DNA from: Acorus gramineus
Lineage: Eukaryota > Streptophyta > Magnoliopsida > Acorales > Acoraceae
Direction: 5' to 3'
DNA length: 64,000 bases
NCBI GenBank assembly: GCA_030737835.1
Contig: CM060856.1
Coordinates: 14,611,116-14,675,115 of the forward strand
The position numbers were made by a program, and so were the translations under genes. Positions within the stretch are counted from its first letter, which is position 1; each line of letters starts with the position of its first letter. Below, piece by piece: positions 1 to 64,000 of the stretch. Below the pieces are notes generated by a model, which was given only the letters and a program-made list of their open reading frames with translations, was not told where the DNA came from and ran no database searches.

Positions 1-885
1 GATTCATCTTGGTGGGCTTCATTTGCGACAAACTTAAAAACTTTAATAATACAAGGCACCATACAAATATCACCCAACTAATAAGCAAAATAAAAAAGCT
101 CCATTGAGTATAGGGAAAGATAATCCATGATTGCTTGTTTTGGGTGGGGCAAGCAAACTTTTTGTGCTCCTTGTGTTGGATTTTGTGTATGTGGTTGGTC
201 CACTGAAATCATTAATCTGGGTGGTTCATGTCACTTTGAACAACATGAACAGGATAATTTTTTTAAAAAAAGTTTCACTTTCACAGCATTCAATGGTGGA
301 CGACCAAAGATTATGATTTATAAATAGTCTTCTTTGGGCCTCTTAGCTTCATCATTGAAATTATTACGAAAGTGTTCATACTTTAAGGTATCTTATAAAC
401 AGATTAATTTTCGTGTCAGGTTATAAATATTTAAATATTGGTAATATTTGTCTCAGTAAAGTTACAAAAATCAATTCTAATTAGCGCTTAATAGTTAATA
501 TACATATACGTGATTCTAGAAAACGTCAAACAAAGCACAAAGAATAAAAAAAGAGAGAGAGGAAGAGACATGATTAAAATCAAAACCTAACACCAATGAA
601 ACCTTATGTAGCAATGTAAAGGTGGTTTCGTTGATTGTCCCTTTTTCTTTTGTTTTTTCTTTCCTTAAAGATGAAACGTATGGCCTACAATAGAGCCAAA
701 ACCTCTAGATTAATACAAAATATATATGCAAATATGCCAGTCAAGGGAAAAAAAAATCAAATATCATAACCTTTTTTTTTGGTTAACATCTACATCAAAC
801 ATAAATTCTATATTAAAAAACCTAGCTAGGGAAGAAGACAGGTACATATCCAAAAAATATTCTTTTATTTCATCAATAAAAAAAA

Positions 886-1166
886 AAGGTTTTTTAATTT
901 TAAATCCCTATAAACATATCTATTTAGAAATCGATCATTCATTTCTTCACACTTTAGTTTTAGTCTCTAAATTTAAAAGATATGTTCTTTTTTAATCCCT
1001 ACAAGGGACTAAAATCAAAACCAAATAATTTAGCAATAGGTCCCTCACAAGGACTAAAAAGGAACATATCATTTAAATCTGGAGATTAAAATCAAAATAT
1101 GAAGAATTGAGGGACTTATCACTAAATTCTATGATTTATAGGGATTTAAAAATAAAAATCCTTAAA
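886..1166. mobile_element. Foldback MITE
   Basis: The left arm contains TTTAAATCCCTATAAA and GTTTTAGTCTCTAAATTTAA; the right arm contains the inverse, CTGGAGATTAAAATC and TATAGGGATTTAAAAATA. Both arms converge on AAGGGACTAAAA and GGTCCCTCACAAGGACTAAAA near the centre. This is the widespread plant 'TAGTCCCTATAAAT' foldback type. No coding capacity. Confidence 0.8.
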
Positions 1167-1895
1167 AAAAATAGTATTTATTAAAAAAATTGTTTCATAT
1201 GAATATACATGGGATTTTGTTTTATAGGAGTATCCGAAAAGCTTTGACTGGTCTTATTCCAGGTTTAGAACGTAGAAATGCACGATATGTCAAAATGCCG
1301 TATAGTTTTGTTCTTGTGATAAAAACATGATTATTTTAAAACAATTAAAATGATAAATGTCAGAATGATGAATGGTCATAATTGTCGTGTGTCAAATTAG
1401 GTTACTAGGTCTTTATCCAATGTCAAATCGATCATTATTATATCCATTTCCACCAAAAAGCTTGCAATTGCTTTAAGAAACAACTTGTAACATATACACC
1501 TAAAAATCCACCCACAGTTAGCTGAAAATCCGAAAAAAAAAACAAACTAATACTGTGTAAAACAAAGGCCAGCACAGAAGGCCAAGTTCATGGAAATCTC
1601 TGTTGTCACTCACATGCGAACAATCTCTGCATTACTTAACACAAAACCCTCTCAAGTGCTCTGAGCACTATCGCACGTCTTGTCCTCTTATGCGCCCACC
1701 TAATCAGGTCTCCACGTGAGGGCCTCCATTAATTTTGTTAGGGGTATATATATGCCTTTCTATGCAAATAATTTGTTTAGTTCACATCAACATTTGGATG
1801 TTTGCTTAGATAAAAAGATTCCGCGTGCAACTGCCATTCACGGGTCACAACTCCACAAATGTTTCTTGAATCCTAATCAAAATGACTATGTGCTT
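1167..1895. other. Intergenic, no gene seen
   Basis: AT-rich DNA with no recognisable protein or RNA gene. A CACGTG core lies near 1712 in CTCCACGTGAGGG, with no gene downstream to assign it to. Confidence 0.5.
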
Positions 1896-2300
1896 TTTTT
1901 TTTTTTTTGAAAAGGTAGATTTTTATTATCATGATTTTATTACTAAATCAAAGTTATAAGATTTGAATGGGAGATGAGAGAAGTAGGACAATTGTCTAAT
2001 ACAAAAAAGAAAATGAAAGAATAGCCCAGGAAGTTAATCTCTCCATTAGATAAGTTCTGAAAGTTACGTCTCAATATATAGAACCCATCCTTGACAAAGC
2101 ATGCTTCTAGTCTTTATAATGAACCTTCCCCAATCTGTCATAGACGCCTCTCAAAGCTCCCACAGGTTCTCAAAATAAAACCTTGTGTCATTGAAGATGA
2201 TGTCGTTTCGCGTTCGTCAAATCGCCCACACTGTCGCGGAAATCACCAAACGCCTGATGTTTGGCTTTAACACTCCTATCCGTGAGAGGTCTCCAACAAG
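1896..2300 (-). mobile_element. Retroposon 3' end (LINE/SINE-like), antisense
   Basis: A T14 run followed by GAAAAGGTAGATTTTTATTA is the reverse complement of a poly-A-tailed retroposon end. It shares GATTTGAATGGGAGATGAGAG-type sequence with the copy at 2856. Right limit is uncertain. Confidence 0.6.
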
Positions 2301-2855
2301 ATATATTTTTGTTGAACTGAAACACATTTTTTTCTTCTACGAATACATGTTTAAAAAAATTTAAAACATGTGATATTCACATTTTATTTTAGTACCATAT
2401 TGAGGGAAATTGAAGATCTCATTAACAAGAATGGTGATGTGTCTCCTCTCAGTTGCTTTTTGTGCTGTCGTAAAATCATCCGCACTAGAAATGCTTGTCA
2501 AAGGGTCTTCCGATTCTCAAGTTAGACAAGAGTTTTTTAAAAAGTTTATCTACAAAAAGAAAAAAAGTGACTCATAACAAATTAATTTCAGGTTGTAGAA
2601 AGATTTTTTTTGTTTACCATTCGTTTAGATCATGGGAATCATGATTTGATAAGTTCTCACGACCCTGACTTGGATTCATCTCAGGTGGAGCAGTGCAACT
2701 TGTAATGAAAATTCATCCATTTAGAAACTCCGAGCGTGAGATTCACTGAACTCAAATGGTGTCATGTATCCATGACACATGATGCTCTTCGAGGAGATCA
2801 CTTTTTTTTTTTCACACATATATTAGCCATTTCCGATATCATTCTATTTTGTCTT
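2301..2855. other. Intergenic, possible gene relic
   Basis: Moderately GC-richer patches (about 2400-2530 and 2640-2700) look like decayed coding DNA but give only short broken frames. No family recognised. Confidence 0.25.
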
Positions 2856-3135
2856 TTTTTTTTTTTTTTTGACAAAAAGATAAATATTTGCTATCTGATT
2901 TTATTTATGAACTCGAATTACAAAATCTAAATGGGAGGAGAAAAGAGTAAAAAAAGACAAGAAAGAAACACACAAGGAAGAGAGTGGACTCGCATCTTGG
3001 GTTAGAAAAGACATCTAACCGACCAAGTGAGGCCAACGCCCAACCTATCACCATGTGATGCGCATAACCCCTTCTTGAAACTATACATCCCCCACTCTTA
3101 TAATATGTCGACCATAATCTAACATGCACCCTCGT
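2856..3135 (-). mobile_element. Retroposon 3' end, antisense, second copy
   Basis: A T15 run then GACAAAAAGATAAATATTTG and a segment TTACAAAATCTAAATGGGAG that parallels the copy at 1896. Orientation as in the first copy. Confidence 0.6.
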
Positions 3136-3434
3136 ATTCTACTTTGCGTTAAAGCTTCTTCCAGGGTGTAAGGACTAAAAAAACCACATAGTTCTCAAGG
3201 AAGAGTGCGTGAGCGTTTGTACACTCATCCAATTTTATGACAGGCGAGTTTGATTGCATGCTGTCATATCGTCGTAATTGTGTTGCAATTACTCTCAAAA
3301 TTGAAACTGGACATGTCAATGGATAGGATATTAATTTTGATACATGTGAATTAATTAACATGCGTATTCATTCTTTAACATTTAAAATTTAAATTTTAAT
3401 ATTTATAAATTTATTTTATATAATATACAAACAA

Positions 3435-3845
3435 TTCACGTAATTATCTTAAGATTTATAATTATTTTAATATAAATAAAGATAAAATAATTTTATGTTT
3501 AGTTGTGTTTTGAATTATTTTCATTAGAAAACGTAATAATAAATTTTTTGTTATTTGATAAAATGTAAATAAAATATGGATAAAGATTGATAAAAGGTAA
3601 AAAAATTAAGACAGGATTTATAAGAGGTGATGACAGTTGATTTGACAGTGAGTCCACGTATTTTTTTTATTTGAATAATCTGTAATAACTTAATTCTAAT
3701 GGGTGAATGAAATCCATGTATCATTTTATATTAGTTAATTCTGACATACAAATTCTCATTTATCCAATCATACAAACATCAATCATAAAATTATTCTAAT
3801 CAATTTTAATTTATTCAATACTTATTATCAAACATGGAATAAAGG
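3435..3845. repeat. Dispersed MITE-like repeat, copy 1
   Basis: Shares a long diverged match with 43440-43835, including GTGATGACAGTTGATTTGAC identical in both, preceded in both by ATAAATAAAGATAAAATAAT and followed by ATCAAACATGG or TTTCAAACATGG. AT-rich, no coding capacity. Confidence 0.75.
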
Positions 3846-4705
3846 TTTTATTATTAAAAGAATTTAAATGACATAAACAAGTATATATAACATAAATTTT
3901 TATTATATTATTTCCAATAAAATGCTGAAGGAACTTAGGCTGCTGGACGAGATAACAGTTGGATGGCAATTAATGGCGGCGGCTTGACAGGTATTTCGAT
4001 GACGTGTCGATACCTGAAACACACGTTCCTTCAAAGCCAAGAACGAGATTAACCGGGCCGGGTTCATCGGTTACAAGCAGCGCTCCACGTATGACGAAAC
4101 CACCTCATCAGACGGTCCCTGATTACTCACAGTGTACAAGGTCCACCATCCGCCGTGCAACGCAAGGCAGACTCTCTCCACCGTTGGATGGGTGGATCCC
4201 ATCCCCATCCGACGGCGCAGGCAACCGTCTCAGAAAATCGAAGTCCTGTGGGGGACCCAAAAGCGGATCGCTTTTGGTGCCAAATCTATCGGTCCCGGTT
4301 CCACCTAAATTTACTAAACCACCCCTTGTAATAGCCAAAGGACGCGACTAACCGACGAGTGTGATTTAATAATCTCACCCACTTCGCCAGCTGGCAACAG
4401 TGGTAAAAAAAAAAAAAAAACGGGGGTGTGTCAGAGTAATTAAAACCAATGCAGACCATGAAAATTCACTTTTACCGGTGGCATATTTCGTAAATATAAC
4501 CAACACGAGGGGTACGTTTCGCGTCTCATCCATCGCTCCTTCCTCGTCGGCTTGACTGTACATGAAAGTCCCTCCGCAACACGAACACAAATAATAAGAA
4601 AAAAAATGTTTTCAACGAACCCCCCCTTCTAACAAAATGTCTTCGATTCACCAATCGAGGACCATTTCATAAAAAGACCACCCTCTCCGAGAGCGGATCG
4701 AAGCA
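3846..4705. other. Upstream region of the MCA gene
   Basis: The sequence becomes GC-richer from about 3950 towards the gene. I see no clear TATA box. The ORF within it has no family character. An A16 run is at about 4405. Confidence 0.45.
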
Positions 4706-7700
4706 ATGGCGGCGGCATGGGAGCACTTCGGGGAGATCGCGAACGTGGCGCAGCTGACGGGGTTCGACGCGGTGCGTCTGATAGGGATGATAGTGAAGGC
4801 GGCGAGCACGGCGAGGATGCACAAGAAGAACTGTCGGAAGTTCGCGCAGCACCTGAAGATGATTGGGAACTTGTTGGAGCAGCTGAGGATTTCGGAGCTG
4901 AAGAAGTACCCGGAGACGAGGGAGCCGTTGGATCAGTTGGAGGACGCGCTGAGGAGGTCTTACATTCTGGTGAACAGTTGCCAGGACCGGAGCTACCTCT
5001 ACCTGCTCGCGATGGGGTGGAACATTGTGTATCAGTTCCGGAAGGCGCAGGGGGAGATCGATCGGTACCTGAGGCTCGTGCCGCTGATCACGCTCGTTGA
5101 TAATGCAAGAGTCAGGGTGAGAAATTTTGGATCTTTTTTTTGGTTTGTTTGATTAGTGTGATTTTGATGTTCTTTTTGTTATGGATTTTGTTGTGGGTTG
5201 ATGATGATGTTGATGGGTCTGTAATTGTGTATTTTTTTTAAAAAAATTGGATGTGTTGGTTCTTTGTTTTTGATTGACGGGAATTTGGGCGTTGATGTTG
5301 AGTTTGATGTGGTTTGGGAATTGTTTAAAAATTGGATTTTTTTTTTCGATGTGTTGGGTCTGCTAACTGGAGTAATTTCGATGGGCGTGAATGATTTTAT
5401 TGTGTTTTGATTTTAATGTTGATGAAATTTATTGAATTTTGTATATTGGGGAGGGATTTGAATCCTCGATTGGAGATCGGATTTGCGTTCCTTAGGTTTA
5501 ACGTTTTTTGTGTATCGATGTCGATGGTCTAATTTTTTTTTTTTTGTTGAATTTTATATGTTGGTTGCAAAATTGGATTCCCCGACCGCCGAATGATTGT
5601 ATGATAGCGAAGAAGAGATTCCTTTTTGTATTAGTTTAATTTAATTCCTATATTTTGATTTACTGATAAAGGCCAATGAGTGAGCCACCTAACCTTTCTA
5701 TTTTTTTTGGTATTATATTATTATTTTTTATTATTCTTTCTAGTTAATTTGTGTTTTTTAGTTGGGCATGTTTTGAAATGGATCAAACTAAGACCATTAC
5801 ATCACTTTTGGCCATTGAGTGCCAACTGCCTTTTATTCATTCTTTTTCTTTTTTGTTTAGCAAATAAAACACGAGCATGACATGGGGCTAGAGGCTTTAC
5901 ATCAAAACTAGTTCAGTTAGCACAATTTTATATGCATAAAGGGCAAGATCATTAATGGTTTGATGGTATACCAGAAGAGAACATCCTGAACAGCAGCAAT
6001 TCAGCTTTTATAGCGTTGGGGTGTGGATTAATACCTTCTTTATGGGAACTAATATAACTTTTAGTTGTTTATATAATTATAAGCAATTTTTTTTTTTTTT
6101 GAAACAAGGTAGAACCATGACACCGATACTCATTAAGGAAGTATGATTATATATCTGAATTGGGGGTGGGAGGAATTAGAGAAAAGAAGAAAAAAAATAC
6201 GAGTACGAAGGAGACTACGTGAGGGGAAGGATGTAGATGGGATACATAAACGGATCACATATGCTCATCAGAGACCAGTCAGTGACCATGGGGAACTGTA
6301 AATTTCCCACTAACGTTCTTATTAATATTTTGATTCAGGCTCCCAGCAGAGTCGACCATTTACTACTAGTACTATTACTATTACTAGTACTACTACTACT
6401 ACTACTACATCATCAATCATCATCATTATTTATGTTGGGTGGTTTTCTTATTTACCCTTTGGACTGACCAACAATTAATTGGCAGTGGATGCCTGTTTCC
6501 TATCGTCGATGGACAGCGAAATAAGTAATAATAGTGGGAAATATGAAGAATATATAGAATTTCTTGTAGTTTGGAAGTTCTAGTCTTGTTTCGAAAGATG
6601 CTGCAATTCTAGTCTTGTTTCGATGGACAGTTTTTTTTCTTTCTTGTTAGTGGTGATGAACCTTTAACATATTATGATCTAATTTTTTGTTGTCTCACCT
6701 TCAATTGACAGGAAAGACTGGAATATATTGAAAAGGATCAGTGTGAATATACCCTAGATGAAGAGGACAAGAAGGTGCAAGATGTTATTATGAATCCTGA
6801 ACCTTCAAAAAATGATGCCGTAATTCTCAAAAAGACCCTATCTTGTTCCTATCCAAATTTGGCATTCAATGAAGCCCTGAAGAAAGAAAATGAGAAGCTC
6901 AAGCTAGAACTACAGATATCACAAGCTAACATGGATGTGGGACAATGTGAAGTTATTCAACGTTTGATTGGAGTAACAGAAACAGTTTCGAGTTCTTTGC
7001 CGGAAAAGAATTCTAAGAAGGCGGAGTCTAATTATTCAGATGCAAATGCCGATAAAGGACACACCTATGAGAAAAGTTATCCTTGTGAAAATGGTGATGC
7101 TTATAAGGCTTCAAGGTTCGTCCTTTATATATTTCATGCAAATTGTTCAGTAATTGAATTAGCTGTTTTTCAGTGCATGAGTTTACATGAGGGAACTGAT
7201 CTTGTTATCTAGTCCATTATCTGGACAGTCATATGCTTCATTTCTAGGCCACATGCGCATTCGACCGATTTGTGTTTGTTTCACCTTCTACAACTGTAAT
7301 TGTATATGTTTAAAAGAATGTGTTTGTTTCACCTTACACAATTTGCAATTTTATACTTTTTAAAAACACCTCGTATGTAACCGATCTTCAATGCCTCATG
7401 TTCAACAATTTTCTGTGTATTAACATGATGTTTTTACAACTCCATGGTGTGTGCTCCTGGAGGTATTTGTTCAGCCCTGACCTGCTATTTTCACTTTAAG
7501 CTCATGACTGTTTCACTTGAGCTGGTTATGTGAGTTATGTGAGCTGGTTATGTGTCTATCCGAGTTCATTCTGGCCACTATTCTTTCTGTCAGCCCAATT
7601 GTCATCTTTCATTTCTCTGAGTGCGAAAAGGCAATCCATTCTCCCAACATACCTTGCTGCTAGGTTTGGCCAAATTTTTAGCGCAAGGTGTTATCATTTT

Positions 7701-10700
7701 TATATATTATGATATCCACTTAAAATTCACATACAATGACGCCCTTGAAAAACACTGGAATCTCTCAGCTATCTGGCATATGGTAAAAAAGTGGATACAT
7801 AGTGCATGTTGAAAAGTCCTCTCTTCTTCTTAGAAGTTTTTCGTTTTGGTTGTTATTTTAATTTCGGACAGTTCACCTAATTAATAATATTTTAGGGACA
7901 CCTTTCCCTATAAATAAGGAAGCCTTGCTTGTTCGTGTGCCCTTTCCATGGCGTGCATAATTTTTAGATTATCATGTTTATATCCTGCATGATAAAACCT
8001 ATTCTACTTTCCCAAGATTGTGGATATGTAGCTGCCAATCGATGCAAATTAGGCTAACATCACTTTAACTCTGAGATTGAAGTTAAATATATTTTTCCTA
8101 TGCTGAGCATTTCTTTTGGGATCTGGTGACTCTCATTACATACTATAAATGCCACTTTATACACACACTGGCATTGTAGTTTTCTTATATATTGAGCATG
8201 CAAGTGCTATAAATGATATTAACATTTATTGTGTCCCTCCTAGTTGAAGTTTGTGTGCTCAATTGCCACCATAATATCATGATAATACATGATAGTTATT
8301 TTAAGCAAAATGGGCTCTTCTAAGCTGAAACTCTGTAAGAGATTGTCTAATCATTCATAACCTGTGTAGAAACCTGCACATACACTTTTGTGTGACAGAA
8401 GATTAGCCGGGTAAAATCACTGATTCTTTTTCACTATGCAGTTCTCCAGCTTCATCAGGACATGATCTGAAGTTATCTAGAGGATCAAGCCAGCATGATG
8501 AGTGGCATGCAGATTTACTTGGCTGCTGCGTAGAACCTATATTATGTATGTTCTTGATTGTAACTCTATAGTAACCTTTCCGAAAGAAAAGAAAAGAAAA
8601 GAAAAAGTGGCACTGTATTTAGACATATTGTTATATGATTATCATATAATCAAGTAGCTTATATTATAGCCATGATGATGTGCAAATGATGCATGTACTT
8701 GCTATACTTTGTTCTGAGTGCATTAGGTCATCATTTTTATTCAGTATCCATCTGTATTTGTCTGTATGTCTCCATGTATCCCATGTGTTCACCATGTCTT
8801 TACTTAAATAAAAGGTATGGAACTTTTCTCAATCTTATAATGATGATTATTTACCATTCTACTTGGAGTTTTCTAGAAAACCATCTTAGTTTCTCTCTAT
8901 TGGAGTTCATATTCAAACCATGTGGCAGCTATGGTACAAATTAGATTCTGATTTGCTGTGAACACATGCACCAAAATCAAGAACTCCAAGAATATAAATT
9001 TATAAGGTGTGTTTTGGCAGGAAATTTTTGTATTGATAAAGTTTCACATCATTTGCCATTCTAGCCCAGGAACACTTGCTAATTTCTCTAGCAATTACAC
9101 GGCAATATTATATAAGATCCGGTAACCCATATCAACCCGCATAGCAGATTATTGATATTTCTGTCATATAACTGGATAATAAATTAACCACAAATGCTTT
9201 TATTTTCTCCGAGAAATCTGGTAATTGACTTTTATAGTAATTTTGTGTTATCCTACTTCATTCTCACTATTCATGTAATGAATTTATTTGTGCTTCATAA
9301 AGCATCATATATGTTCTTATAATTGCATATGCAAATTATGTTTTAATTTTTGTTTTTATATATATAATTTTAATAGGCAAAATTTTATATCCATCTCATT
9401 AAACATTGCAGGCATGAAGACTTTCTTTCATCCTTGTGGAACCTTTTCAAAGATAGCTTCCGTGGCTACTGGCAGGCACATCAGTATGTATTATATAATC
9501 CAGTTTCCTGAAATAGTGCAGATATACATGGCTTATATCTAATCGAAGTTGAAATCTGCTTTTTTCTCTATATATGCTTGCCTGAGTGAGCATTTAATTT
9601 GAAGCTTGGAACAATATCATTTCATGTGAAGAATATCTGTTCTACTGTAATTAGTGACTGTATGTTTAGAGTGATTTTGCAAATTTCTTATAAATGTACT
9701 GACCAACAGGTCAGCAAACGCCTTACGTGTAACTTAAGTATGAAAACTTCATGCATATGCTTCATGGTCCTAATGGAAAACCCATGCAATTTGATCCGAA
9801 GTGTTTGGATTACCTTTCCAAAGGGTTTGAATTTTGATTGTTAGCAAGCAAGGTCCATATGTAGGATAATCCTGACTTCAAGAAATACACCATTTCCGTA
9901 GGCATGAGGATGGCCTTTGTAAAAACAAGTTCTTGAGTCAGATCATTTCGCTTCATTTATCCTTGAGGTGATGGAGGCTATGGAAAACTTCCTGAAGGAA
10001 GAAAAGATATGATGGTTAATTTGGATTAGCTAATTTAATGCATGTGGCCATTCTATAGAGAACAGTATCAAGGTTAGTCACCCATCATGTGCATGGTATG
10101 GCTTGTAATACCATGCCTGCAGTACAAGAGACATCATTCCCCAGCATCAACACTTGTATATTAATATAATCGGATTAAAACAATAGTTACTATTAACATA
10201 ATCATATTAAAACAATAGTTGCCATGTGAGGAATGTAACTTTCAGCTCTGTAATCTATGCTAACTGATTGGTTTTGGGTCTTGAGAATTGCTTTTATATT
10301 TTAATTGAATTGTTCATAGGAGGGTGAACATATCATCATTATGACATTGACTATCCTAAGACAAATTATAGTTAGTGGGTATATTAATATAATCGGATTA
10401 AAACAATAGTTACTATTAACATAATCATATTAAAACAATAGTTGCCATGTGAGGAATGTAACTTTCAGCTCTGTAATCTATGCTAACTGATTGGTTTTGG
10501 GTCTTGAGAATTGCTTTTATATTTTAATTGAATTGTTCATAGGAGGGTGAACATATCATCATTATGACATTGACTATCCTAAGACAAATTATAGTTAGTG
10601 GTTGTGACAAGACAATCAGTCCATATTCTATTTGAGTCTATGAATGAAATATCATTGCATTATGATTATATCATGAGATTTCTCTCTTAATATCTAGGCT

Positions 10701-12397
10701 AGGTCAAGTTTTCTAATATAGGGAACAACCCGATGGTCTACGTTTTATTTGTTTTGGAGTTGGTCCATTAAGATTGGCTGATATAGTAATATTATACACG
10801 TTTCAGTCTTGACACACTTGATTCATCCTCTAATTGGAATTTAAGGTGATTTAAAAAATAAATAAAATAAAATAAAATACAATGGATGTGATTTAGAACC
10901 TAAATTTTTTTTCATAAATGAATAATGATATTCCAATGAGATTAACTGAGACAGTCTAAAAGGAATAAGAACTTAACTAAGTGTTCATTTATATTATGCT
11001 TGATTTTCATAATATTCCAGTTTCTTTTCACACTGCTGATTGAAAATTGTATATGCATCTTCTTCTTAGTCTCTATACAATTGAAAAAACGGTCAGAGGA
11101 CTTGACTGATTCTGTGAATCTACATTTGTCCATCAGCTCCAGCTGAGGCATGCAATGAGCTGTTGGCATATTCTTTGATATTGTCTTGTTGCTGTTACAC
11201 TTGCTGCATTAGAAGAAGGCTTCGTAAGACGCTGAACATCACTGTAAGTTGTTTTCTTTGCCCTTTTCTTATTGCTTTACCAACTTATATAGGCAAATAG
11301 ACAGGCGTTTAAAACAGAAAAAAATTGTTTGCCAGAGAATGTTGAAGTTCCAACAAAACTTGAGATCTCCTTCAGTTGAGGGCTACCTTAACGGGGATAA
11401 TTCCCTTTATTCCGGGAATGAGAGTTCATAACTTTTCTACCAAAACATGATTAAAAAATGAATTTCACAGGCATTTGGTTACTTAAGAGGATTTATCTTC
11501 CTCATCAAGGCTCTGGTCCATTTTTACAGAGTTTCTTGTTCACAGGAAATGGTGTGTTATTCCCATTAAATCTCATTGATTAAATTGTAGGCTAGTACCA
11601 TAAAAAATTCAAAAGAGAATCAATATGTTAGGCATATCACTTTTTTGGCAATATATTATTGTGAAATTTGACTTGAATATCTGCTTATGTTATTGGACTG
11701 TTAAATTGGATAGATAATTAAATAATATATTTTGGAGGCAGAAATGGGACTATGATGAATATCCTCTTTCTTTTTGTTCCTTCCTTTCTTTCTTTTTCAA
11801 AAAAAAACAACATAGATGAGTGATGAGTCAATAGCTTTATTAGGCTCCATTTGATCCTTGAAACACAGAGGACTGAAAATCATTACCATATTATCAACAT
11901 AGAAAAAGAGCAAATCCTCTCAAACCAACAAATGACTAAATGAGTTCTCCTAAGTGCACATGTCAAATAAGAGATTAGCTGCCATTCCTTCTTTGAAAAT
12001 TTAGTTTGCTTCCCTTCTCCACCTCGTAGGTCACGAATTATTTGACTAGCATTCTTTCCAACAAAAAGGAGGTAATCTGATGCTTCCTTTGTGTGTGTCT
12101 GTGCCTCTAATCTAATAGGGAGGTCTATGTGACGATTTTTTATCGCATTTGTTGTGTTGCTGCTGTGCCCTTGTCCAAGAATGGCGTGAAGTTGAGATGC
12201 GGGGGATTTATGGTAAGTCAATGTAGCTGAATTTCATCAAAATTATAACCTTTCATTTCGTGGCTTGGATTTTTGTTTCCTGTATAGCCTTTCTAATGAG
12301 ATTTGCAGTTGTTTATTTACCATGATTTGAATAAAATCTTGCAGGCCCAATGAAGACAAAAACAAGCCCCCCACCTTCTCAACACATGGAGTCCTAG
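4706..12397 (+). CDS. MCA1: MCA-type mechanosensitive Ca2+ channel (MID1-complementing activity protein), 7 exons, 414 aa
   Basis: Plasma-membrane protein of the plant MCA family, whose known members mediate stretch-linked Ca2+ influx. Exons: 4706-5116, 6712-7115, 8442-8545, 9412-9483, 11137-11243, 12119-12212, 12345-12397; all introns are GT-AG and phases close, giving 414 aa against about 420 for the family. Exon 1 (residues 1-137) is the conserved N-terminal MCAfunc region, beginning MAAAWEHFGEIANVAQ and ending LITLVDNARVR. A heptad-like coiled coil follows at about 190-222 (LKKENEKLKLELQ). The C-terminal third is a Cys-rich PLAC8 region with SCCCYTCC and LLCCCCALVQEW, ending in a short PPPSQHMES tail. 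The ATG is the first in a GC-rich exon preceded by A/T-rich leader. Intron 4 carries a 223-bp tandem duplication. MCA1 versus MCA2 orthology cannot be decided here. Confidence 0.93.
6088..6235 (-). mobile_element. Short antisense retroposon tail in MCA intron 1
   Basis: A T12 run then GAAACAAGGTAGAACC, followed by ATCTGAATTGGGGGTGGGAG, resembling the copies at 1896 and 2856. The end is uncertain. Confidence 0.5.
6358..6426. repeat. (CTA/TAC)n and (CAT)n microsatellite in MCA intron 1
   Basis: Imperfect ACTATTACTATTACTAGTAC followed by CTACTACTACTACTACTAC and CATCATCAATCATCATCATT. Confidence 0.85.
10156..10601. repeat. Tandem duplication, 2 x 223 bp, in MCA intron 4
   Basis: The segment beginning GTATATTAATATAATCGG at 10156 recurs at 10379 and appears unchanged through to the shared end TATAGTTAGTGG. 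By eye the copies look identical over 223 bp, so the duplication is recent. It lies wholly in an intron, far from the exons, and no TIRs or poly-A tail mark it as a transposon. Confidence 0.93.
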
Positions 12398-12825
12398 TGA
12401 GGGAACCTCCCGCCATCAGTATAAAGTAGTTGTGAGTATTGTTCAGCTGCATCGTCTGTACATCAAGGTGGAAGCGAAAATAGTTGTACTAGTTTGAATT
12501 TCAATTAAGTTTATTTTTGTAGTTCATTTGTTTGAGATATTTCACTCTTGAAATGCTCATTATATGATGTCCTGTATCATATACGTGACACTGTCAATGC
12601 TATAGACGTCGGACTCCGATTGGCGTTTGAATAGGTATTCTTTAGAAAGAGATGTCAATTTCCATTGACTGTAACAGTGTTGGAGTGATTCCCCAAATTT
12701 TGATTTACAAAATTTTTACCGGTTAGTCTTGAATATGGTTTCACAAAACTTGTTCTAATGATTTATGTGTCACAGTTATGTGTTACACTATGAGAATTAC
12801 AAAGGCCTGAATATATTATGTGTAG

Positions 12826-13035
12826 CAGAAGCCAAGCAACCGAGAGTGTGTATGTGCGTGATGATAATGAAGAAAAGTGAAGGAAAGCTATTTTTTTTTT
12901 AATACTTGAAAATCTAGTGTTTTTTGTAAGATATGAGAAAGAAAAGAATTTTCTGTCACTTTTTTATTAGAAGCCAGAAGGTGCGTTTGTGCGTGATAGT
13001 AAATGTAGAAAAGTGGAAAAAAAAAAAATTCTTTC
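12826..13035. repeat. Imperfect tandem repeat upstream of HPR1, about 140-bp spacing
   Basis: AGAAGCCA, then GTGCGTGATGATAATGAAGA and AAAGTG at 12826, is echoed by AGAAGCCA, GTGCGTGATAGTAAATGTAG and AAAAGTGG from 12969. It lies in the MCA-HPR1 spacer. Confidence 0.6.
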
Positions 13036-13404
13036 ATGTTTCTTTATCTATTTTGTCTTATCTTGTTAGAAAATGATAGAAAATAGTTTCATTAGGCACA
13101 CACACTATAAAAATTGATAATTTTTTTTTATAGTTTCCATTAATTTTTTTAACTAAAATTTCTACATAAAACCCAAGATATTCGGGAAGGGCAATGCCAT
13201 GTCATCCCTTATCAAATTCTTTAACGAGAGGCCCAAATAACAGTTGCACTCCCCTTCATTCCATAGGGATATCACACACACTGTCACACTTTTTTACATA
13301 TTTTTTAAAATCACAAACGGATATAATTTGAACGGAAAACAAACAACGTAAGAGAAACAAAACAAAGAACAACCCCTCTTCGTGACAACCTCAAAAACTC
13401 ATCC

Positions 13405-16400
13405 ATGGCGAAGCCAGTGTCGATCGAGGTCTGGAACCCAAACGGGAAATACAGGGTGGTGAGCACCAAATCTATGCCGGGGACCCGTTGGATCCGTCTC
13501 CTGACCGATCAGGATTGCCGGGTCGAGGTGATGATCTCTCTGTGGCTCACTTGAGCTTCCCAATTTCAATAACTTATGTGGGTTCTCTGTTTTTTCAATG
13601 TAGATATGCACGGATAAGAAAACCATCTTGTCTGTTGAGGATATTCTGGCTCTCATAGGTGACAAGTGTGATGGGGTGATCGGACAAGTAAAGCAGAACA
13701 AGCTCTTCTGTTGATTTTGGTTTTTAATTTGATTGGATTTCAACTATAGTTTTTGGTGTTGGGTTTTTCAGCTGACTGAAGATTGGGGTGAAGTTCTGTT
13801 CTCTGCGCTGAAGAGAGCGGGAGGAAAAGCGTTCAGTAACATGGCGGTCGGATACAATAACGTGGATGTCGGTGCAGCTAATAAATATGGAATCGCTGTT
13901 GGAAATACTCCTGTAAGTTAGAACTTAGAGAGGACTTCTATACATGTATGTTGGGGATTTTTGTAATTGTTGATGTTACACGCAGTCGTTATATGCAGTC
14001 TTGCATGCAGTCCTATTTTGCTAATGGTATATGTTTCATTAGATGAAGATGTCATTTTTTTTTTGGGTTAAGTGGGCATATACAATTCATTAGAGTATAT
14101 ACTTCAACTCTTTTTTTTTTGTGTTAAAGATGCATACTTTGTTATACTAAATATACATTTCTGGAAAAAAATATAATAATAAAGCATTCTGGGACTACAC
14201 GCGAGACTGTTCCTAACATTGTCCTTTTGTAATTGTGTGATTGCCTGCTTTCAAAGCACCTGCGTACATTTTGTGTATCATCATGGACATATGCTTATGT
14301 AGATGAAGATATTAGTGTGTGGATGCATGTATACGACATCCATCGGTGCTGATTTTAGATCTTTGATTGAGATACCTTATGTGTTGCCTTAACATGAAGT
14401 TCATGTGCACGTACATTAAGATGAAAATTAAGCGTGCTCGGTGAAAATACTGCACAGATGAAGTGAACTTTTGCCAGTGTTACTTAGCAAAAGGTTTATT
14501 GGGATCATATATTTTGTAGAACATGTGTTTATTCTAGGCTTCACAGATAAGTTGCAACACAGCTAAGGCTTGACCTTTACTTTACAGAAAGAAAAGGTTT
14601 TATGAAAATTAAGAATGTCGATCGTGGTGTGTTTTTCTTGCTATCCTCTAGGTTCTTGATATTGTTATAGGAAATCCATTTTTGAAATACTACAAAGACA
14701 AATGATTTCATCAATTTATTTTTTGGTTCTACTGTTTGATCAGTGTCTCCTTTTGTAGGGTGTTCTAACAGAGACAACTGCAGAGTTAGCTGCTTCACTT
14801 TCACTAGCTGCTTCCAGAAGAATAGTTGAAGCAGATCAATTTATGAGGGCAGGGCTATATGATGGATGGCTTCCTCATCTGTATGCATTAGTCCATTTCT
14901 CAGTCTTGCTACTCTGAGGCAGATTTTGCTTGTTGAGAACATGTTCTCTAACTGTTGGCTTGATCAAACACCTTCAATAGATTTGTGGGGAATTTGCTCA
15001 AGGGACAGACCGTTGGGGTGATTGGAGCTGGCCGTATTGGATCTGCTTATGCTCGGATGATGGTAATATTTTCTCTTTTGTCAGAGTTACATAACAATTT
15101 TATGCTTGTTAATTTTCAAGTAAGAATTCACAAAATACGGTAGAATATAAGGGGATTGAATTATGTTAGGTGCCACACTTTCTTGATCGAGGTAATCAAA
15201 ACTAATTAGCCACTCAAGTTTTTCTGTGTTATCAAGCATGCATTTATAGATAACGTGAAGAAACTGATAAACTTCAATTATTCCTAGTAGCGCCATCTAT
15301 AATGTTAAAGCAGGCGCTATACAAGAAAAGAAATTTTGTGCACCTCCTTCAGGAGTTTTCTTACGTACTGTTTTTCCATCCTTTTAAACAGATTGAGGGG
15401 TTCAAGATGAACCTCATATACTATGATTTGTATCAGGCGACTCGACTAGAAAAATTTGTTACAGGCAAGTCTTCGCTCGCTTTTCATTTTATGAGCACAC
15501 ATCTCAGATTCCTTCTTTTCAACTATTAGGACTTTGTTCATATTACTTCCTTACAGCATATGGGCAGTTTCTGAAAGCCAATGGTGAACAACCTGTTACC
15601 TGGAAAAGAGCTGCCACTATGGAAGATGTCCTCAGAGAGGCTGATGTGGTCTGATGTTTATGCTTGTATTTTCATGTTTATCATCCTGATCTTTATTTAA
15701 CATATATTAGGGCCACTTCATTCACAGCTGATGCACATTGTTTGGTTGCATGATGTCTTGCTGCCTGTATAAAAAACGTTTCTTGCAGATAAGTCTTCAC
15801 CCAGTGTTGGATAAAACTACATACCATCTAATCAACAAGGAGAGACTTGCCATCATGAAAAAGGTAACAGTTTTCTCTGAAGTAGTTGACATTTGGCATA
15901 ATTTCATTCTGGTTGTATTTGCATCACAATTGAAGTTAGAATATATTATGGAAGAACTGACATCAAAATTTCTTCAATTAGGAAGCCATCCTTGTAAATG
16001 CTAGTAGGGGTCCTGTGATTGATGAAGCTGCCTTGGTAGAGCACCTGAAACAAAATCCTATGTTCCGAGTTGGGCTTGATGTTTTTGAGGTAATATCGCA
16101 GCTACTAATCCTACTATATGTTCTTTTTCTATCTGACAACCTTGTTGAGTAATATATTTATGATGTGTAACAGGAAGAGCCTTTCATGAAGCCTGGACTT
16201 GCGGACCAGGAAAATGCGGTGGTGGTACCTCACATCGCATCGGCTTCTAAGGTGAAAAGAAATACAAAACATATTTTCTCACTGAAATTCTTTTGTATTT
16301 GCTGGACACCTTAGGATGCACTATTAACAAGCTGTGCCCCATCTACTCGTGTTGCTTATGGAATATCGATCAGAGCATCATGATTCAATATTTATTTTAA

Positions 16401-17012
16401 CGAAGAACTCTCAACCTAATGCTAACTACCTATTGATGTAGACATATGGTCCTAATCGGACAATCATGATGAACAAGAATATGAAAGGGCTTTCAAAGAG
16501 CCATGATCGCTTCTCGTTGATTCTAGGAGTTTATGTTTTATACACAAGTTCTTTTTTTTCTTTTTATAAGTTATCTAGACACAATCAACCTTGGCAATTA
16601 CTTTTTTTGCTCATCGAAACTTCCTCGCTCTTTCAGTGGACTCGAGAAGGAATGGCAACGCTTGCTGCTCTAAATGTATTGGTATGCTTAAAATAAGCAA
16701 AATGCAACCTCTTACATTCCATAGCAGTATGATATTTTTAGAAAGTTGATCTTGTTTTAATATCTAAAGCACCTATCTGTATGCCCAATGATGTTCAGGG
16801 TAAAATCAAAGGATACCCAATTTGGTCTGATCCGAATCGGGCAGAACCGTTCTTAAATGAAAATTCTGTTCCACCAGCTGCTTGTCCAAGCATTGTGAAT
16901 GCCAAAGAAATTGGTATAAGTTTTGCATATTTTATCCCATTCAGGAAAGTTCCTCTCATCTTTATTCACTTTCAATGCATCTCCTTGTGTTGCAGGTTTA
17001 TCAAAGCTCTGA
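13405..17012 (+). CDS. HPR1: Peroxisomal NADH-dependent hydroxypyruvate reductase, 13 exons, 384 aa
   Basis: Photorespiratory enzyme of the D-2-hydroxyacid dehydrogenase family that reduces hydroxypyruvate to glycerate in leaf peroxisomes. Exons: 13405-13527, 13604-13687, 13772-13912, 14759-14880, 14981-15062, 15392-15464, 15557-15648, 15789-15863, 15982-16089, 16174-16251, 16637-16681, 16799-16913, 16996-17012. The sum is 384 codons plus stop (Arabidopsis HPR1 is about 386 aa). Visible: start MAKPVSIEVWNPNGKYR; Rossmann motif GVIGAGRIG at about 169-177; catalytic Arg about 273 in NASRGPVIDEA; acidic FEEEP about 299-303; catalytic His about 320 in VVPHIASASK. The C-terminus LSKL is a PTS1 peroxisome signal and is supplied only by exon 13. 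Intron 6 is GC-AG (ACAG|GCAAGT). The family assignment is essentially certain. Confidence 0.97.
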
Positions 17013-18500
17013 AGTAGAATTTGGTGGCTTTCCAATCTACGGTGCCTAGTATTAAATCTGATGAACCATCATGTGTGAGAGGTTCTTTCTTGATATGAAG
17101 GCATCAATGTTTTGTTTTTATATACTTCGTTAACAGTGACTATTATAGTTTTACTGCTATGTATTTAAGGTTGAATAAAACTTTGTTGAAGAGCTCAATA
17201 TGTTGTATATGGTGTTTTGTTTTAGGGTTAATTAAAGATGATCTAAAATGTATTAGAGCTAAGCATATATGTAACTCATGTGCCTGGGATTGGTTCAATT
17301 TCAAGTTTTCCAGGCTTATGATGCTATCATTTAAAAAAATTCTTTATTGACCTCATCATTAAATAGCCTAGAATAAGTTATGTTAAAAAAAAGGCTCTCA
17401 AGACTGTCCAGCTGTTTGCATTACATACAAGTTGGTGTTTTAAGTATCTCATTATATTTCTAGAATATCATGCTGTGTGAGCTTGGATTGGACTTAATGG
17501 AAGATGTTTGAGATCAAAGATTCAAAATAGCTTTTAAATTAACACCCCCCTTGTCATGAAAGTTAGTAATACTAGTAAATGTAACTCATGACTTGTTCAC
17601 CTCACCAAAATCAAAGAATTAACATATCTGGTGTCATTTATCATGGGCTATTAGAAAATAACTAATGCTTTACCAAACAGATACTTGTTAATTTAAACCG
17701 ATGAACAAAATAATTTTATTTATAAGACTCAAAGTTAGTTGAGAGTGGATAGTATATAATAAAAATATCAACGTCAATCAAATATATTCTAACTACCTCA
17801 CAACTCATTATCATAACAACTTGAATACTTTTGATCAGAACAAAATTTTAACAAACTTATTTTCAATTACATAATAAAATTTATTTACAAATTAATTATC
17901 TAAACTAATTATTTAAATAAAATAGTAAACTAATAAAAGATCTTGAATTCAATTTGCATCATAATTTGTTACTAATAAAGGTTGAAATTTATTATAGATC
18001 AAAATAGTTAATATGTAGAAAAATCAATATAGAATTTCAACACGATCTTAAAAATAATTTCCAAATCATGCTTTATATGATCACAATCATAATTTGAATT
18101 GACAAGTAAATAAAAATTCAATGTTTCATCGGAAACCAATAAGTCAGAAGTTTGAATTACATTAATGCAAAGAAAGTTTCAACCATTCAATTTCAATTCG
18201 CATCTTGAAAATTATGCTTAACTAATCAGTTAATATAATTAATGAGGATCACATAAATGCCTCCGAAAAGATATGACAAGCTTTTACATCCGAACAAACA
18301 CCCCATCATATGATAAGTCGGTACCACCACGTCAATCCTGACCGTCCGATCCTTCATCTCAATCCACGTGGAGCACGCCATCACCATCAACAAGTTCTGA
18401 CACGTGTGAAGGATTACTCGGCAGGTGTATCTATAACAACAAATTACAACCGTCCAAAAAAAAAACCATGATCTTAACGGGCTCTCGAAATCCCAAACGA
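17013..18500. other. HPR1 3' UTR and intergenic spacer
   Basis: AT-rich. HPR1 3' UTR probably extends to around 17170 (GTTGAATAAAA near 17170). From 17400 to 18250 I see only AT-rich single-copy-looking DNA; from 18300 the SKP1 promoter begins. Confidence 0.5.
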
Positions 18501-18512
18501 CCCCTCACCGTC

Positions 18513-18520
18513 TATAAATA
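18513..18520 (+). promoter_or_regulatory. TATA box of the first SKP1 gene
   Basis: TATAAATA lies 97 nt upstream of the ATG in a C-rich context, a normal plant TATA-to-start spacing. Two G-box cores (CACGTG) sit further upstream at 18365-18370 and 18401-18406; these bind bZIP or bHLH factors in general, but use here is inferred. Confidence 0.65.
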
Positions 18521-18616
18521 ATACCGATAATAAAGAATTCGATCGTCATCTCATCTGATTTCGTCTCTCCCTTCGAAAGTAAAAAAAAAAACGAGGGTTT
18601 AGATTCGATCGATTCG

Positions 18617-21600
18617 ATGGCTTTGACTGAGGAGACAGGGGCGGCAGCGGCGGCGACGAGGAAGGTGACGCTGAAGAGCTCGGATGGGGAGGTGTTCGAG
18701 GTGGAGGAGACGGTGGCGCTGGAGTCGCAGACGATAAAGCACATGATCGAGGACGACTGCGCCGACAACGGGATCCCCCTCCCGAACGTGACGAGCAAGA
18801 TCTTGTCGAAGGTGATCGAGTACTGTAAGAAGCATGTGGAGGTGGCGCCTAAGACCGGGGAGGACAGGACCCAGGAGGAGGAGCTCAAGGCGTGGGACAT
18901 CGATTTCGTCAAGGTTGATCAGGGCACCCTTTTCGACCTCATCCTGGTATGATCTTCCGCCTTGATGTCTCCCTTTTTGGTGCCTTTTGTTTCTGAATGA
19001 TTGATTTTTTTTTTAGGGTTTGTTTAAGTTGGGGCCGATTTAGGGTTAGGGATTTGGGTATTATTTTTTTTGTTTTGTTGTTTGATCGGAATTTTTGGGG
19101 CGGTTGATATTTATGGGTCTTTTAATCAGGTTCTATTTTTTTTTTAATTTTGATGTGGTTGCTTTGTAATTATATTGATGAGTATGTGTGTCAGGTTTCT
19201 AGGGTTCCGTGGTTGCTATTGATAGATTAAGATGGGGATTCTGATGGTGTTGTGAGTTATGGATTATAAAGGTTTTTTTTTTCCCCTTGGAATGCTTGTT
19301 TGAGGCCTTCTCACCAGTTCAGAATTCAGGAATAATTGAGGTAGGTTCGGGAAGATCCTGGAAAGTTCAGACGATAGGACTTAAAAAACAGGAAAATTAT
19401 TTGTCATGCAAAATCACAGATATCATATCAAATATAAGTTCTTTCAATAACTTTCTAACATCAATTGCAAAGAATTTTGAGTTCAAATATTTGAATTTAG
19501 AAAAATCATCAAACCGACCACATCCAGCAGAGTAGGGGCTAGTTGTGCATTCTGTTTTACTTTTTGGTTTTAATTCTGTTAGAAAATTAAATGTGTGTCA
19601 TGGATTTAATGCATGTTTAATTTATTTAGTGCATGAATCATTGAATTAGACATGCATTGATTACTTAGACGTGATTTAAGTGGGAATCAAACTTGTAATG
19701 AAAAACTACGCATTTAAAATCAATAATTCGGAGCATTAAGTAACATGGGTTTTGGCTTTTGGGGTGAATGGGTGGAGGTTTTGATTGTTGTTGCGCCAGG
19801 ATTTAGTTATTTTGATGCTTTCAAGATCTTTAACTGTTTTCACCGGGGATCCCAGAATTGCTTCAGGAAGTCCAGGAAGATATTTGTTTGTTGTGATGTG
19901 ATATAGTCGCTCTTATTGACTTTTCTCGTCATGGGTATTTTTTACATACAATTTGTTGTTATTTGCTTTGAGTTTTATTTATGAAAACTAATAAGCTGTT
20001 ATTTTTCTTAATGAAAGTGATTGTTCATGAATAAAGAATGATGGGTATCATGTTGGTCGCCTGTGGATTTTATTTGCAATGCTTATAAGCTTTTGTTTAT
20101 AAAAAATAAAAAATAGTCAACTCTCAATTGATGATTGATGCATATGGTTTTTATGTTTTGTCTATCTCTATGCTTTGAAATTCCTTGTCAATTATACTCG
20201 TTTTCCTTGATGATGATATTAGTAGTATAGTGTTCTTTGTAGCATGCTAATGTTCCCTTTAAGACAGATGGTTGTACCCATGATAGTGGGGTAAAGAATG
20301 ATATGTCGTTAGACATGTATAATGTATTATCAGAACAATTATTTATTACACCTGCAGTTGTATCTTATATTCTTTCTTATTTTAAACAATCAACTATTTT
20401 CTTGATAGTTATTTTGCTCTGTTAATGGTATTTCCTGTTAAGCATCATATTAAATGTCTGGAGTGAATCATTGATTATTTTTTCAAATCAGGCATGAGCT
20501 TCTGTGTGAATCATTCAATTTTTACTGAATTTTGCCATTATCTTAATGCTTAGGTTGGCTTACTGTTGCAATTGGATTACCTTCTTATTGCAGCTTCATG
20601 TCGTTGAATGCATATGCTTTAAGATACTTATGCTTCTTTCAAGTTCATTTTCTAAAAAAAAAAGATATTTTTGCTTGTTGAATTGTTTGTCTTTGTTTCA
20701 TCATTGTGTGTTGTCAAAAAATTGCCACAAATTATGATGAAGAGATATTATTTGGGATTTTGTTAACAATTTGTTTAATGTTAGGAAAATACAGAAACTT
20801 CAACCTCCTAAGATGTTTCTTGCTTTTTAATAATGTGGATTGTTTGGTTGTAGATATACGATGAATCTTATGATAATCTATATGAAATTTCAAGTGTGCT
20901 ACTGTGTGAAAATGTACTTGTCCATGCTTGGCTCATTTAATCTTTGTTAATGTTAATGAACCCAAAAAACCTTTTATTTACTGTAGCTAAAATATATAAT
21001 TGATTTTGGTTACAGTTGTTTATGTAGTGTGGAAGGCCTAGGTGCTTTATTTCAGACCCAATGACTAATAGTTTAAGCATTGATGCAGAAAGTATGGAGG
21101 GGGTGAAATATATCAATAGATGTATAAATATGAATGCTTGGTTTCATTATATATGTTAGTTTTGAACTTATCTAGCATTATGTAGTTTTATACATAATAC
21201 TGGATCTGCTTGTCATATCCCATTTATAAATTGAACTTTTTTTTTGCATGTGTGCCCGCCAATTAGGGATTAATACAAAAGCATTCTAGCTCATCAGTAC
21301 TTGGTAAGTTGATAGTTATGATGGAAAAGACTGGGGCAATGTATAAGAAATACCATTACCGCATTGGTTTTTCATCCTCCTCCTAGTACATGTTTTTAAT
21401 TTAATTCATCCCATGCTCAGCTAGTATTTTTAAAAACAATAGACTGCTGGGAGTTGAGAATCCCTAAGAATTTATCTTTGAAGGTATGTGATTTGAGTTT
21501 GTTTGCTCATTGTGGAGATTGTTCTTGAACAAAAATATATAGAGGTAGAGGATCAGAGGTCAACCTTATGATTTTATGATTTTTTAAATTAATGTTCAAA

Positions 21601-22087
21601 GCATGTTTTATGTTATTGGGAGACAGGAAACATTTGATGATGATACTCCATTTCAATTTTTGCTTACAACATGTTTAATAGAATGCGTCATATCAAACAA
21701 AAAAGCTAGTCAACCATTATACCCAGTATATGAAAAATGATTACTTATCTGAAGACCCTCTCCCCGTGTGCTTGAATTTTTTGGCCCCGAAACATGTTTC
21801 CTCTTCGCAAGACATGTTCCAAAAATGTTTTCACCATTGTATAATTTTTCCTTTTGTGCAATGTATGTGATGTATAAGTTCCTGCATGGTATAATATGTT
21901 TTACTTATTGTAGGCTGCAAACTACCTGAACATCAAGAGCCTATTAGACCTCACTTGCCAGACGGTTGCTGACATGATCAAGGGAAAGACACCTGAGGAG
22001 ATCAGGAAGACCTTCAACATCAAGAATGACTTCACTCCGGAGGAAGAAGAAGAGGTTAGGAGGGAGAACCAGTGGGCGTTTGAGTGA
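18617..22087 (+). CDS. SKP1: SKP1/ASK-type SCF ubiquitin-ligase subunit, 2 exons, 167 aa
   Basis: Adaptor that links F-box proteins to Cullin1 in SCF E3 ubiquitin ligases (nucleus and cytosol). Exon 1 18617-18946 (110 codons) and exon 2 21914-22087 join in phase 0 after FDLIL, the usual plant SKP1 intron position. N-terminal half: BTB/POZ-like fold ([24 protein letters not shown]). C-terminal half: the F-box-binding helices ([19 protein letters not shown], then the ENQWAFE terminus). The acidic loop after [12 protein letters not shown] and the Ala-rich start are normal family variation. The intron is long (2,967 nt) and no transposon body was recognised in it. TATA and G-box cores upstream suit a housekeeping-type gene. 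Confidence 0.96.
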
Positions 22088-23185
22088 AGTTGATCTAGCA
22101 TTCCACAAAAAGAAAAAATGGAAGAAAAAAAAAAAAAACTCTCATATACTATTTCTTAAGCATGTGTTGTGTTATGGGGGGTGTAAATAGGGTTTGGTTG
22201 CCTCTGGCATTATCGGATGCTGTTTAGAACCCCTTCTTTATGCCACTCTGTCTACTTGCGTTGGAGGTGGTGGTTTGTTTTCTTTTTTGGTTCTATTATT
22301 ACATTTCGTCATGGATGTTTTGTGGGAGTTAACCTGAAATGGATTTTTATCTTGTCCTACGTAATTCTCCTCATGATATGCTGCTGCAGTTATATTTGCT
22401 GTTCATTATTATCATTATTGTTGAATACCTATGTTTCAGAGATGGGATTGTGTGCAGGTACTCTTGTCATGAGGAGAGCCTCTGGCAAATATCTCCTCCA
22501 TCTTTATTTCTGAGGATCTTGGGTAAACTCGGCTGCTTTAATGTCTTGTGAATAATGACTATAGGGGTCACCCTCCATATATTTAGCACTACTATCATAC
22601 CCTGATCTTCATTAAAAAGAATCACCATGAGGGGTTGTAGAAATCACATATTTCATTTAATAATCATATAAATGTTGATACATTTAACGGTGATGATGGA
22701 TACCAGGGTATATAAAAGAGACAGGTAGAGGCGTAACTGACTCTGAAATACAAGTAGTTAGAGCAATTGAAACAAAAGGGCAGACGAAAACTAGAAACTT
22801 TGAATCCACTTTTGGTCTCCAAACTTCTTCCTTTGAGTCAAAGACAGGAGCAATTAAGACAGTGAAAATAGTTGATCTGACGTTCCAGTAGGTAGAGCTG
22901 TGTTTTTTTATAGGCGCCCCTTCGTTAAGAAGAAAATAAGCCTAAAGCACATGAGCATGAAATAAAAGAAAAAGATTCATGCAACCCAATTGATGTCCAT
23001 TCCATTTTTTTTTTTTAAAAAAAAAATCATACACTCAACTTTTAAAGTAAATGCTGTTATATAAAATGAAGTATATACTAAGATAAATTAATATATTTTT
23101 TTTCATAGTGAAAAAATAAAAAAACAAAATTAGGTTATCATAGAATCTATACACTATGATAGTGCAGTATATACTATGTTATCAT
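22088..23185. other. SKP1 3' UTR and spacer
   Basis: A likely 3' UTR runs for a few hundred bases after the stop. The remainder has no gene; a T12-A10 palindromic run is at about 23006. Confidence 0.45.
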
Positions 23186-23189
23186 AATG

Positions 23190-23650
23190 TATGGGACTGC
23201 ATGTAGAGTAGAATTCTACTAGGCAGTCATCTTAACCAAAAAACAAAAAAACTGAATAGGTCTACTCCTGAATGAGCCAACACCCATGAGAAATAGACAC
23301 CGAAGAGGTCCCCGCGTAGTGTTTGCCCCAGTCCTGGATACGCATCCCATGTATTCTCCTCACAGGGAATAGCACCGCTAAATAAAGTTCTGTTGCACTC
23401 ATTCCATATCGACCACACTATTGCCAGAACAAAACTCTGTTGAGATTTTAGCCCGGATGCTTTTATCCCCTTGACCTCGGAGAGCCTTCCCCGCCTGCCA
23501 CAACATATCCACTATTGACTGGAAACTCATGTCCATCCCTGTGACCTCTTCCAGCAGAGGCCATACCCCACGCCACGCCCGCCATATATAAGAAGCGTAT
23601 ATCCATTGACAAGAATACATGCCCCCCAACATATAAGACAATATACTTGC
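23190..23650 (-). mobile_element. LINE reverse-transcriptase 3' relic (zf-RVT/C-terminal region)
   Basis: On the minus strand two broken frames give SMDIRFLYMAGVAWG/YIWRAWRGVWPLLEEV, AGKALRGQGDKSIRAKIS, then MWSIWNECNRTLFSG. This is the pattern of the region downstream of reverse transcriptase in plant L1-type LINEs (WxIWxExNxRxF). Stops and frame changes show it is dead; the element is heavily 5'-truncated. Confidence 0.68.
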
Positions 23651-23689
23651 TACTCAATACGTTGTTGTGGATTACATCGTCATTGCGCC

Positions 23690-24050
23690 GTTGTTGTTCA
23701 CGCCATCGTCTTCATCGCGCCGTTGTCCGTACCCGTCCGCGCAGCCGCGTCCGCGCTGCCCCAGCCCGTCCGAGTCCGCGTCCGCGCGCAATCCCAGCGA
23801 ATCCCGGGAATCTCGCGCGCAATCCCAACGAATCCGGGAAAATCGCGCAGAACGCACGCGTAATTGCATTCGAGTGTTCGCGGATCCCACGTCCGCTGCC
23901 CGGCCCGCCAGTCCCGACCCGCCAGCCCGTACCCGGATCCGACTATCTGGATCCAATTATCTTCAGCTGTCACCGTCAGTTGCCGCCGGCCGCTGTCCGG
24001 CAGCCGTCCGTTCGCCGCCGACCGCCGTCCGTTTTTTTTCCTATCGATGA
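23690..24050. other. GC/CpG-rich island with internal repeat
   Basis: A sharply GC-rich block in AT-rich surroundings, with long open frames in most frames (a composition effect). It contains two copies of a roughly 31-bp unit GCGCGCAATCCCARCGAATC followed by CGGGAA (about 23786 and 23816). No recognisable protein. It could be the 5' region of a retroelement or a decayed promoter. Confidence 0.5.
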
Positions 24051-24997
24051 ACAGAAAATTGCACTTCGTCATATTATATCCAACATCCGAAGATCATTAT
24101 TCCAGTTTGTTGTTGACTTGCATTGGCCTCCTCCATCCTCTTTCGAACTATGTGTTGGTTATCCGCAAGCCCATGCGTCCTATGCATTGAGTCCACCCAC
24201 ATGAAAGAATGTGGATGGTCCTGCAACAACAAAACAAATTAATAAGCATATTGAAAACAAACATTCTGACAAAGTTCTTTGGACCCCAACCATAAGAAAA
24301 TGAAAAACAGAGAAAAACCATTCTTTCATTTTCTCATAAATTCAAACATTGGATGTACTGAGTGTACTTGTGTCCATCATAGGTATTTAAACAGTCATAG
24401 TTCAATTTTGGCACGTCTGGATTCCAAATTTATTAATTTGCATGCTAGAATTGTGTACATACGTGAGTTGTTAATCTGAATAATGGCTTCATTAGATAAA
24501 ACAAGGGAGCAGAGTTCAGATTACACTCACATCTAGGTGAATCAAAGTTTCCAGGATTGTGCTTCATCCAAGACCAGTTAGTGGGCAGGGAAACCTACTT
24601 TATTAGCTACAACTACGTATTTAAGCTTGTGCAACCAGGGACAACCCAGACTATATTTGGAAGGGAAGAAGGCATATAGGGATGAAACCAATCTCTAAGA
24701 AATTCATTAAACAAACACCCAACTTTAACTATAACCACTAACAGATTGGGGAGAAGCAAAATTACTTTATCTAAAATCTGTATTGCTACTAAATTATCAA
24801 ACTCCATGGCTTGTTTATATTACATGAGAAGTGATGCGCTTCTTAACAACTTCCACAACCAAAGGCCTTCTTGGCAGAATGGTCAAATAGGTAAGGATCT
24901 TAATGGTACAAAAGGAAATGGATTGGTTTTTACCTAACCGATCACCAATAGAATGAACTTGCATCCCTATTAGAAGTATCTTTTTTTTTATCTAGAT
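24051..24997. other. Intergenic, no gene seen
   Basis: Ordinary AT-rich DNA. No coding, RNA or repeat signature that I can support. Confidence 0.45.
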
Positions 24998-25391
24998 TCA
25001 ACAGCGAAGATAAACTAGAGTCCAATTCTTTCTTATATCAGACAAAGGATCGTCGTCGAAGAGGTCGTCGGGGAGGAAGGATCCACAGCCGTCGTTGTCG
25101 TCGGATCCGACGATCGGGTCGTGGAAGCACTCGGAGAGCCAGTAGTCGCGGAACCAGGGGATGAACGGACGAGCTCCACAGAATACTTTCTCATTCTCGT
25201 TGAGATACGCCCGTCGCCTCTTCCTCTTCTTCCGCCGTCTCCACATTCTCATCCCCCACCTTCGCCGCTTCCTCCTCCCCCACCATGGCGGCCTCCGCTT
25301 CCTCCTCTACTGTCGCGGCATTACCATTCCCCGCCATCGCTGCTTCGACATTACCATCCCCTGCCATGGCAGCCTCCGCTTCGTCCTCCAT
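24998..25391 (-). pseudogene. Broken minus-strand ORF pair, unknown
   Basis: A frame from an ATG at 25391 encodes an Ala/Glu-rich repeat peptide (EAAMAGDGNVEAAMAGNGN, EEEEATG). A second, overlapping frame shifted by one continues with RRRAYLNENEKVFCGARPF, PWFRDYWLSECFHDPIVG and LPDDLFDDDPLSDIRKNW, ending at 24998. The second part has normal amino-acid diversity and looks like real protein. One frameshift at about 25200-25250 would join them. I do not recognise the family. Confidence 0.35.
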
Positions 25392-25491
25392 CTCCAGCTA
25401 CCAACCTCAAAAGTGTTGAGCCTTCTGAATCCGCGGGATTTCTCAATGGAGATCAGCACAATCGATAGTTTCCAAGTGGAGGTTGTAGTAA

Positions 25492-27615
25492 TAACTAGTT
25501 TTCCCCCACCCCCAGGATCCCCAGGATGTGCGTGTAAATAAAAAAATATTTAAAAAAAATACCCACAACCAACATTTTCAATTTTTTCAATCCATTTATA
25601 TGTGATATAATATATCATGTTATGTATAATAAATGATATAATGAAAATTTTAATAATGGTTAAATAAATCATCTATAAAATTTAAAATAAAATATAAAAG
25701 AGATATGTTACAACTAAAAATGAAAATTTAACATATATACCATTCCACCAACCCTATATTGTAAAAATACTCCATTTGAAACTCTAAAAACAACAATATC
25801 GCTTGAATTCATTTTAAAAAAAAAATCGCTCAAATGGATAAAAAAATGTGACATATATGTATAATTTAAATTCTTTAGAATTAAGAGTGCAACTTAAACG
25901 GGTTGAACCTAACCCAACCAAAAAAAAATTTGGGCGGGTTTGGGTTGGGGTGTTAGTGTTCGTGTTCAACCCGAGCCCGAACTCGAGTAACCCGAACCCA
26001 ATTTGAATTGGGTTTAGGTTGAGGGTTCAAGTAACCCAAATCAACCCGAACCAAAATTTTTCATATCTAAGTAAAATTATAATTTTTGTAATATGCATGG
26101 TAAAATTTGAATTTTACAATTTATTTTTATGTAGAATCTTTCATTTAATTTTTACAGTTTCCATATATCTATTTTTACGGAGAATCTTTTACTTATGTGT
26201 GTATGATAAAATGTTTTTCATCTTCATCTTTTTTTTGTCGTACAAAGAATTAACTCTTACAAAATTTTAGTTGTTTATAATAATACATTTTTAAAGTCAA
26301 ACTCAAATCCAACCCAACCCGAATCAAACCGAACACGAAAAAATCCAAGAATTAAATTATTACCGATATTCTTTAAAAATTCATAACTTTTCAAATATAA
26401 CTTAGATTGTGGTGATAAATAACTCGCTGAAAAGATATTTTCGATAAATACTTATGACTATGAAATAGATTTTTCCTTAAATTTATTATTTAAAGATGAA
26501 AAGTGAGATCTAACGTTAAAACTCATATTTAATCCGAAATTACATGTTTATTATCTATATTTCATGATTATCTCAATCTAAATCTAATAAAAAAATAATA
26601 ATAACAAAAAAAATATGATGACGTGGCACAATCAACACCATTTATTCAATATATCTTTAAAAATCTATGATAAGATTATGAGACTAAATATTAGTTTTGG
26701 ATAATAATAGACTTAAAAAAATTTATTAGGGGTAAATATGTAAAATTATGTTATACAATTCAAAACACTTTTGGTTAATAATATAAATAGATAGATGAGG
26801 ATTAATCATGATCTCTAAAATCAAGGATTACATATATATTTGTTTTTGTTGTGTGCTTAAAAAAATTGATATATTATATATTCTTAATATTTTGAGTATC
26901 CTATAATTAATTATAAATAAAAATATATTTTAAGTTATAATGTAAAATCAAGAAAAAATATTCCGAAAATATAATAAAATATATTATAAAATGATAATAA
27001 GTAAGTTACAATTAAAAAATAATCAATTATATTATTAAATGAGATTTGGTGGATATTTTATGCTATTTAAAGTTTATGTATATTATATAATTATCTCAAT
27101 CAAATTTAAAAAAATAATAATAAAAAATGATGATATGGCATGATCACCACTATTCATTAGATTTGATGAAAATCTCACATTATCATTTTTTTTCATTCTT
27201 ACCCTTAATCCAAATGATAATAATCATAAAAAATTTAAGGGTAAATTCGAAAATGAAAATACTACGAAGTTGAAAATACTTTTGGTTAGTAATATAATAA
27301 ATAGATAGACTAGTCTTCCCCATGCAGATGTGCGTGTAAATAAATAAATAAATCCATCCACGAGGACCACAACCAATACCCTCAATTTTTTTCAATTCAT
27401 TTATATGTAATATAGTATATCATGTGATATATATATAAATGTTATAATGAAAACTTAATAATGATTAAATAAATCATATGTAGAAATTATTATGAAATTA
27501 TACAAGAGATCAGTTACAACTGCAAGTGAGTTTTTTTGTATATATACCCCTCAACACTATATTATAAAAATATTTCATTTGAAACTCTAAAACCAATAAT
27601 ATTGCTTGGATGAGT
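25492..27615. repeat. Direct repeat pair (about 300 bp each) flanking 1.5 kb of AT-rich DNA
   Basis: Left copy about 25492-25806 and right copy about 27308-27615 share ACTAGT-TTCCCC, GATGTGCGTGTAAATAAA, TTTATATGTRATATARTATA, CATTTGAAACTCTAAAA and ATATYGCTTG in the same order. Between them are a GGGTTGGGTTCGGGT-type motif cluster (25900-26340) and a further diverged direct repeat (about 26470-26800 and 27030-27310). It may be a non-autonomous LTR element, a Helitron cluster, or nested local duplications. Confidence 0.6.
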
Positions 27616-27689
27616 AAAAAAAATAATGCAATTTAAACCCTTTCGAATAACAAATCATTAGGGACATTTTTCTGAAATGTGACTTTTAG

Positions 27690-28270
27690 GGGTATATATA
27701 TAAAAAAAATATTAATTTTAAGAAATAAAAGGTTTATCAATTTTATTCATATTTACATTTATCAAAATCAGAATAAAAATAGAGATAAATATTATCTCAG
27801 CGGTGGATCAAAATATTAACATTTTTAATTTTAAAATTGAGACAATTATCCGCAATTTAATTCATTTATTTTTTATACCAAACAGGGATATGCTGTTCTC
27901 CACTCATTTATCTGCATAATCTCATTACCCCCCACTTATTGTCTTACCAAACCAGCTCATAGAGTATAATATTATAAACGATCCCAAAACACAATCTTAC
28001 TGACAGTACTCATTATCCCACCACTTTTGTTCTAAACCGCATGAAAACTGATAATCTGCAAGACCGTGTAAAATCGGAAGTCATATGTGTATGTGCCTAT
28101 ATAAAGTTTTGATGATAAGTTATTTTAATTTTAGGAGATAAAATATCCATCAATTTTTTTCATATTTACATTTATCAAAATTAGAATAAAAATAGAGATA
28201 AATAATATCCCAGCTTTTAGATAAATCAAAATATTCACATTTTAATTTTAAAATCGTGACAACTGTACCA
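27690..28270. repeat. Direct repeat, about 150-bp copies at 27695 and 28115
   Basis: Both copies contain CATATTTACATTTATCAAAA, AGAATAAAAATAGAGATAAA and ATCAAAATATT-ACATTTT. They lie upstream of the bZIP gene. Confidence 0.75.
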
Positions 28271-28325
28271 CAAAATACACAGTCTTTTTTTTACCAAACC
28301 CTTTTGTCTTCCACAAAATAAATAC

Positions 28326-28360
28326 AAACACAAACACACACACACACTCTCTCTCTCTCC
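28326..28360. repeat. (CA)n(CT)n microsatellite upstream of the bZIP gene
   Basis: CAAACACACACACACACAC followed by CTCTCTCTCTC. Such CT tracts are common in plant leaders, but this one is about 600 bp from the ATG. Confidence 0.8.
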
Positions 28361-28952
28361 CCTTTTTCTCTCCGCCTCACCGTCTCTTATCTCTTCCACC
28401 TCATGGTGAAGAAGCAACTGTTATCTGTTTCTTGGCCCTGTGTTGTCCTTTATCATCATTACCCTACAAAAAAGATTAATTTCTACATCTATGCCCTTTT
28501 GGGCGGAATTTATGCATAATTTAAATATTTTATATTTTAAAGTTATACCCCTCAGAAGGGTATTCGTGCGCATTTTATACTATTTTGAGGGGTAATGCAT
28601 AAAATAGTATTTCACTAGGGGTAATTGGATAAAATGAGGTTATTTCAGGGGTATTTATGAAACAAAACCCTGCCTAACGCGATAGATTAGAGGAAGCTTC
28701 AGAGACCGAAATATGAAAAACGATTCGCACAATTAAAGAAGCCATTAATGACTTTCTCTCTCCCTCTCTCTGCCACTCTATTTTAGGGTTAGTCAAATTT
28801 TAGGTTTTCCTCCAAAAAAAAAAAAAAAAAAAAACCACATCCCAAATCTGACGCCATTGATCGAAACCCCCACGCGGGTCTCGTCCGAACCCTAGAATCC
28901 TCAACCGGGTCTCTCTCAAAATCCCATCTTTTTGAGTCCTCGCTCTTCCACC

Positions 28953-31900
28953 ATGGACGATCAGGAGCTGGACTTCACGAATCCCGAGGCGCTCTCGGCC
29001 TCGGGCGACTTCGACGACCTCAGCTTCGACGTCGGCGAGTTCTTCGACACCCACACCTGCTCCCACACCCACACGTGCAACCCGCCGGGGCCGGACCTCT
29101 CCCACACCCACACGTGCTTCCACGTGCACACCAAGATCGTCCCCGTCAACAACGCGGACGCCGACGCGAAGGCCGCGTCAACGGAGGAGACGTCGGAGTC
29201 CGTGGACAAGACGTCGAAGAGGCACCGGTCGTGCGGGAACCGGGAGGCGGTCCGCAAGTACCGGGAGAAGAAGAAGGCGCGGACCGCGTCGTTGGAGGAC
29301 GAGGTGGTCCAGTTGAGGGCGGAGAATCAGCAGCTCCTTAAGAAGTTGCAGGGCCAGCAGGCGCTTGAGGCGGAGATCATGAGGCTCAGGTGTTTGCTCG
29401 TGGACATACGAGGGAGGATTGAAGGGGAAATCGGGTCTTTCCCTTACCAGAGACGGGCGATGGGGGAGATGGGACCGAATTCTGGGCAGCACTTGAGCGC
29501 TTGCAACCTGCGGTGTGACAATCAGGTGTACTGCATGCAGCAGGGGAAGAACGGGGGGAGCGCGGGAATGAACGGTCAAGGGTTCGGTGTGTGTGAGATT
29601 GGGAGTGTGCAGTGCATCGGTGGATCGGGTGTCTTGGGGTGCTCGCGTCAGGAGTCGACTATCCCTTCCAATGGTTGTTCGAGTGCAAAAAAAGATAAAG
29701 GTAAGCCCTTTTTAAATTTTGCCCCTGCTGTGTTTTTTGGTTGTTTTGGGTTCTTGTGGGTGAATATCATGCAAAAGTTAAATTGTGGTGTTTGCTATTT
29801 AGGCCCCTTTTGGAACCAATTTTGGAAATCAATCATGCTCTAAATTGATTAAAATAATTGATTATGGAAAAACTACTCTCGACCGGTTCTTTTTATAAAA
29901 GATGTTTTGTTAACATTTTTAAAACAATACTGAAACCAGAAGTCGAAGTTCAAAAATACCCATTCGGATTCGATTATCTACCGATTTTGTAAAATCAAAG
30001 GTCGTTTGATAATTGGTTCCAAACGGGGCCTTAGTATGTTTATTATTTGGTTTGGGAGCAAGCTAGGCTTTTTTGAATGTTTGAATTTTTTGAGTTGGAT
30101 ATTTGGGGTGTTATTGCGAGAGAAATTTTATAGTTTGGTTGCAGGGTGCTGTTTGCTTTACTCTTCTTTGTTTTTTTTTCTGAGAAAAGGTAGGAACCCT
30201 ACCACTATAAATCGTTACTTAATCAATTGGGTTCAGTTCCAGAACAGAAAAAAATGGGGTACAAACCATCGATGAAAGTCTTCAAAGTTCAGTCCCTACG
30301 CAAATTAACAATAAGGAAAACAAGAAAGAAGAAAACAAAGGGAAGCAGAGACTGCTATATATTAACTTCATAGTCTCTACCAAGCCAACAAACAAACTTA
30401 ATCAAGAGAAAACATTACTTCCGTGAACCAGTCCACCCCTTAGCTTGCACACCAGCGTATCTACTTGCCCAATATTTTAGGAAGAAGATTGTGCTCTCCC
30501 ATGCATTTTTAGAATTTTAGCCTTGATAATCCTATTTCCCTTCTTCTGCAACTCCTTTCCAACTTTCCATAAACTTTCTAGGTTTCTAAAATCTGTTTGG
30601 AACCAAGCAGCACCCACCGAAGAGCTCCACAGAATACTTTCAAAAGGACATTCACAAAACAGATGCTCCACAGACTCACTTCTCCCATTAGACAGTGGAC
30701 AATTAGTTGAATCCCAAAGGCTGAGTTGGAAGTTCTTTCTGTAGCCAACTGGAACAACTTTTTTGCGGAAAAACCCTCCTTCATGTGAGGGCACCAAACA
30801 ATACTATCAGCCCCATCACCTGTCTTATTGAATTTCTCTAGCTGTCTCATAAAATTCTAGAAGTCCGCCTCCTCTGAGTCCAAAAAATTTCTTCTAACCA
30901 GTGTTTGGCAGGGTGTTGTTGTTAAGTGAAAATTTTTGCTCTTGGTTTCCATGGAACTGTTAACGAGTCAATAACACATAGCATTTGCACAAGAGGACAA
31001 ATGAATATGTGAGCTGTGATACAAGCAGAAATTGAATTGGTTCTGTTTTTGTTTCATGGTTCATATTGTGTCCTTTATCTTTCAGCAGTAGTATCAGCAT
31101 AACTTTTCTTCCCAGTGTTTCACGATCAGTTTTGTGGGTCAATCATATTATCCCTCCACCCTCCTCTACTCAGTCTTTCATACAATCATACTGCGGTGTC
31201 CTTAATTTACTTACATGAAAACATGTCTCCGTCTATGTTGATAAATACATGCTCTATTCAGATGATCTAAGCTTCCTCTAGGACACCCCTTCATGATACC
31301 ATTGTCCTGGTTTGACATGTTCATGTTGACATTGTTCTTTCTACTGAGCGCCCAGCCTAATAGTGTGCGTTTTTTTCTCTGTAAATAGGCAATTTATTTT
31401 TGTTCACCATTTTTTGTGAAAAGAAGGATACTCAAAAGGGGAACACCATGGCTTGTTTGGTATCTTGTTTGTCAAGACGAGGATCCAACTATATTTGGAC
31501 GATAGTTTTTTTGAATAAAAGGTAGGCACCCTGCCTTGATATTATTTCAACCAAAGAGAATGTCCAAAGCTTACAAAAACAAAATTAGAACATACAAAAG
31601 CCATGGGAACATCTCCCCGAATACCATTGGGGGGGGGGGGGGGGGGACAAGAGTAGAAGAGGGATCTACCCACCCCCACCACTAACCAACCCACGAAACT
31701 GACCGACACCTAATCCTCTATGTCCAGCCACCCCCGAACGAGCCCAACCTTTTTCGCCCCGGTAATAAATTGAATCACCATTTTCCACATAAGCTTTTGC
31801 CCCCTGAATAAAATGTGGTTCCATGTTAGCAGAACTATGTTCAACTTAAGTTTTATTTATACTTCCATGTTCCAAAATTCTAATGCATCACAATTGGTAT

Positions 31901-34900
31901 CTAAACAAGTTCAGTTATTATAATGATATGGTTCGTATTTTCTATTTCAGTCAAATTACTTGGCTAGAATAGGAAGAGAATTTGTTGAGCAGAATCTTGT
32001 GATCTGTGTTTAACTAACAGGGTTATTATCATGGAATACCATTATTGGATTAATGTGTTTTCTGAGCCTTTTTTTCATAAATGGAATGGATGTGTTTATA
32101 TTCAAAAGTAATAGTGTTTACAGTTATAATTGAACTTTAATATCGAGCAACACACTCATTAAATGATTATTAACTTCTGTTGTCATATTGGCAAACCCAC
32201 TACTGCACAATGATTATAGAACATTATATTGAGGGGTATAAAAAATGTGGTAATGGGACTCATATCCATGTTTGGAGCCATGTCAGACACTATTTTCATG
32301 TCTTCTTTAACACCCGCATGGATATCTGTAATTCATTGAGTCGTATGGAGGTGAAATGTCTGTATCTTTGTGTCTGGTCTGACACTGAAACAAGTTTTTG
32401 TGTCATTCTTACATTAAATATAACTTATTGATATAACAATATATCACCATTGATGATGATTGCATACATAAATGATAAAATTGTTGAGATTAATGTGATG
32501 AGATTCTGATTGGTGTTTTTACCGACTCAATTGAATTAAGTGCCGGAGAATAAAATCTTTTTTTGGCTTCACCTATTCATATTAACCGGTTAACTACAAT
32601 AGGTTACTAGCAAAAACAAAAAATGAATAAAATGAAAGGATAGAAATCATAAGTTTCCTCACGCTTAAATACAAATTTTGTCTGCTTTAAGAATGTTAGC
32701 ATGTAATCCTTCAGGAACCAGACTCTGTTATCCCGTGGTTGTAGGATCTTTTTGTGTTTTCAGATAGTCCTCTAGTAGAGCTCTCTTCTACTGGGGACTT
32801 ATCTGGGTGCTTCTTCTTTGTTATTTTCATATGTTTCTTTTTGTATCCCTGTTTTGGGCTTTCTCTCTTATTCTAATAAAATGAGGGCGATTGCCTACCG
32901 TATCTTTCTAAAATAATAAAAAAAATCCTGTGGTTGTGTCTGACATTGTACCTCTGGGGATACTCAATATCCTGAACTCTGTATAAGAATCAGGAGTTAA
33001 CATTAGCTCCATCTTGTTAATATGTTTTGTTTATATATTAGTTCACAAATCTCCCTTTGTCACGTCAACGTGACATTACTATTGCACAATGATGGATCAC
33101 AGAACACACCATGGTCGTGTTTGTAGTTGTACTTCAGCTTTACTAATTCTACTCCTAATCCACAACATTCATATGACATTATTGATGTATCAAGTAAATA
33201 CGCCAAAGATGATTTTACCTTGAGATACTCTCTCAACGATCAACTAGGGACACTATCTTTTACCCATTCTGGATACTTTCTCCACTATCAACTTGAAACA
33301 CTATCTTTTACTCATTCTAGTCAATCTGTTTGATCTTTATTGAGCCTTGCTCACTGGATCCCTCCGCATATGATGTTTCTTTTTTTGAGTAAAAGCTTCT
33401 TCATTTTTTTATAACTTGGAACTTTTTTATTTTAACCACTTATTCCCAATATCTACCTTGCTATCTTGTGGGGGTCTGAGAGGTTTACTCAGAGTAGGAT
33501 GATTTCTCATTGTTTTTCCATTTACCAAATCTGTACTGTGCAAGGTTATTAGAGTTGGCACCCCAGATGTTCTGGATTCTGTTTAGACTCTGGGACGTGG
33601 CCTCAATCAATGACATCTGAGTCTTTACTATCTGGGTTCTAGGATATCACCTAAGGAGCGATAAAACTGCTTTTTTCTTATACTTATTCTATTAAGGTTC
33701 GTGAATGATAAACTGCGGTTTTTGCACAATATTTTCTCATTAACTTTATATTGTGTGTTTAATGCTCAGTGAATGGTGAATTTTGCATTATGCATTTACG
33801 CTTTTGTTTGCATGCATTTTATATGTCAGTCTCACTGCTGGTTTATATTTAACGGTCATGGATCAGAATTTGTCTCCTTGCATAATTAACAGCTATTTCA
33901 TATGGTAAAGTATTTATTAATGTGTAAAATTGAGTTCTCTATGTTGTTTAGTGTGCTTATAAGGAATAATGGTTTTATCATAAATATTTTCCGGTGAATC
34001 CCTTTTTAGTCCTGTTTAGCTGGTGATAAGCCTAGGTGCCCAGGTATTCATTGGGTGCACCACTCTGTGTCTGGTTGGTTCCCCTGACAGGCACTGGGAA
34101 TGCATATTCAACCATTTGCAGTGCTTGTCTGCATTAGACATTTTTCCAAGTTATCATTTTCATTGAAGGCAATCTAATCGAACATCCTTTTAATGAATGC
34201 ATTGTGACAGCTAATGGACTCCCAAATCTTTCAGAGACTTGCCTACAAATTTCTGTATGGTTTTCTAAGATGAATGCTGAACTACATCCCATAGAACTTT
34301 CAGCCATAGTGATCAAACACTACTTGAAAATGGTTCTTCTGTTCAGAAACAAAATGTTCCAAATGTTCCTGGAAATTCTTACTCCTGTTGGACCATTTGT
34401 ATCCATATGCATTTGGATCACCTCTCAGGCCTCCCCGACTGATTCTACCATAGAGGCCAACGATAGACAATAACTCCCCCCCGAACACAGCTTACAACTT
34501 TCATCGTACTGTGCTCTCCAAAGAGCAACTCTTCTCAAAATCTCAAAAGGTGCTGAGTTGGAATCCCATTCTAAGGATTCTTGTGGTTCCGGAGGATCCA
34601 GCTACAGAAGAACCAGGAACAGAGAGCTCTCCCCCCTTTTTCGCCCGACTCTTTGGTCAACAAAAATTATGCTTCGCAATTCCATAATCCAACAATTTGG
34701 ATTCAATTTCTAATTGAATTAGCAAACCGAGCTTTAGTTAGTCAGATAACACCCCTCCTCAAAAAAAAAAAAACTTTCGGCCATAGCAAAACAATTTAAT
34801 GTTGAGATTTAGAACCTAAAATGAGCATCGAATACGTTTCACATAAAGTTTGTATCCTCTTCTAACACACTTGCATGTGCACACATACACAACTTAAAAT

Positions 34901-35404
34901 ATGTGTGTTAAGTGGATCCTTGAAACTTGTATGGTGAGGGCAGGACCACTTGGAAGCATTGGGTGAAGGAAAATCAGATGGTCCAGTTGAGGAATCCAAG
35001 CAAACTCCGCCGGCTGAGTTAGAATCTTTAAATTGAGCTCAAGCAATCACATGATGATTGTTAACTTGAACATGAATCATAATAGTTTTAAAAATAATAA
35101 AGCATACTCCAACCCTTTGGGAAATTAACTGTGGATGTTTCATTTATGGATTGTGCTTGAACAGGCGAATTTAACTTCTTTTTTTGTTTTTGTTTTTTGT
35201 TAACGTGTGTGAAGCAGATGAAGAATTTTAATATGCACCTTGTACACTCTTATAAATCCCATCATGCCCTGATGTTATTTGGAAAGTACATGGTTGCCTA
35301 CTGATTTTCGACATGCTTGAAAATCTATCCTGAATATGTTGCTGGGAATATTTCTAATTCATGGTATTTTTTCTTCAGGAACTTCTGCTGTAACGGAGAG
35401 TTGA
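28953..35404 (+). CDS. Group F bZIP transcription factor with zinc-sensor motif (bZIP19/bZIP23 type)
   Basis: Homologue of Arabidopsis bZIP19/23, nuclear factors that activate ZIP zinc-transporter genes under zinc deficiency. Exon 1, 28953-29700, is secure (249 codons plus one base). It starts at an ATG in CCACCATGG context, [13 protein letters not shown]. Residues about 33-61 form the Cys/His-rich zinc-sensor region ([15 protein letters not shown] and [13 protein letters not shown]). The basic region ([16 protein letters not shown], about 95-110) leads into a leucine zipper to about 150, then the group F tail [19 protein letters not shown]. The open frame runs on past the GTAAGC donor, so a last exon is required. 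The best candidate is 35379-35404, after a TTTTTTCTTCAG acceptor: it closes phase and adds GTSAVTES, for 257 aa. That exon and the 5.7-kb intron are inferred (about 50% sure); exon 1 identity is about 95% sure. Confidence 0.85.
29801..30031. mobile_element. 231-bp MITE in the bZIP intron
   Basis: Terminal inverted repeats AGGCCCCTTTTGGAACCAA (left) and, inverted at the right end, AGGCCCCGTTTGGAACCAA. The short body holds ATTGATTA and its inverse. A hAT- or PIF-like MITE; no clear target duplication. Confidence 0.82.
30172..30890 (-). mobile_element. 5'-truncated LINE with zf-RVT domain, in the bZIP intron
   Basis: The minus strand starts near 30890 and runs to a poly-A tail (T-run at 30172 on the plus strand, then GAGAAAAGGTAGGAACC). 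Coding relic at 30477-30850: [57 protein letters not shown], matching the zf-RVT layout (C-x-L-C ... ESVEHLFxxCPF...W). The frame is interrupted. Confidence 0.8.
31507..31815 (-). mobile_element. LINE-like 3' tail, second copy in the bZIP intron
   Basis: A T-run then GAATAAAAGGTAGGCACCCT, the same start as the tail at 30172. It is interrupted by an 18-base G homopolymer at 31629-31646. Confidence 0.55.
34130..34560 (-). other. Unidentified broken ORFs within the bZIP intron
   Basis: Minus-strand frames (for example [20 protein letters not shown], then [14 protein letters not shown]) have protein-like composition but no clean start, splice pattern or family I recognise. Probably decayed transposon sequence. 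Confidence 0.3.
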
Positions 35405-36114
35405 GAATCTTCACTGAGACAGTTGAGTGATCGCATGACATCTCTTTTGTTTGGTGGTGGATTGAAATCCTATCATCATGGACAGCATTAGCGCATGTTA
35501 ATTCTTTTATTTTTGTATGCAAGTTGGATCCCATTATGGTTGGCCCTTGGATTCTTTCAAACTGGACATCCTAGGAGGAAACATTGGCAAATCTTTTCAT
35601 TATAAATGAAGTACTTTGCTAGATAAATGGGGATGATCTCTATTGACGAGTACAGTCATATTGTTTTTGGAGTTCTTATTACTGTATTAAAAAATTTGCT
35701 GAGCTTCGAATCCTCTATGGGTTTTTATATAGGCAGGTTGTATTATATCAGTTAATTCTTTTCTCAATATCTGTCTGTTCTCAGCTCTCCCCCATGCCTT
35801 GAATGTGCTGTGACTGCAATTTCTGGTGATCATCCACTGGTTATTCATTGTGATATTTTGATGGGGCAAGACTTCAATTTGTTCAGCATTCTTTGTTGTT
35901 GTCATATTTTTTTGATGGGTGAGTAACTTTTATTGTATTTTTGTCATCTATTAGTAATTTAGTAGTAGTGATGTGTTTTTAATTTTCCAAGAAAAGAATA
36001 AGCATAAAGTAGTGTCTAATGTATGCATTGAGAATGATTGCCATCACTAGAAGATTTTAAAATATCAAGATCCGCCGTAGTATGAAACTTATTTACTTTT
36101 TTTTTTTTTTCTTA

Positions 36115-36305
36115 TAGTGTGATGGATTCGGTTGGAATTTCAACTGCAAACATTCTTATAATGTGATGGATTATCAGAAATTCGGTTGGAATTTCTTATC
36201 ACTCCATTTCAGTGCTGGAATTTCAACTGCAAACATTCATAAGAAATTCAGTTGGAATTTCTTATATATAGTGTGATGGATTCGGTTGGAATTTCAACTT
36301 ATATC
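36115..36305. repeat. Cluster of short nested repeats
   Basis: GTGATGGATTCGGTTGGAAT occurs at about 36119 and 36272, TTTCAACTGCAAACATTC at about 36138 and 36220, and AGAAATTCRGTTGGAATTTC at about 36176 and 36242. It looks like successive local duplications. Confidence 0.75.
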
Positions 36306-36459
36306 CATTTCGAATTGATCTACGTGTTTGAGTTTGGATTATAAAAACTAGAATATTTATATTGATGTGAGACAATTCAGTGCTATTAAAAAAAAAAACA
36401 CGCAGTCCGGAGCTTGAAAAAACACATTATTATAATAGTACGTGATGCTGAATTATTAA

Positions 36460-36916
36460 GGGTAAATTGCGTTTAGACCCCCTTAAAGTTTGAAACCCGC
36501 AGAAACATTTCCCGAAGTTCTAAAACATGCATTTACACCCCCTCCCCATGCTGTTTAATTTTTCATTAAGATGAGACAAAAGTATAGTTTTACCATTTTA
36601 ATTAAATCATTATAATGTTTTCATTGTTTAATTAATTGTTGTGTGAGTTAATTCTTAAAAAAAAAAAATCCACGTGTATTTGAAAAGTTAAACACTTTTA
36701 TAAAATATTCACAAAACATATTTAAAGTTAATTCATTGGCTCTTTTTTTGGTATTTAAAAATTTAATTAATTAAATGATAAATAGTATTATTGAAGTATT
36801 TTTATTCCATCTTAACAGAAAATCTAATGGTATGAGGTATAACTGCATGTTTTTGAATTTCAGGGGTCTTTTTGCAGGTTTCAAAAATTTTAGGGTGTTC
36901 AATTGCATTTTACCCT
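36460..36916. mobile_element. 457-bp MITE with 8-bp target duplication
   Basis: Ends GGGTAAATTGCGTTTAGACC (left) and, inverted at the right, AGGGTAAAATGCAATTGAAC; inverted similarity extends about 100 bp inward. Flanks ATTATTAA at 36452-36459 and ATTATTAA at 36917-36924 form a perfect 8-bp target-site duplication. Confidence 0.87.
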
Positions 36917-37760
36917 ATTATTAATCATTAGTCATCAATGAATTCAATCATTCAATATCTTTATTAATTTTTTTTGTGATAAAAAATTAATGATACTTAT
37001 TAGTCATTTATTAATTGAATTATTATTAATGATATTTATGAAATTATAAATGAATTATTAAATAAAAACATATAAAATTCAATGATTTAATTGTCAGACA
37101 TTGTTGAATTCAGCCTCAAGATACCCTCGGAGCCTCGAACCCTTGAACCTCCGATATCGATAGGTGTAACACGTTATATATACGTCACGCACAACATATA
37201 CTAATCTTTTAACAAACACGGATCCAATATCACCAAAGCACGTCCCATGTGTTGCTCATTTGGTAACTAGGGTGTCACTCCAACACCCTAGTATTTTATG
37301 TATATAATTATCCCCATTTTTACATATTTGAAAGCTTGTTGTGACCAAGGACTTGCACAACACATACAATAGGGCATGGATAGCTTGATCAACATTGATA
37401 ACTTATTGATGACCCCATGAAGTATTATGAGTTTTGTATCACCCTGTGAGGACAAATAACAACCTACTTCTTTACATCCATTGTGCATATAAATCAATTA
37501 ATAAAAATGTCAAAATATATATTAATTTATTTCAACATATATTTATTTTTAATAAAAAAAAAGTATTTCATTAACTAATATATTTTAAAAATAAATATAT
37601 GTGCGGGACAGAGGCTATGTCCCTGATTTATTAAGGCCATCCTAAAAAAAATTCTAAGATAAATATTTAATATATTATTTATTTATTGGTATGGACATTT
37701 ATATTACTTTATTTTAAGCACGTCCAAATATCCAATGAAAATTGAAAATAGGGTGCAGGG

Positions 37761-38319
37761 TAGGTCTGTCAATGAGTTGCGGATCGACTCGGATCTGGAC
37801 CTGACCCGATAAAAGGCGTAAATACGAGACCCGTAGGATCTGACAATCAAAACCGGTCGGGACTAGGTCTACCCTGACCTGATCATATGGACCCGATTGA
37901 TTCAATTCAAATATTATGTAATTTTTATTTATTTATGATCCAACCTAACACTCATGATTCAACCAAACATTTATAATTAAGTATTGAATAATCATTTAAA
38001 AATTTAAAATATTTTTACAACCTTTTAACTTTACGTAAAAACATAATAATTCAAATCGTATTACAAATATTTCCTCATAAAATATTTAAAAATCAAAATG
38101 GTAAAGAACTATTTATAATATATTAGACTCTATTAAAAAGAAAAAAAAATGAAGTCATTATAGGCCCTTGAAAATTTTTAAACTTTTTCTTATCTGGCCT
38201 GAATTTATTAATGAGTTGACATGATCCGATCCAAGATCCGTTATGGATCTGACCTGAAAGATCCAACAATCAAACAAATCAGGTCACAGTCCACACCGAC
38301 CCGACCGGTTGACAGCCTA
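37761..38319. mobile_element. 559-bp hAT-type MITE in the promoter region of the lysine-rich protein gene
   Basis: Ends TAGGTCTGTCAATGAG and, inverted, TAGGCTGTCAACCGG. Flanking 8-mers GTGCAGGG (37753-37760) and GTGCAAGG (38320-38327) are a target duplication with one mismatch. GATCCGAC/GGATCTGACC motifs fill the subterminal zones, as in other hAT elements. It ends about 150 bp upstream of the TATA box. Confidence 0.88.
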
Positions 38320-38467
38320 GTGCAAGGCCCTCAACCGACTTAGTAAACCCAATCTTCACGGTTACTCGGTTAGACCTTTTTAACGAGACACGTGGAGACT
38401 TATGATTCGACAAGAATTATTAAATCCAACACAATAATTTCACCGCGTCCGCCAACTCCTACTCGTC

Positions 38468-38475
38468 TATAAATA
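38468..38475 (+). promoter_or_regulatory. TATA box of the lysine-rich protein gene
   Basis: TATAAATA lies 219 nt upstream of the ATG, followed by a CT-rich leader typical of a plant 5' UTR. A G-box core (CACGTG) is at 38389-38394, and a MITE ends at 38319, about 150 bp upstream of the TATA box. Confidence 0.65.
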
Positions 38476-38686
38476 CCAACCCCTCTCTTGACGAAGTCCC
38501 CACGATTTTTCGCTCTTCTCTCCTCTCGTGTCTTTCCTTCCCCGAACCCTAACCCTAGTTATTTTTCGATCTCTCCCGTCGAAGAATCAAATCGATTCAA
38601 TCGATCGATCTAGGGTTTATTCTGATTCCTCTCAAGATTCCGATCGGTTCCCGGGATCTTGATTAGTCAGATTCGGGTGGGTCAGG

Positions 38687-41600
38687 ATGTCTAGGTGCTT
38701 TTCGTATCCCCCACCGGGGTATGTGAGGGACGAGGTCATGATGGAGCTCTCTAAGGCCCTGATCGAGCAGTCTAAGGTTTGTTGAGCATTTGTTGCTTGA
38801 CGTTGTTCTGGCTCGGTTTATGTTGTTTTCTTTGTGTTCCTAAAGAATGGATGATTCGGAACCCTAAAACTGTATATATGAAAATCTTGTTGTATATATG
38901 TACAATGATGTGGTGAAGGAAAGGATGAGCGATTGGTATGTCTTGTAATCCTAAGATTTTTCCGTTGTAATGGGTATTTGGTGACTAGATTAAAATCTGA
39001 GACATAGTTGAATTTCTTTATCTGGTATTTGAGAGATAGTGGATTTCTTGATGTGGTGTATCTGTGGTTTTTTGAGTCATAGGAATCTATTGTGTGCATT
39101 TATTCAATCACATGGTGGTGGGTTTTGTCCCCATGAATTGATTTATTATTGGAATTTCAAGAAAGTCATATCAGATGTGGTTTTAAGTTCTTTTGTTAAA
39201 TAACTTACCCATCTTTCTTTGTCATGCCTGTGGCATCCTTCCCAATAGCATTAGATCTTATTGGATAATCGGTTCTATTTCCATCCATTTACTTCATCCT
39301 GTGGAGATTATTAACACTTGCCAGTTGTGAAACTTCAATAGCACCGTTTGTGATCATATTGTTCTTGAATTAGTTGTAAACTGAAGAAGAATGATGATCC
39401 CACACAGAATAAAGTTTCTGGACTTGGGTGTTGGAGATAAGTTACAATATTAATGCAGATTGAGATAAATTGAGGTTTTGGATATATTCTATACCCACCT
39501 TTGTCCTAAAAGACAATCTGTGTTGATGTCATAACATTCTCCGGTCTTAGGAATGCAGTTTGAATTGATTTGAACAGTGCATCATAAACTTTGGAGTTTT
39601 ATGTTGTAGATAAGATTTTCTGGTCCAAGTCGTATAAGTAAATGGAGACCTAGAAATAGAATCGGGATGTGGAGGTTTGTTGAACCATGGGGATCTTTAG
39701 ATATGACAGGATAGTAATTGTTGATTGGGATTCTTGGAGGTTCTGGTCCTATAGGACATGAATTTAAATCTCTCTCTTAATGTGCAAATAGATTTTTTAA
39801 GATATTATTTCATCTGAATCATTTATGTGATGGTGATCTTGTAGCATGTGTATCTTGCATGGGGCATTTTTTTGGCAATTTGATTGGTTGATTTCTAGAA
39901 AACTGAGGTAGTTATTCATGGAATAAGATGTTACTGCCACTGCTCTCCATGTTTCAACGGGAAAAGAAATCTTTGAAGAAGTATATTAAATACCCCATGC
40001 ATATTTTTTATTATTAGAATAGAGATATATGCATTTAAAAAAATTGAGGATCTTTGTGGCTGGGGAATGCATAGTCATTGTTGCTTTAGATGTATACAAC
40101 TGGATTTTTTTCTGGAGATTGTTGTGTAGCATAAAATCCCTTGTTTCAAATGAATTTATCATGTTGGAATTTTCCTTTGTTGGGTATAATAATATCATGA
40201 ATGGATAATAGTTTGCAACTCTCCCTGTTAGTGCTGTTTGATTAATATAGTTGGAAAGGAAGCTTTGGCACAGATATAGGTGCATAGGATCATGCTGTTG
40301 TAATAGAGTCTGCTCCTTGCCCATCTAGCTTTTTTTTTTGGTGAGTTCTGGTGTCCTTAATAACCCATGTTATATATAGATGTGAGGCAATGGATTGATA
40401 ATTAGATTGCAGTGGGGAACTTATTAGTTAGGACACACTCGAGATTGCTTTATGGATGGAACATTTAAAAAGTCTATTTGACAGTACTTATCAGTGAAAG
40501 AGAGAATTTATGTAAGTTGCCTTTTTTTTTCCAGGCAGATTCTTCTTTGGGTTTTCACACATGAAATTATTACTTGTAAGGTCAGGGTTCTCCCATTGAT
40601 GAATATTTTGAATATTCTGACAGTTGAATTGGTTACTTGGTTTATCATCTGCAAATGAAGGATTCATTTGTTTACAGGCTATTTTTTTCTCTTGATCTTT
40701 CAGCTCTTTCTTTGGGTCATCCGACTTGTGTATGGAACTGAACATGATTTGATCGATGCTTAATGGATGTCTCATATTAGAAATTAATCTAGGGTGTCTT
40801 TGACTTGTGGGATAATATTAGATAAACTGAAACTATTAATGTCTCATATTAGCAATCGAGGGTGCTTTGACTTGTGCGATAGATTATGATCAACTTAAAC
40901 TATTTCTGATTTGAGTGGTGGCTAGGGGTTGCACATGGAAACTTTTTTAAATTTTAATCATATATGAGTCAACTGAAAAAACTAAGAAATACTAGATCTT
41001 GCCATCTCTGTGAAATGCGTGGTTGCTTAATGGCATAATTGTTGCAATTTATTGAATTTCTGGCCGTGCTATATTTATTTGAGCATATGCCAGTTTAAAG
41101 TAGAATCACTCTTTGTATAAGTGGATTGTGTGGCTATGATGCTTATACACCATGCATTCTCCTCTTGGGTTGTCCTTCCATTTCTCTACTCTGTCATGGA
41201 ACTGATAATTGTCCGGACCATTTGATGCTCTAGAAGGAGAAGAAACGGGTCAAGGAGAGGAGAGAAAAGAAAGGGGAGAAAGAAGGGAAAAAAGAGAAAT
41301 CTAAGGAACATCAAAACAAGGATGAGAAAAAAAGAAAGCGCGAGAAGAGCCACAAGGATGAGAGCAGCAACCAAGGACTAGGAGAGGATTTGAAGAAAAG
41401 GGACAGTGACTCTGAACATCTGGAGAAGAGTGGCCTCACCGAAGAGCATGGTGTTCCTTGCTCAGCACAGTATTCTCCAGATTCTGACAGTACCCAGAAG
41501 ATTGCAAAGAGGAACAAGACCTCTGCTTCCAAAACTGGCCACATGAACAACCATGGTGAATATCTATATCATCAAAAGTTGTCTGGTTGGTTGCTTGTGC

Positions 41601-42225
41601 CACTTCTCTCAGACAATGACCCTTTTATACTGTTTATGTGGTATGTTGTGTAGTTGCTAATGAAAAAACAGGGAGCGTCCTCATCATCAGGTTGCCATCA
41701 ATCAAGCGGAAGCACCCAGAGCCACCCTGTGAGGATGAGCCTTCCACTTCTTGCAGGGCTGAGCCCACTTTTGAAAGTGCTTCTTGCAGGACTAAAACCC
41801 CCACTGAAAGAGGGGAGCCCTCCACTTCTCGCAGAGCTGAGGCTACTCTACAAAGAACAGAGCCCTCCACCTCATGCATGGCTGAGGCCACTCTTCAAAC
41901 TAGGGTCCCCTCCACTGATCATCGTGCTGAGTCCAACCCCTTTAAAAGCAGTTATGATAAGATGGAAGCAGAGTACGCCAACTTGATAAACAAGTGGCAA
42001 CCACCTCCGATGCAGTTTGAATGCACGGAACCTGAAGACCTAGATTGGCTCCTTGGGACCAAGCAGCAGCAGCAGCATAACCAGCAGGCCCTGAAGCGAT
42101 GTGGCAGTAGTGAGCTCACTTCTGCAAAAGGTTCTGGAAAAACCATTGCCCCTTGCTGGCCGCCCCGTGCATGTTATTTGCCGGAGGCAGGTATATACGC
42201 GCTGCCCTATACTGTTCCTTTCTGA
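38687..42225 (+). CDS. Lysine-rich MSRCF-type protein ('myb-like protein X'-like), 3 exons, 321 aa
   Basis: Member of an uncharacterised plant family recognised by an N-terminus like MSRCFPYPPPGY and a C-terminus like YALPYTVPF. Exons 38687-38776, 41234-41555 and 41672-42225 join with correct phase and GT-AG borders. Exon 1 gives MSRCFSYPPPGYVRDEV. Exon 2 is a highly charged Lys/Glu/Arg stretch (KKEKSKEHQNKDEKKRKRE) that looks like nuclear localisation signal and disorder. Exon 3 opens with the conserved GSVLIIRLPS, contains four imperfect repeats of about 15 residues (EPSTSCRAE type), then YANLINKWQPPPMQ and EPEDLDWLLGTKQ, and ends ACYLPEAGIYALPYTVPF. Function is unknown; nuclear location is inferred from composition. 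Intron 1 is 2.46 kb. The name 'myb-like protein X' reflects composition only: there is no MYB domain. Confidence 0.88.
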
Positions 42226-43140
42226 ACTGTACAATGAGAGAATTAAAATATTTGATTTGTGAGGTGAGAAAGAAGTGGGGGTGATTCCTTTTTTTCCCCC
42301 TTTGCGGCAATTGTTTCGAGTTTGATGTGAGGCAGAGGATGCATGTTGGTGCATACTTTCTATTTTTTTTTATCAATAGATAACAGCAATTCAATTTTTC
42401 AGTTGAATGTGAGGTTTCGTTTTTCGTTTTGTTTGTGGCAATCAAATAGCAAGAGAGAGAATGATTTAATGAAAGTTTAGATTTTATATAATAACAAAAT
42501 AATGTTATCCTGTACTGTGATGTTTTTATACACTTACAAAGCAAGTAATGAAATTTTTTCTAAAATAATTTATATTTTTATAATTATATACTAGGTAAAG
42601 TGCATGCGTTAAAGCGCGTGTTAATTACTAATCACATATACGCAATGAATAACTAATAAATGAGTCATTCAACGGAAAAAAAAAAAAGAATAAAAATCAA
42701 TTTGATCTATGAATATATTTTCTATTTGAAACCTATCATAAAAAAAATAATAATAATAATTTCATAATAAAATTCATTATTGTATATACTTCATTTTTTG
42801 TTAGTGGTGGTGTTAATGGTAATTGTGAACCCCACTGAAATTAGAATCATACATGTAAAAAAATAAGATGAAATCAAATTCTCACCATTTTTTGTGATAA
42901 TTTCAAATTCTACCAAGAATATTAATCTAAATTATTATCCTACCCTTTATTTATATTTTTTTTAAAATAAATAGCATCTTCTCTCTTTTTTTTACTCAGT
43001 GTCTCCTCTCTTTATTTATTTTTATTTAACTAATTTAACTAATTTAAAAAAATTACTCTAAATACGTATTTAACACTGAGAAACTATTGCATAGAATTTT
43101 ATGAATTAGAAGTTTGGAAAAATATGGACTCGGCACATGT
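42226..43140. other. 3' UTR and AT-rich spacer
   Basis: The 3' UTR of the lysine-rich protein gene, then strongly AT-rich DNA without genes. Confidence 0.45.
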
Positions 43141-43147
43141 AACACAA

Positions 43148-43372
43148 ATAGGGGTCTGGTTGTGAAATTGATAGAATCTGAGGATCGACGTGCAAAAACC
43201 CATAAAAAGACGAAATTGGCCGGTTTTAGAAAGAGGTCTGATTATAAAACTGGTATGGATTGGGGGTCCATTTGCAAATAGCCCAGAGGAGATAAAAAAT
43301 CGGGTTTGTCTTAGTGAGGGACCTCATTGTTAAATTGGTAGAAAGTGGGGGGCTTTCGGAAAAATCCCATGT
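43148..43372. repeat. Three degenerate tandem repeats of about 82-86 bp
   Basis: Units begin AGGGGTCTGGTTGTGAAATT, AGAGGTCTGATTATAAAACT and GAGGGACCTCATTGTTAAAT and each ends near CAAAAACCC, CAAATAGCCC or AAAAATCCC. No coding sense found. Confidence 0.7.
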
Positions 43373-43439
43373 TACATCGTTTTGTCCTATGCGAGTGCCA
43401 TTCTTTTAGCTCCTTTTTAGGACGGAGATATGATTTATT

Positions 43440-43835
43440 CTTGGATATACATTTATCCGAGTATAAATAAAGATAAAATAATTTTGTGTTTGGTTGTGTT
43501 TTGAATTATTTTTGTTGGTTAACGTAAGAATAAATGTTTTGTTGTTTGGGTAAAATGTGAATAAAGTATGAATACGGATTTATAAAAAGTAAAAAAATAA
43601 TGATAGTTGATTTGACATATGATTTATAAGAGGTGATGACAGTTGATTTGACAGTGGGCCCACATATTCTTTTGGGGGAATAACCTAGGATAACTTTTAT
43701 TCTAGGGATTTATTAGAATCCATATACCACTTTATATCAGTTTATTCTGGCATACTTTATCTGGGGTTATACGAGCTTTTCAAACACAATAAAATTTTTA
43801 TCTGGGGTTATCCAGGGGTTTATTCTCATTTCAAA
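43440..43835. repeat. Dispersed MITE-like repeat, copy 2
   Basis: Partner of 3435-3845. Near its ends it has TATCTGGGGTTATACGAGC and TATCTGGGGTTATCCAGGGG, with inverted counterparts weak or absent. Confidence 0.75.
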
Positions 43836-45180
43836 CATGGGCTTAATGTATTATATAATAATAGATATTGGTTATTAATTTAATTGAATATATTTATTTA
43901 TCATGTTATGAATTTATGAAGACATGATGCAAATCTGATTAATCCAAACTGTTGTACGAGGCATCACCGAAAGAAAAAAAAACTGTTGTACGAGCCATTT
44001 TACAAAGGTTAAACCTTGACATTAACCGATTGGGTAAGGTCATATGCGAACTCATGAAATGAGTCTCTGAATATATACAAAATAAAAATTTATTGAGCAA
44101 CAGCATAATTTTTTTGCATTAATATTGATATTTAAAACGAAAATACACTTCCCACGAGAAGCTTGACAAGATCTTCAACAAATTTTAACTCAAGAGACTG
44201 TCGGGACTGAGTACTCTAGAATGCGTAAACGAGGACTAAGGGATTGTACTCGAGTAGAGAAATACTTCCTTCCTCTTGGTTTCTGTCAGTTGGTGGAGGA
44301 TCTATGGATCCTTATCTTTTTTGGCCTGTAATTATTTTTGCTCTTTTGTTTTCAGGCAATTGAGTTGGACCTGAATGTAAGTATATAAAAATTATAGATA
44401 TGCAAAACAATTCTTTTTTACCTACCAAAAAAAAAATCTATGAGTATCCAATGCTAGAAGGTTTGGTTCACATTTATGACGCGTTTGGATGTGAGATGTA
44501 ATAGCAATACTTCACGTTTGCCATATGCAGCGTTTAAAGATGAAACATTGATACAAGCGCGTTACGCAATGACTCGAAAATACATCGCACCGTGTTAAAA
44601 GGAGTTTTGAATGTTGGAGACCTGTATTACCAAAATACCCCTCATTCATATAAGTCCACTTCAAAACCTTCAACAAACCCTACCTATTTCTTGTCCTCTG
44701 GATAGCCGCAGAGGGCACCACAAATGACCCTGAAAAGAAAAAAACAAAAAAAATGGTGAAATGTGCATTGTAATTGATTTTCATACATTTTTCACACATT
44801 TGTGATCGGCTATTTTACACGGTGAGCGCAGGAGGTGCTCAATGGTGTTATAGACGCAAAGAGCTGTTTAGGACAATAATCCGGTGTTTTACTGATTACA
44901 CACTGCAAACACCCTTCAACCGCACAACTAAACAGTACTTTACTCCGGCCACGGACGGAATCATATTTGAGGATTTTATAATTGATTTTACAATTTAAAG
45001 ATTTTCTGTTAAGATATGTAATTTATTAAACAAATACAAAACTAATTATAGGAATAACTAAGTATATAACATTTTTATAAGTGGACAGATACAACTACAA
45101 ACCTTTTAAAACATATAGTTCATTTCAGATAAATTTATTTTGTTTTACAGTTTATACACTATAATATAAAATTTTAAAAA
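43836..45180. other. Intergenic spacer upstream of the second SKP1 gene
   Basis: AT-rich; no gene seen. The segment starting GACGCGTTTGGATGTGAG at about 44478 resembles the end of a hAT-like MITE, but I could not find its other end. Confidence 0.4.
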
Positions 45181-45263
45181 ATTAATTTTTTGAGGATTGG
45201 CACCCGTAGGCCCCCGAGAGTGTCGGGTCTCTTTCAACCCGACCCGGTTCAACCCTCCGTCCC

Positions 45264-45270
45264 TATAAAT
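45264..45270 (+). promoter_or_regulatory. TATA box of the second SKP1 gene
   Basis: TATAAAT lies 130 nt upstream of the ATG at 45394, followed by an A-rich and CT-rich leader. Confidence 0.6.
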
Positions 45271-45393
45271 TGGGGATCAACAGAGACAGAAATAACAAAA
45301 ACAAAAAAAGCTTCCACTTTTCTTCCCTCCAAATCCCCTCTCCAAGAAAATCAAATCGATCAAAAGCTCTTCTCCTCTGTTTCTTCACAAACA

Positions 45394-46988
45394 ATGGCTT
45401 CTCCATCGCACACGAGGACGGTGACCCTCAAGAGCTGCGACGATGTCGAGTTCGTCTTGGATGGATCGGTCGCGACCCTCTCGCAGACCCTGGTATCGGC
45501 CATGGCCGAAGACTCGTCTTCATCCGACGATGGAACCTTCACTTGGTGCGTCTCCAACATCACCGGTGAAGTCCTCGCAAAGGTCGTCGAATTCTGCAAC
45601 AAACACGCCGACATCAGCAGCTCCCGCGGCGAAGATCTCAAAGAATGGGACAAAGCTTTCATATCGGTCGAGCTGGATCTCCTCTACGACCTCATCTTGG
45701 TAACTCTTCCACTCTGTTTTCTTTATTTCTTTTCTTCTGGTGATAATCTGGTTGTTAGGTTCTATTAAAAATCTGTTCTTTCTTGAATTTTGTGTGTGTG
45801 TGTGGAGAAAACCATATTGAAAGTCATATTCTTTCTTGAACAGAAATCTATTAGTAAATGTTCTGTTTAGAGTCCCTATGTAATGAAAGATGAATGATAT
45901 GACAGTTTGATTTCATGATTGTTGTTTCGGTCATATATGGTATCCTTTATTTCTTTTTGTTGGTGATAATCTGGTTGTTAGGTTATATTAAAAATCTGTT
46001 CTTTCTTGAATTTTGTGTGTGTGTGGAGAAAACCATAATGAAAACCATATTCTTTCTTGAACAGAAATCTATCAGTAAATGTTCTGTTTAGAGTTCCCAT
46101 GTCATGAAAGATGAATGATATGTCAGTTTGATTTCACGATTGTTGTTTCGGTCATATATGGTATCCTTTATTTCTTTTTGTTGGTGTGATGTTTTCTTGA
46201 TTAGCTTTCAGAGTTCTGATAGTTTTAAATTCATCTAACATTCAGAAGTTTTTTTTAAAAAAAATTTAAATAGCAGAGCTTTTGTATATAAAGATTAATC
46301 TAAAAGTTTTCTCTATCAATTTAGGTAGATTTAATGTGTGAATGTTGTAAAAGACTACTTTGGGTTTGTGATATACTATTCATTTGTTGTATGTGTGTTT
46401 TTCTTTACTGTGATGCTTGAAATACAGATATCTTGTCTCTGTCCCCATAAATTACAGTACACTTGAATGTTGTTAAAGATTACTTGCTGGATACTGATCA
46501 AGTCTTTATAGTTTCTTACCGTCAAAGTTAGATTTAGTGTGCAAATGTTGTTTCTGATACAATATTCATGTGTTCAATATATGTGTTTCTCCCAAGTTTT
46601 GATTGAAATACAGATATCTTGTCTTTGTCCCCATAATGTACAATACACTTGAATGGTGCTTAGACATATCTTTGAGATTTTGTTTTCCCTTTGTCACAGT
46701 TGAATCCTTTTATGGTACTGGAAATAGATTCAGAACTGGATTCCTTTACACTCTGTTCCTTTTTTGCTGATTTTTTTTTCCATATTCCAGGCAGCAGACA
46801 ACCTTAATATAGAGAGCCTGCTGGACCTTACAGCCCAAAGGGTTGCGGACGAAATCAAGGGGAAAATGCCCCATGAGATAAGGATGTTGTTCAACATCGA
46901 AAAAGATTTCACCGATGAGGAGGAACGGGAGATCCGAAGGGAGCATGCGTGGGCCTATGGAGGAGAAAGTCTTAAGAGTTTCCTGTAA
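45394..46988 (+). CDS. Divergent SKP1/ASK-like protein, 2 exons, 167 aa
   Basis: Second SKP1 homologue, expected to bridge F-box protein and Cullin1. Exon 1 45394-45699 (102 codons) and exon 2 46791-46988 join in phase 0 after YDLIL, the same intron position as the gene at 18617. N-terminal half: [30 protein letters not shown]-terminal half: [37 protein letters not shown]. It is clearly more diverged than the first gene: the acidic loop is replaced by a Ser-rich stretch, and the usual terminal WAFE is [12 protein letters not shown], extending the tail by eight residues. The frame is intact with clean splice sites, so I call it a gene. Whether the altered tail still serves F-box proteins generally or only a subset cannot be seen. 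Confidence 0.92.
45720..46190. repeat. Tandem repeat, about 228-bp unit x2 plus a partial third, in the intron of the second SKP1 gene
   Basis: The block starting CTTTATTTCTTTT at about 45720 (GTGATAATCTGGTTGTTAGG, then a TG microsatellite, then TTTCTTGAACAGAAATCTAT) repeats from about 45948 with a few substitutions; a third start is visible at about 46168. A related version of this intron is found again at 49464-49695. Confidence 0.85.
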
Positions 46989-47379
46989 GAGAAACTACAC
47001 TGAATGTCTCAGAAGATTGCTCATCTTTTATGGATGGGTATGGTATTGGGGCCTTAGGGGTGTCAGAAGACCTCAATTGGTTTCTGTTTTCTCTTTTGGT
47101 CCTTTTTTTTGCCTAAGAAGTCATGCTTTCTCTTACATTTGTTACTGGGATTGTACTGAATTGTCAAATTTTCCAATACTCCGGTAATAGAATTTCATAT
47201 CACTTCCTTGTTGAATATTTCCAATTTTTCTTGACAGAATTTGTCAATTTTTTGGAGCTGAATCTAATTTGACTTCTCCCCCTGACACTTCATATAAACT
47301 CTGCTGATGCAATAACATAATCAATTCAAACTCTTTCTCCCAGTTATCCCTCTCATAGATCAAGTGCAAACCACAAGTT

Positions 47380-49293
47380 GCCACAGTCCATCTGTTTTGT
47401 CAGTTCTTTCACTGCTTTGTTTGAAGCTTAAACATTTTATGAGGTCAATTTAAAAAAGAACAGCTTGTCATTTATGACCAAATATTGTGTTTCAAATCTA
47501 AGTTGAAACTTAGTGTACACTTGTCATATTGCATTTTTTATGTGTGTGTTCTTGGATATGGGTTTTGTCATATAATCAAATTTATTGGATGTACATCAAA
47601 CTTAATTTGTTCATTTTTTTTTACTATGATTGTTTGGGTTTTTTTTTTTTTAAAGAAGATACGAATGTTTTCATGTTAGGTCACTTCCCATTGAACATTC
47701 TTAAACAATGATATTATATATGTTGTGATTGTCAAGAACTAGTTGAGAAGTATACATGTGATTAACCCGCACAGATGAACTAATCCATGTTCATTACTTT
47801 CATTTAGATTTCTACGTTTATTACAAACACAAACTCATCTCCATATGCAGAGGAGAAATGACTTTAGGACTGTAGGAATGACTTAAGTGTATTAGCGCCC
47901 ATGTTATTATTTCAAAGTAGCTACTTATGTTGGAATCTGAAATTTTTTGTGTCCAAATTAAAGCAGAGGAGAACTACCAGATATGGACAACTGAATGCTG
48001 ATGCCTTCAAATTGGCATCAATATTTGACTACCTGCATTGACTCAACTAGGAAGTCTGGAATAAGTTATGACAAACAATGTAAATGTCTGTTTCAAGTGT
48101 CATCTTTCTTGCACAAGTGATATGCCTTATCTATGCACATCTGCATGTTTTCATGTGGACGTGGTCTTCCATCTGAAAGTCAATTTGCAAGACAAAACAT
48201 GCCCTCCCCAGTCTCTTTCATCACAAACTGTGTATTTTTAACACAAAAAAATATTGATTTGAAGCTTTGGACAAACTCTAATTGAAAAAGATGATGAACA
48301 AAAGCAGATTATATTGATTCTTTTAAAAGAAAAAAAAGAAAATAATTGAGGACGAACATTGAGCTGTGTCCATCTCTTCTAACAAACTTATATCACACAA
48401 CACTACCTAACCCTGAATCTTCCTTGCAATGGGAGAATTATTACATCAAAAATGCAAACTGGTCCAGTTCATATGTACAATTTATGCAACTGCTTGCCTC
48501 AGTGTCCTGTATGAGCCAATTTGGTGGCGTGTAGTTTTTTTCTCCATGTATCAGTAAAATTTGGAACTAATCAAAGCTTGAAGAGCGGCTCCAACGCCCT
48601 CGCAAGTACTCTTCAATGGAATTATGGTAACCTTGTTCCATGCTACTAAATGATGTATCATCACTTACGTTGAGAAATGCAAGTCCAATATGTGATTGCA
48701 CGTCTGAGGCCGGATATGCCTCTTCATCATGATTTTCTAGCTCCTTTAGAGAGAAGGTTTGGGATTCGGCCAGTGCATTGAAATCTTCTTTCCCTTTCAG
48801 AAGATTTAGTACCTGAGAACATCAATATAGGATATATATACCCCCATGACTATCTTTTCATTGACTTGTAACAAAATTTCAATCAAAATTCATTAGTGTT
48901 AGTCACTGAAGCATTACTTGGCTCATGTGGGGGCGGAGTCGGGCTGCCCTTGTGATGCAGAGGGAAGCGGCTAACACCATTCTTTGCATCTGAGCTTCAT
49001 CAAATTTTCCATTCAGATTTGGATCAAGAATATCTGCTATATCTCCTTTCTCAAGCAATGGAGTTGCCTTTACATGAACAGATTAAGTTTAGTTTCATCA
49101 TCAACAATAGAGTGGTGATCTTACCCACATAAGCAAGATATTATCACCAAAGGTTTGAGGACTTACCCACATTACCAAGCTCTCTTGGCCTTTAGGATTC
49201 TCACTGTCTATTGGCTTTCTCCCAGTCAATAGTTCGAGAAGTACTACTCCAAACGAGTATACATCGATCTTATCACTGACCTTCCCATGCATG
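47380..49293. repeat. Segmental duplication, copy A
   Basis: Matches 52715-54607 in the same orientation. It begins at GCCACAGTCCATCTGT, just after the second SKP1 gene, runs through the sequence 3' of the kinase gene and its last three exons, and stops abruptly inside the kinase exon at CCCATGCATG. Identity varies along its length: near-perfect around 47459-47630 and 48570-49293, clearly lower with indels between. Confidence 0.93.
48567..49293 (-). pseudogene. Truncated kinase copy (last three exons of the USP-domain kinase)
   Basis: Exon remnants 48567-48812, 48918-49067 and 49167-49293 match exons 11, 10 and the 3' part of exon 9 of the kinase at 53881-57012, with the same splice sites and an intact stop. 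Only the kinase C-lobe from about residue 546 and the C-terminal tail are present; the ATP-binding lobe, HRD and DFG motifs are absent, so it cannot be an active kinase. The break is at 49293, where unrelated AT-rich DNA begins. Lack of decay in what remains suggests recent duplication or conversion by the intact gene. Confidence 0.92.
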
Positions 49294-49430
49294 GTTAAAA
49301 AATCATTATTAGGATAATATTATATCTTTATTGTCATTATTGTGATATTATTAGTTTCCTAGTTTTTTTAGATTCCTTATCTGTATTTTAAGATTTCCTC
49401 TATGTATCTATAAATAGAGCCATTTTGTGA
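49294..49430. other. AT-rich insert, possible LTR fragment
   Basis: This joins the truncated kinase to the SKP1 scrap. It holds TTAGTTTCCTAG, TTCCTTATCTGTATTTT and TATGTATCTATAAATAGAGC, which resemble the promoter part of Ty1/copia LTRs, but no primer-binding site, paired LTR or target duplication is visible. The call is weak. Confidence 0.35.
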
Positions 49431-49695
49431 ATGTTGTTAAAGACTACTTTGCGTTTGTTAAAGACCTCATCTTGGTAACCCTCTCACTCTGTTTTCTTTC
49501 TCTTCATTCTTTCTTTCCTTGTGATATTCAGGTTGTTGGGTTTTATAAAAAAATGTGTTCTTTCTTTCTTTCTTCTCTTCTGATGATAATCTGGTTGTTG
49601 GGTTTTATAGAAAAATCTGTTCTTTCTTGAATTGTGTGTGTGTGTGAAGAATACTGTAGCTTTCTTGAACAAAAATCTATCAGTGAAAGTTCTGT
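49426..49695 (+). pseudogene. Shuffled SKP1 gene fragment
   Basis: GTGAATGTTGTTAAAGACTA at about 49428 matches the middle of the intron of the SKP1 gene at 45394 (about 46336). It is followed directly by GACCTCATCTTGGTAAC, which matches the end of that gene's exon 1 plus donor, then about 230 bp of the intron start (GATAATCTGGTTGTTGGG, TG repeat, TTCTTGAACAAAAATCTATC). The pieces are out of their native order. Homology stops at GTTCTGT, where the hAT element starts. No coding capacity remains. Confidence 0.82.
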
Positions 49696-52600
49696 TAGTG
49701 AATCGGGCTAATGGGCTATCGGGCCGGCACAACACGGCCCATTTCTTGTTCACTTGTCGTGTCGGCATCATTATCTATATTGAATTTCATAAAATATACA
49801 TCAAGATTATCTACAAATTCTTGTTCTCTTTCACCAGCATCACCCCAGTCCTTAAGACACATGAGAGATTCCAGTGAACTTGCTTCCAGTCTGGTCCTCC
49901 TCTGAGATAATGTTCTCACACATGCACTAAAAGAAGATTATGATGTCACTGTAGACATTGGAGGAGTTAGTAAATCTCTTGTCATTATAGAAAGCACAAT
50001 AAATGTCACTTCATGTGCTTTCTACTATTGCAAGAAAACAAAGTTTTACATCTCCTTTTCAGTTAAAAGAAACTTCTAATCATTTTTTAAATATTTGAAC
50101 AGTTCATTAAGATAAGAACCATTACTACTAGAATCATGTGAAATATGTGAACCTTGTGAAACAAAATCAAAGAAATAATATTTTTTCTTATCTTTGTCTA
50201 ATAAACTAATAGATGAAGTGGAAGATGATGTTCTAGTTCTATTTGCATATTTATGTTCATATTTTTTCTACATTTTAGTTAAAGCAAATTCTACATTTTC
50301 ACCCATTATAACTATCGAAAATCTAACATTATCACTTATTCTTTTAATTATAGTTTTAACAGTGTCTAATTTAATAATAATATCCATTACAACAACTAAA
50401 CAAAAAAAACATAGAAATATCTTTAAAATATTTTTAAAATTTTGGTTCCATCAAAATAATAGATTGTTGAAGTATACTATAATCTCTATATTCTTTAAAT
50501 GTACAAAAAATGTTAAATAATTGTCTGAGTATAAGATTTGAAGTAGGATAATAAACATCTGAACAAGCAATAGATGCATCATAAAAAACATTTAAAAATT
50601 ACACAAAAACTTTTAAAATTTGCCAATCAATTGGAGAAATATCAACATGATTAAAGTCAATAGTTAAGTTTTCATAACTCTCACAACTTTACAACATTAT
50701 ATATGTAGAATTCCAACAAATATGCATATCGAGAGAAAATTTTCTATGAGGAACATTGCGTGTCACACAAAAATCACCAAATGCTTGTACTCTAGATGAT
50801 GTACAAGTAATAAATTTTATTGCTAATCTAATATTTACTAAAGATTCTTCAACATGGGTTAATCCATCTTGCACAATTAAATTAGCAATATGACATACAC
50901 ATTTACAATCATAAAATTTAAAATCATAAGGTAAGCTCAAAGAATATTTAAATTTTGAAATAGTACTAATATTATTACTAGTATTATCAAAAGTTATGGA
51001 CAATTTTTTTCAGTTATATTATATTATCTAAAAATATCCATTATTGCTTGATAAATTACTGTGCCGGTGTGTGAAAGTGTAAGTTGACGACAAGCTAACA
51101 TTATTTTATTTAACATTCAATGAGAATCAATATAATGTGAAGTAACACAAATATAAGCTAAATCATTCTTACCGGTCCATAAATCAGATGTGTATGAAAT
51201 TTTTTGAATGACGATTGAATTAAATAATTTTTCATTTAGTTATAAACTCTAATTATATCAATTCTAATAGTATTTCTAGAAACAACTCTATATTGTGGAT
51301 TAACATACATTTTTTGAAAACGTTCAAATCTTCTACTTTCAGCAAATGTAAATAATTGTTCATCAGATGCTATATATGCATATAAACCTTCTCTCATACT
51401 ATCTCATACTAGATTGATTATAACATAATGTTGAAATTGTACCTTCAGTACTACCTGTTAAACCGAAACTCCCAATTTGAGACTGCAACCGAGATTCAGT
51501 TGTTGTTGATACTTTTTCAGACATGATTCAACATGTCTTTTGAGATGTCCAATACTACCCGCACTTGCACAACTAAAAATTTTGTTACAATATTTACAAA
51601 CAACTCTCTCTTCCATTCTATCTTGATGTTTAATATTCTGTATTGTGTAGTGCTCTCAAACTTTAGACTTCCTACTTTTTTGGGGTTTTTTATTTTTTAC
51701 CAGCTGGGGGTGACTAGATGAGGCACCAAGTCACCAACATCACTTCCAACTGATTCATGGGGGGTTTGGAATTGGTCTTGGGGTAAATCATTTGGTGGGC
51801 TATCTATATTTTCAAATCCATCACAGTGTTTAAATATTCTATGTTTGGGTTGACCATTTGAAATTTAGAAAAGGAAAATTTAAAATAAGAATTTAAAATT
51901 TAAAATTAAACTTTAAAATTTGAAATTTGAATAGTTAACATTTAAAATTTTGGAAATTTGAAATTTAAAATTAAAATACACTTTTTTTTTTAATTTAGAA
52001 TTAATTTGAATTTTAAACTTAAAATACACTTTGTAAAATTTAAAATTTCAAATGTGTAGAGACTAGAAACTAGAGAGGGAGAGTGAGACTAGTAGAGATT
52101 AGAGATTAAAGAAAGAGAGAGAGAGAGTGCTTCCCCTAATCCCCTTAGGCTTAGAGAGTTGGAGCATTGGCCTTTACCGGTTCCCACCTTTTGAAGTGAA
52201 CTTTCCCTTAAAAAAAGCCTTGAAGAAATGAAGATTGGAGAGAGAGAGAGAGAGCTTCCACCACCACTTCAATTGGACTGAAGTTTTCGCTTGAAGAGAA
52301 AGAGAGCATTTGAACACTAAAGCACTTAAAATTCCAATACAAAACTAGACAACTTTAGAGGAAAAAGATAATGTAATAATGGATGAGTAGAGAGATTTGT
52401 GATTGAATTGATGAAGAAACAAGTGGATAGTGTGGGGGTATTTATAGGTATAGTTTGGGTGAAAAATTACCTCATATACCTTTAAATATAGTTATTTTTT
52501 TAGATGGGAACGGGATAATTTAGTCAACAAGGGGGTTTTTGGGTGCCGGCTCGTTGGCTCGTCCCAACAGCTAATTGGACTAGCCGCAGCAATGGTGGGG

Positions 52601-52714
52601 CTCGCGGCACAAACCGTGCCGTGGGCCTAACAGGTCCAGCACGGTCGCCCGGGAGGGGGGGGGCACGCCCAGCCACGCCGGCCCCTAAATGGGTTGTCCC
52701 GTATTACACCTCTA
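49696..52714 (-). mobile_element. Degenerate hAT transposon with BED zinc finger
   Basis: Read on the minus strand, the ends start TAGAGGTGTAATACGGGAC (right end, 52714) and, less well kept, TAGTGAATCGGGC (left end, 49696), with subterminal GGCCGGCAC-type motifs at both ends. Transposase remnants appear in order: a BED zinc finger at about 51510-51620 (VVCKYCNKIFSCASAGSIGH, then LKRHVESC); a core segment at 50689-51003 (TFDNTSNN, CHIANLIVQDGL, RKFSLDMHICWNSTYIML); and the C-terminal dimerisation part at 49716-49919 (RTLSQRRTRLEA, ESLMCLKDWGDA). Stops and frameshifts separate them, so it is inactive. No 8-bp target duplication matches across the ends. Confidence 0.88.
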
Positions 52715-54607
52715 GCCACAATCCATCTGTTCTGTCTGTCAGTCATTTCACTGCTTTGCTTAAAGCTTAACATCCTATGAGGTTAAATTCCAAAAGAACA
52801 GCTTGTCATTTATGACCAAATATTGTGTTTCAAATCTAAGTTGAAACTTAGTGTACACTTGTCATATTGCATTTTTTATGTGTGTGTTCTTGGATATGGG
52901 TTTTGTCATATAATCAAATTTATTGGATGTACATCAAACTTAATTTGTTCACTTTTTTTACTATGATTGTTTGGGGTGTTTTTTTTATTTAAAAAAATTG
53001 ATATTTTTCATGTTAGGTCACTTCACATTGAACATTCTTAAACAATGATATTATATATGTTTTGATTGTCAAGTACTAGTTGAGAAGTATAGATGTGATT
53101 AACACACACAGATGAACTAATCCATGTTCATTAATTCATATAGATTTCTACATTTATTACAACACAAACTCATCTCCGAATGTGGAGGAGAAATGACTCT
53201 TTAGGACTGCAAGAATGACTTATTAGCAGCCATGTTATTATGTCTAGTAGCGACTTAAGTTGGAATTTGGAATTTATTTTTTTTTTGTCTAAATTAAAGC
53301 AGAGTCAGATATGGACAACTGATGCCTTCAAATTGGCCTTAATATTTGACCATCTGCACTGACTCAACTAGGAAGTCTGGAATAAGTTATGAAAAACAAT
53401 GTGGACGTCTGTTTCAAGTGTCATCTTTCTTGCACAAGGCATATGCCTTATCTACACATCAGCATGTTTTCATGTGGGTGTGGTCTTCCATTTGAAAGTC
53501 AAGTTGCAAGACAAAACATGCTCTCCCCAGTCTCCATCATCGCAGGTTGCGTATTTTTTACACAAAAAAATATTGATTTGAAGCTTTGAACAAACTCTAA
53601 TTGAAAAAGTGGTTGAACAAAAGCAGATTACATTGATTTTTTATAAGAAAAAAAGAAAAGAATTGAGGACGAACATTGAGCCTTGTCCGTCTCTTCTAAC
53701 AAACTTACATCACACAACACAACCTAACACTGAATCTTCCTCGCAATGGAAGAATTATTACATCAAAAATGCAAACTGGTCCAGTTCATATGTACAATTT
53801 ACGCAACTGCTTCTCTGTGTCCTGTATGAACCAATTTGGTGGCATGTAGTTTTTTCTTCACGTATCAGTAAAATTTGAAGCTAATCAAAGCTTGAAGAGC
53901 GGCTCCAACGCCCTCGCAAGTACTCTTCAATGGAATTATGGTAACCTTGTTCCATGCTACTGAAAGATGTATCATCACTTACGTCGAGAAATGCAAGTCC
54001 AATATGTGATTGCACGTCTGAGGCCGGATATGCCTCTTCATCATGATTTTCTAGCTCCTTTAGAGAGAAGGTTTGGGATTCGGCCAGTGCATTGAAATCT
54101 TCTTTCCCTTTCAGAAGATTTAGTACCTGAGAACATCAATATAGGATATATATACCCCCATGACTATCTTTTCATTGACTTGTAACAAAATTTCAATCAA
54201 AATTCATTAGTGTTAGTCACTGAAGCATTACTTGGCTCATGTGGGGGCGGAGTCGGGCTGCCCTTGTGATGCAGAGGGAAGCGGCTAACACCATTCTTTG
54301 CATCTGAGCTTCATCAAATTTTCCATTCAGATTTGGATCAAGAATATCTGCTATATCTCCTTTCTCAAGCAATGGAGTTGCCTTTACATGAACAGGTTAA
54401 GTTTAGTTTCATCATCAACAATAGAGTGGTGATCTTACCCACATAAGCAAGATATTATCACCAAAGGTTTGAGGACTTACCCACATTACCAAGCTCTCTT
54501 GGCCTTTAGGATTCTCACTGTCTATTGGCTTTCTCCCAGTCAATAGTTCGAGAAGTACTACTCCAAACGAGTATACATCGATCTTATCACTGACCTTCCC
54601 ATACATG
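52715..54607. repeat. Segmental duplication, copy B
   Basis: Partner of 47380-49293. It begins GCCACAATCCATCTGT immediately after the hAT right end and continues without a break into the intact kinase gene. It differs from copy A by scattered substitutions and small indels, mostly in 52975-53880, and very little within the kinase exons and introns. Confidence 0.93.
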
Positions 54608-57012
54608 AAATATTCAGGAGCTAGGTACCTATAATTATCAATAAAATGTGCTTAGAATCCAGCATTAGAAATCAAATATTGATATATACATAACCAATAA
54701 TCACAAGACAGCAATTACATACCCAAAGGTCCCAACGACATCATTGTGTGTTGCATAAGATGTTGTGGGTGCCCAGATAGCCAAGCCAAAATCAGATAAC
54801 TGTCAAATATGAATTGAACACCCTTAAAAATCTAAAACTTAATGAATCTCTACTTATACTGTGAATCATTATGTATATGTATACCTTTGGCTCAAATTCA
54901 TCTGAGAGAAGAATATTTGAAGATTTGACATCTCTATGGATTACGGGCCGAGAACTGCCACTGTGTAGGTAACTTAGAGCATCTGCAACTCCAATGGCCA
55001 CCTTAAACCTCACATCCCAAGGTAGCGGTGGTTTAGTACTTGTACCTGTGGAAACCAAATTGAGGTTATGATAAGTTTATTGAAAAACAATTTAGGCTAA
55101 AGGTCACAGCATCTTAGTATAACTAACCATGGAGGTTTTCCTCTAGGCTCCCTCTAGATAAGAAACCATAGACCGATATAAGGTCATCATCTTCAATACA
55201 AACGCCCGTCAGAGGCAGGATATTGTCATGCTTCAATGTAGTTATTATGTTGAACTCCAAAAGGAAATCTTTCCATGATTCTTTTGATGATTTGAAAACT
55301 TTTATGGCTACTGGCTTGCTATCAGAAAGAGATCCCTTGTACACACAGCTAGATCCACCCTTTCCAATCAAGTTATCTGTTCAAAGTTGTATAAAAACAA
55401 TTTTAAGTTACACATGGACTTAAAAAGTTAGATAATTTTGAAAATTTAAAACTATACATGCATCAAAAGATGGACAAAAGAGAGGACCTTGAGAGAATTG
55501 ATTGGTTGAACTCTGAAGTTCTTTGCGACTGAACCGCCTGATACTCGAGGCATTAGATTTCAGAAGAGTCTCCAAATCATTGTGCACCTCTATAGATGGA
55601 TATGGCTCTTGTTCAAACAATTTTTGGGAGTTATTCAGATCTGTCCGAGACTGTGGAGTCGAAGGTGAAGACCTACTAGGCAGGTTCATCACCCACTGTA
55701 CCACAGACATTTTCCTAGCATCTTTGTCTCCCAAAGTTTTAGGAATATCCGATATCGATCTTCTAAGAAGTGGCCAACCAGGCTTATCGGATGGAAATTC
55801 CTTTAGAGTAGGAGAAACTCTAGCTGGAGCAGCTTCTTCTGGTTGTTTACAAACAATAGGAATTTCTTTTGAGGATTCATTCTGTGTGGTTTCTGATTTG
55901 CTTGATTTGGAATCCTTTGGTGAATTCTGTTTCAGTGTATCCATATTCACATCGAGTCCATTTCTGGACTTTTGACCCAAATTTGATACAGATTTTTCTA
56001 TGAAAGATGACTTTGGAGCTACAACCTCAGGTTTTACTTTAGAACTAGGCATTGGAACCCTTGTGTCTGTACCATCCTTCTTTAGCCGTTTCGGATAGCC
56101 CTTTTTCAGCTTTGCATCAGCTTTAACTCCTAATAATCAATTCCTTTAAGTTAGACTTGTACAAGTCAAAACCAATAACAAATTCAAGATTTCAGGAAAC
56201 TTATCAGACTAACATATAACACATGCATTAAACATTTATGTCATGTTAGAAGAGATCAATAATAGAACAGAACCTGATGTTGGTGCAGTAGCGACCCTCT
56301 CAAAGATGACCTTCCCATCTTGAACTGCAGTTACAGTGGCTGTTGAAGGCAATTTTTCGGCACAAAATCTAGCCAGCGAGAGTGAGCCACTGAAAAAACA
56401 TTGCTGCTTTGGAGCAATCAGAAGTAAAACAATGTAAACATATAGATTGTTCTATCACATTGAATGACTACAAACACTTACCCAAAAGCACTGTCCTTGC
56501 ATATTCCCACAATCACTGTCGTCGCAGCACATCGTTCGGCCTCCCTAACCAAAATTTTCCGAATTGAGTTGCCACGTGAGACCCGACCCACTAGAGATAC
56601 CTATGAATTCAAGGAACAATGAATTACTTTGATGAGCTTGAAATATTGAATTAAGCAGAGATGATGAATTCAGTTGGTACCTTTTTGGTTTTACACAAGG
56701 CTTCATATTCTTGCAAACAAACATCCACTGATTTTATCAAGCTCAAAGTGGAGGTAATTCGAAGATCTGAAACTTCAAAAAGATTTTATCACGCGTTTCA
56801 TAGTACAAAACGATGAAAGAATCATAAAAATGGAGCAATTCAGGACCTGAATCTCTGCAAACATGAATGGCGACCACACGATCATCCGGTTGAGCAACCT
56901 TAGTGAGGGCCCAATTGATCAAATCTCGGCCATTGCTGTCGATTCTGATCCCCACAAGTATGCACCTTCCGTGGCTCTTGTTGCCATCCCCTAAACCTCC
57001 CTCGGCCGTCAT
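53881..57012 (-). CDS. Receptor-like cytoplasmic kinase with N-terminal USP domain, 11 exons, 719 aa
   Basis: Ser/Thr kinase of the plant USP-plus-kinase group (RLCK VI-like; no signal peptide or transmembrane segment seen). Exons in transcript order: 57012-56847, 56766-56681, 56600-56482, 56389-56274, 56129-55488, 55376-55128, 55045-54885, 54799-54723, 54628-54481, 54381-54232, 54126-53881; all phases close. Residues about 13-160 are a universal stress protein domain ([31 protein letters not shown]). A Ser/Lys-rich linker follows, then the kinase: glycine loop [12 protein letters not shown] (about 380-391), VAIK Lys402, HRDVKSSN with Asp498, SDFG Asp516, GTFGYLAPEY, and C-lobe [18 protein letters not shown]. 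All catalytic residues are present. I chose the ATG at 57012 because in-frame stops lie just upstream and the only earlier in-frame start-like codon is TTG. Confidence 0.94.
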
Positions 57013-57099
57013 TCTTTGCTCTTCAACTATCGGAACTTCGGAGATCTCTTGTTCCAACTTTCCTCAGCTTTACTTGATAAAATCAAATAAACCCATCTC

Positions 57100-58255
57100 A
57101 ACTAAAACTGGTTGAGCTTCCCATCTGCCATTAAAATTCACTTAAATCAGCATTTGAAGAGTTCTTAACTTAATGGAATCATAACAAGCAAAGAATAGAA
57201 TAAAAGAAAATCAAAATATAACCAAGCATGGAATAAGAAAGTACAGGGTCACATATCCAACAAAGGATCAGACACGAAATCAAAGCAAAAACTATCTGAT
57301 ATGATACATATGAAGTAAACCCATATAAAAGGTCTCCTGCTTAAGCCCCCCAACATAAAGATTTGCCATTCAAAACCAAAAATTTCAGACAACTCACAAC
57401 AAAACCTTAAAAACCAAGCAAAACCCACCTCCAATAAACTCAAACAAACACAAAAAGAGAGAGATTTCCAATCTCTTCAATCAAAGCAGAACCCACAAAT
57501 GAAACTCAAATAAGAGACCCACTCAAAGAAACCCCCCATATTTGAAGAGACCATCAAAAGAACCTTTAAAACAAACAAACAGAAGGTAAAATTCAGACCC
57601 GCAACCAAAAAAAAAAAAAAAAAAACCCACCTAAAAATTCTTGTTCATTTGTCACATTCAACGTAGACCCACATTTAAAAAATCCATTTTTTTTCCTTTG
57701 CCCGCCAAAGGACTCTGCAAGCTCATGAGTCCACTCGACCTACTCCAACTAATTTTTGTTTTGAATTTCTTAAAACAACTCTTTAAATCCAAAGTCCCCC
57801 TCTTTTTAATATTCAATACAAACAAAAACAAAAGGAGAGAAAGAGAAGATGAAAAAAAAAAACAGCTGATTTTTTTAATATATATACATACGGAGGTGAC
57901 CGGGCACTTTTCGCGGGAAACCCCTGATAAACGGTCACAGCATCGACCGACACAACGGTCTGGGGATTCATGACCGGCAATTGCGGGTGATATTTTGGGC
58001 TGCAGAAGCACGTGACGGTTGTTAATGGTTTCAGTTTTTTTACCGCTCCTTTGTGGTGACATTGACGAATCTACCCCTGGTGGGTTGGGGACGATGGTTT
58101 ACTCTAAAGGGCATAATTGTAAAAAATGAATGGATCCCCATCTTGCTTGGGGACTCCAATAACATGTGAGGGCTCTGCAAGTTCTTTATTAACAATAGTT
58201 TTACAGCCGGTCTAATCCCACCAAACCAATTACTCTCCTCCAACCCAATTAAGAG
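57100..58255. other. Upstream region of the kinase gene
   Basis: Probable 5' UTR, UTR intron and promoter of the minus-strand kinase. It contains an A20 run at about 57608 and a GC-richer patch at 57890-58080. No separate gene supported. Confidence 0.45.
57876..57888 (-). promoter_or_regulatory. Possible TATA box of the kinase gene
   Basis: On the minus strand a TATATATA-type run sits about 870 bp upstream of the ATG. A 5' UTR intron would be needed to fit this spacing; the C/A-rich stretch at 57400-57650 (plus strand) could be leader. Weak. Confidence 0.3.
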
Positions 58256-59350
58256 TTAAAACATTTTATTTTAGACACTCATCACACTAATAATCTCACT
58301 TGACACAAATTTTATCATACTAGAATGTTTAATATGACCCAAGGTGTGTCACCCAAAATTTTTCAACTATAATATTTCAGTTGCGCGACACACCTTGAGT
58401 CACCATAAGTTGTTCTATTTGACATACTCGAGTCAAACTAAGATGTTTACTATGACTTAAGGTGTGTCACATAGAATTTTTCAATTACGATATTTTAGAA
58501 GTAATGTGACGCCTTGAGTCACCATAAGTTATTTGATTTGACATACTCCGAGTCAAACTAGAATGTCCACTATGACCCAATGTGTGTCGCCAAATACTAT
58601 CTAATTGACAATAAGTTAATTTTTTTTATCTATCATAAATATCATAAATACACAACAAATAAAATATCATAAATAAACAACATTCGTATACATGGTCATA
58701 TAAGTTAATTCAACATTCATATATCCAACCTGCACATTCACAAATCCAATACATTATTTTTTTCACAAATGAAAACCTACTATTAACATAACAGTCTTCC
58801 CTGTTAAAAATGTATACATCCAAATTCAATTAATTAACGCATCCACATTAATACATTTTTTTACTTAATACATTGTTCAAAAGCCAAAATATAATATGGA
58901 TGTGTTCGTTGGTTGAATTTGGATGTGTGAATGTTGAACAAGGAAGACTGTTATGTCAATAGTATGTTTTCATTTACGACAAAATAATGATTAGATTTGT
59001 GAATGTGCATGATATGTACGTGAATTAACTTATGTGATTATGTACGTGAATTTTGTTTATTTATGATATTATTTGTTATGTATTTATGATATTTATGATA
59101 GATAAAAAAATTAAATTATTGTCAATTGAATAGTGTTGGACGACACACCTTGGGTCATAGTAGACACTATGGTTTGACTCAGAGTATGTCGAACTGTACA
59201 ACTTATTTTGACCCAAGGTGTGTCGCGTTAAAATATTGCAATTGAAAAATTTTGGGTGACACACTTTGTGTTATATTAGACACCCCAGTATGACTGGGTT
59301 TGTGTCAACTGAAATTGATAGGATGAGTGTCTAATATTAAATGTTTTAAA
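58256..59350. mobile_element. About 1.1-kb foldback element (long imperfect inverted repeat)
   Basis: The left arm begins TTAAAACATTTTATTTTAGA and runs to about 58830; the right arm ends with the inverse, TCTAATATTAAATGTTTTAA. Shared arm features include TTAGACACTCATC, GACACACCTTGRGTCA, ACTATGACCCAA-GTGTGTCG, ATCTATCATAAATATCATAA and ATAACAGTCTTCC. The left arm carries an extra roughly 120-bp internal duplication of the GTGTGTC/GAGTCAAACTA block. No coding capacity. Confidence 0.85.
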
Positions 59351-60910
59351 TTTTTATTGGATTGGGAGGGAGAGCATTTAGGTTGGTGGTGATAGACGGG
59401 CTCATAGTTTTATTTATTTATTATATATATAAATGTTACTGTTTAACCTATGTGAAATATTGGGTAACGAATGGAGTTAATGTGAAGATACTATACTATA
59501 CTTACTTGACTTTGGAAGCCATCTGACCAGACCATCAAATCTAGGACATTTGAATTGGACTGTGATTTCTTTATTATTTTTTTGAGAATTCTAGGTCAAG
59601 TATTTAGACTCTATAACTGATAGCAATAGAAAGTTCACTTTTTTTAATCTTTTGGGAGGTTGGAAGTAGAGAAAGTTGTTAGAAGTTTTATTACAATTAA
59701 TGGTATTAGATACTTCCAAAGCTCTCTTAGGGCACTCTCTTCATGGAAACTTTGAATGCACGCAATTATCCATAAAAGATGTACTTAAGGAGATTCTACC
59801 TCTCTTCCGAGAAGCAAACTCTGTAGCTAAAGTCAGAAAAACAATATCATGTAGGTATTCTAGTATATAATCTCCAAGTAAATGTATATGATATTCAAAA
59901 GTGATTTTGGGCTAGATATAACAAAGTTCTTCTAATAGAGTCCAAACAATATTTACCATTATATGTGTGTGCGCTTGTGTTAACCTCACAAAACTTAAAT
60001 CAACATTAGTGAAATTAGCAAAAAACTTGTACTTAACCTAGACTTCACCCCCCAAATAATCCACTATATTTCATTAAACATCCTTCTCATACAAATTTTG
60101 TTAGTGTACTCACTTTTATGAATGCGGATTTCATGACCCATTGGATCTTATGAAACAAACAATTATATATCCACAAACATTCAAACATCAAGACAATTTT
60201 TAAGAGGGTATGGCTTTATATACATCCAATCCTCAAATGAAAATGGTGGACAGCATAGCATGCATGAGAGAGTAGTAAAAGGGACGTTGAAACATCAATT
60301 TCACTCACATTATTATTATTAGTGGATTAAACTGTGGAACTATTCGATCTGTCGGTGGCACATTCATTCCGATCACATCAAAATCTATGGAAAATTTAAA
60401 AAGAGCTCCTCATGCATTACAGTACCTAACGATTTGGCCACCCAACTGAAAACAAAATTGCACCCACCTATCTGAAAATGATGATGCTGTACCTCTTCAA
60501 CCATTAGTGTTAATAAAACTGGATTAAGGGCTGTGATATTGAAACTTTTATATGTAAATAGGTATTTCCATAAGGTGAGGTAGATTTAGAATATAATATA
60601 CATGTTTGATATTAAAGGACATTGTTACATGTGCAATCTTATTTCACTACTAATGTATATATTTGAAAGATTTGTGTTTTTCTTTTTTGTGTTGTTATGA
60701 ATATATATAATTTATTAAAATGTATATTTTATTTTGTAAAGTTGCCTATTTCGTTTCTTGAATTACATACTTTTAAAAAATTAAAAGAAATCATGGATTC
60801 ACCAAATTGTCTATTTTCATATCATTGATTGAAGAGGTACTTTTTGGTATAAAAGGGGTAATGAATGTACGTTGTTATAAGGTATGAATTGCATGCAATT
60901 ATATTAGGTC
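59351..60910. other. Intergenic, no gene seen
   Basis: AT-rich. The short frame at 59676-59870 has no family character. Confidence 0.45.
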
Positions 60911-60912
60911 AT

Positions 60913-61435
60913 AAAAAGGGATTTTTATTTTAAGTCCCTGTAAATTAGACTATTTAATGATCGATCATTTCATTCTTTATATAGATCCCAAATTTAAAAC
61001 GTCTATTTCATTATTAGTCACTCAGTCAAAACAACGTCTGTCTCTTTGGGCTAATGGATAATTGAAATTCCTAAGCTATAATTTGAAATTTTTATTTTTA
61101 AGTACCATTAGACAACTAATTAAAGTTATAAAATAATATAATCTCAAATTTGGTGGACACATATGCAATCTTGAATAACACTGAAATTGTTATTGAACAC
61201 CTAACAATACAAATGCAGTTTTGTTTTAGATATTTCACCAAAAATTTTATATACAAGTTTCAAATATCAAAATACTTACAAAATCATATAGATATTTTGT
61301 TCAGAGACTAAAAAAAAAACATTTGAAGTTGGAAATTTAAAATGAAATATAAAAAAGAGACGAACTAGTTATTAAATAACATAGTTTACCTGGACTTAAA
61401 AATAAAATTTTCAAAACTAATGGTATATGGAATAT
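60913..61435. mobile_element. Diverged foldback MITE related to the one at 886
   Basis: Begins AAAGGGATTTTTATTTTAAG and TCCCTGTAAATT, with ATGATCGATCATTTCATTCT comparable to the left arm at 886. It ends in CTGGACTTAAAAATAAAATT, the approximate inverse. Arms are much decayed. Confidence 0.55.
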
Positions 61436-61911
61436 TCGTCGAATATAAAAACGGACGTTTGACGCAGAGACTAACAACAAGATAAGTTTCTGAAGTTGGG
61501 GACTTAAAAAAAAATATAAAGATAGATGTATAATATATTATTAGATATAAGTTCACAATTAAAAATGTTACACATCAAAAATATAAGTTGGCAATATTTG
61601 TAAAAAGAATCATATCCAACATTCTTATTAGACTTGTAAGAAAAATTATTTGTTAAAATTATTGGCGTTCAGGTCCACTGGTTATTTTTAGTTTATAAAT
61701 AAGTATCTGAACAATTTAAATACAATATGTCTTTATACAAATGGAAAAGATACGCTTCAAATAAACTATTTAAATGGACTTGAATGTTGACAACGTAAAT
61801 ACATTCAATTGAGAGTTTATATTTGTCGTTTTTGTATAATACAGAGTATTTTAAATCTGAAAAAAAAAAGGTTAAACAAATCCGACGACAGTTTTCCGTA
61901 AATATCTATAA

Positions 61912-62596
61912 AGGTGGTGTTTGGTAAAATAATTTTTCAACACTTACTGTGTTTAAAGATGAACTTTTGCGCTTAATAGTCTAGATGGGTGTTTGGTTGA
62001 AGTCTTTATAAGTGTTGAATTTATGCCTTAATCAGTTAAAAAACACTTAAATCTTTCAGCTACCATAATTTCACTTATGTTTCAACAATCGCCTTCAGCC
62101 TCTTGATTATCAACATGAAAAGATCAAACTACCCCTGCACATTCTAAGCATTGATCATAGGGTATCTAAACCCTTTTTTTGAGGTCCTCTCTCTCGTGTG
62201 AAGGTTTTTTTTTTTCTGTGATACGTGTGTGTTAAGTTGATACCCCAAATGGCTTCGTATATATTTTTTTATTTTTTATTTTTTTAGAATGTCAATTATG
62301 ATTGAAAATTAATTAAATAAAAAATCAAACAGTGTCCTCTATGAAAAAAATAAATTGAGTAAATTTAATTAAAAGGAATAATTATTTTTTCATAGAAAAA
62401 ATAAATAGATCAAAATATCCTTTTAGTAAGCACTATTCAGTGGTGAACCAAACACTCTTATCCACATAAGTGTTTATAATTTCAATTGAACCAATCAATT
62501 TTTTTTCTGAACTGATTAAAACTTATCAGGACTTATACAATCTACACTTATAAATCAGCATTTAAAATCAGCATTCCGCTGAATCAAACAGCCCCT
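61912..62596. mobile_element. About 685-bp hAT-like MITE
   Basis: Ends AGGTGGTGTTTGGTAAAA and, inverted, AGGGGCTGTTTGATTCAG. Internal CACTTATAAAT/ATTTATAAGTG-type motifs occur in both orientations, as is usual for such elements. Target duplication not evident. Confidence 0.65.
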
Positions 62597-63065
62597 AAAT
62601 GTTAGGGATTTTTTAAAGGATATTAATTAGGGTTTTGCGTGTCAGAGCCATGAAAATGTTTTTCCTCTTTTCATTCATAGTGACTATTAATCATGTGAGC
62701 CCCATAAAATAAAGGCAAAATAAAGGCATTATTGAAATTGAAGGGTATAGTATTTAATGCTATTAAAGGTAGGTTGGACAAGTAATATAGTCCCCACTGG
62801 TATCTTTGAAGTACACCCCCACCCCCCACCTCCCATTTTAAAATATCAGTGACAAAAATGCGTGACAACACCCCCTCCTCCACACACTGATACACACAAC
62901 ACCCCCCCATGTGATGTGTAGGTGCTCACCACTACATTAAATCCACACCCAAGTCAGTGACCATTACTTTTCCTCCGGGGGTTAGGCGAAAAAATAAAAT
63001 GGTTTGTCATTTAAAAAAAAAAAAAAAAAAAAATCTTATGAGCACTGTCACACATATTCCCACAG
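62597..63065. other. Intergenic, no gene seen
   Basis: Contains a C-rich stretch at 62813-62910 and an A21 run at about 63011. The minus-strand frame here is a product of the C-rich stretch. Confidence 0.4.
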
Positions 63066-63572
63066 GAAAAAAATCCGTATAATCTCATATAAACTAACTA
63101 AAATCTATATAAACTTCTGAAAACACATAGTAAATTCAAATAACCCCGTGTAAAAATTTACGCTAACAGATGATGAATATTTTGTGAATATTATGTTTTG
63201 TTAACCTTAATAGAAAACATAGTATACCAAAAAACCTATAGTGTGTTACAAATGCAAAAAAAATTGTATAAATGACGATTTTACTCCTCTGGATAGAATT
63301 TTATAATATATCTAGAGGAATAAAATCATCATTTTCATAGGATTTTTCACATTTTTAACTCATTGTAGTAGTTTTTTAATATACCGTGTTTTCATTCAGG
63401 GTTAACTAAACAAAATATGCGTAAAATATTCATTAACTATTAACAAAAATTTATTCAGGGAGTTATTTGAATTTACTAGGTGTTTTCAAAGGGTTATATG
63501 GATTTTAAGAAAAGTCAAGGGTTTACATGAATTTCAGTCAGCTTTCAAGGGGTTGTATGAATTTTTCTCATT
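63066..63572. mobile_element. About 507-bp foldback MITE
   Basis: A near-complete palindrome centred at about 63305. Left AAAACACATAGTAAATTCAA mirrors right TTGAATTTACTAGGTGTTTT; left GATTTTACTCCTCTGGA mirrors right TCTAGAGGAATAAAATC. Outer ends are near GGAAAAAAATCCGTATAATC and ATTTTTCTC. Confidence 0.83.
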
Positions 63573-64000
63573 CCCATACACAAAGTATCTCTCGTATTTA
63601 TTTCAAAATACAAATAATTTATGTAAAATATATAGTTTTCATTTAAAAATTATAAATTCTTATTAATCTATTATCCATCACATAGCATCAGTTTATTTAA
63701 AATAAATTAAACAATAAAATGATCACTTGTACTCTTTTTTTATTAAAAATAACAAAAAAAATTATTTTGCACGGATAGTATTTTTTGCTGTACAGCTACG
63801 AATGAATCTGTCACAAGCGAAGGGTTAAAAAAAACTATTGTAGGTACCATAGCTTAGATTCTTTACTCTTTGGTCTTTCATTAGAGAGACAGTTCATTGG
63901 TTCATTGACTTTCAACCCTTTTGAGGAAACATTGACTCGGGATTATCCTATCACAAGAGACCATTTAAACATTAAAATGGAAAATCAACCCATTCTGGCC
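63573..64000. other. Intergenic, no gene seen
   Basis: AT-rich sequence to the window end with no supported feature. Confidence 0.4.

Follow-up and report, generated by a model that had tools for sequence, protein, structure and literature searches.

How did a locus arise in which one intact SKP1-like gene and one intact kinase gene enclose broken pieces of both? Within the window, the 64,000-nucleotide stretch of Acorus gramineus DNA that was analysed, the first-pass annotation had read these pieces as the outcome of a duplicated two-gene unit in which each unit kept a different gene. The gene order on which that proposal was built is borne out: an intact SKP1, a kinase 3' fragment, an SKP1 intron remnant, a hAT transposon and an intact kinase follow one another. 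The features are as follows.

45394-46988, forward strand: intact, divergent SKP1-like gene of unit 1, in two exons (45394-45699 and 46791-46988, stop codon included)
47380-48569, forward strand: copy A of the repeat (intergenic DNA between SKP1 and the kinase, and the kinase 3' flank), with about 10% divergence from copy B
48570-49293, reverse strand: kinase 3' fragment, comprising the last 127 bases of exon 9 and exons 10 and 11, with two introns
49294-49425, forward strand: truncated LTR, presumably copia-type, starting at LTR base 2 where kinase homology ends and lacking its last ~47 bp
49426-49696, forward strand: remnant of a second SKP1, in rearranged order: a 33-bp intron piece, then ~12 nt from the exon 1 end with the splice donor and the first part of intron 1
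49697-52714, reverse strand: decayed hAT transposon, whose right terminus CACCTCTA abuts copy B and whose left end is decayed or truncated
52715-53880, forward strand: copy B, intergenic and 3'-flank DNA, contiguous with the intact kinase
53881-57012, reverse strand: intact kinase gene of 11 exons encoding 718 aa, with a protein kinase domain and a weak N-terminal Usp match

Both outer genes are intact. The SKP1 coding sequence starts at 45394, and not at 45190 as proposed before; its intron has GT/AG borders, and its uninterrupted frame encodes 167 aa carrying both Pfam domains of the SKP1-like (ASK) family, Skp1 (2.4e-22, 78.9 bits, cut-off 22.3) and Skp1_POZ (1.9e-11, 44.4 bits, cut-off 21.9). 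The kinase exons run from 57012 down to 53884, with the stop codon just below, and all ten introns are GT/AG. Of the two domains that characterize plant cytoplasmic kinases with an N-terminal Usp domain, Pkinase was found well above its cut-off (2e-41, 142.6 bits against 31.7), and the Usp domain scored below its Pfam cut-off (19.9 bits against 24). Searches of the locus with Rfam at gathering thresholds and for tRNAs gave no match.

The homology required by a duplication was found by self-BLAST of the window: 47380-49293 and 52715-54607 align in direct orientation with 92.37% identity over 1927 columns (E=0). Such adjacent direct copies, with a similarity well above chance, are those of a tandem segmental duplication. 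In the left, unconverted part of the repeat, 105 of 999 columns differ, three edge columns being non-homologous. A search of the genome (398.6 Mb) with the repeat returned the two window copies and one paralogue on another contig, C4, and nothing else. There, a collinear paralogous block holds a single kinase without the fragment, which makes the duplication younger than the block. This single kinase agrees with the proposed single-unit ancestor, but the SKP1-kinase unit itself was not seen there, as no SKP1 lies between the kinase and its left neighbour in the C4 block.

We then consider whether SKP1 took part in the duplication. In a genome search that skipped common words, 49561-49696 matched, besides itself, only two places, both in intron 1 of the neighbouring SKP1 (79% and 78%). 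In its best alignment the remnant mismatches at 17 of 138 ungapped columns (12%); when it is aligned to the other half of the intron repeat in SKP1, the figure is 26 of 135 such columns (19%), which is above the flank value. Both genes are thus present in both copies at comparable divergence, with the SKP1 remnant diverged by 12% in its best alignment (19% against the other intron-repeat half), the flank by about 10%, and the kinase 3' part apparently converted. Origin of the remnant from the other SKP1 gene of the window (18.6-22 kb) was rejected, because that gene gave no DNA match and only SKP1 intron 1 at 45.7-46.1 kb did. The 33-bp intron piece (49426-49458) precedes the end of exon 1, opposite to gene order, and therefore requires at least one further rearrangement. 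About 1.5 kb of the second SKP1, exon 2 included, is missing next to the hAT element.

The kinase fragment has no internal stop in its exons and differs from the intact kinase at 5 of 725 aligned columns, introns included. Its homology ends at the LTR. In a genome search in which 40 of 754 candidates were scored, 49294-49425 was covered at 95-97% by all 39 other scored matches (one of them from the second base), and all stop at 49425. All 22 other rows, drawn from 19 loci, have TGTTAAAGAATCATTA as the LTR start, and the window copy begins at the second base of TGTTAAAGAATCATTA, directly after the last kinase base. All 22 rows start TGTTAAAG, 19 end in TTCTAACA (one differs and two are cut off) and 11 continue into TGGTATCAGAGCC; the window copy has no 3' end. 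A repeated LTR, TG...CA ends and an adjoining primer site, which we take to be that of tRNA-Met, place these relatives in the Ty1-copia type. Since the kinase break lies within one base of the LTR 5' end, it looks like a retrotransposon insertion into kinase copy 1. Moreover, copy B follows directly on the right end of the hAT element. Both visible edges of the repeat are therefore transposon ends (LTR 5' end and hAT right end), which suggests a unit that originally extended farther in both directions.

These edges bear directly on a reading in which the duplicated segment had one end within SKP1 and the other within the kinase; the inner copies would then have been partial from the start, neither outer gene would have been duplicated in full, and a later disappearance of two complete genes need not be invoked. 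Such partial duplications have precedents (PMC5460883), and fewer steps would be required; with the true duplication junction lost from view, we keep this reading as a rival. However, a kinase break within one base of an LTR 5' end and a copy-B edge coinciding with a hAT end both read as insertions into longer sequence. We consider it unlikely, and for these reasons rejected duplication breakpoints cutting both genes as the main explanation. Breakpoints lying farther away, such as in kinase exons 1-8 or in SKP1 exon 1, may still have truncated the copies in part.

How can the kinase fragment be so similar to the live gene when the adjoining DNA is not? Divergence is about 10% outside the kinase and 0.7% inside, and the switch lies a few bases at most from the stop codon. 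When the paralogous kinase serves as outgroup, the two copies differ from each other at 25/296 flank, 4/523 CDS and 1/183 intron positions, and from the outgroup at 63-65/296 (22%), 64-66/523 and 45-46/183 (25%), respectively (Fisher's test, flank versus intron, p=8.7e-5; flank versus kinase part relative to outgroup differences, p=1.9e-6). The longest identical run between the copies spans 410 bases and was reached in 0 of 10000 shuffles; the same holds for the longest run in the flank, a 160-bp tract at 47454-47613. Purifying selection was rejected as the cause, since the introns match as well as the exons and differ by 25% from those of the outgroup. This excess of identity over local divergence, neutral sites included, is that of a gene conversion tract: with one difference in 183 intron positions despite a 25% outgroup difference, and a diverged flank alongside, the mosaic pattern points to later gene conversion that kept the fragment close to the live gene. 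Of the five remaining kinase differences, four arose in the fragment, consistent with decay following homogenisation, the counts themselves giving no direction.

The same contrast between 0.7% kinase divergence and an adjoining flank at about 10%, changing within a few bases of the stop codon, could arise if the kinase 3' end had been copied again, separately and recently, on top of an older duplication, in which case gene conversion would not be needed and the other steps of our preferred history could stand. Such a copy appears distinctly improbable to us: the fragment stands in exact register with the older flank copy, retains its introns and has no insertion scar at the stop-codon boundary, and the second identical tract in the flank suggests repeated conversion. 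The first-pass annotation had missed two features, the LTR interrupting the kinase and the conversion-like identity; the latter makes the fragment look far younger than the rest.

The element beside copy B carries a hAT dimerisation region (Dimer_Tnp_hAT, 1.8e-6, 28.1 bits, cut-off 21.4) and a BED finger (zf-BED, 2.5e-4, 21.4 bits, cut-off 20.6), and its family is multi-copy in the genome. The right end CACCTCTA was present in two of six fetched relatives, the other four stretches showing no such end. Local alignment of the two ends of the element was no better than that of shuffles (140 of 500 reach the score), and its left end is ambiguous, having either lost ~46 terminal bp or being near-complete with small deletions. 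Its position between direct copies, one of which starts exactly at its terminus, recalls duplication by Ac-type reversed-ends transposition, and Ac-induced duplications are described as having Ac at the junction and none at one breakpoint (PMC3744419). Here, in contrast, the transposon does not directly join the copies, as copy A is separated from it by 403 bp of truncated LTR and SKP1 remnant (49294-49696); no 8-bp target-site duplication was seen in the hAT flanks within the window, and the SKP1-2 material on its left suggests that the unit reached past it. We regard duplication by the hAT element as very improbable. Least credible is an assembly artefact, in which two haplotypes were falsely placed in tandem: the kinase parts are almost identical, but the joins lie at the ends of transposon families present elsewhere in the genome, and we judged ~10% noncoding divergence together with the structural differences to be high for haplotypes.

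We thus favour, with a probability of roughly 0.8, a tandem duplication of a convergent SKP1-kinase segment whose middle was later mostly erased and whose kinase fragment was re-homogenised by conversion. The duplication would have come first. After it, exon 9 of kinase copy 1 would have received a copia-type retrotransposon, and a hAT element would have landed downstream of SKP1 copy 2. One deletion would then have fused the interior of the LTR with SKP1 copy 2, at the expense of any copied part of kinase-1 exons 1-8 and SKP1-2 exon 1; another would have taken SKP1-2 exon 2 next to the hAT element. Gene conversion would have re-homogenised the kinase fragment with the live gene.

The idea of a duplicated two-gene unit holds in so far as one tandem duplication spanned, at the minimum, the stretch from the SKP1 exon 1 end into kinase exon 9; the original ends being gone, either gene may have been duplicated only in part. 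The outcome by loss also stands, with one intact gene in each unit: the left one retains SKP1 and the right one the kinase. Two independent, complementary decays are not supported in that form: the 5' part lost from kinase 1 and the 5' end lost from SKP1 2 meet at a single join between 49425 and 49426, so these "reciprocal" losses may not have been independent events. The absence of SKP1-2 exon 2 is a separate matter, located beside the hAT element and apart from this join. The complementary outcome follows from loss of the middle of a two-gene tandem repeat, and selection for complementarity is not needed.

A role for the kinase fragment may be considered. It lies 1.6 kb downstream of SKP1 and antisense to it, and an SKP1 read-through RNA would hold ~520 nt complementary to the kinase mRNA, with 4 mismatches. 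Small RNAs from plant pseudogenes have been described (PMC2708354). Judging from sequence, the notion that the fragment might be a conversion-maintained, SKP1-linked antisense regulator of the neighbouring kinase, and not inert, is a long shot; if true, conversion would keep its match to the kinase mRNA fresh. As an ordinary locus, the SKP1-kinase region is of little importance.

The kind of event is already known, and the locus is ordinary genome decay that is unusually easy to read. It illustrates that a pattern of reciprocal loss in a tandem repeat can come from two transposons and deletions eroding the middle, and that near-identity in one part of a duplicate can reflect conversion and not youth. 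Dating by the kinase exons alone would make the duplication several times too young, since the copies have reached 0.06 (exons) and 0.02 (introns) of the outgroup divergence, compared with 0.39 in the flank. No report of such a locus was found in the consulted portions of the literature on SKP1, tandem duplication and gene conversion and on reciprocal loss of tandem duplicates in plants.

Among known systems, reciprocal gene loss usually denotes different lineages losing different copies of a duplicated gene. The likeness here is the retention of one gene per unit; the difference is that the losses lie within one chromosome, both 5' losses share a join and no lineages are compared. Gene conversion between a gene and its tandem duplicate or pseudogene similarly leaves an in-register identity tract covering exons and introns within more diverged duplicates, and here the partner is a three-exon 3' fragment adjoining the live gene, the direction not being established. 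Ac/Ds reversed-ends duplications (PMC3744419) likewise have a hAT element between direct repeats and at one edge only; the present locus differs in that unrelated DNA of 403 bp keeps copy A and the element apart, an SKP1 remnant lies to the left of the element and no target-site duplication was seen. A likeness in form is offered by tandem duplications in Drosophila, which gave 76 chimeric genes among 15 lines (PMC5460883): parts of two neighbouring genes are copied in direct tandem, with the partial copies in the middle. In contrast, both visible edges in Acorus are transposon ends, later erosion and not the initial breakpoints seems to have shaped the fragments, and the duplication is much older.

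Between an intact SKP1-like gene and an intact kinase gene lie two direct copies of the same sequence, copy A (47380-49293) and copy B (52715-54607). They are 92.4% identical across 1927 columns, in agreement with the homology claimed in the first-pass annotation. Judging from its genes and transposons, the window, which corresponds to contig C10:14611116-14675115 of the 398.6-Mb genome that was searched, is a plant nuclear segment. The two genes have unbroken frames and GT/AG introns:

45394-45699 and 46791-46988 (stop included), plus strand (rightwards): the two exons of the SKP1-like gene, 167 aa
57012 to 53884, minus strand (leftwards): kinase gene, 11 exons, 718 aa

The first passed the Pfam cut-offs for Skp1 and Skp1_POZ and the second that for Pkinase; the N-terminal Usp match of the kinase fell short of its cut-off. 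Beside the kinase, an inverted repeat of about 0.3-0.9 kb (58205-59402, 76-78%) is perhaps a foldback element.

Copy B continues into the complete kinase, and copy A breaks off within exon 9. At 49293|49294, the kinase homology stops and sequence of a large family starts. The segment 49294-49425 was common to 39/39 other scored matches in the genome at 95-97% (one from its second base), all ending at 49425, with 40 scored among 754 candidates. The family starts with TGTTAAAGAATCATTA in 22/22 other rows (19 loci) and ends with TTCTAACA in 19 of them (one differs and two are cut off), while 11 of the 22 continue into TGGTATCAGAGCC. The element is an LTR of roughly 180 bp, which we take to be copia-type; the window copy begins at LTR base 2 and lacks the last ~47 bases. 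At the other edge (52714|52715), copy B starts exactly after CACCTCTA; two of the six relatives fetched for the adjacent element on the left also end in this sequence, and the remaining four stretches show no end of this kind. Its domains, a hAT dimerisation region (1.8e-6) and a BED finger (2.5e-4), identify this adjacent element as a hAT; of 187 candidates 40 were scored, and 39 of these were further long matches at 85-90%. Each edge of the repeat thus resembles the end of an inserted element, suggesting that A and B originally extended further.

The identity between the copies is mosaic: about 10% of columns differ outside the kinase, compared to 5/725 in the kinase part. The longest identical runs measured 410 and 206 bases (kinase part) and 160 bases (47454-47613); in shuffles assuming even divergence along the repeat, longest runs of at least these lengths were reached in 0, 2 and 55 of 10000, respectively, and the 160-base run was reached by 0/10000 in the flank alone. 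In columns aligned with the kinase of a paralogous block on contig C4, used as an outgroup, A and B differed at 25/296 flank, 4/523 coding and 1/183 intron positions, and each copy differed from the outgroup at 63-65, 64-66 and 45-46 of these positions, respectively. Intron divergence of 25% to the outgroup but 0.5% between the copies rules out constraint as the cause; it can be explained by gene conversion or, alternatively, by another recent copying event that fell in exact register. Four of the five remaining kinase-part differences changed in the fragment and one in the gene, as would be expected for a dead fragment next to a constrained gene. Of 55 noncoding differences, 22 were assigned to copy A and 16 to copy B, and 17 were ambiguous. 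The 160 identical bases at 47454-47613, lying in 10% diverged flank and giving no Rfam match at gathering thresholds, represent either another tract of conversion or an element under constraint. An antisense role for the kinase fragment (48570-49293) is a candidate that we consider very improbable. Elsewhere in the window, Rfam matched a group II intron at 34456-34518 on the minus strand (42.5 bits, threshold 40), which may derive from organellar DNA or be a degenerate intron.

A remnant of a second SKP1 copy (SKP1-2, 49426-49696) preserves the final dozen bases of exon 1 with the splice donor and the beginning of intron 1, and stops at the hAT start. In a genome search that skipped common words, its part 49561-49696 matched only two other places, both in SKP1 intron 1, ~3.5 kb away. 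No counterpart of 45868-47379, the SKP1 segment with exon 2, was found in unit 2, the right-hand unit. The best alignment of the remnant had 17 mismatches in 138 ungapped columns, compared to 26/135 against the other half of the intron tandem repeat. Set beside the 105/999 of the unconverted left part of the A-B repeat (a count that includes three non-homologous edge columns), this divergence is compatible with, but does not prove, an origin in the same duplication. The SKP1 intron duplicates readily, since intron 1 carries a tandem repeat (45721-46186, 245 columns, 93.9%) and a further repeat pair (46364-46658, 80%), and the remnant has an internal repeat (49490-49628). A 33-bp piece within 49426-49463, matching 46337-46369 of the SKP1 intron, precedes the exon-1 end, reversing the order in the gene; it fits no simple history and reflects an extra, unexplained rearrangement. 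A perfect (100%) 223-bp tandem duplication at 10156-10601, with two head-to-tail copies, is either very recent or an assembly slip.

The C4 block (2970-3045 kb) is collinear with C10 from 4.7 kb of the window to about 80 kb, sequence past 64 kb having been fetched for this comparison; no collinear matches were found on C4 for 22.1-38.5 kb. In the block, about 470 bp at most separates the left neighbour (window 38545-42230) from a match to the kinase 3' flank and a single kinase, whose pieces cover residues 1-718; between neighbour and kinase nothing matched the hAT, SKP1 or the fragment as a second copy. The tandem duplication is thus most likely younger than the block duplication; it stands at 0.39 of the latter's uncorrected flank divergence. 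A single-unit ancestor had been anticipated, and C4 provides its undoubled kinase but no SKP1 match next to it. This would reflect loss of the SKP1 on C4 or its arrival on C10. The canonical SKP1 gene of the window (18594-22085) has a collinear partner at C4 2987443-2992249 (80% and 88% in the two exon-bearing segments); the SKP1 at 45 kb is far more diverged from the canonical gene (39% in exon 1, 63% in exon 2). Among the matches found, the 45-kb gene had no close paralogue, the best other full-length matches being at 38-40%, with 63-65% to canonical exon 2. An SKP1-like second exon at C4 2998211-2998432 (L050; 35%, one stop) is not its close partner.

We infer that the LTR inserted into kinase 1, the truncated copy, and that unit 2 received the hAT. 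One deletion, reaching from within the LTR into SKP1-2, would have removed at once whatever the duplication had included of kinase-1 exons 1-8 and SKP1-2 exon 1, SKP1-2 exon 2 would have been deleted at the hAT, and the kinase part was probably homogenised by conversion. Under this history of insertions, deletions and conversion, the complementary decay proposed by the first-pass annotation, with unit 1 keeping SKP1 and unit 2 the kinase, holds in that the outer genes were kept, but it reads as loss of the middle, in which one deletion may have taken the 5' parts of both kinase 1 and SKP1-2.

Duplications produced by Ac transposition have Ac at the junction (PMC3744419). Here, in contrast, 403 bp of other DNA lies between copy A and the hAT, and no 8-bp duplication was seen around the hAT; the locus was therefore not classed as an Ac-type duplication. 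It is no new kind of event. In Drosophila, tandem duplications that are partial and cut through genes have been described (PMC5460883).
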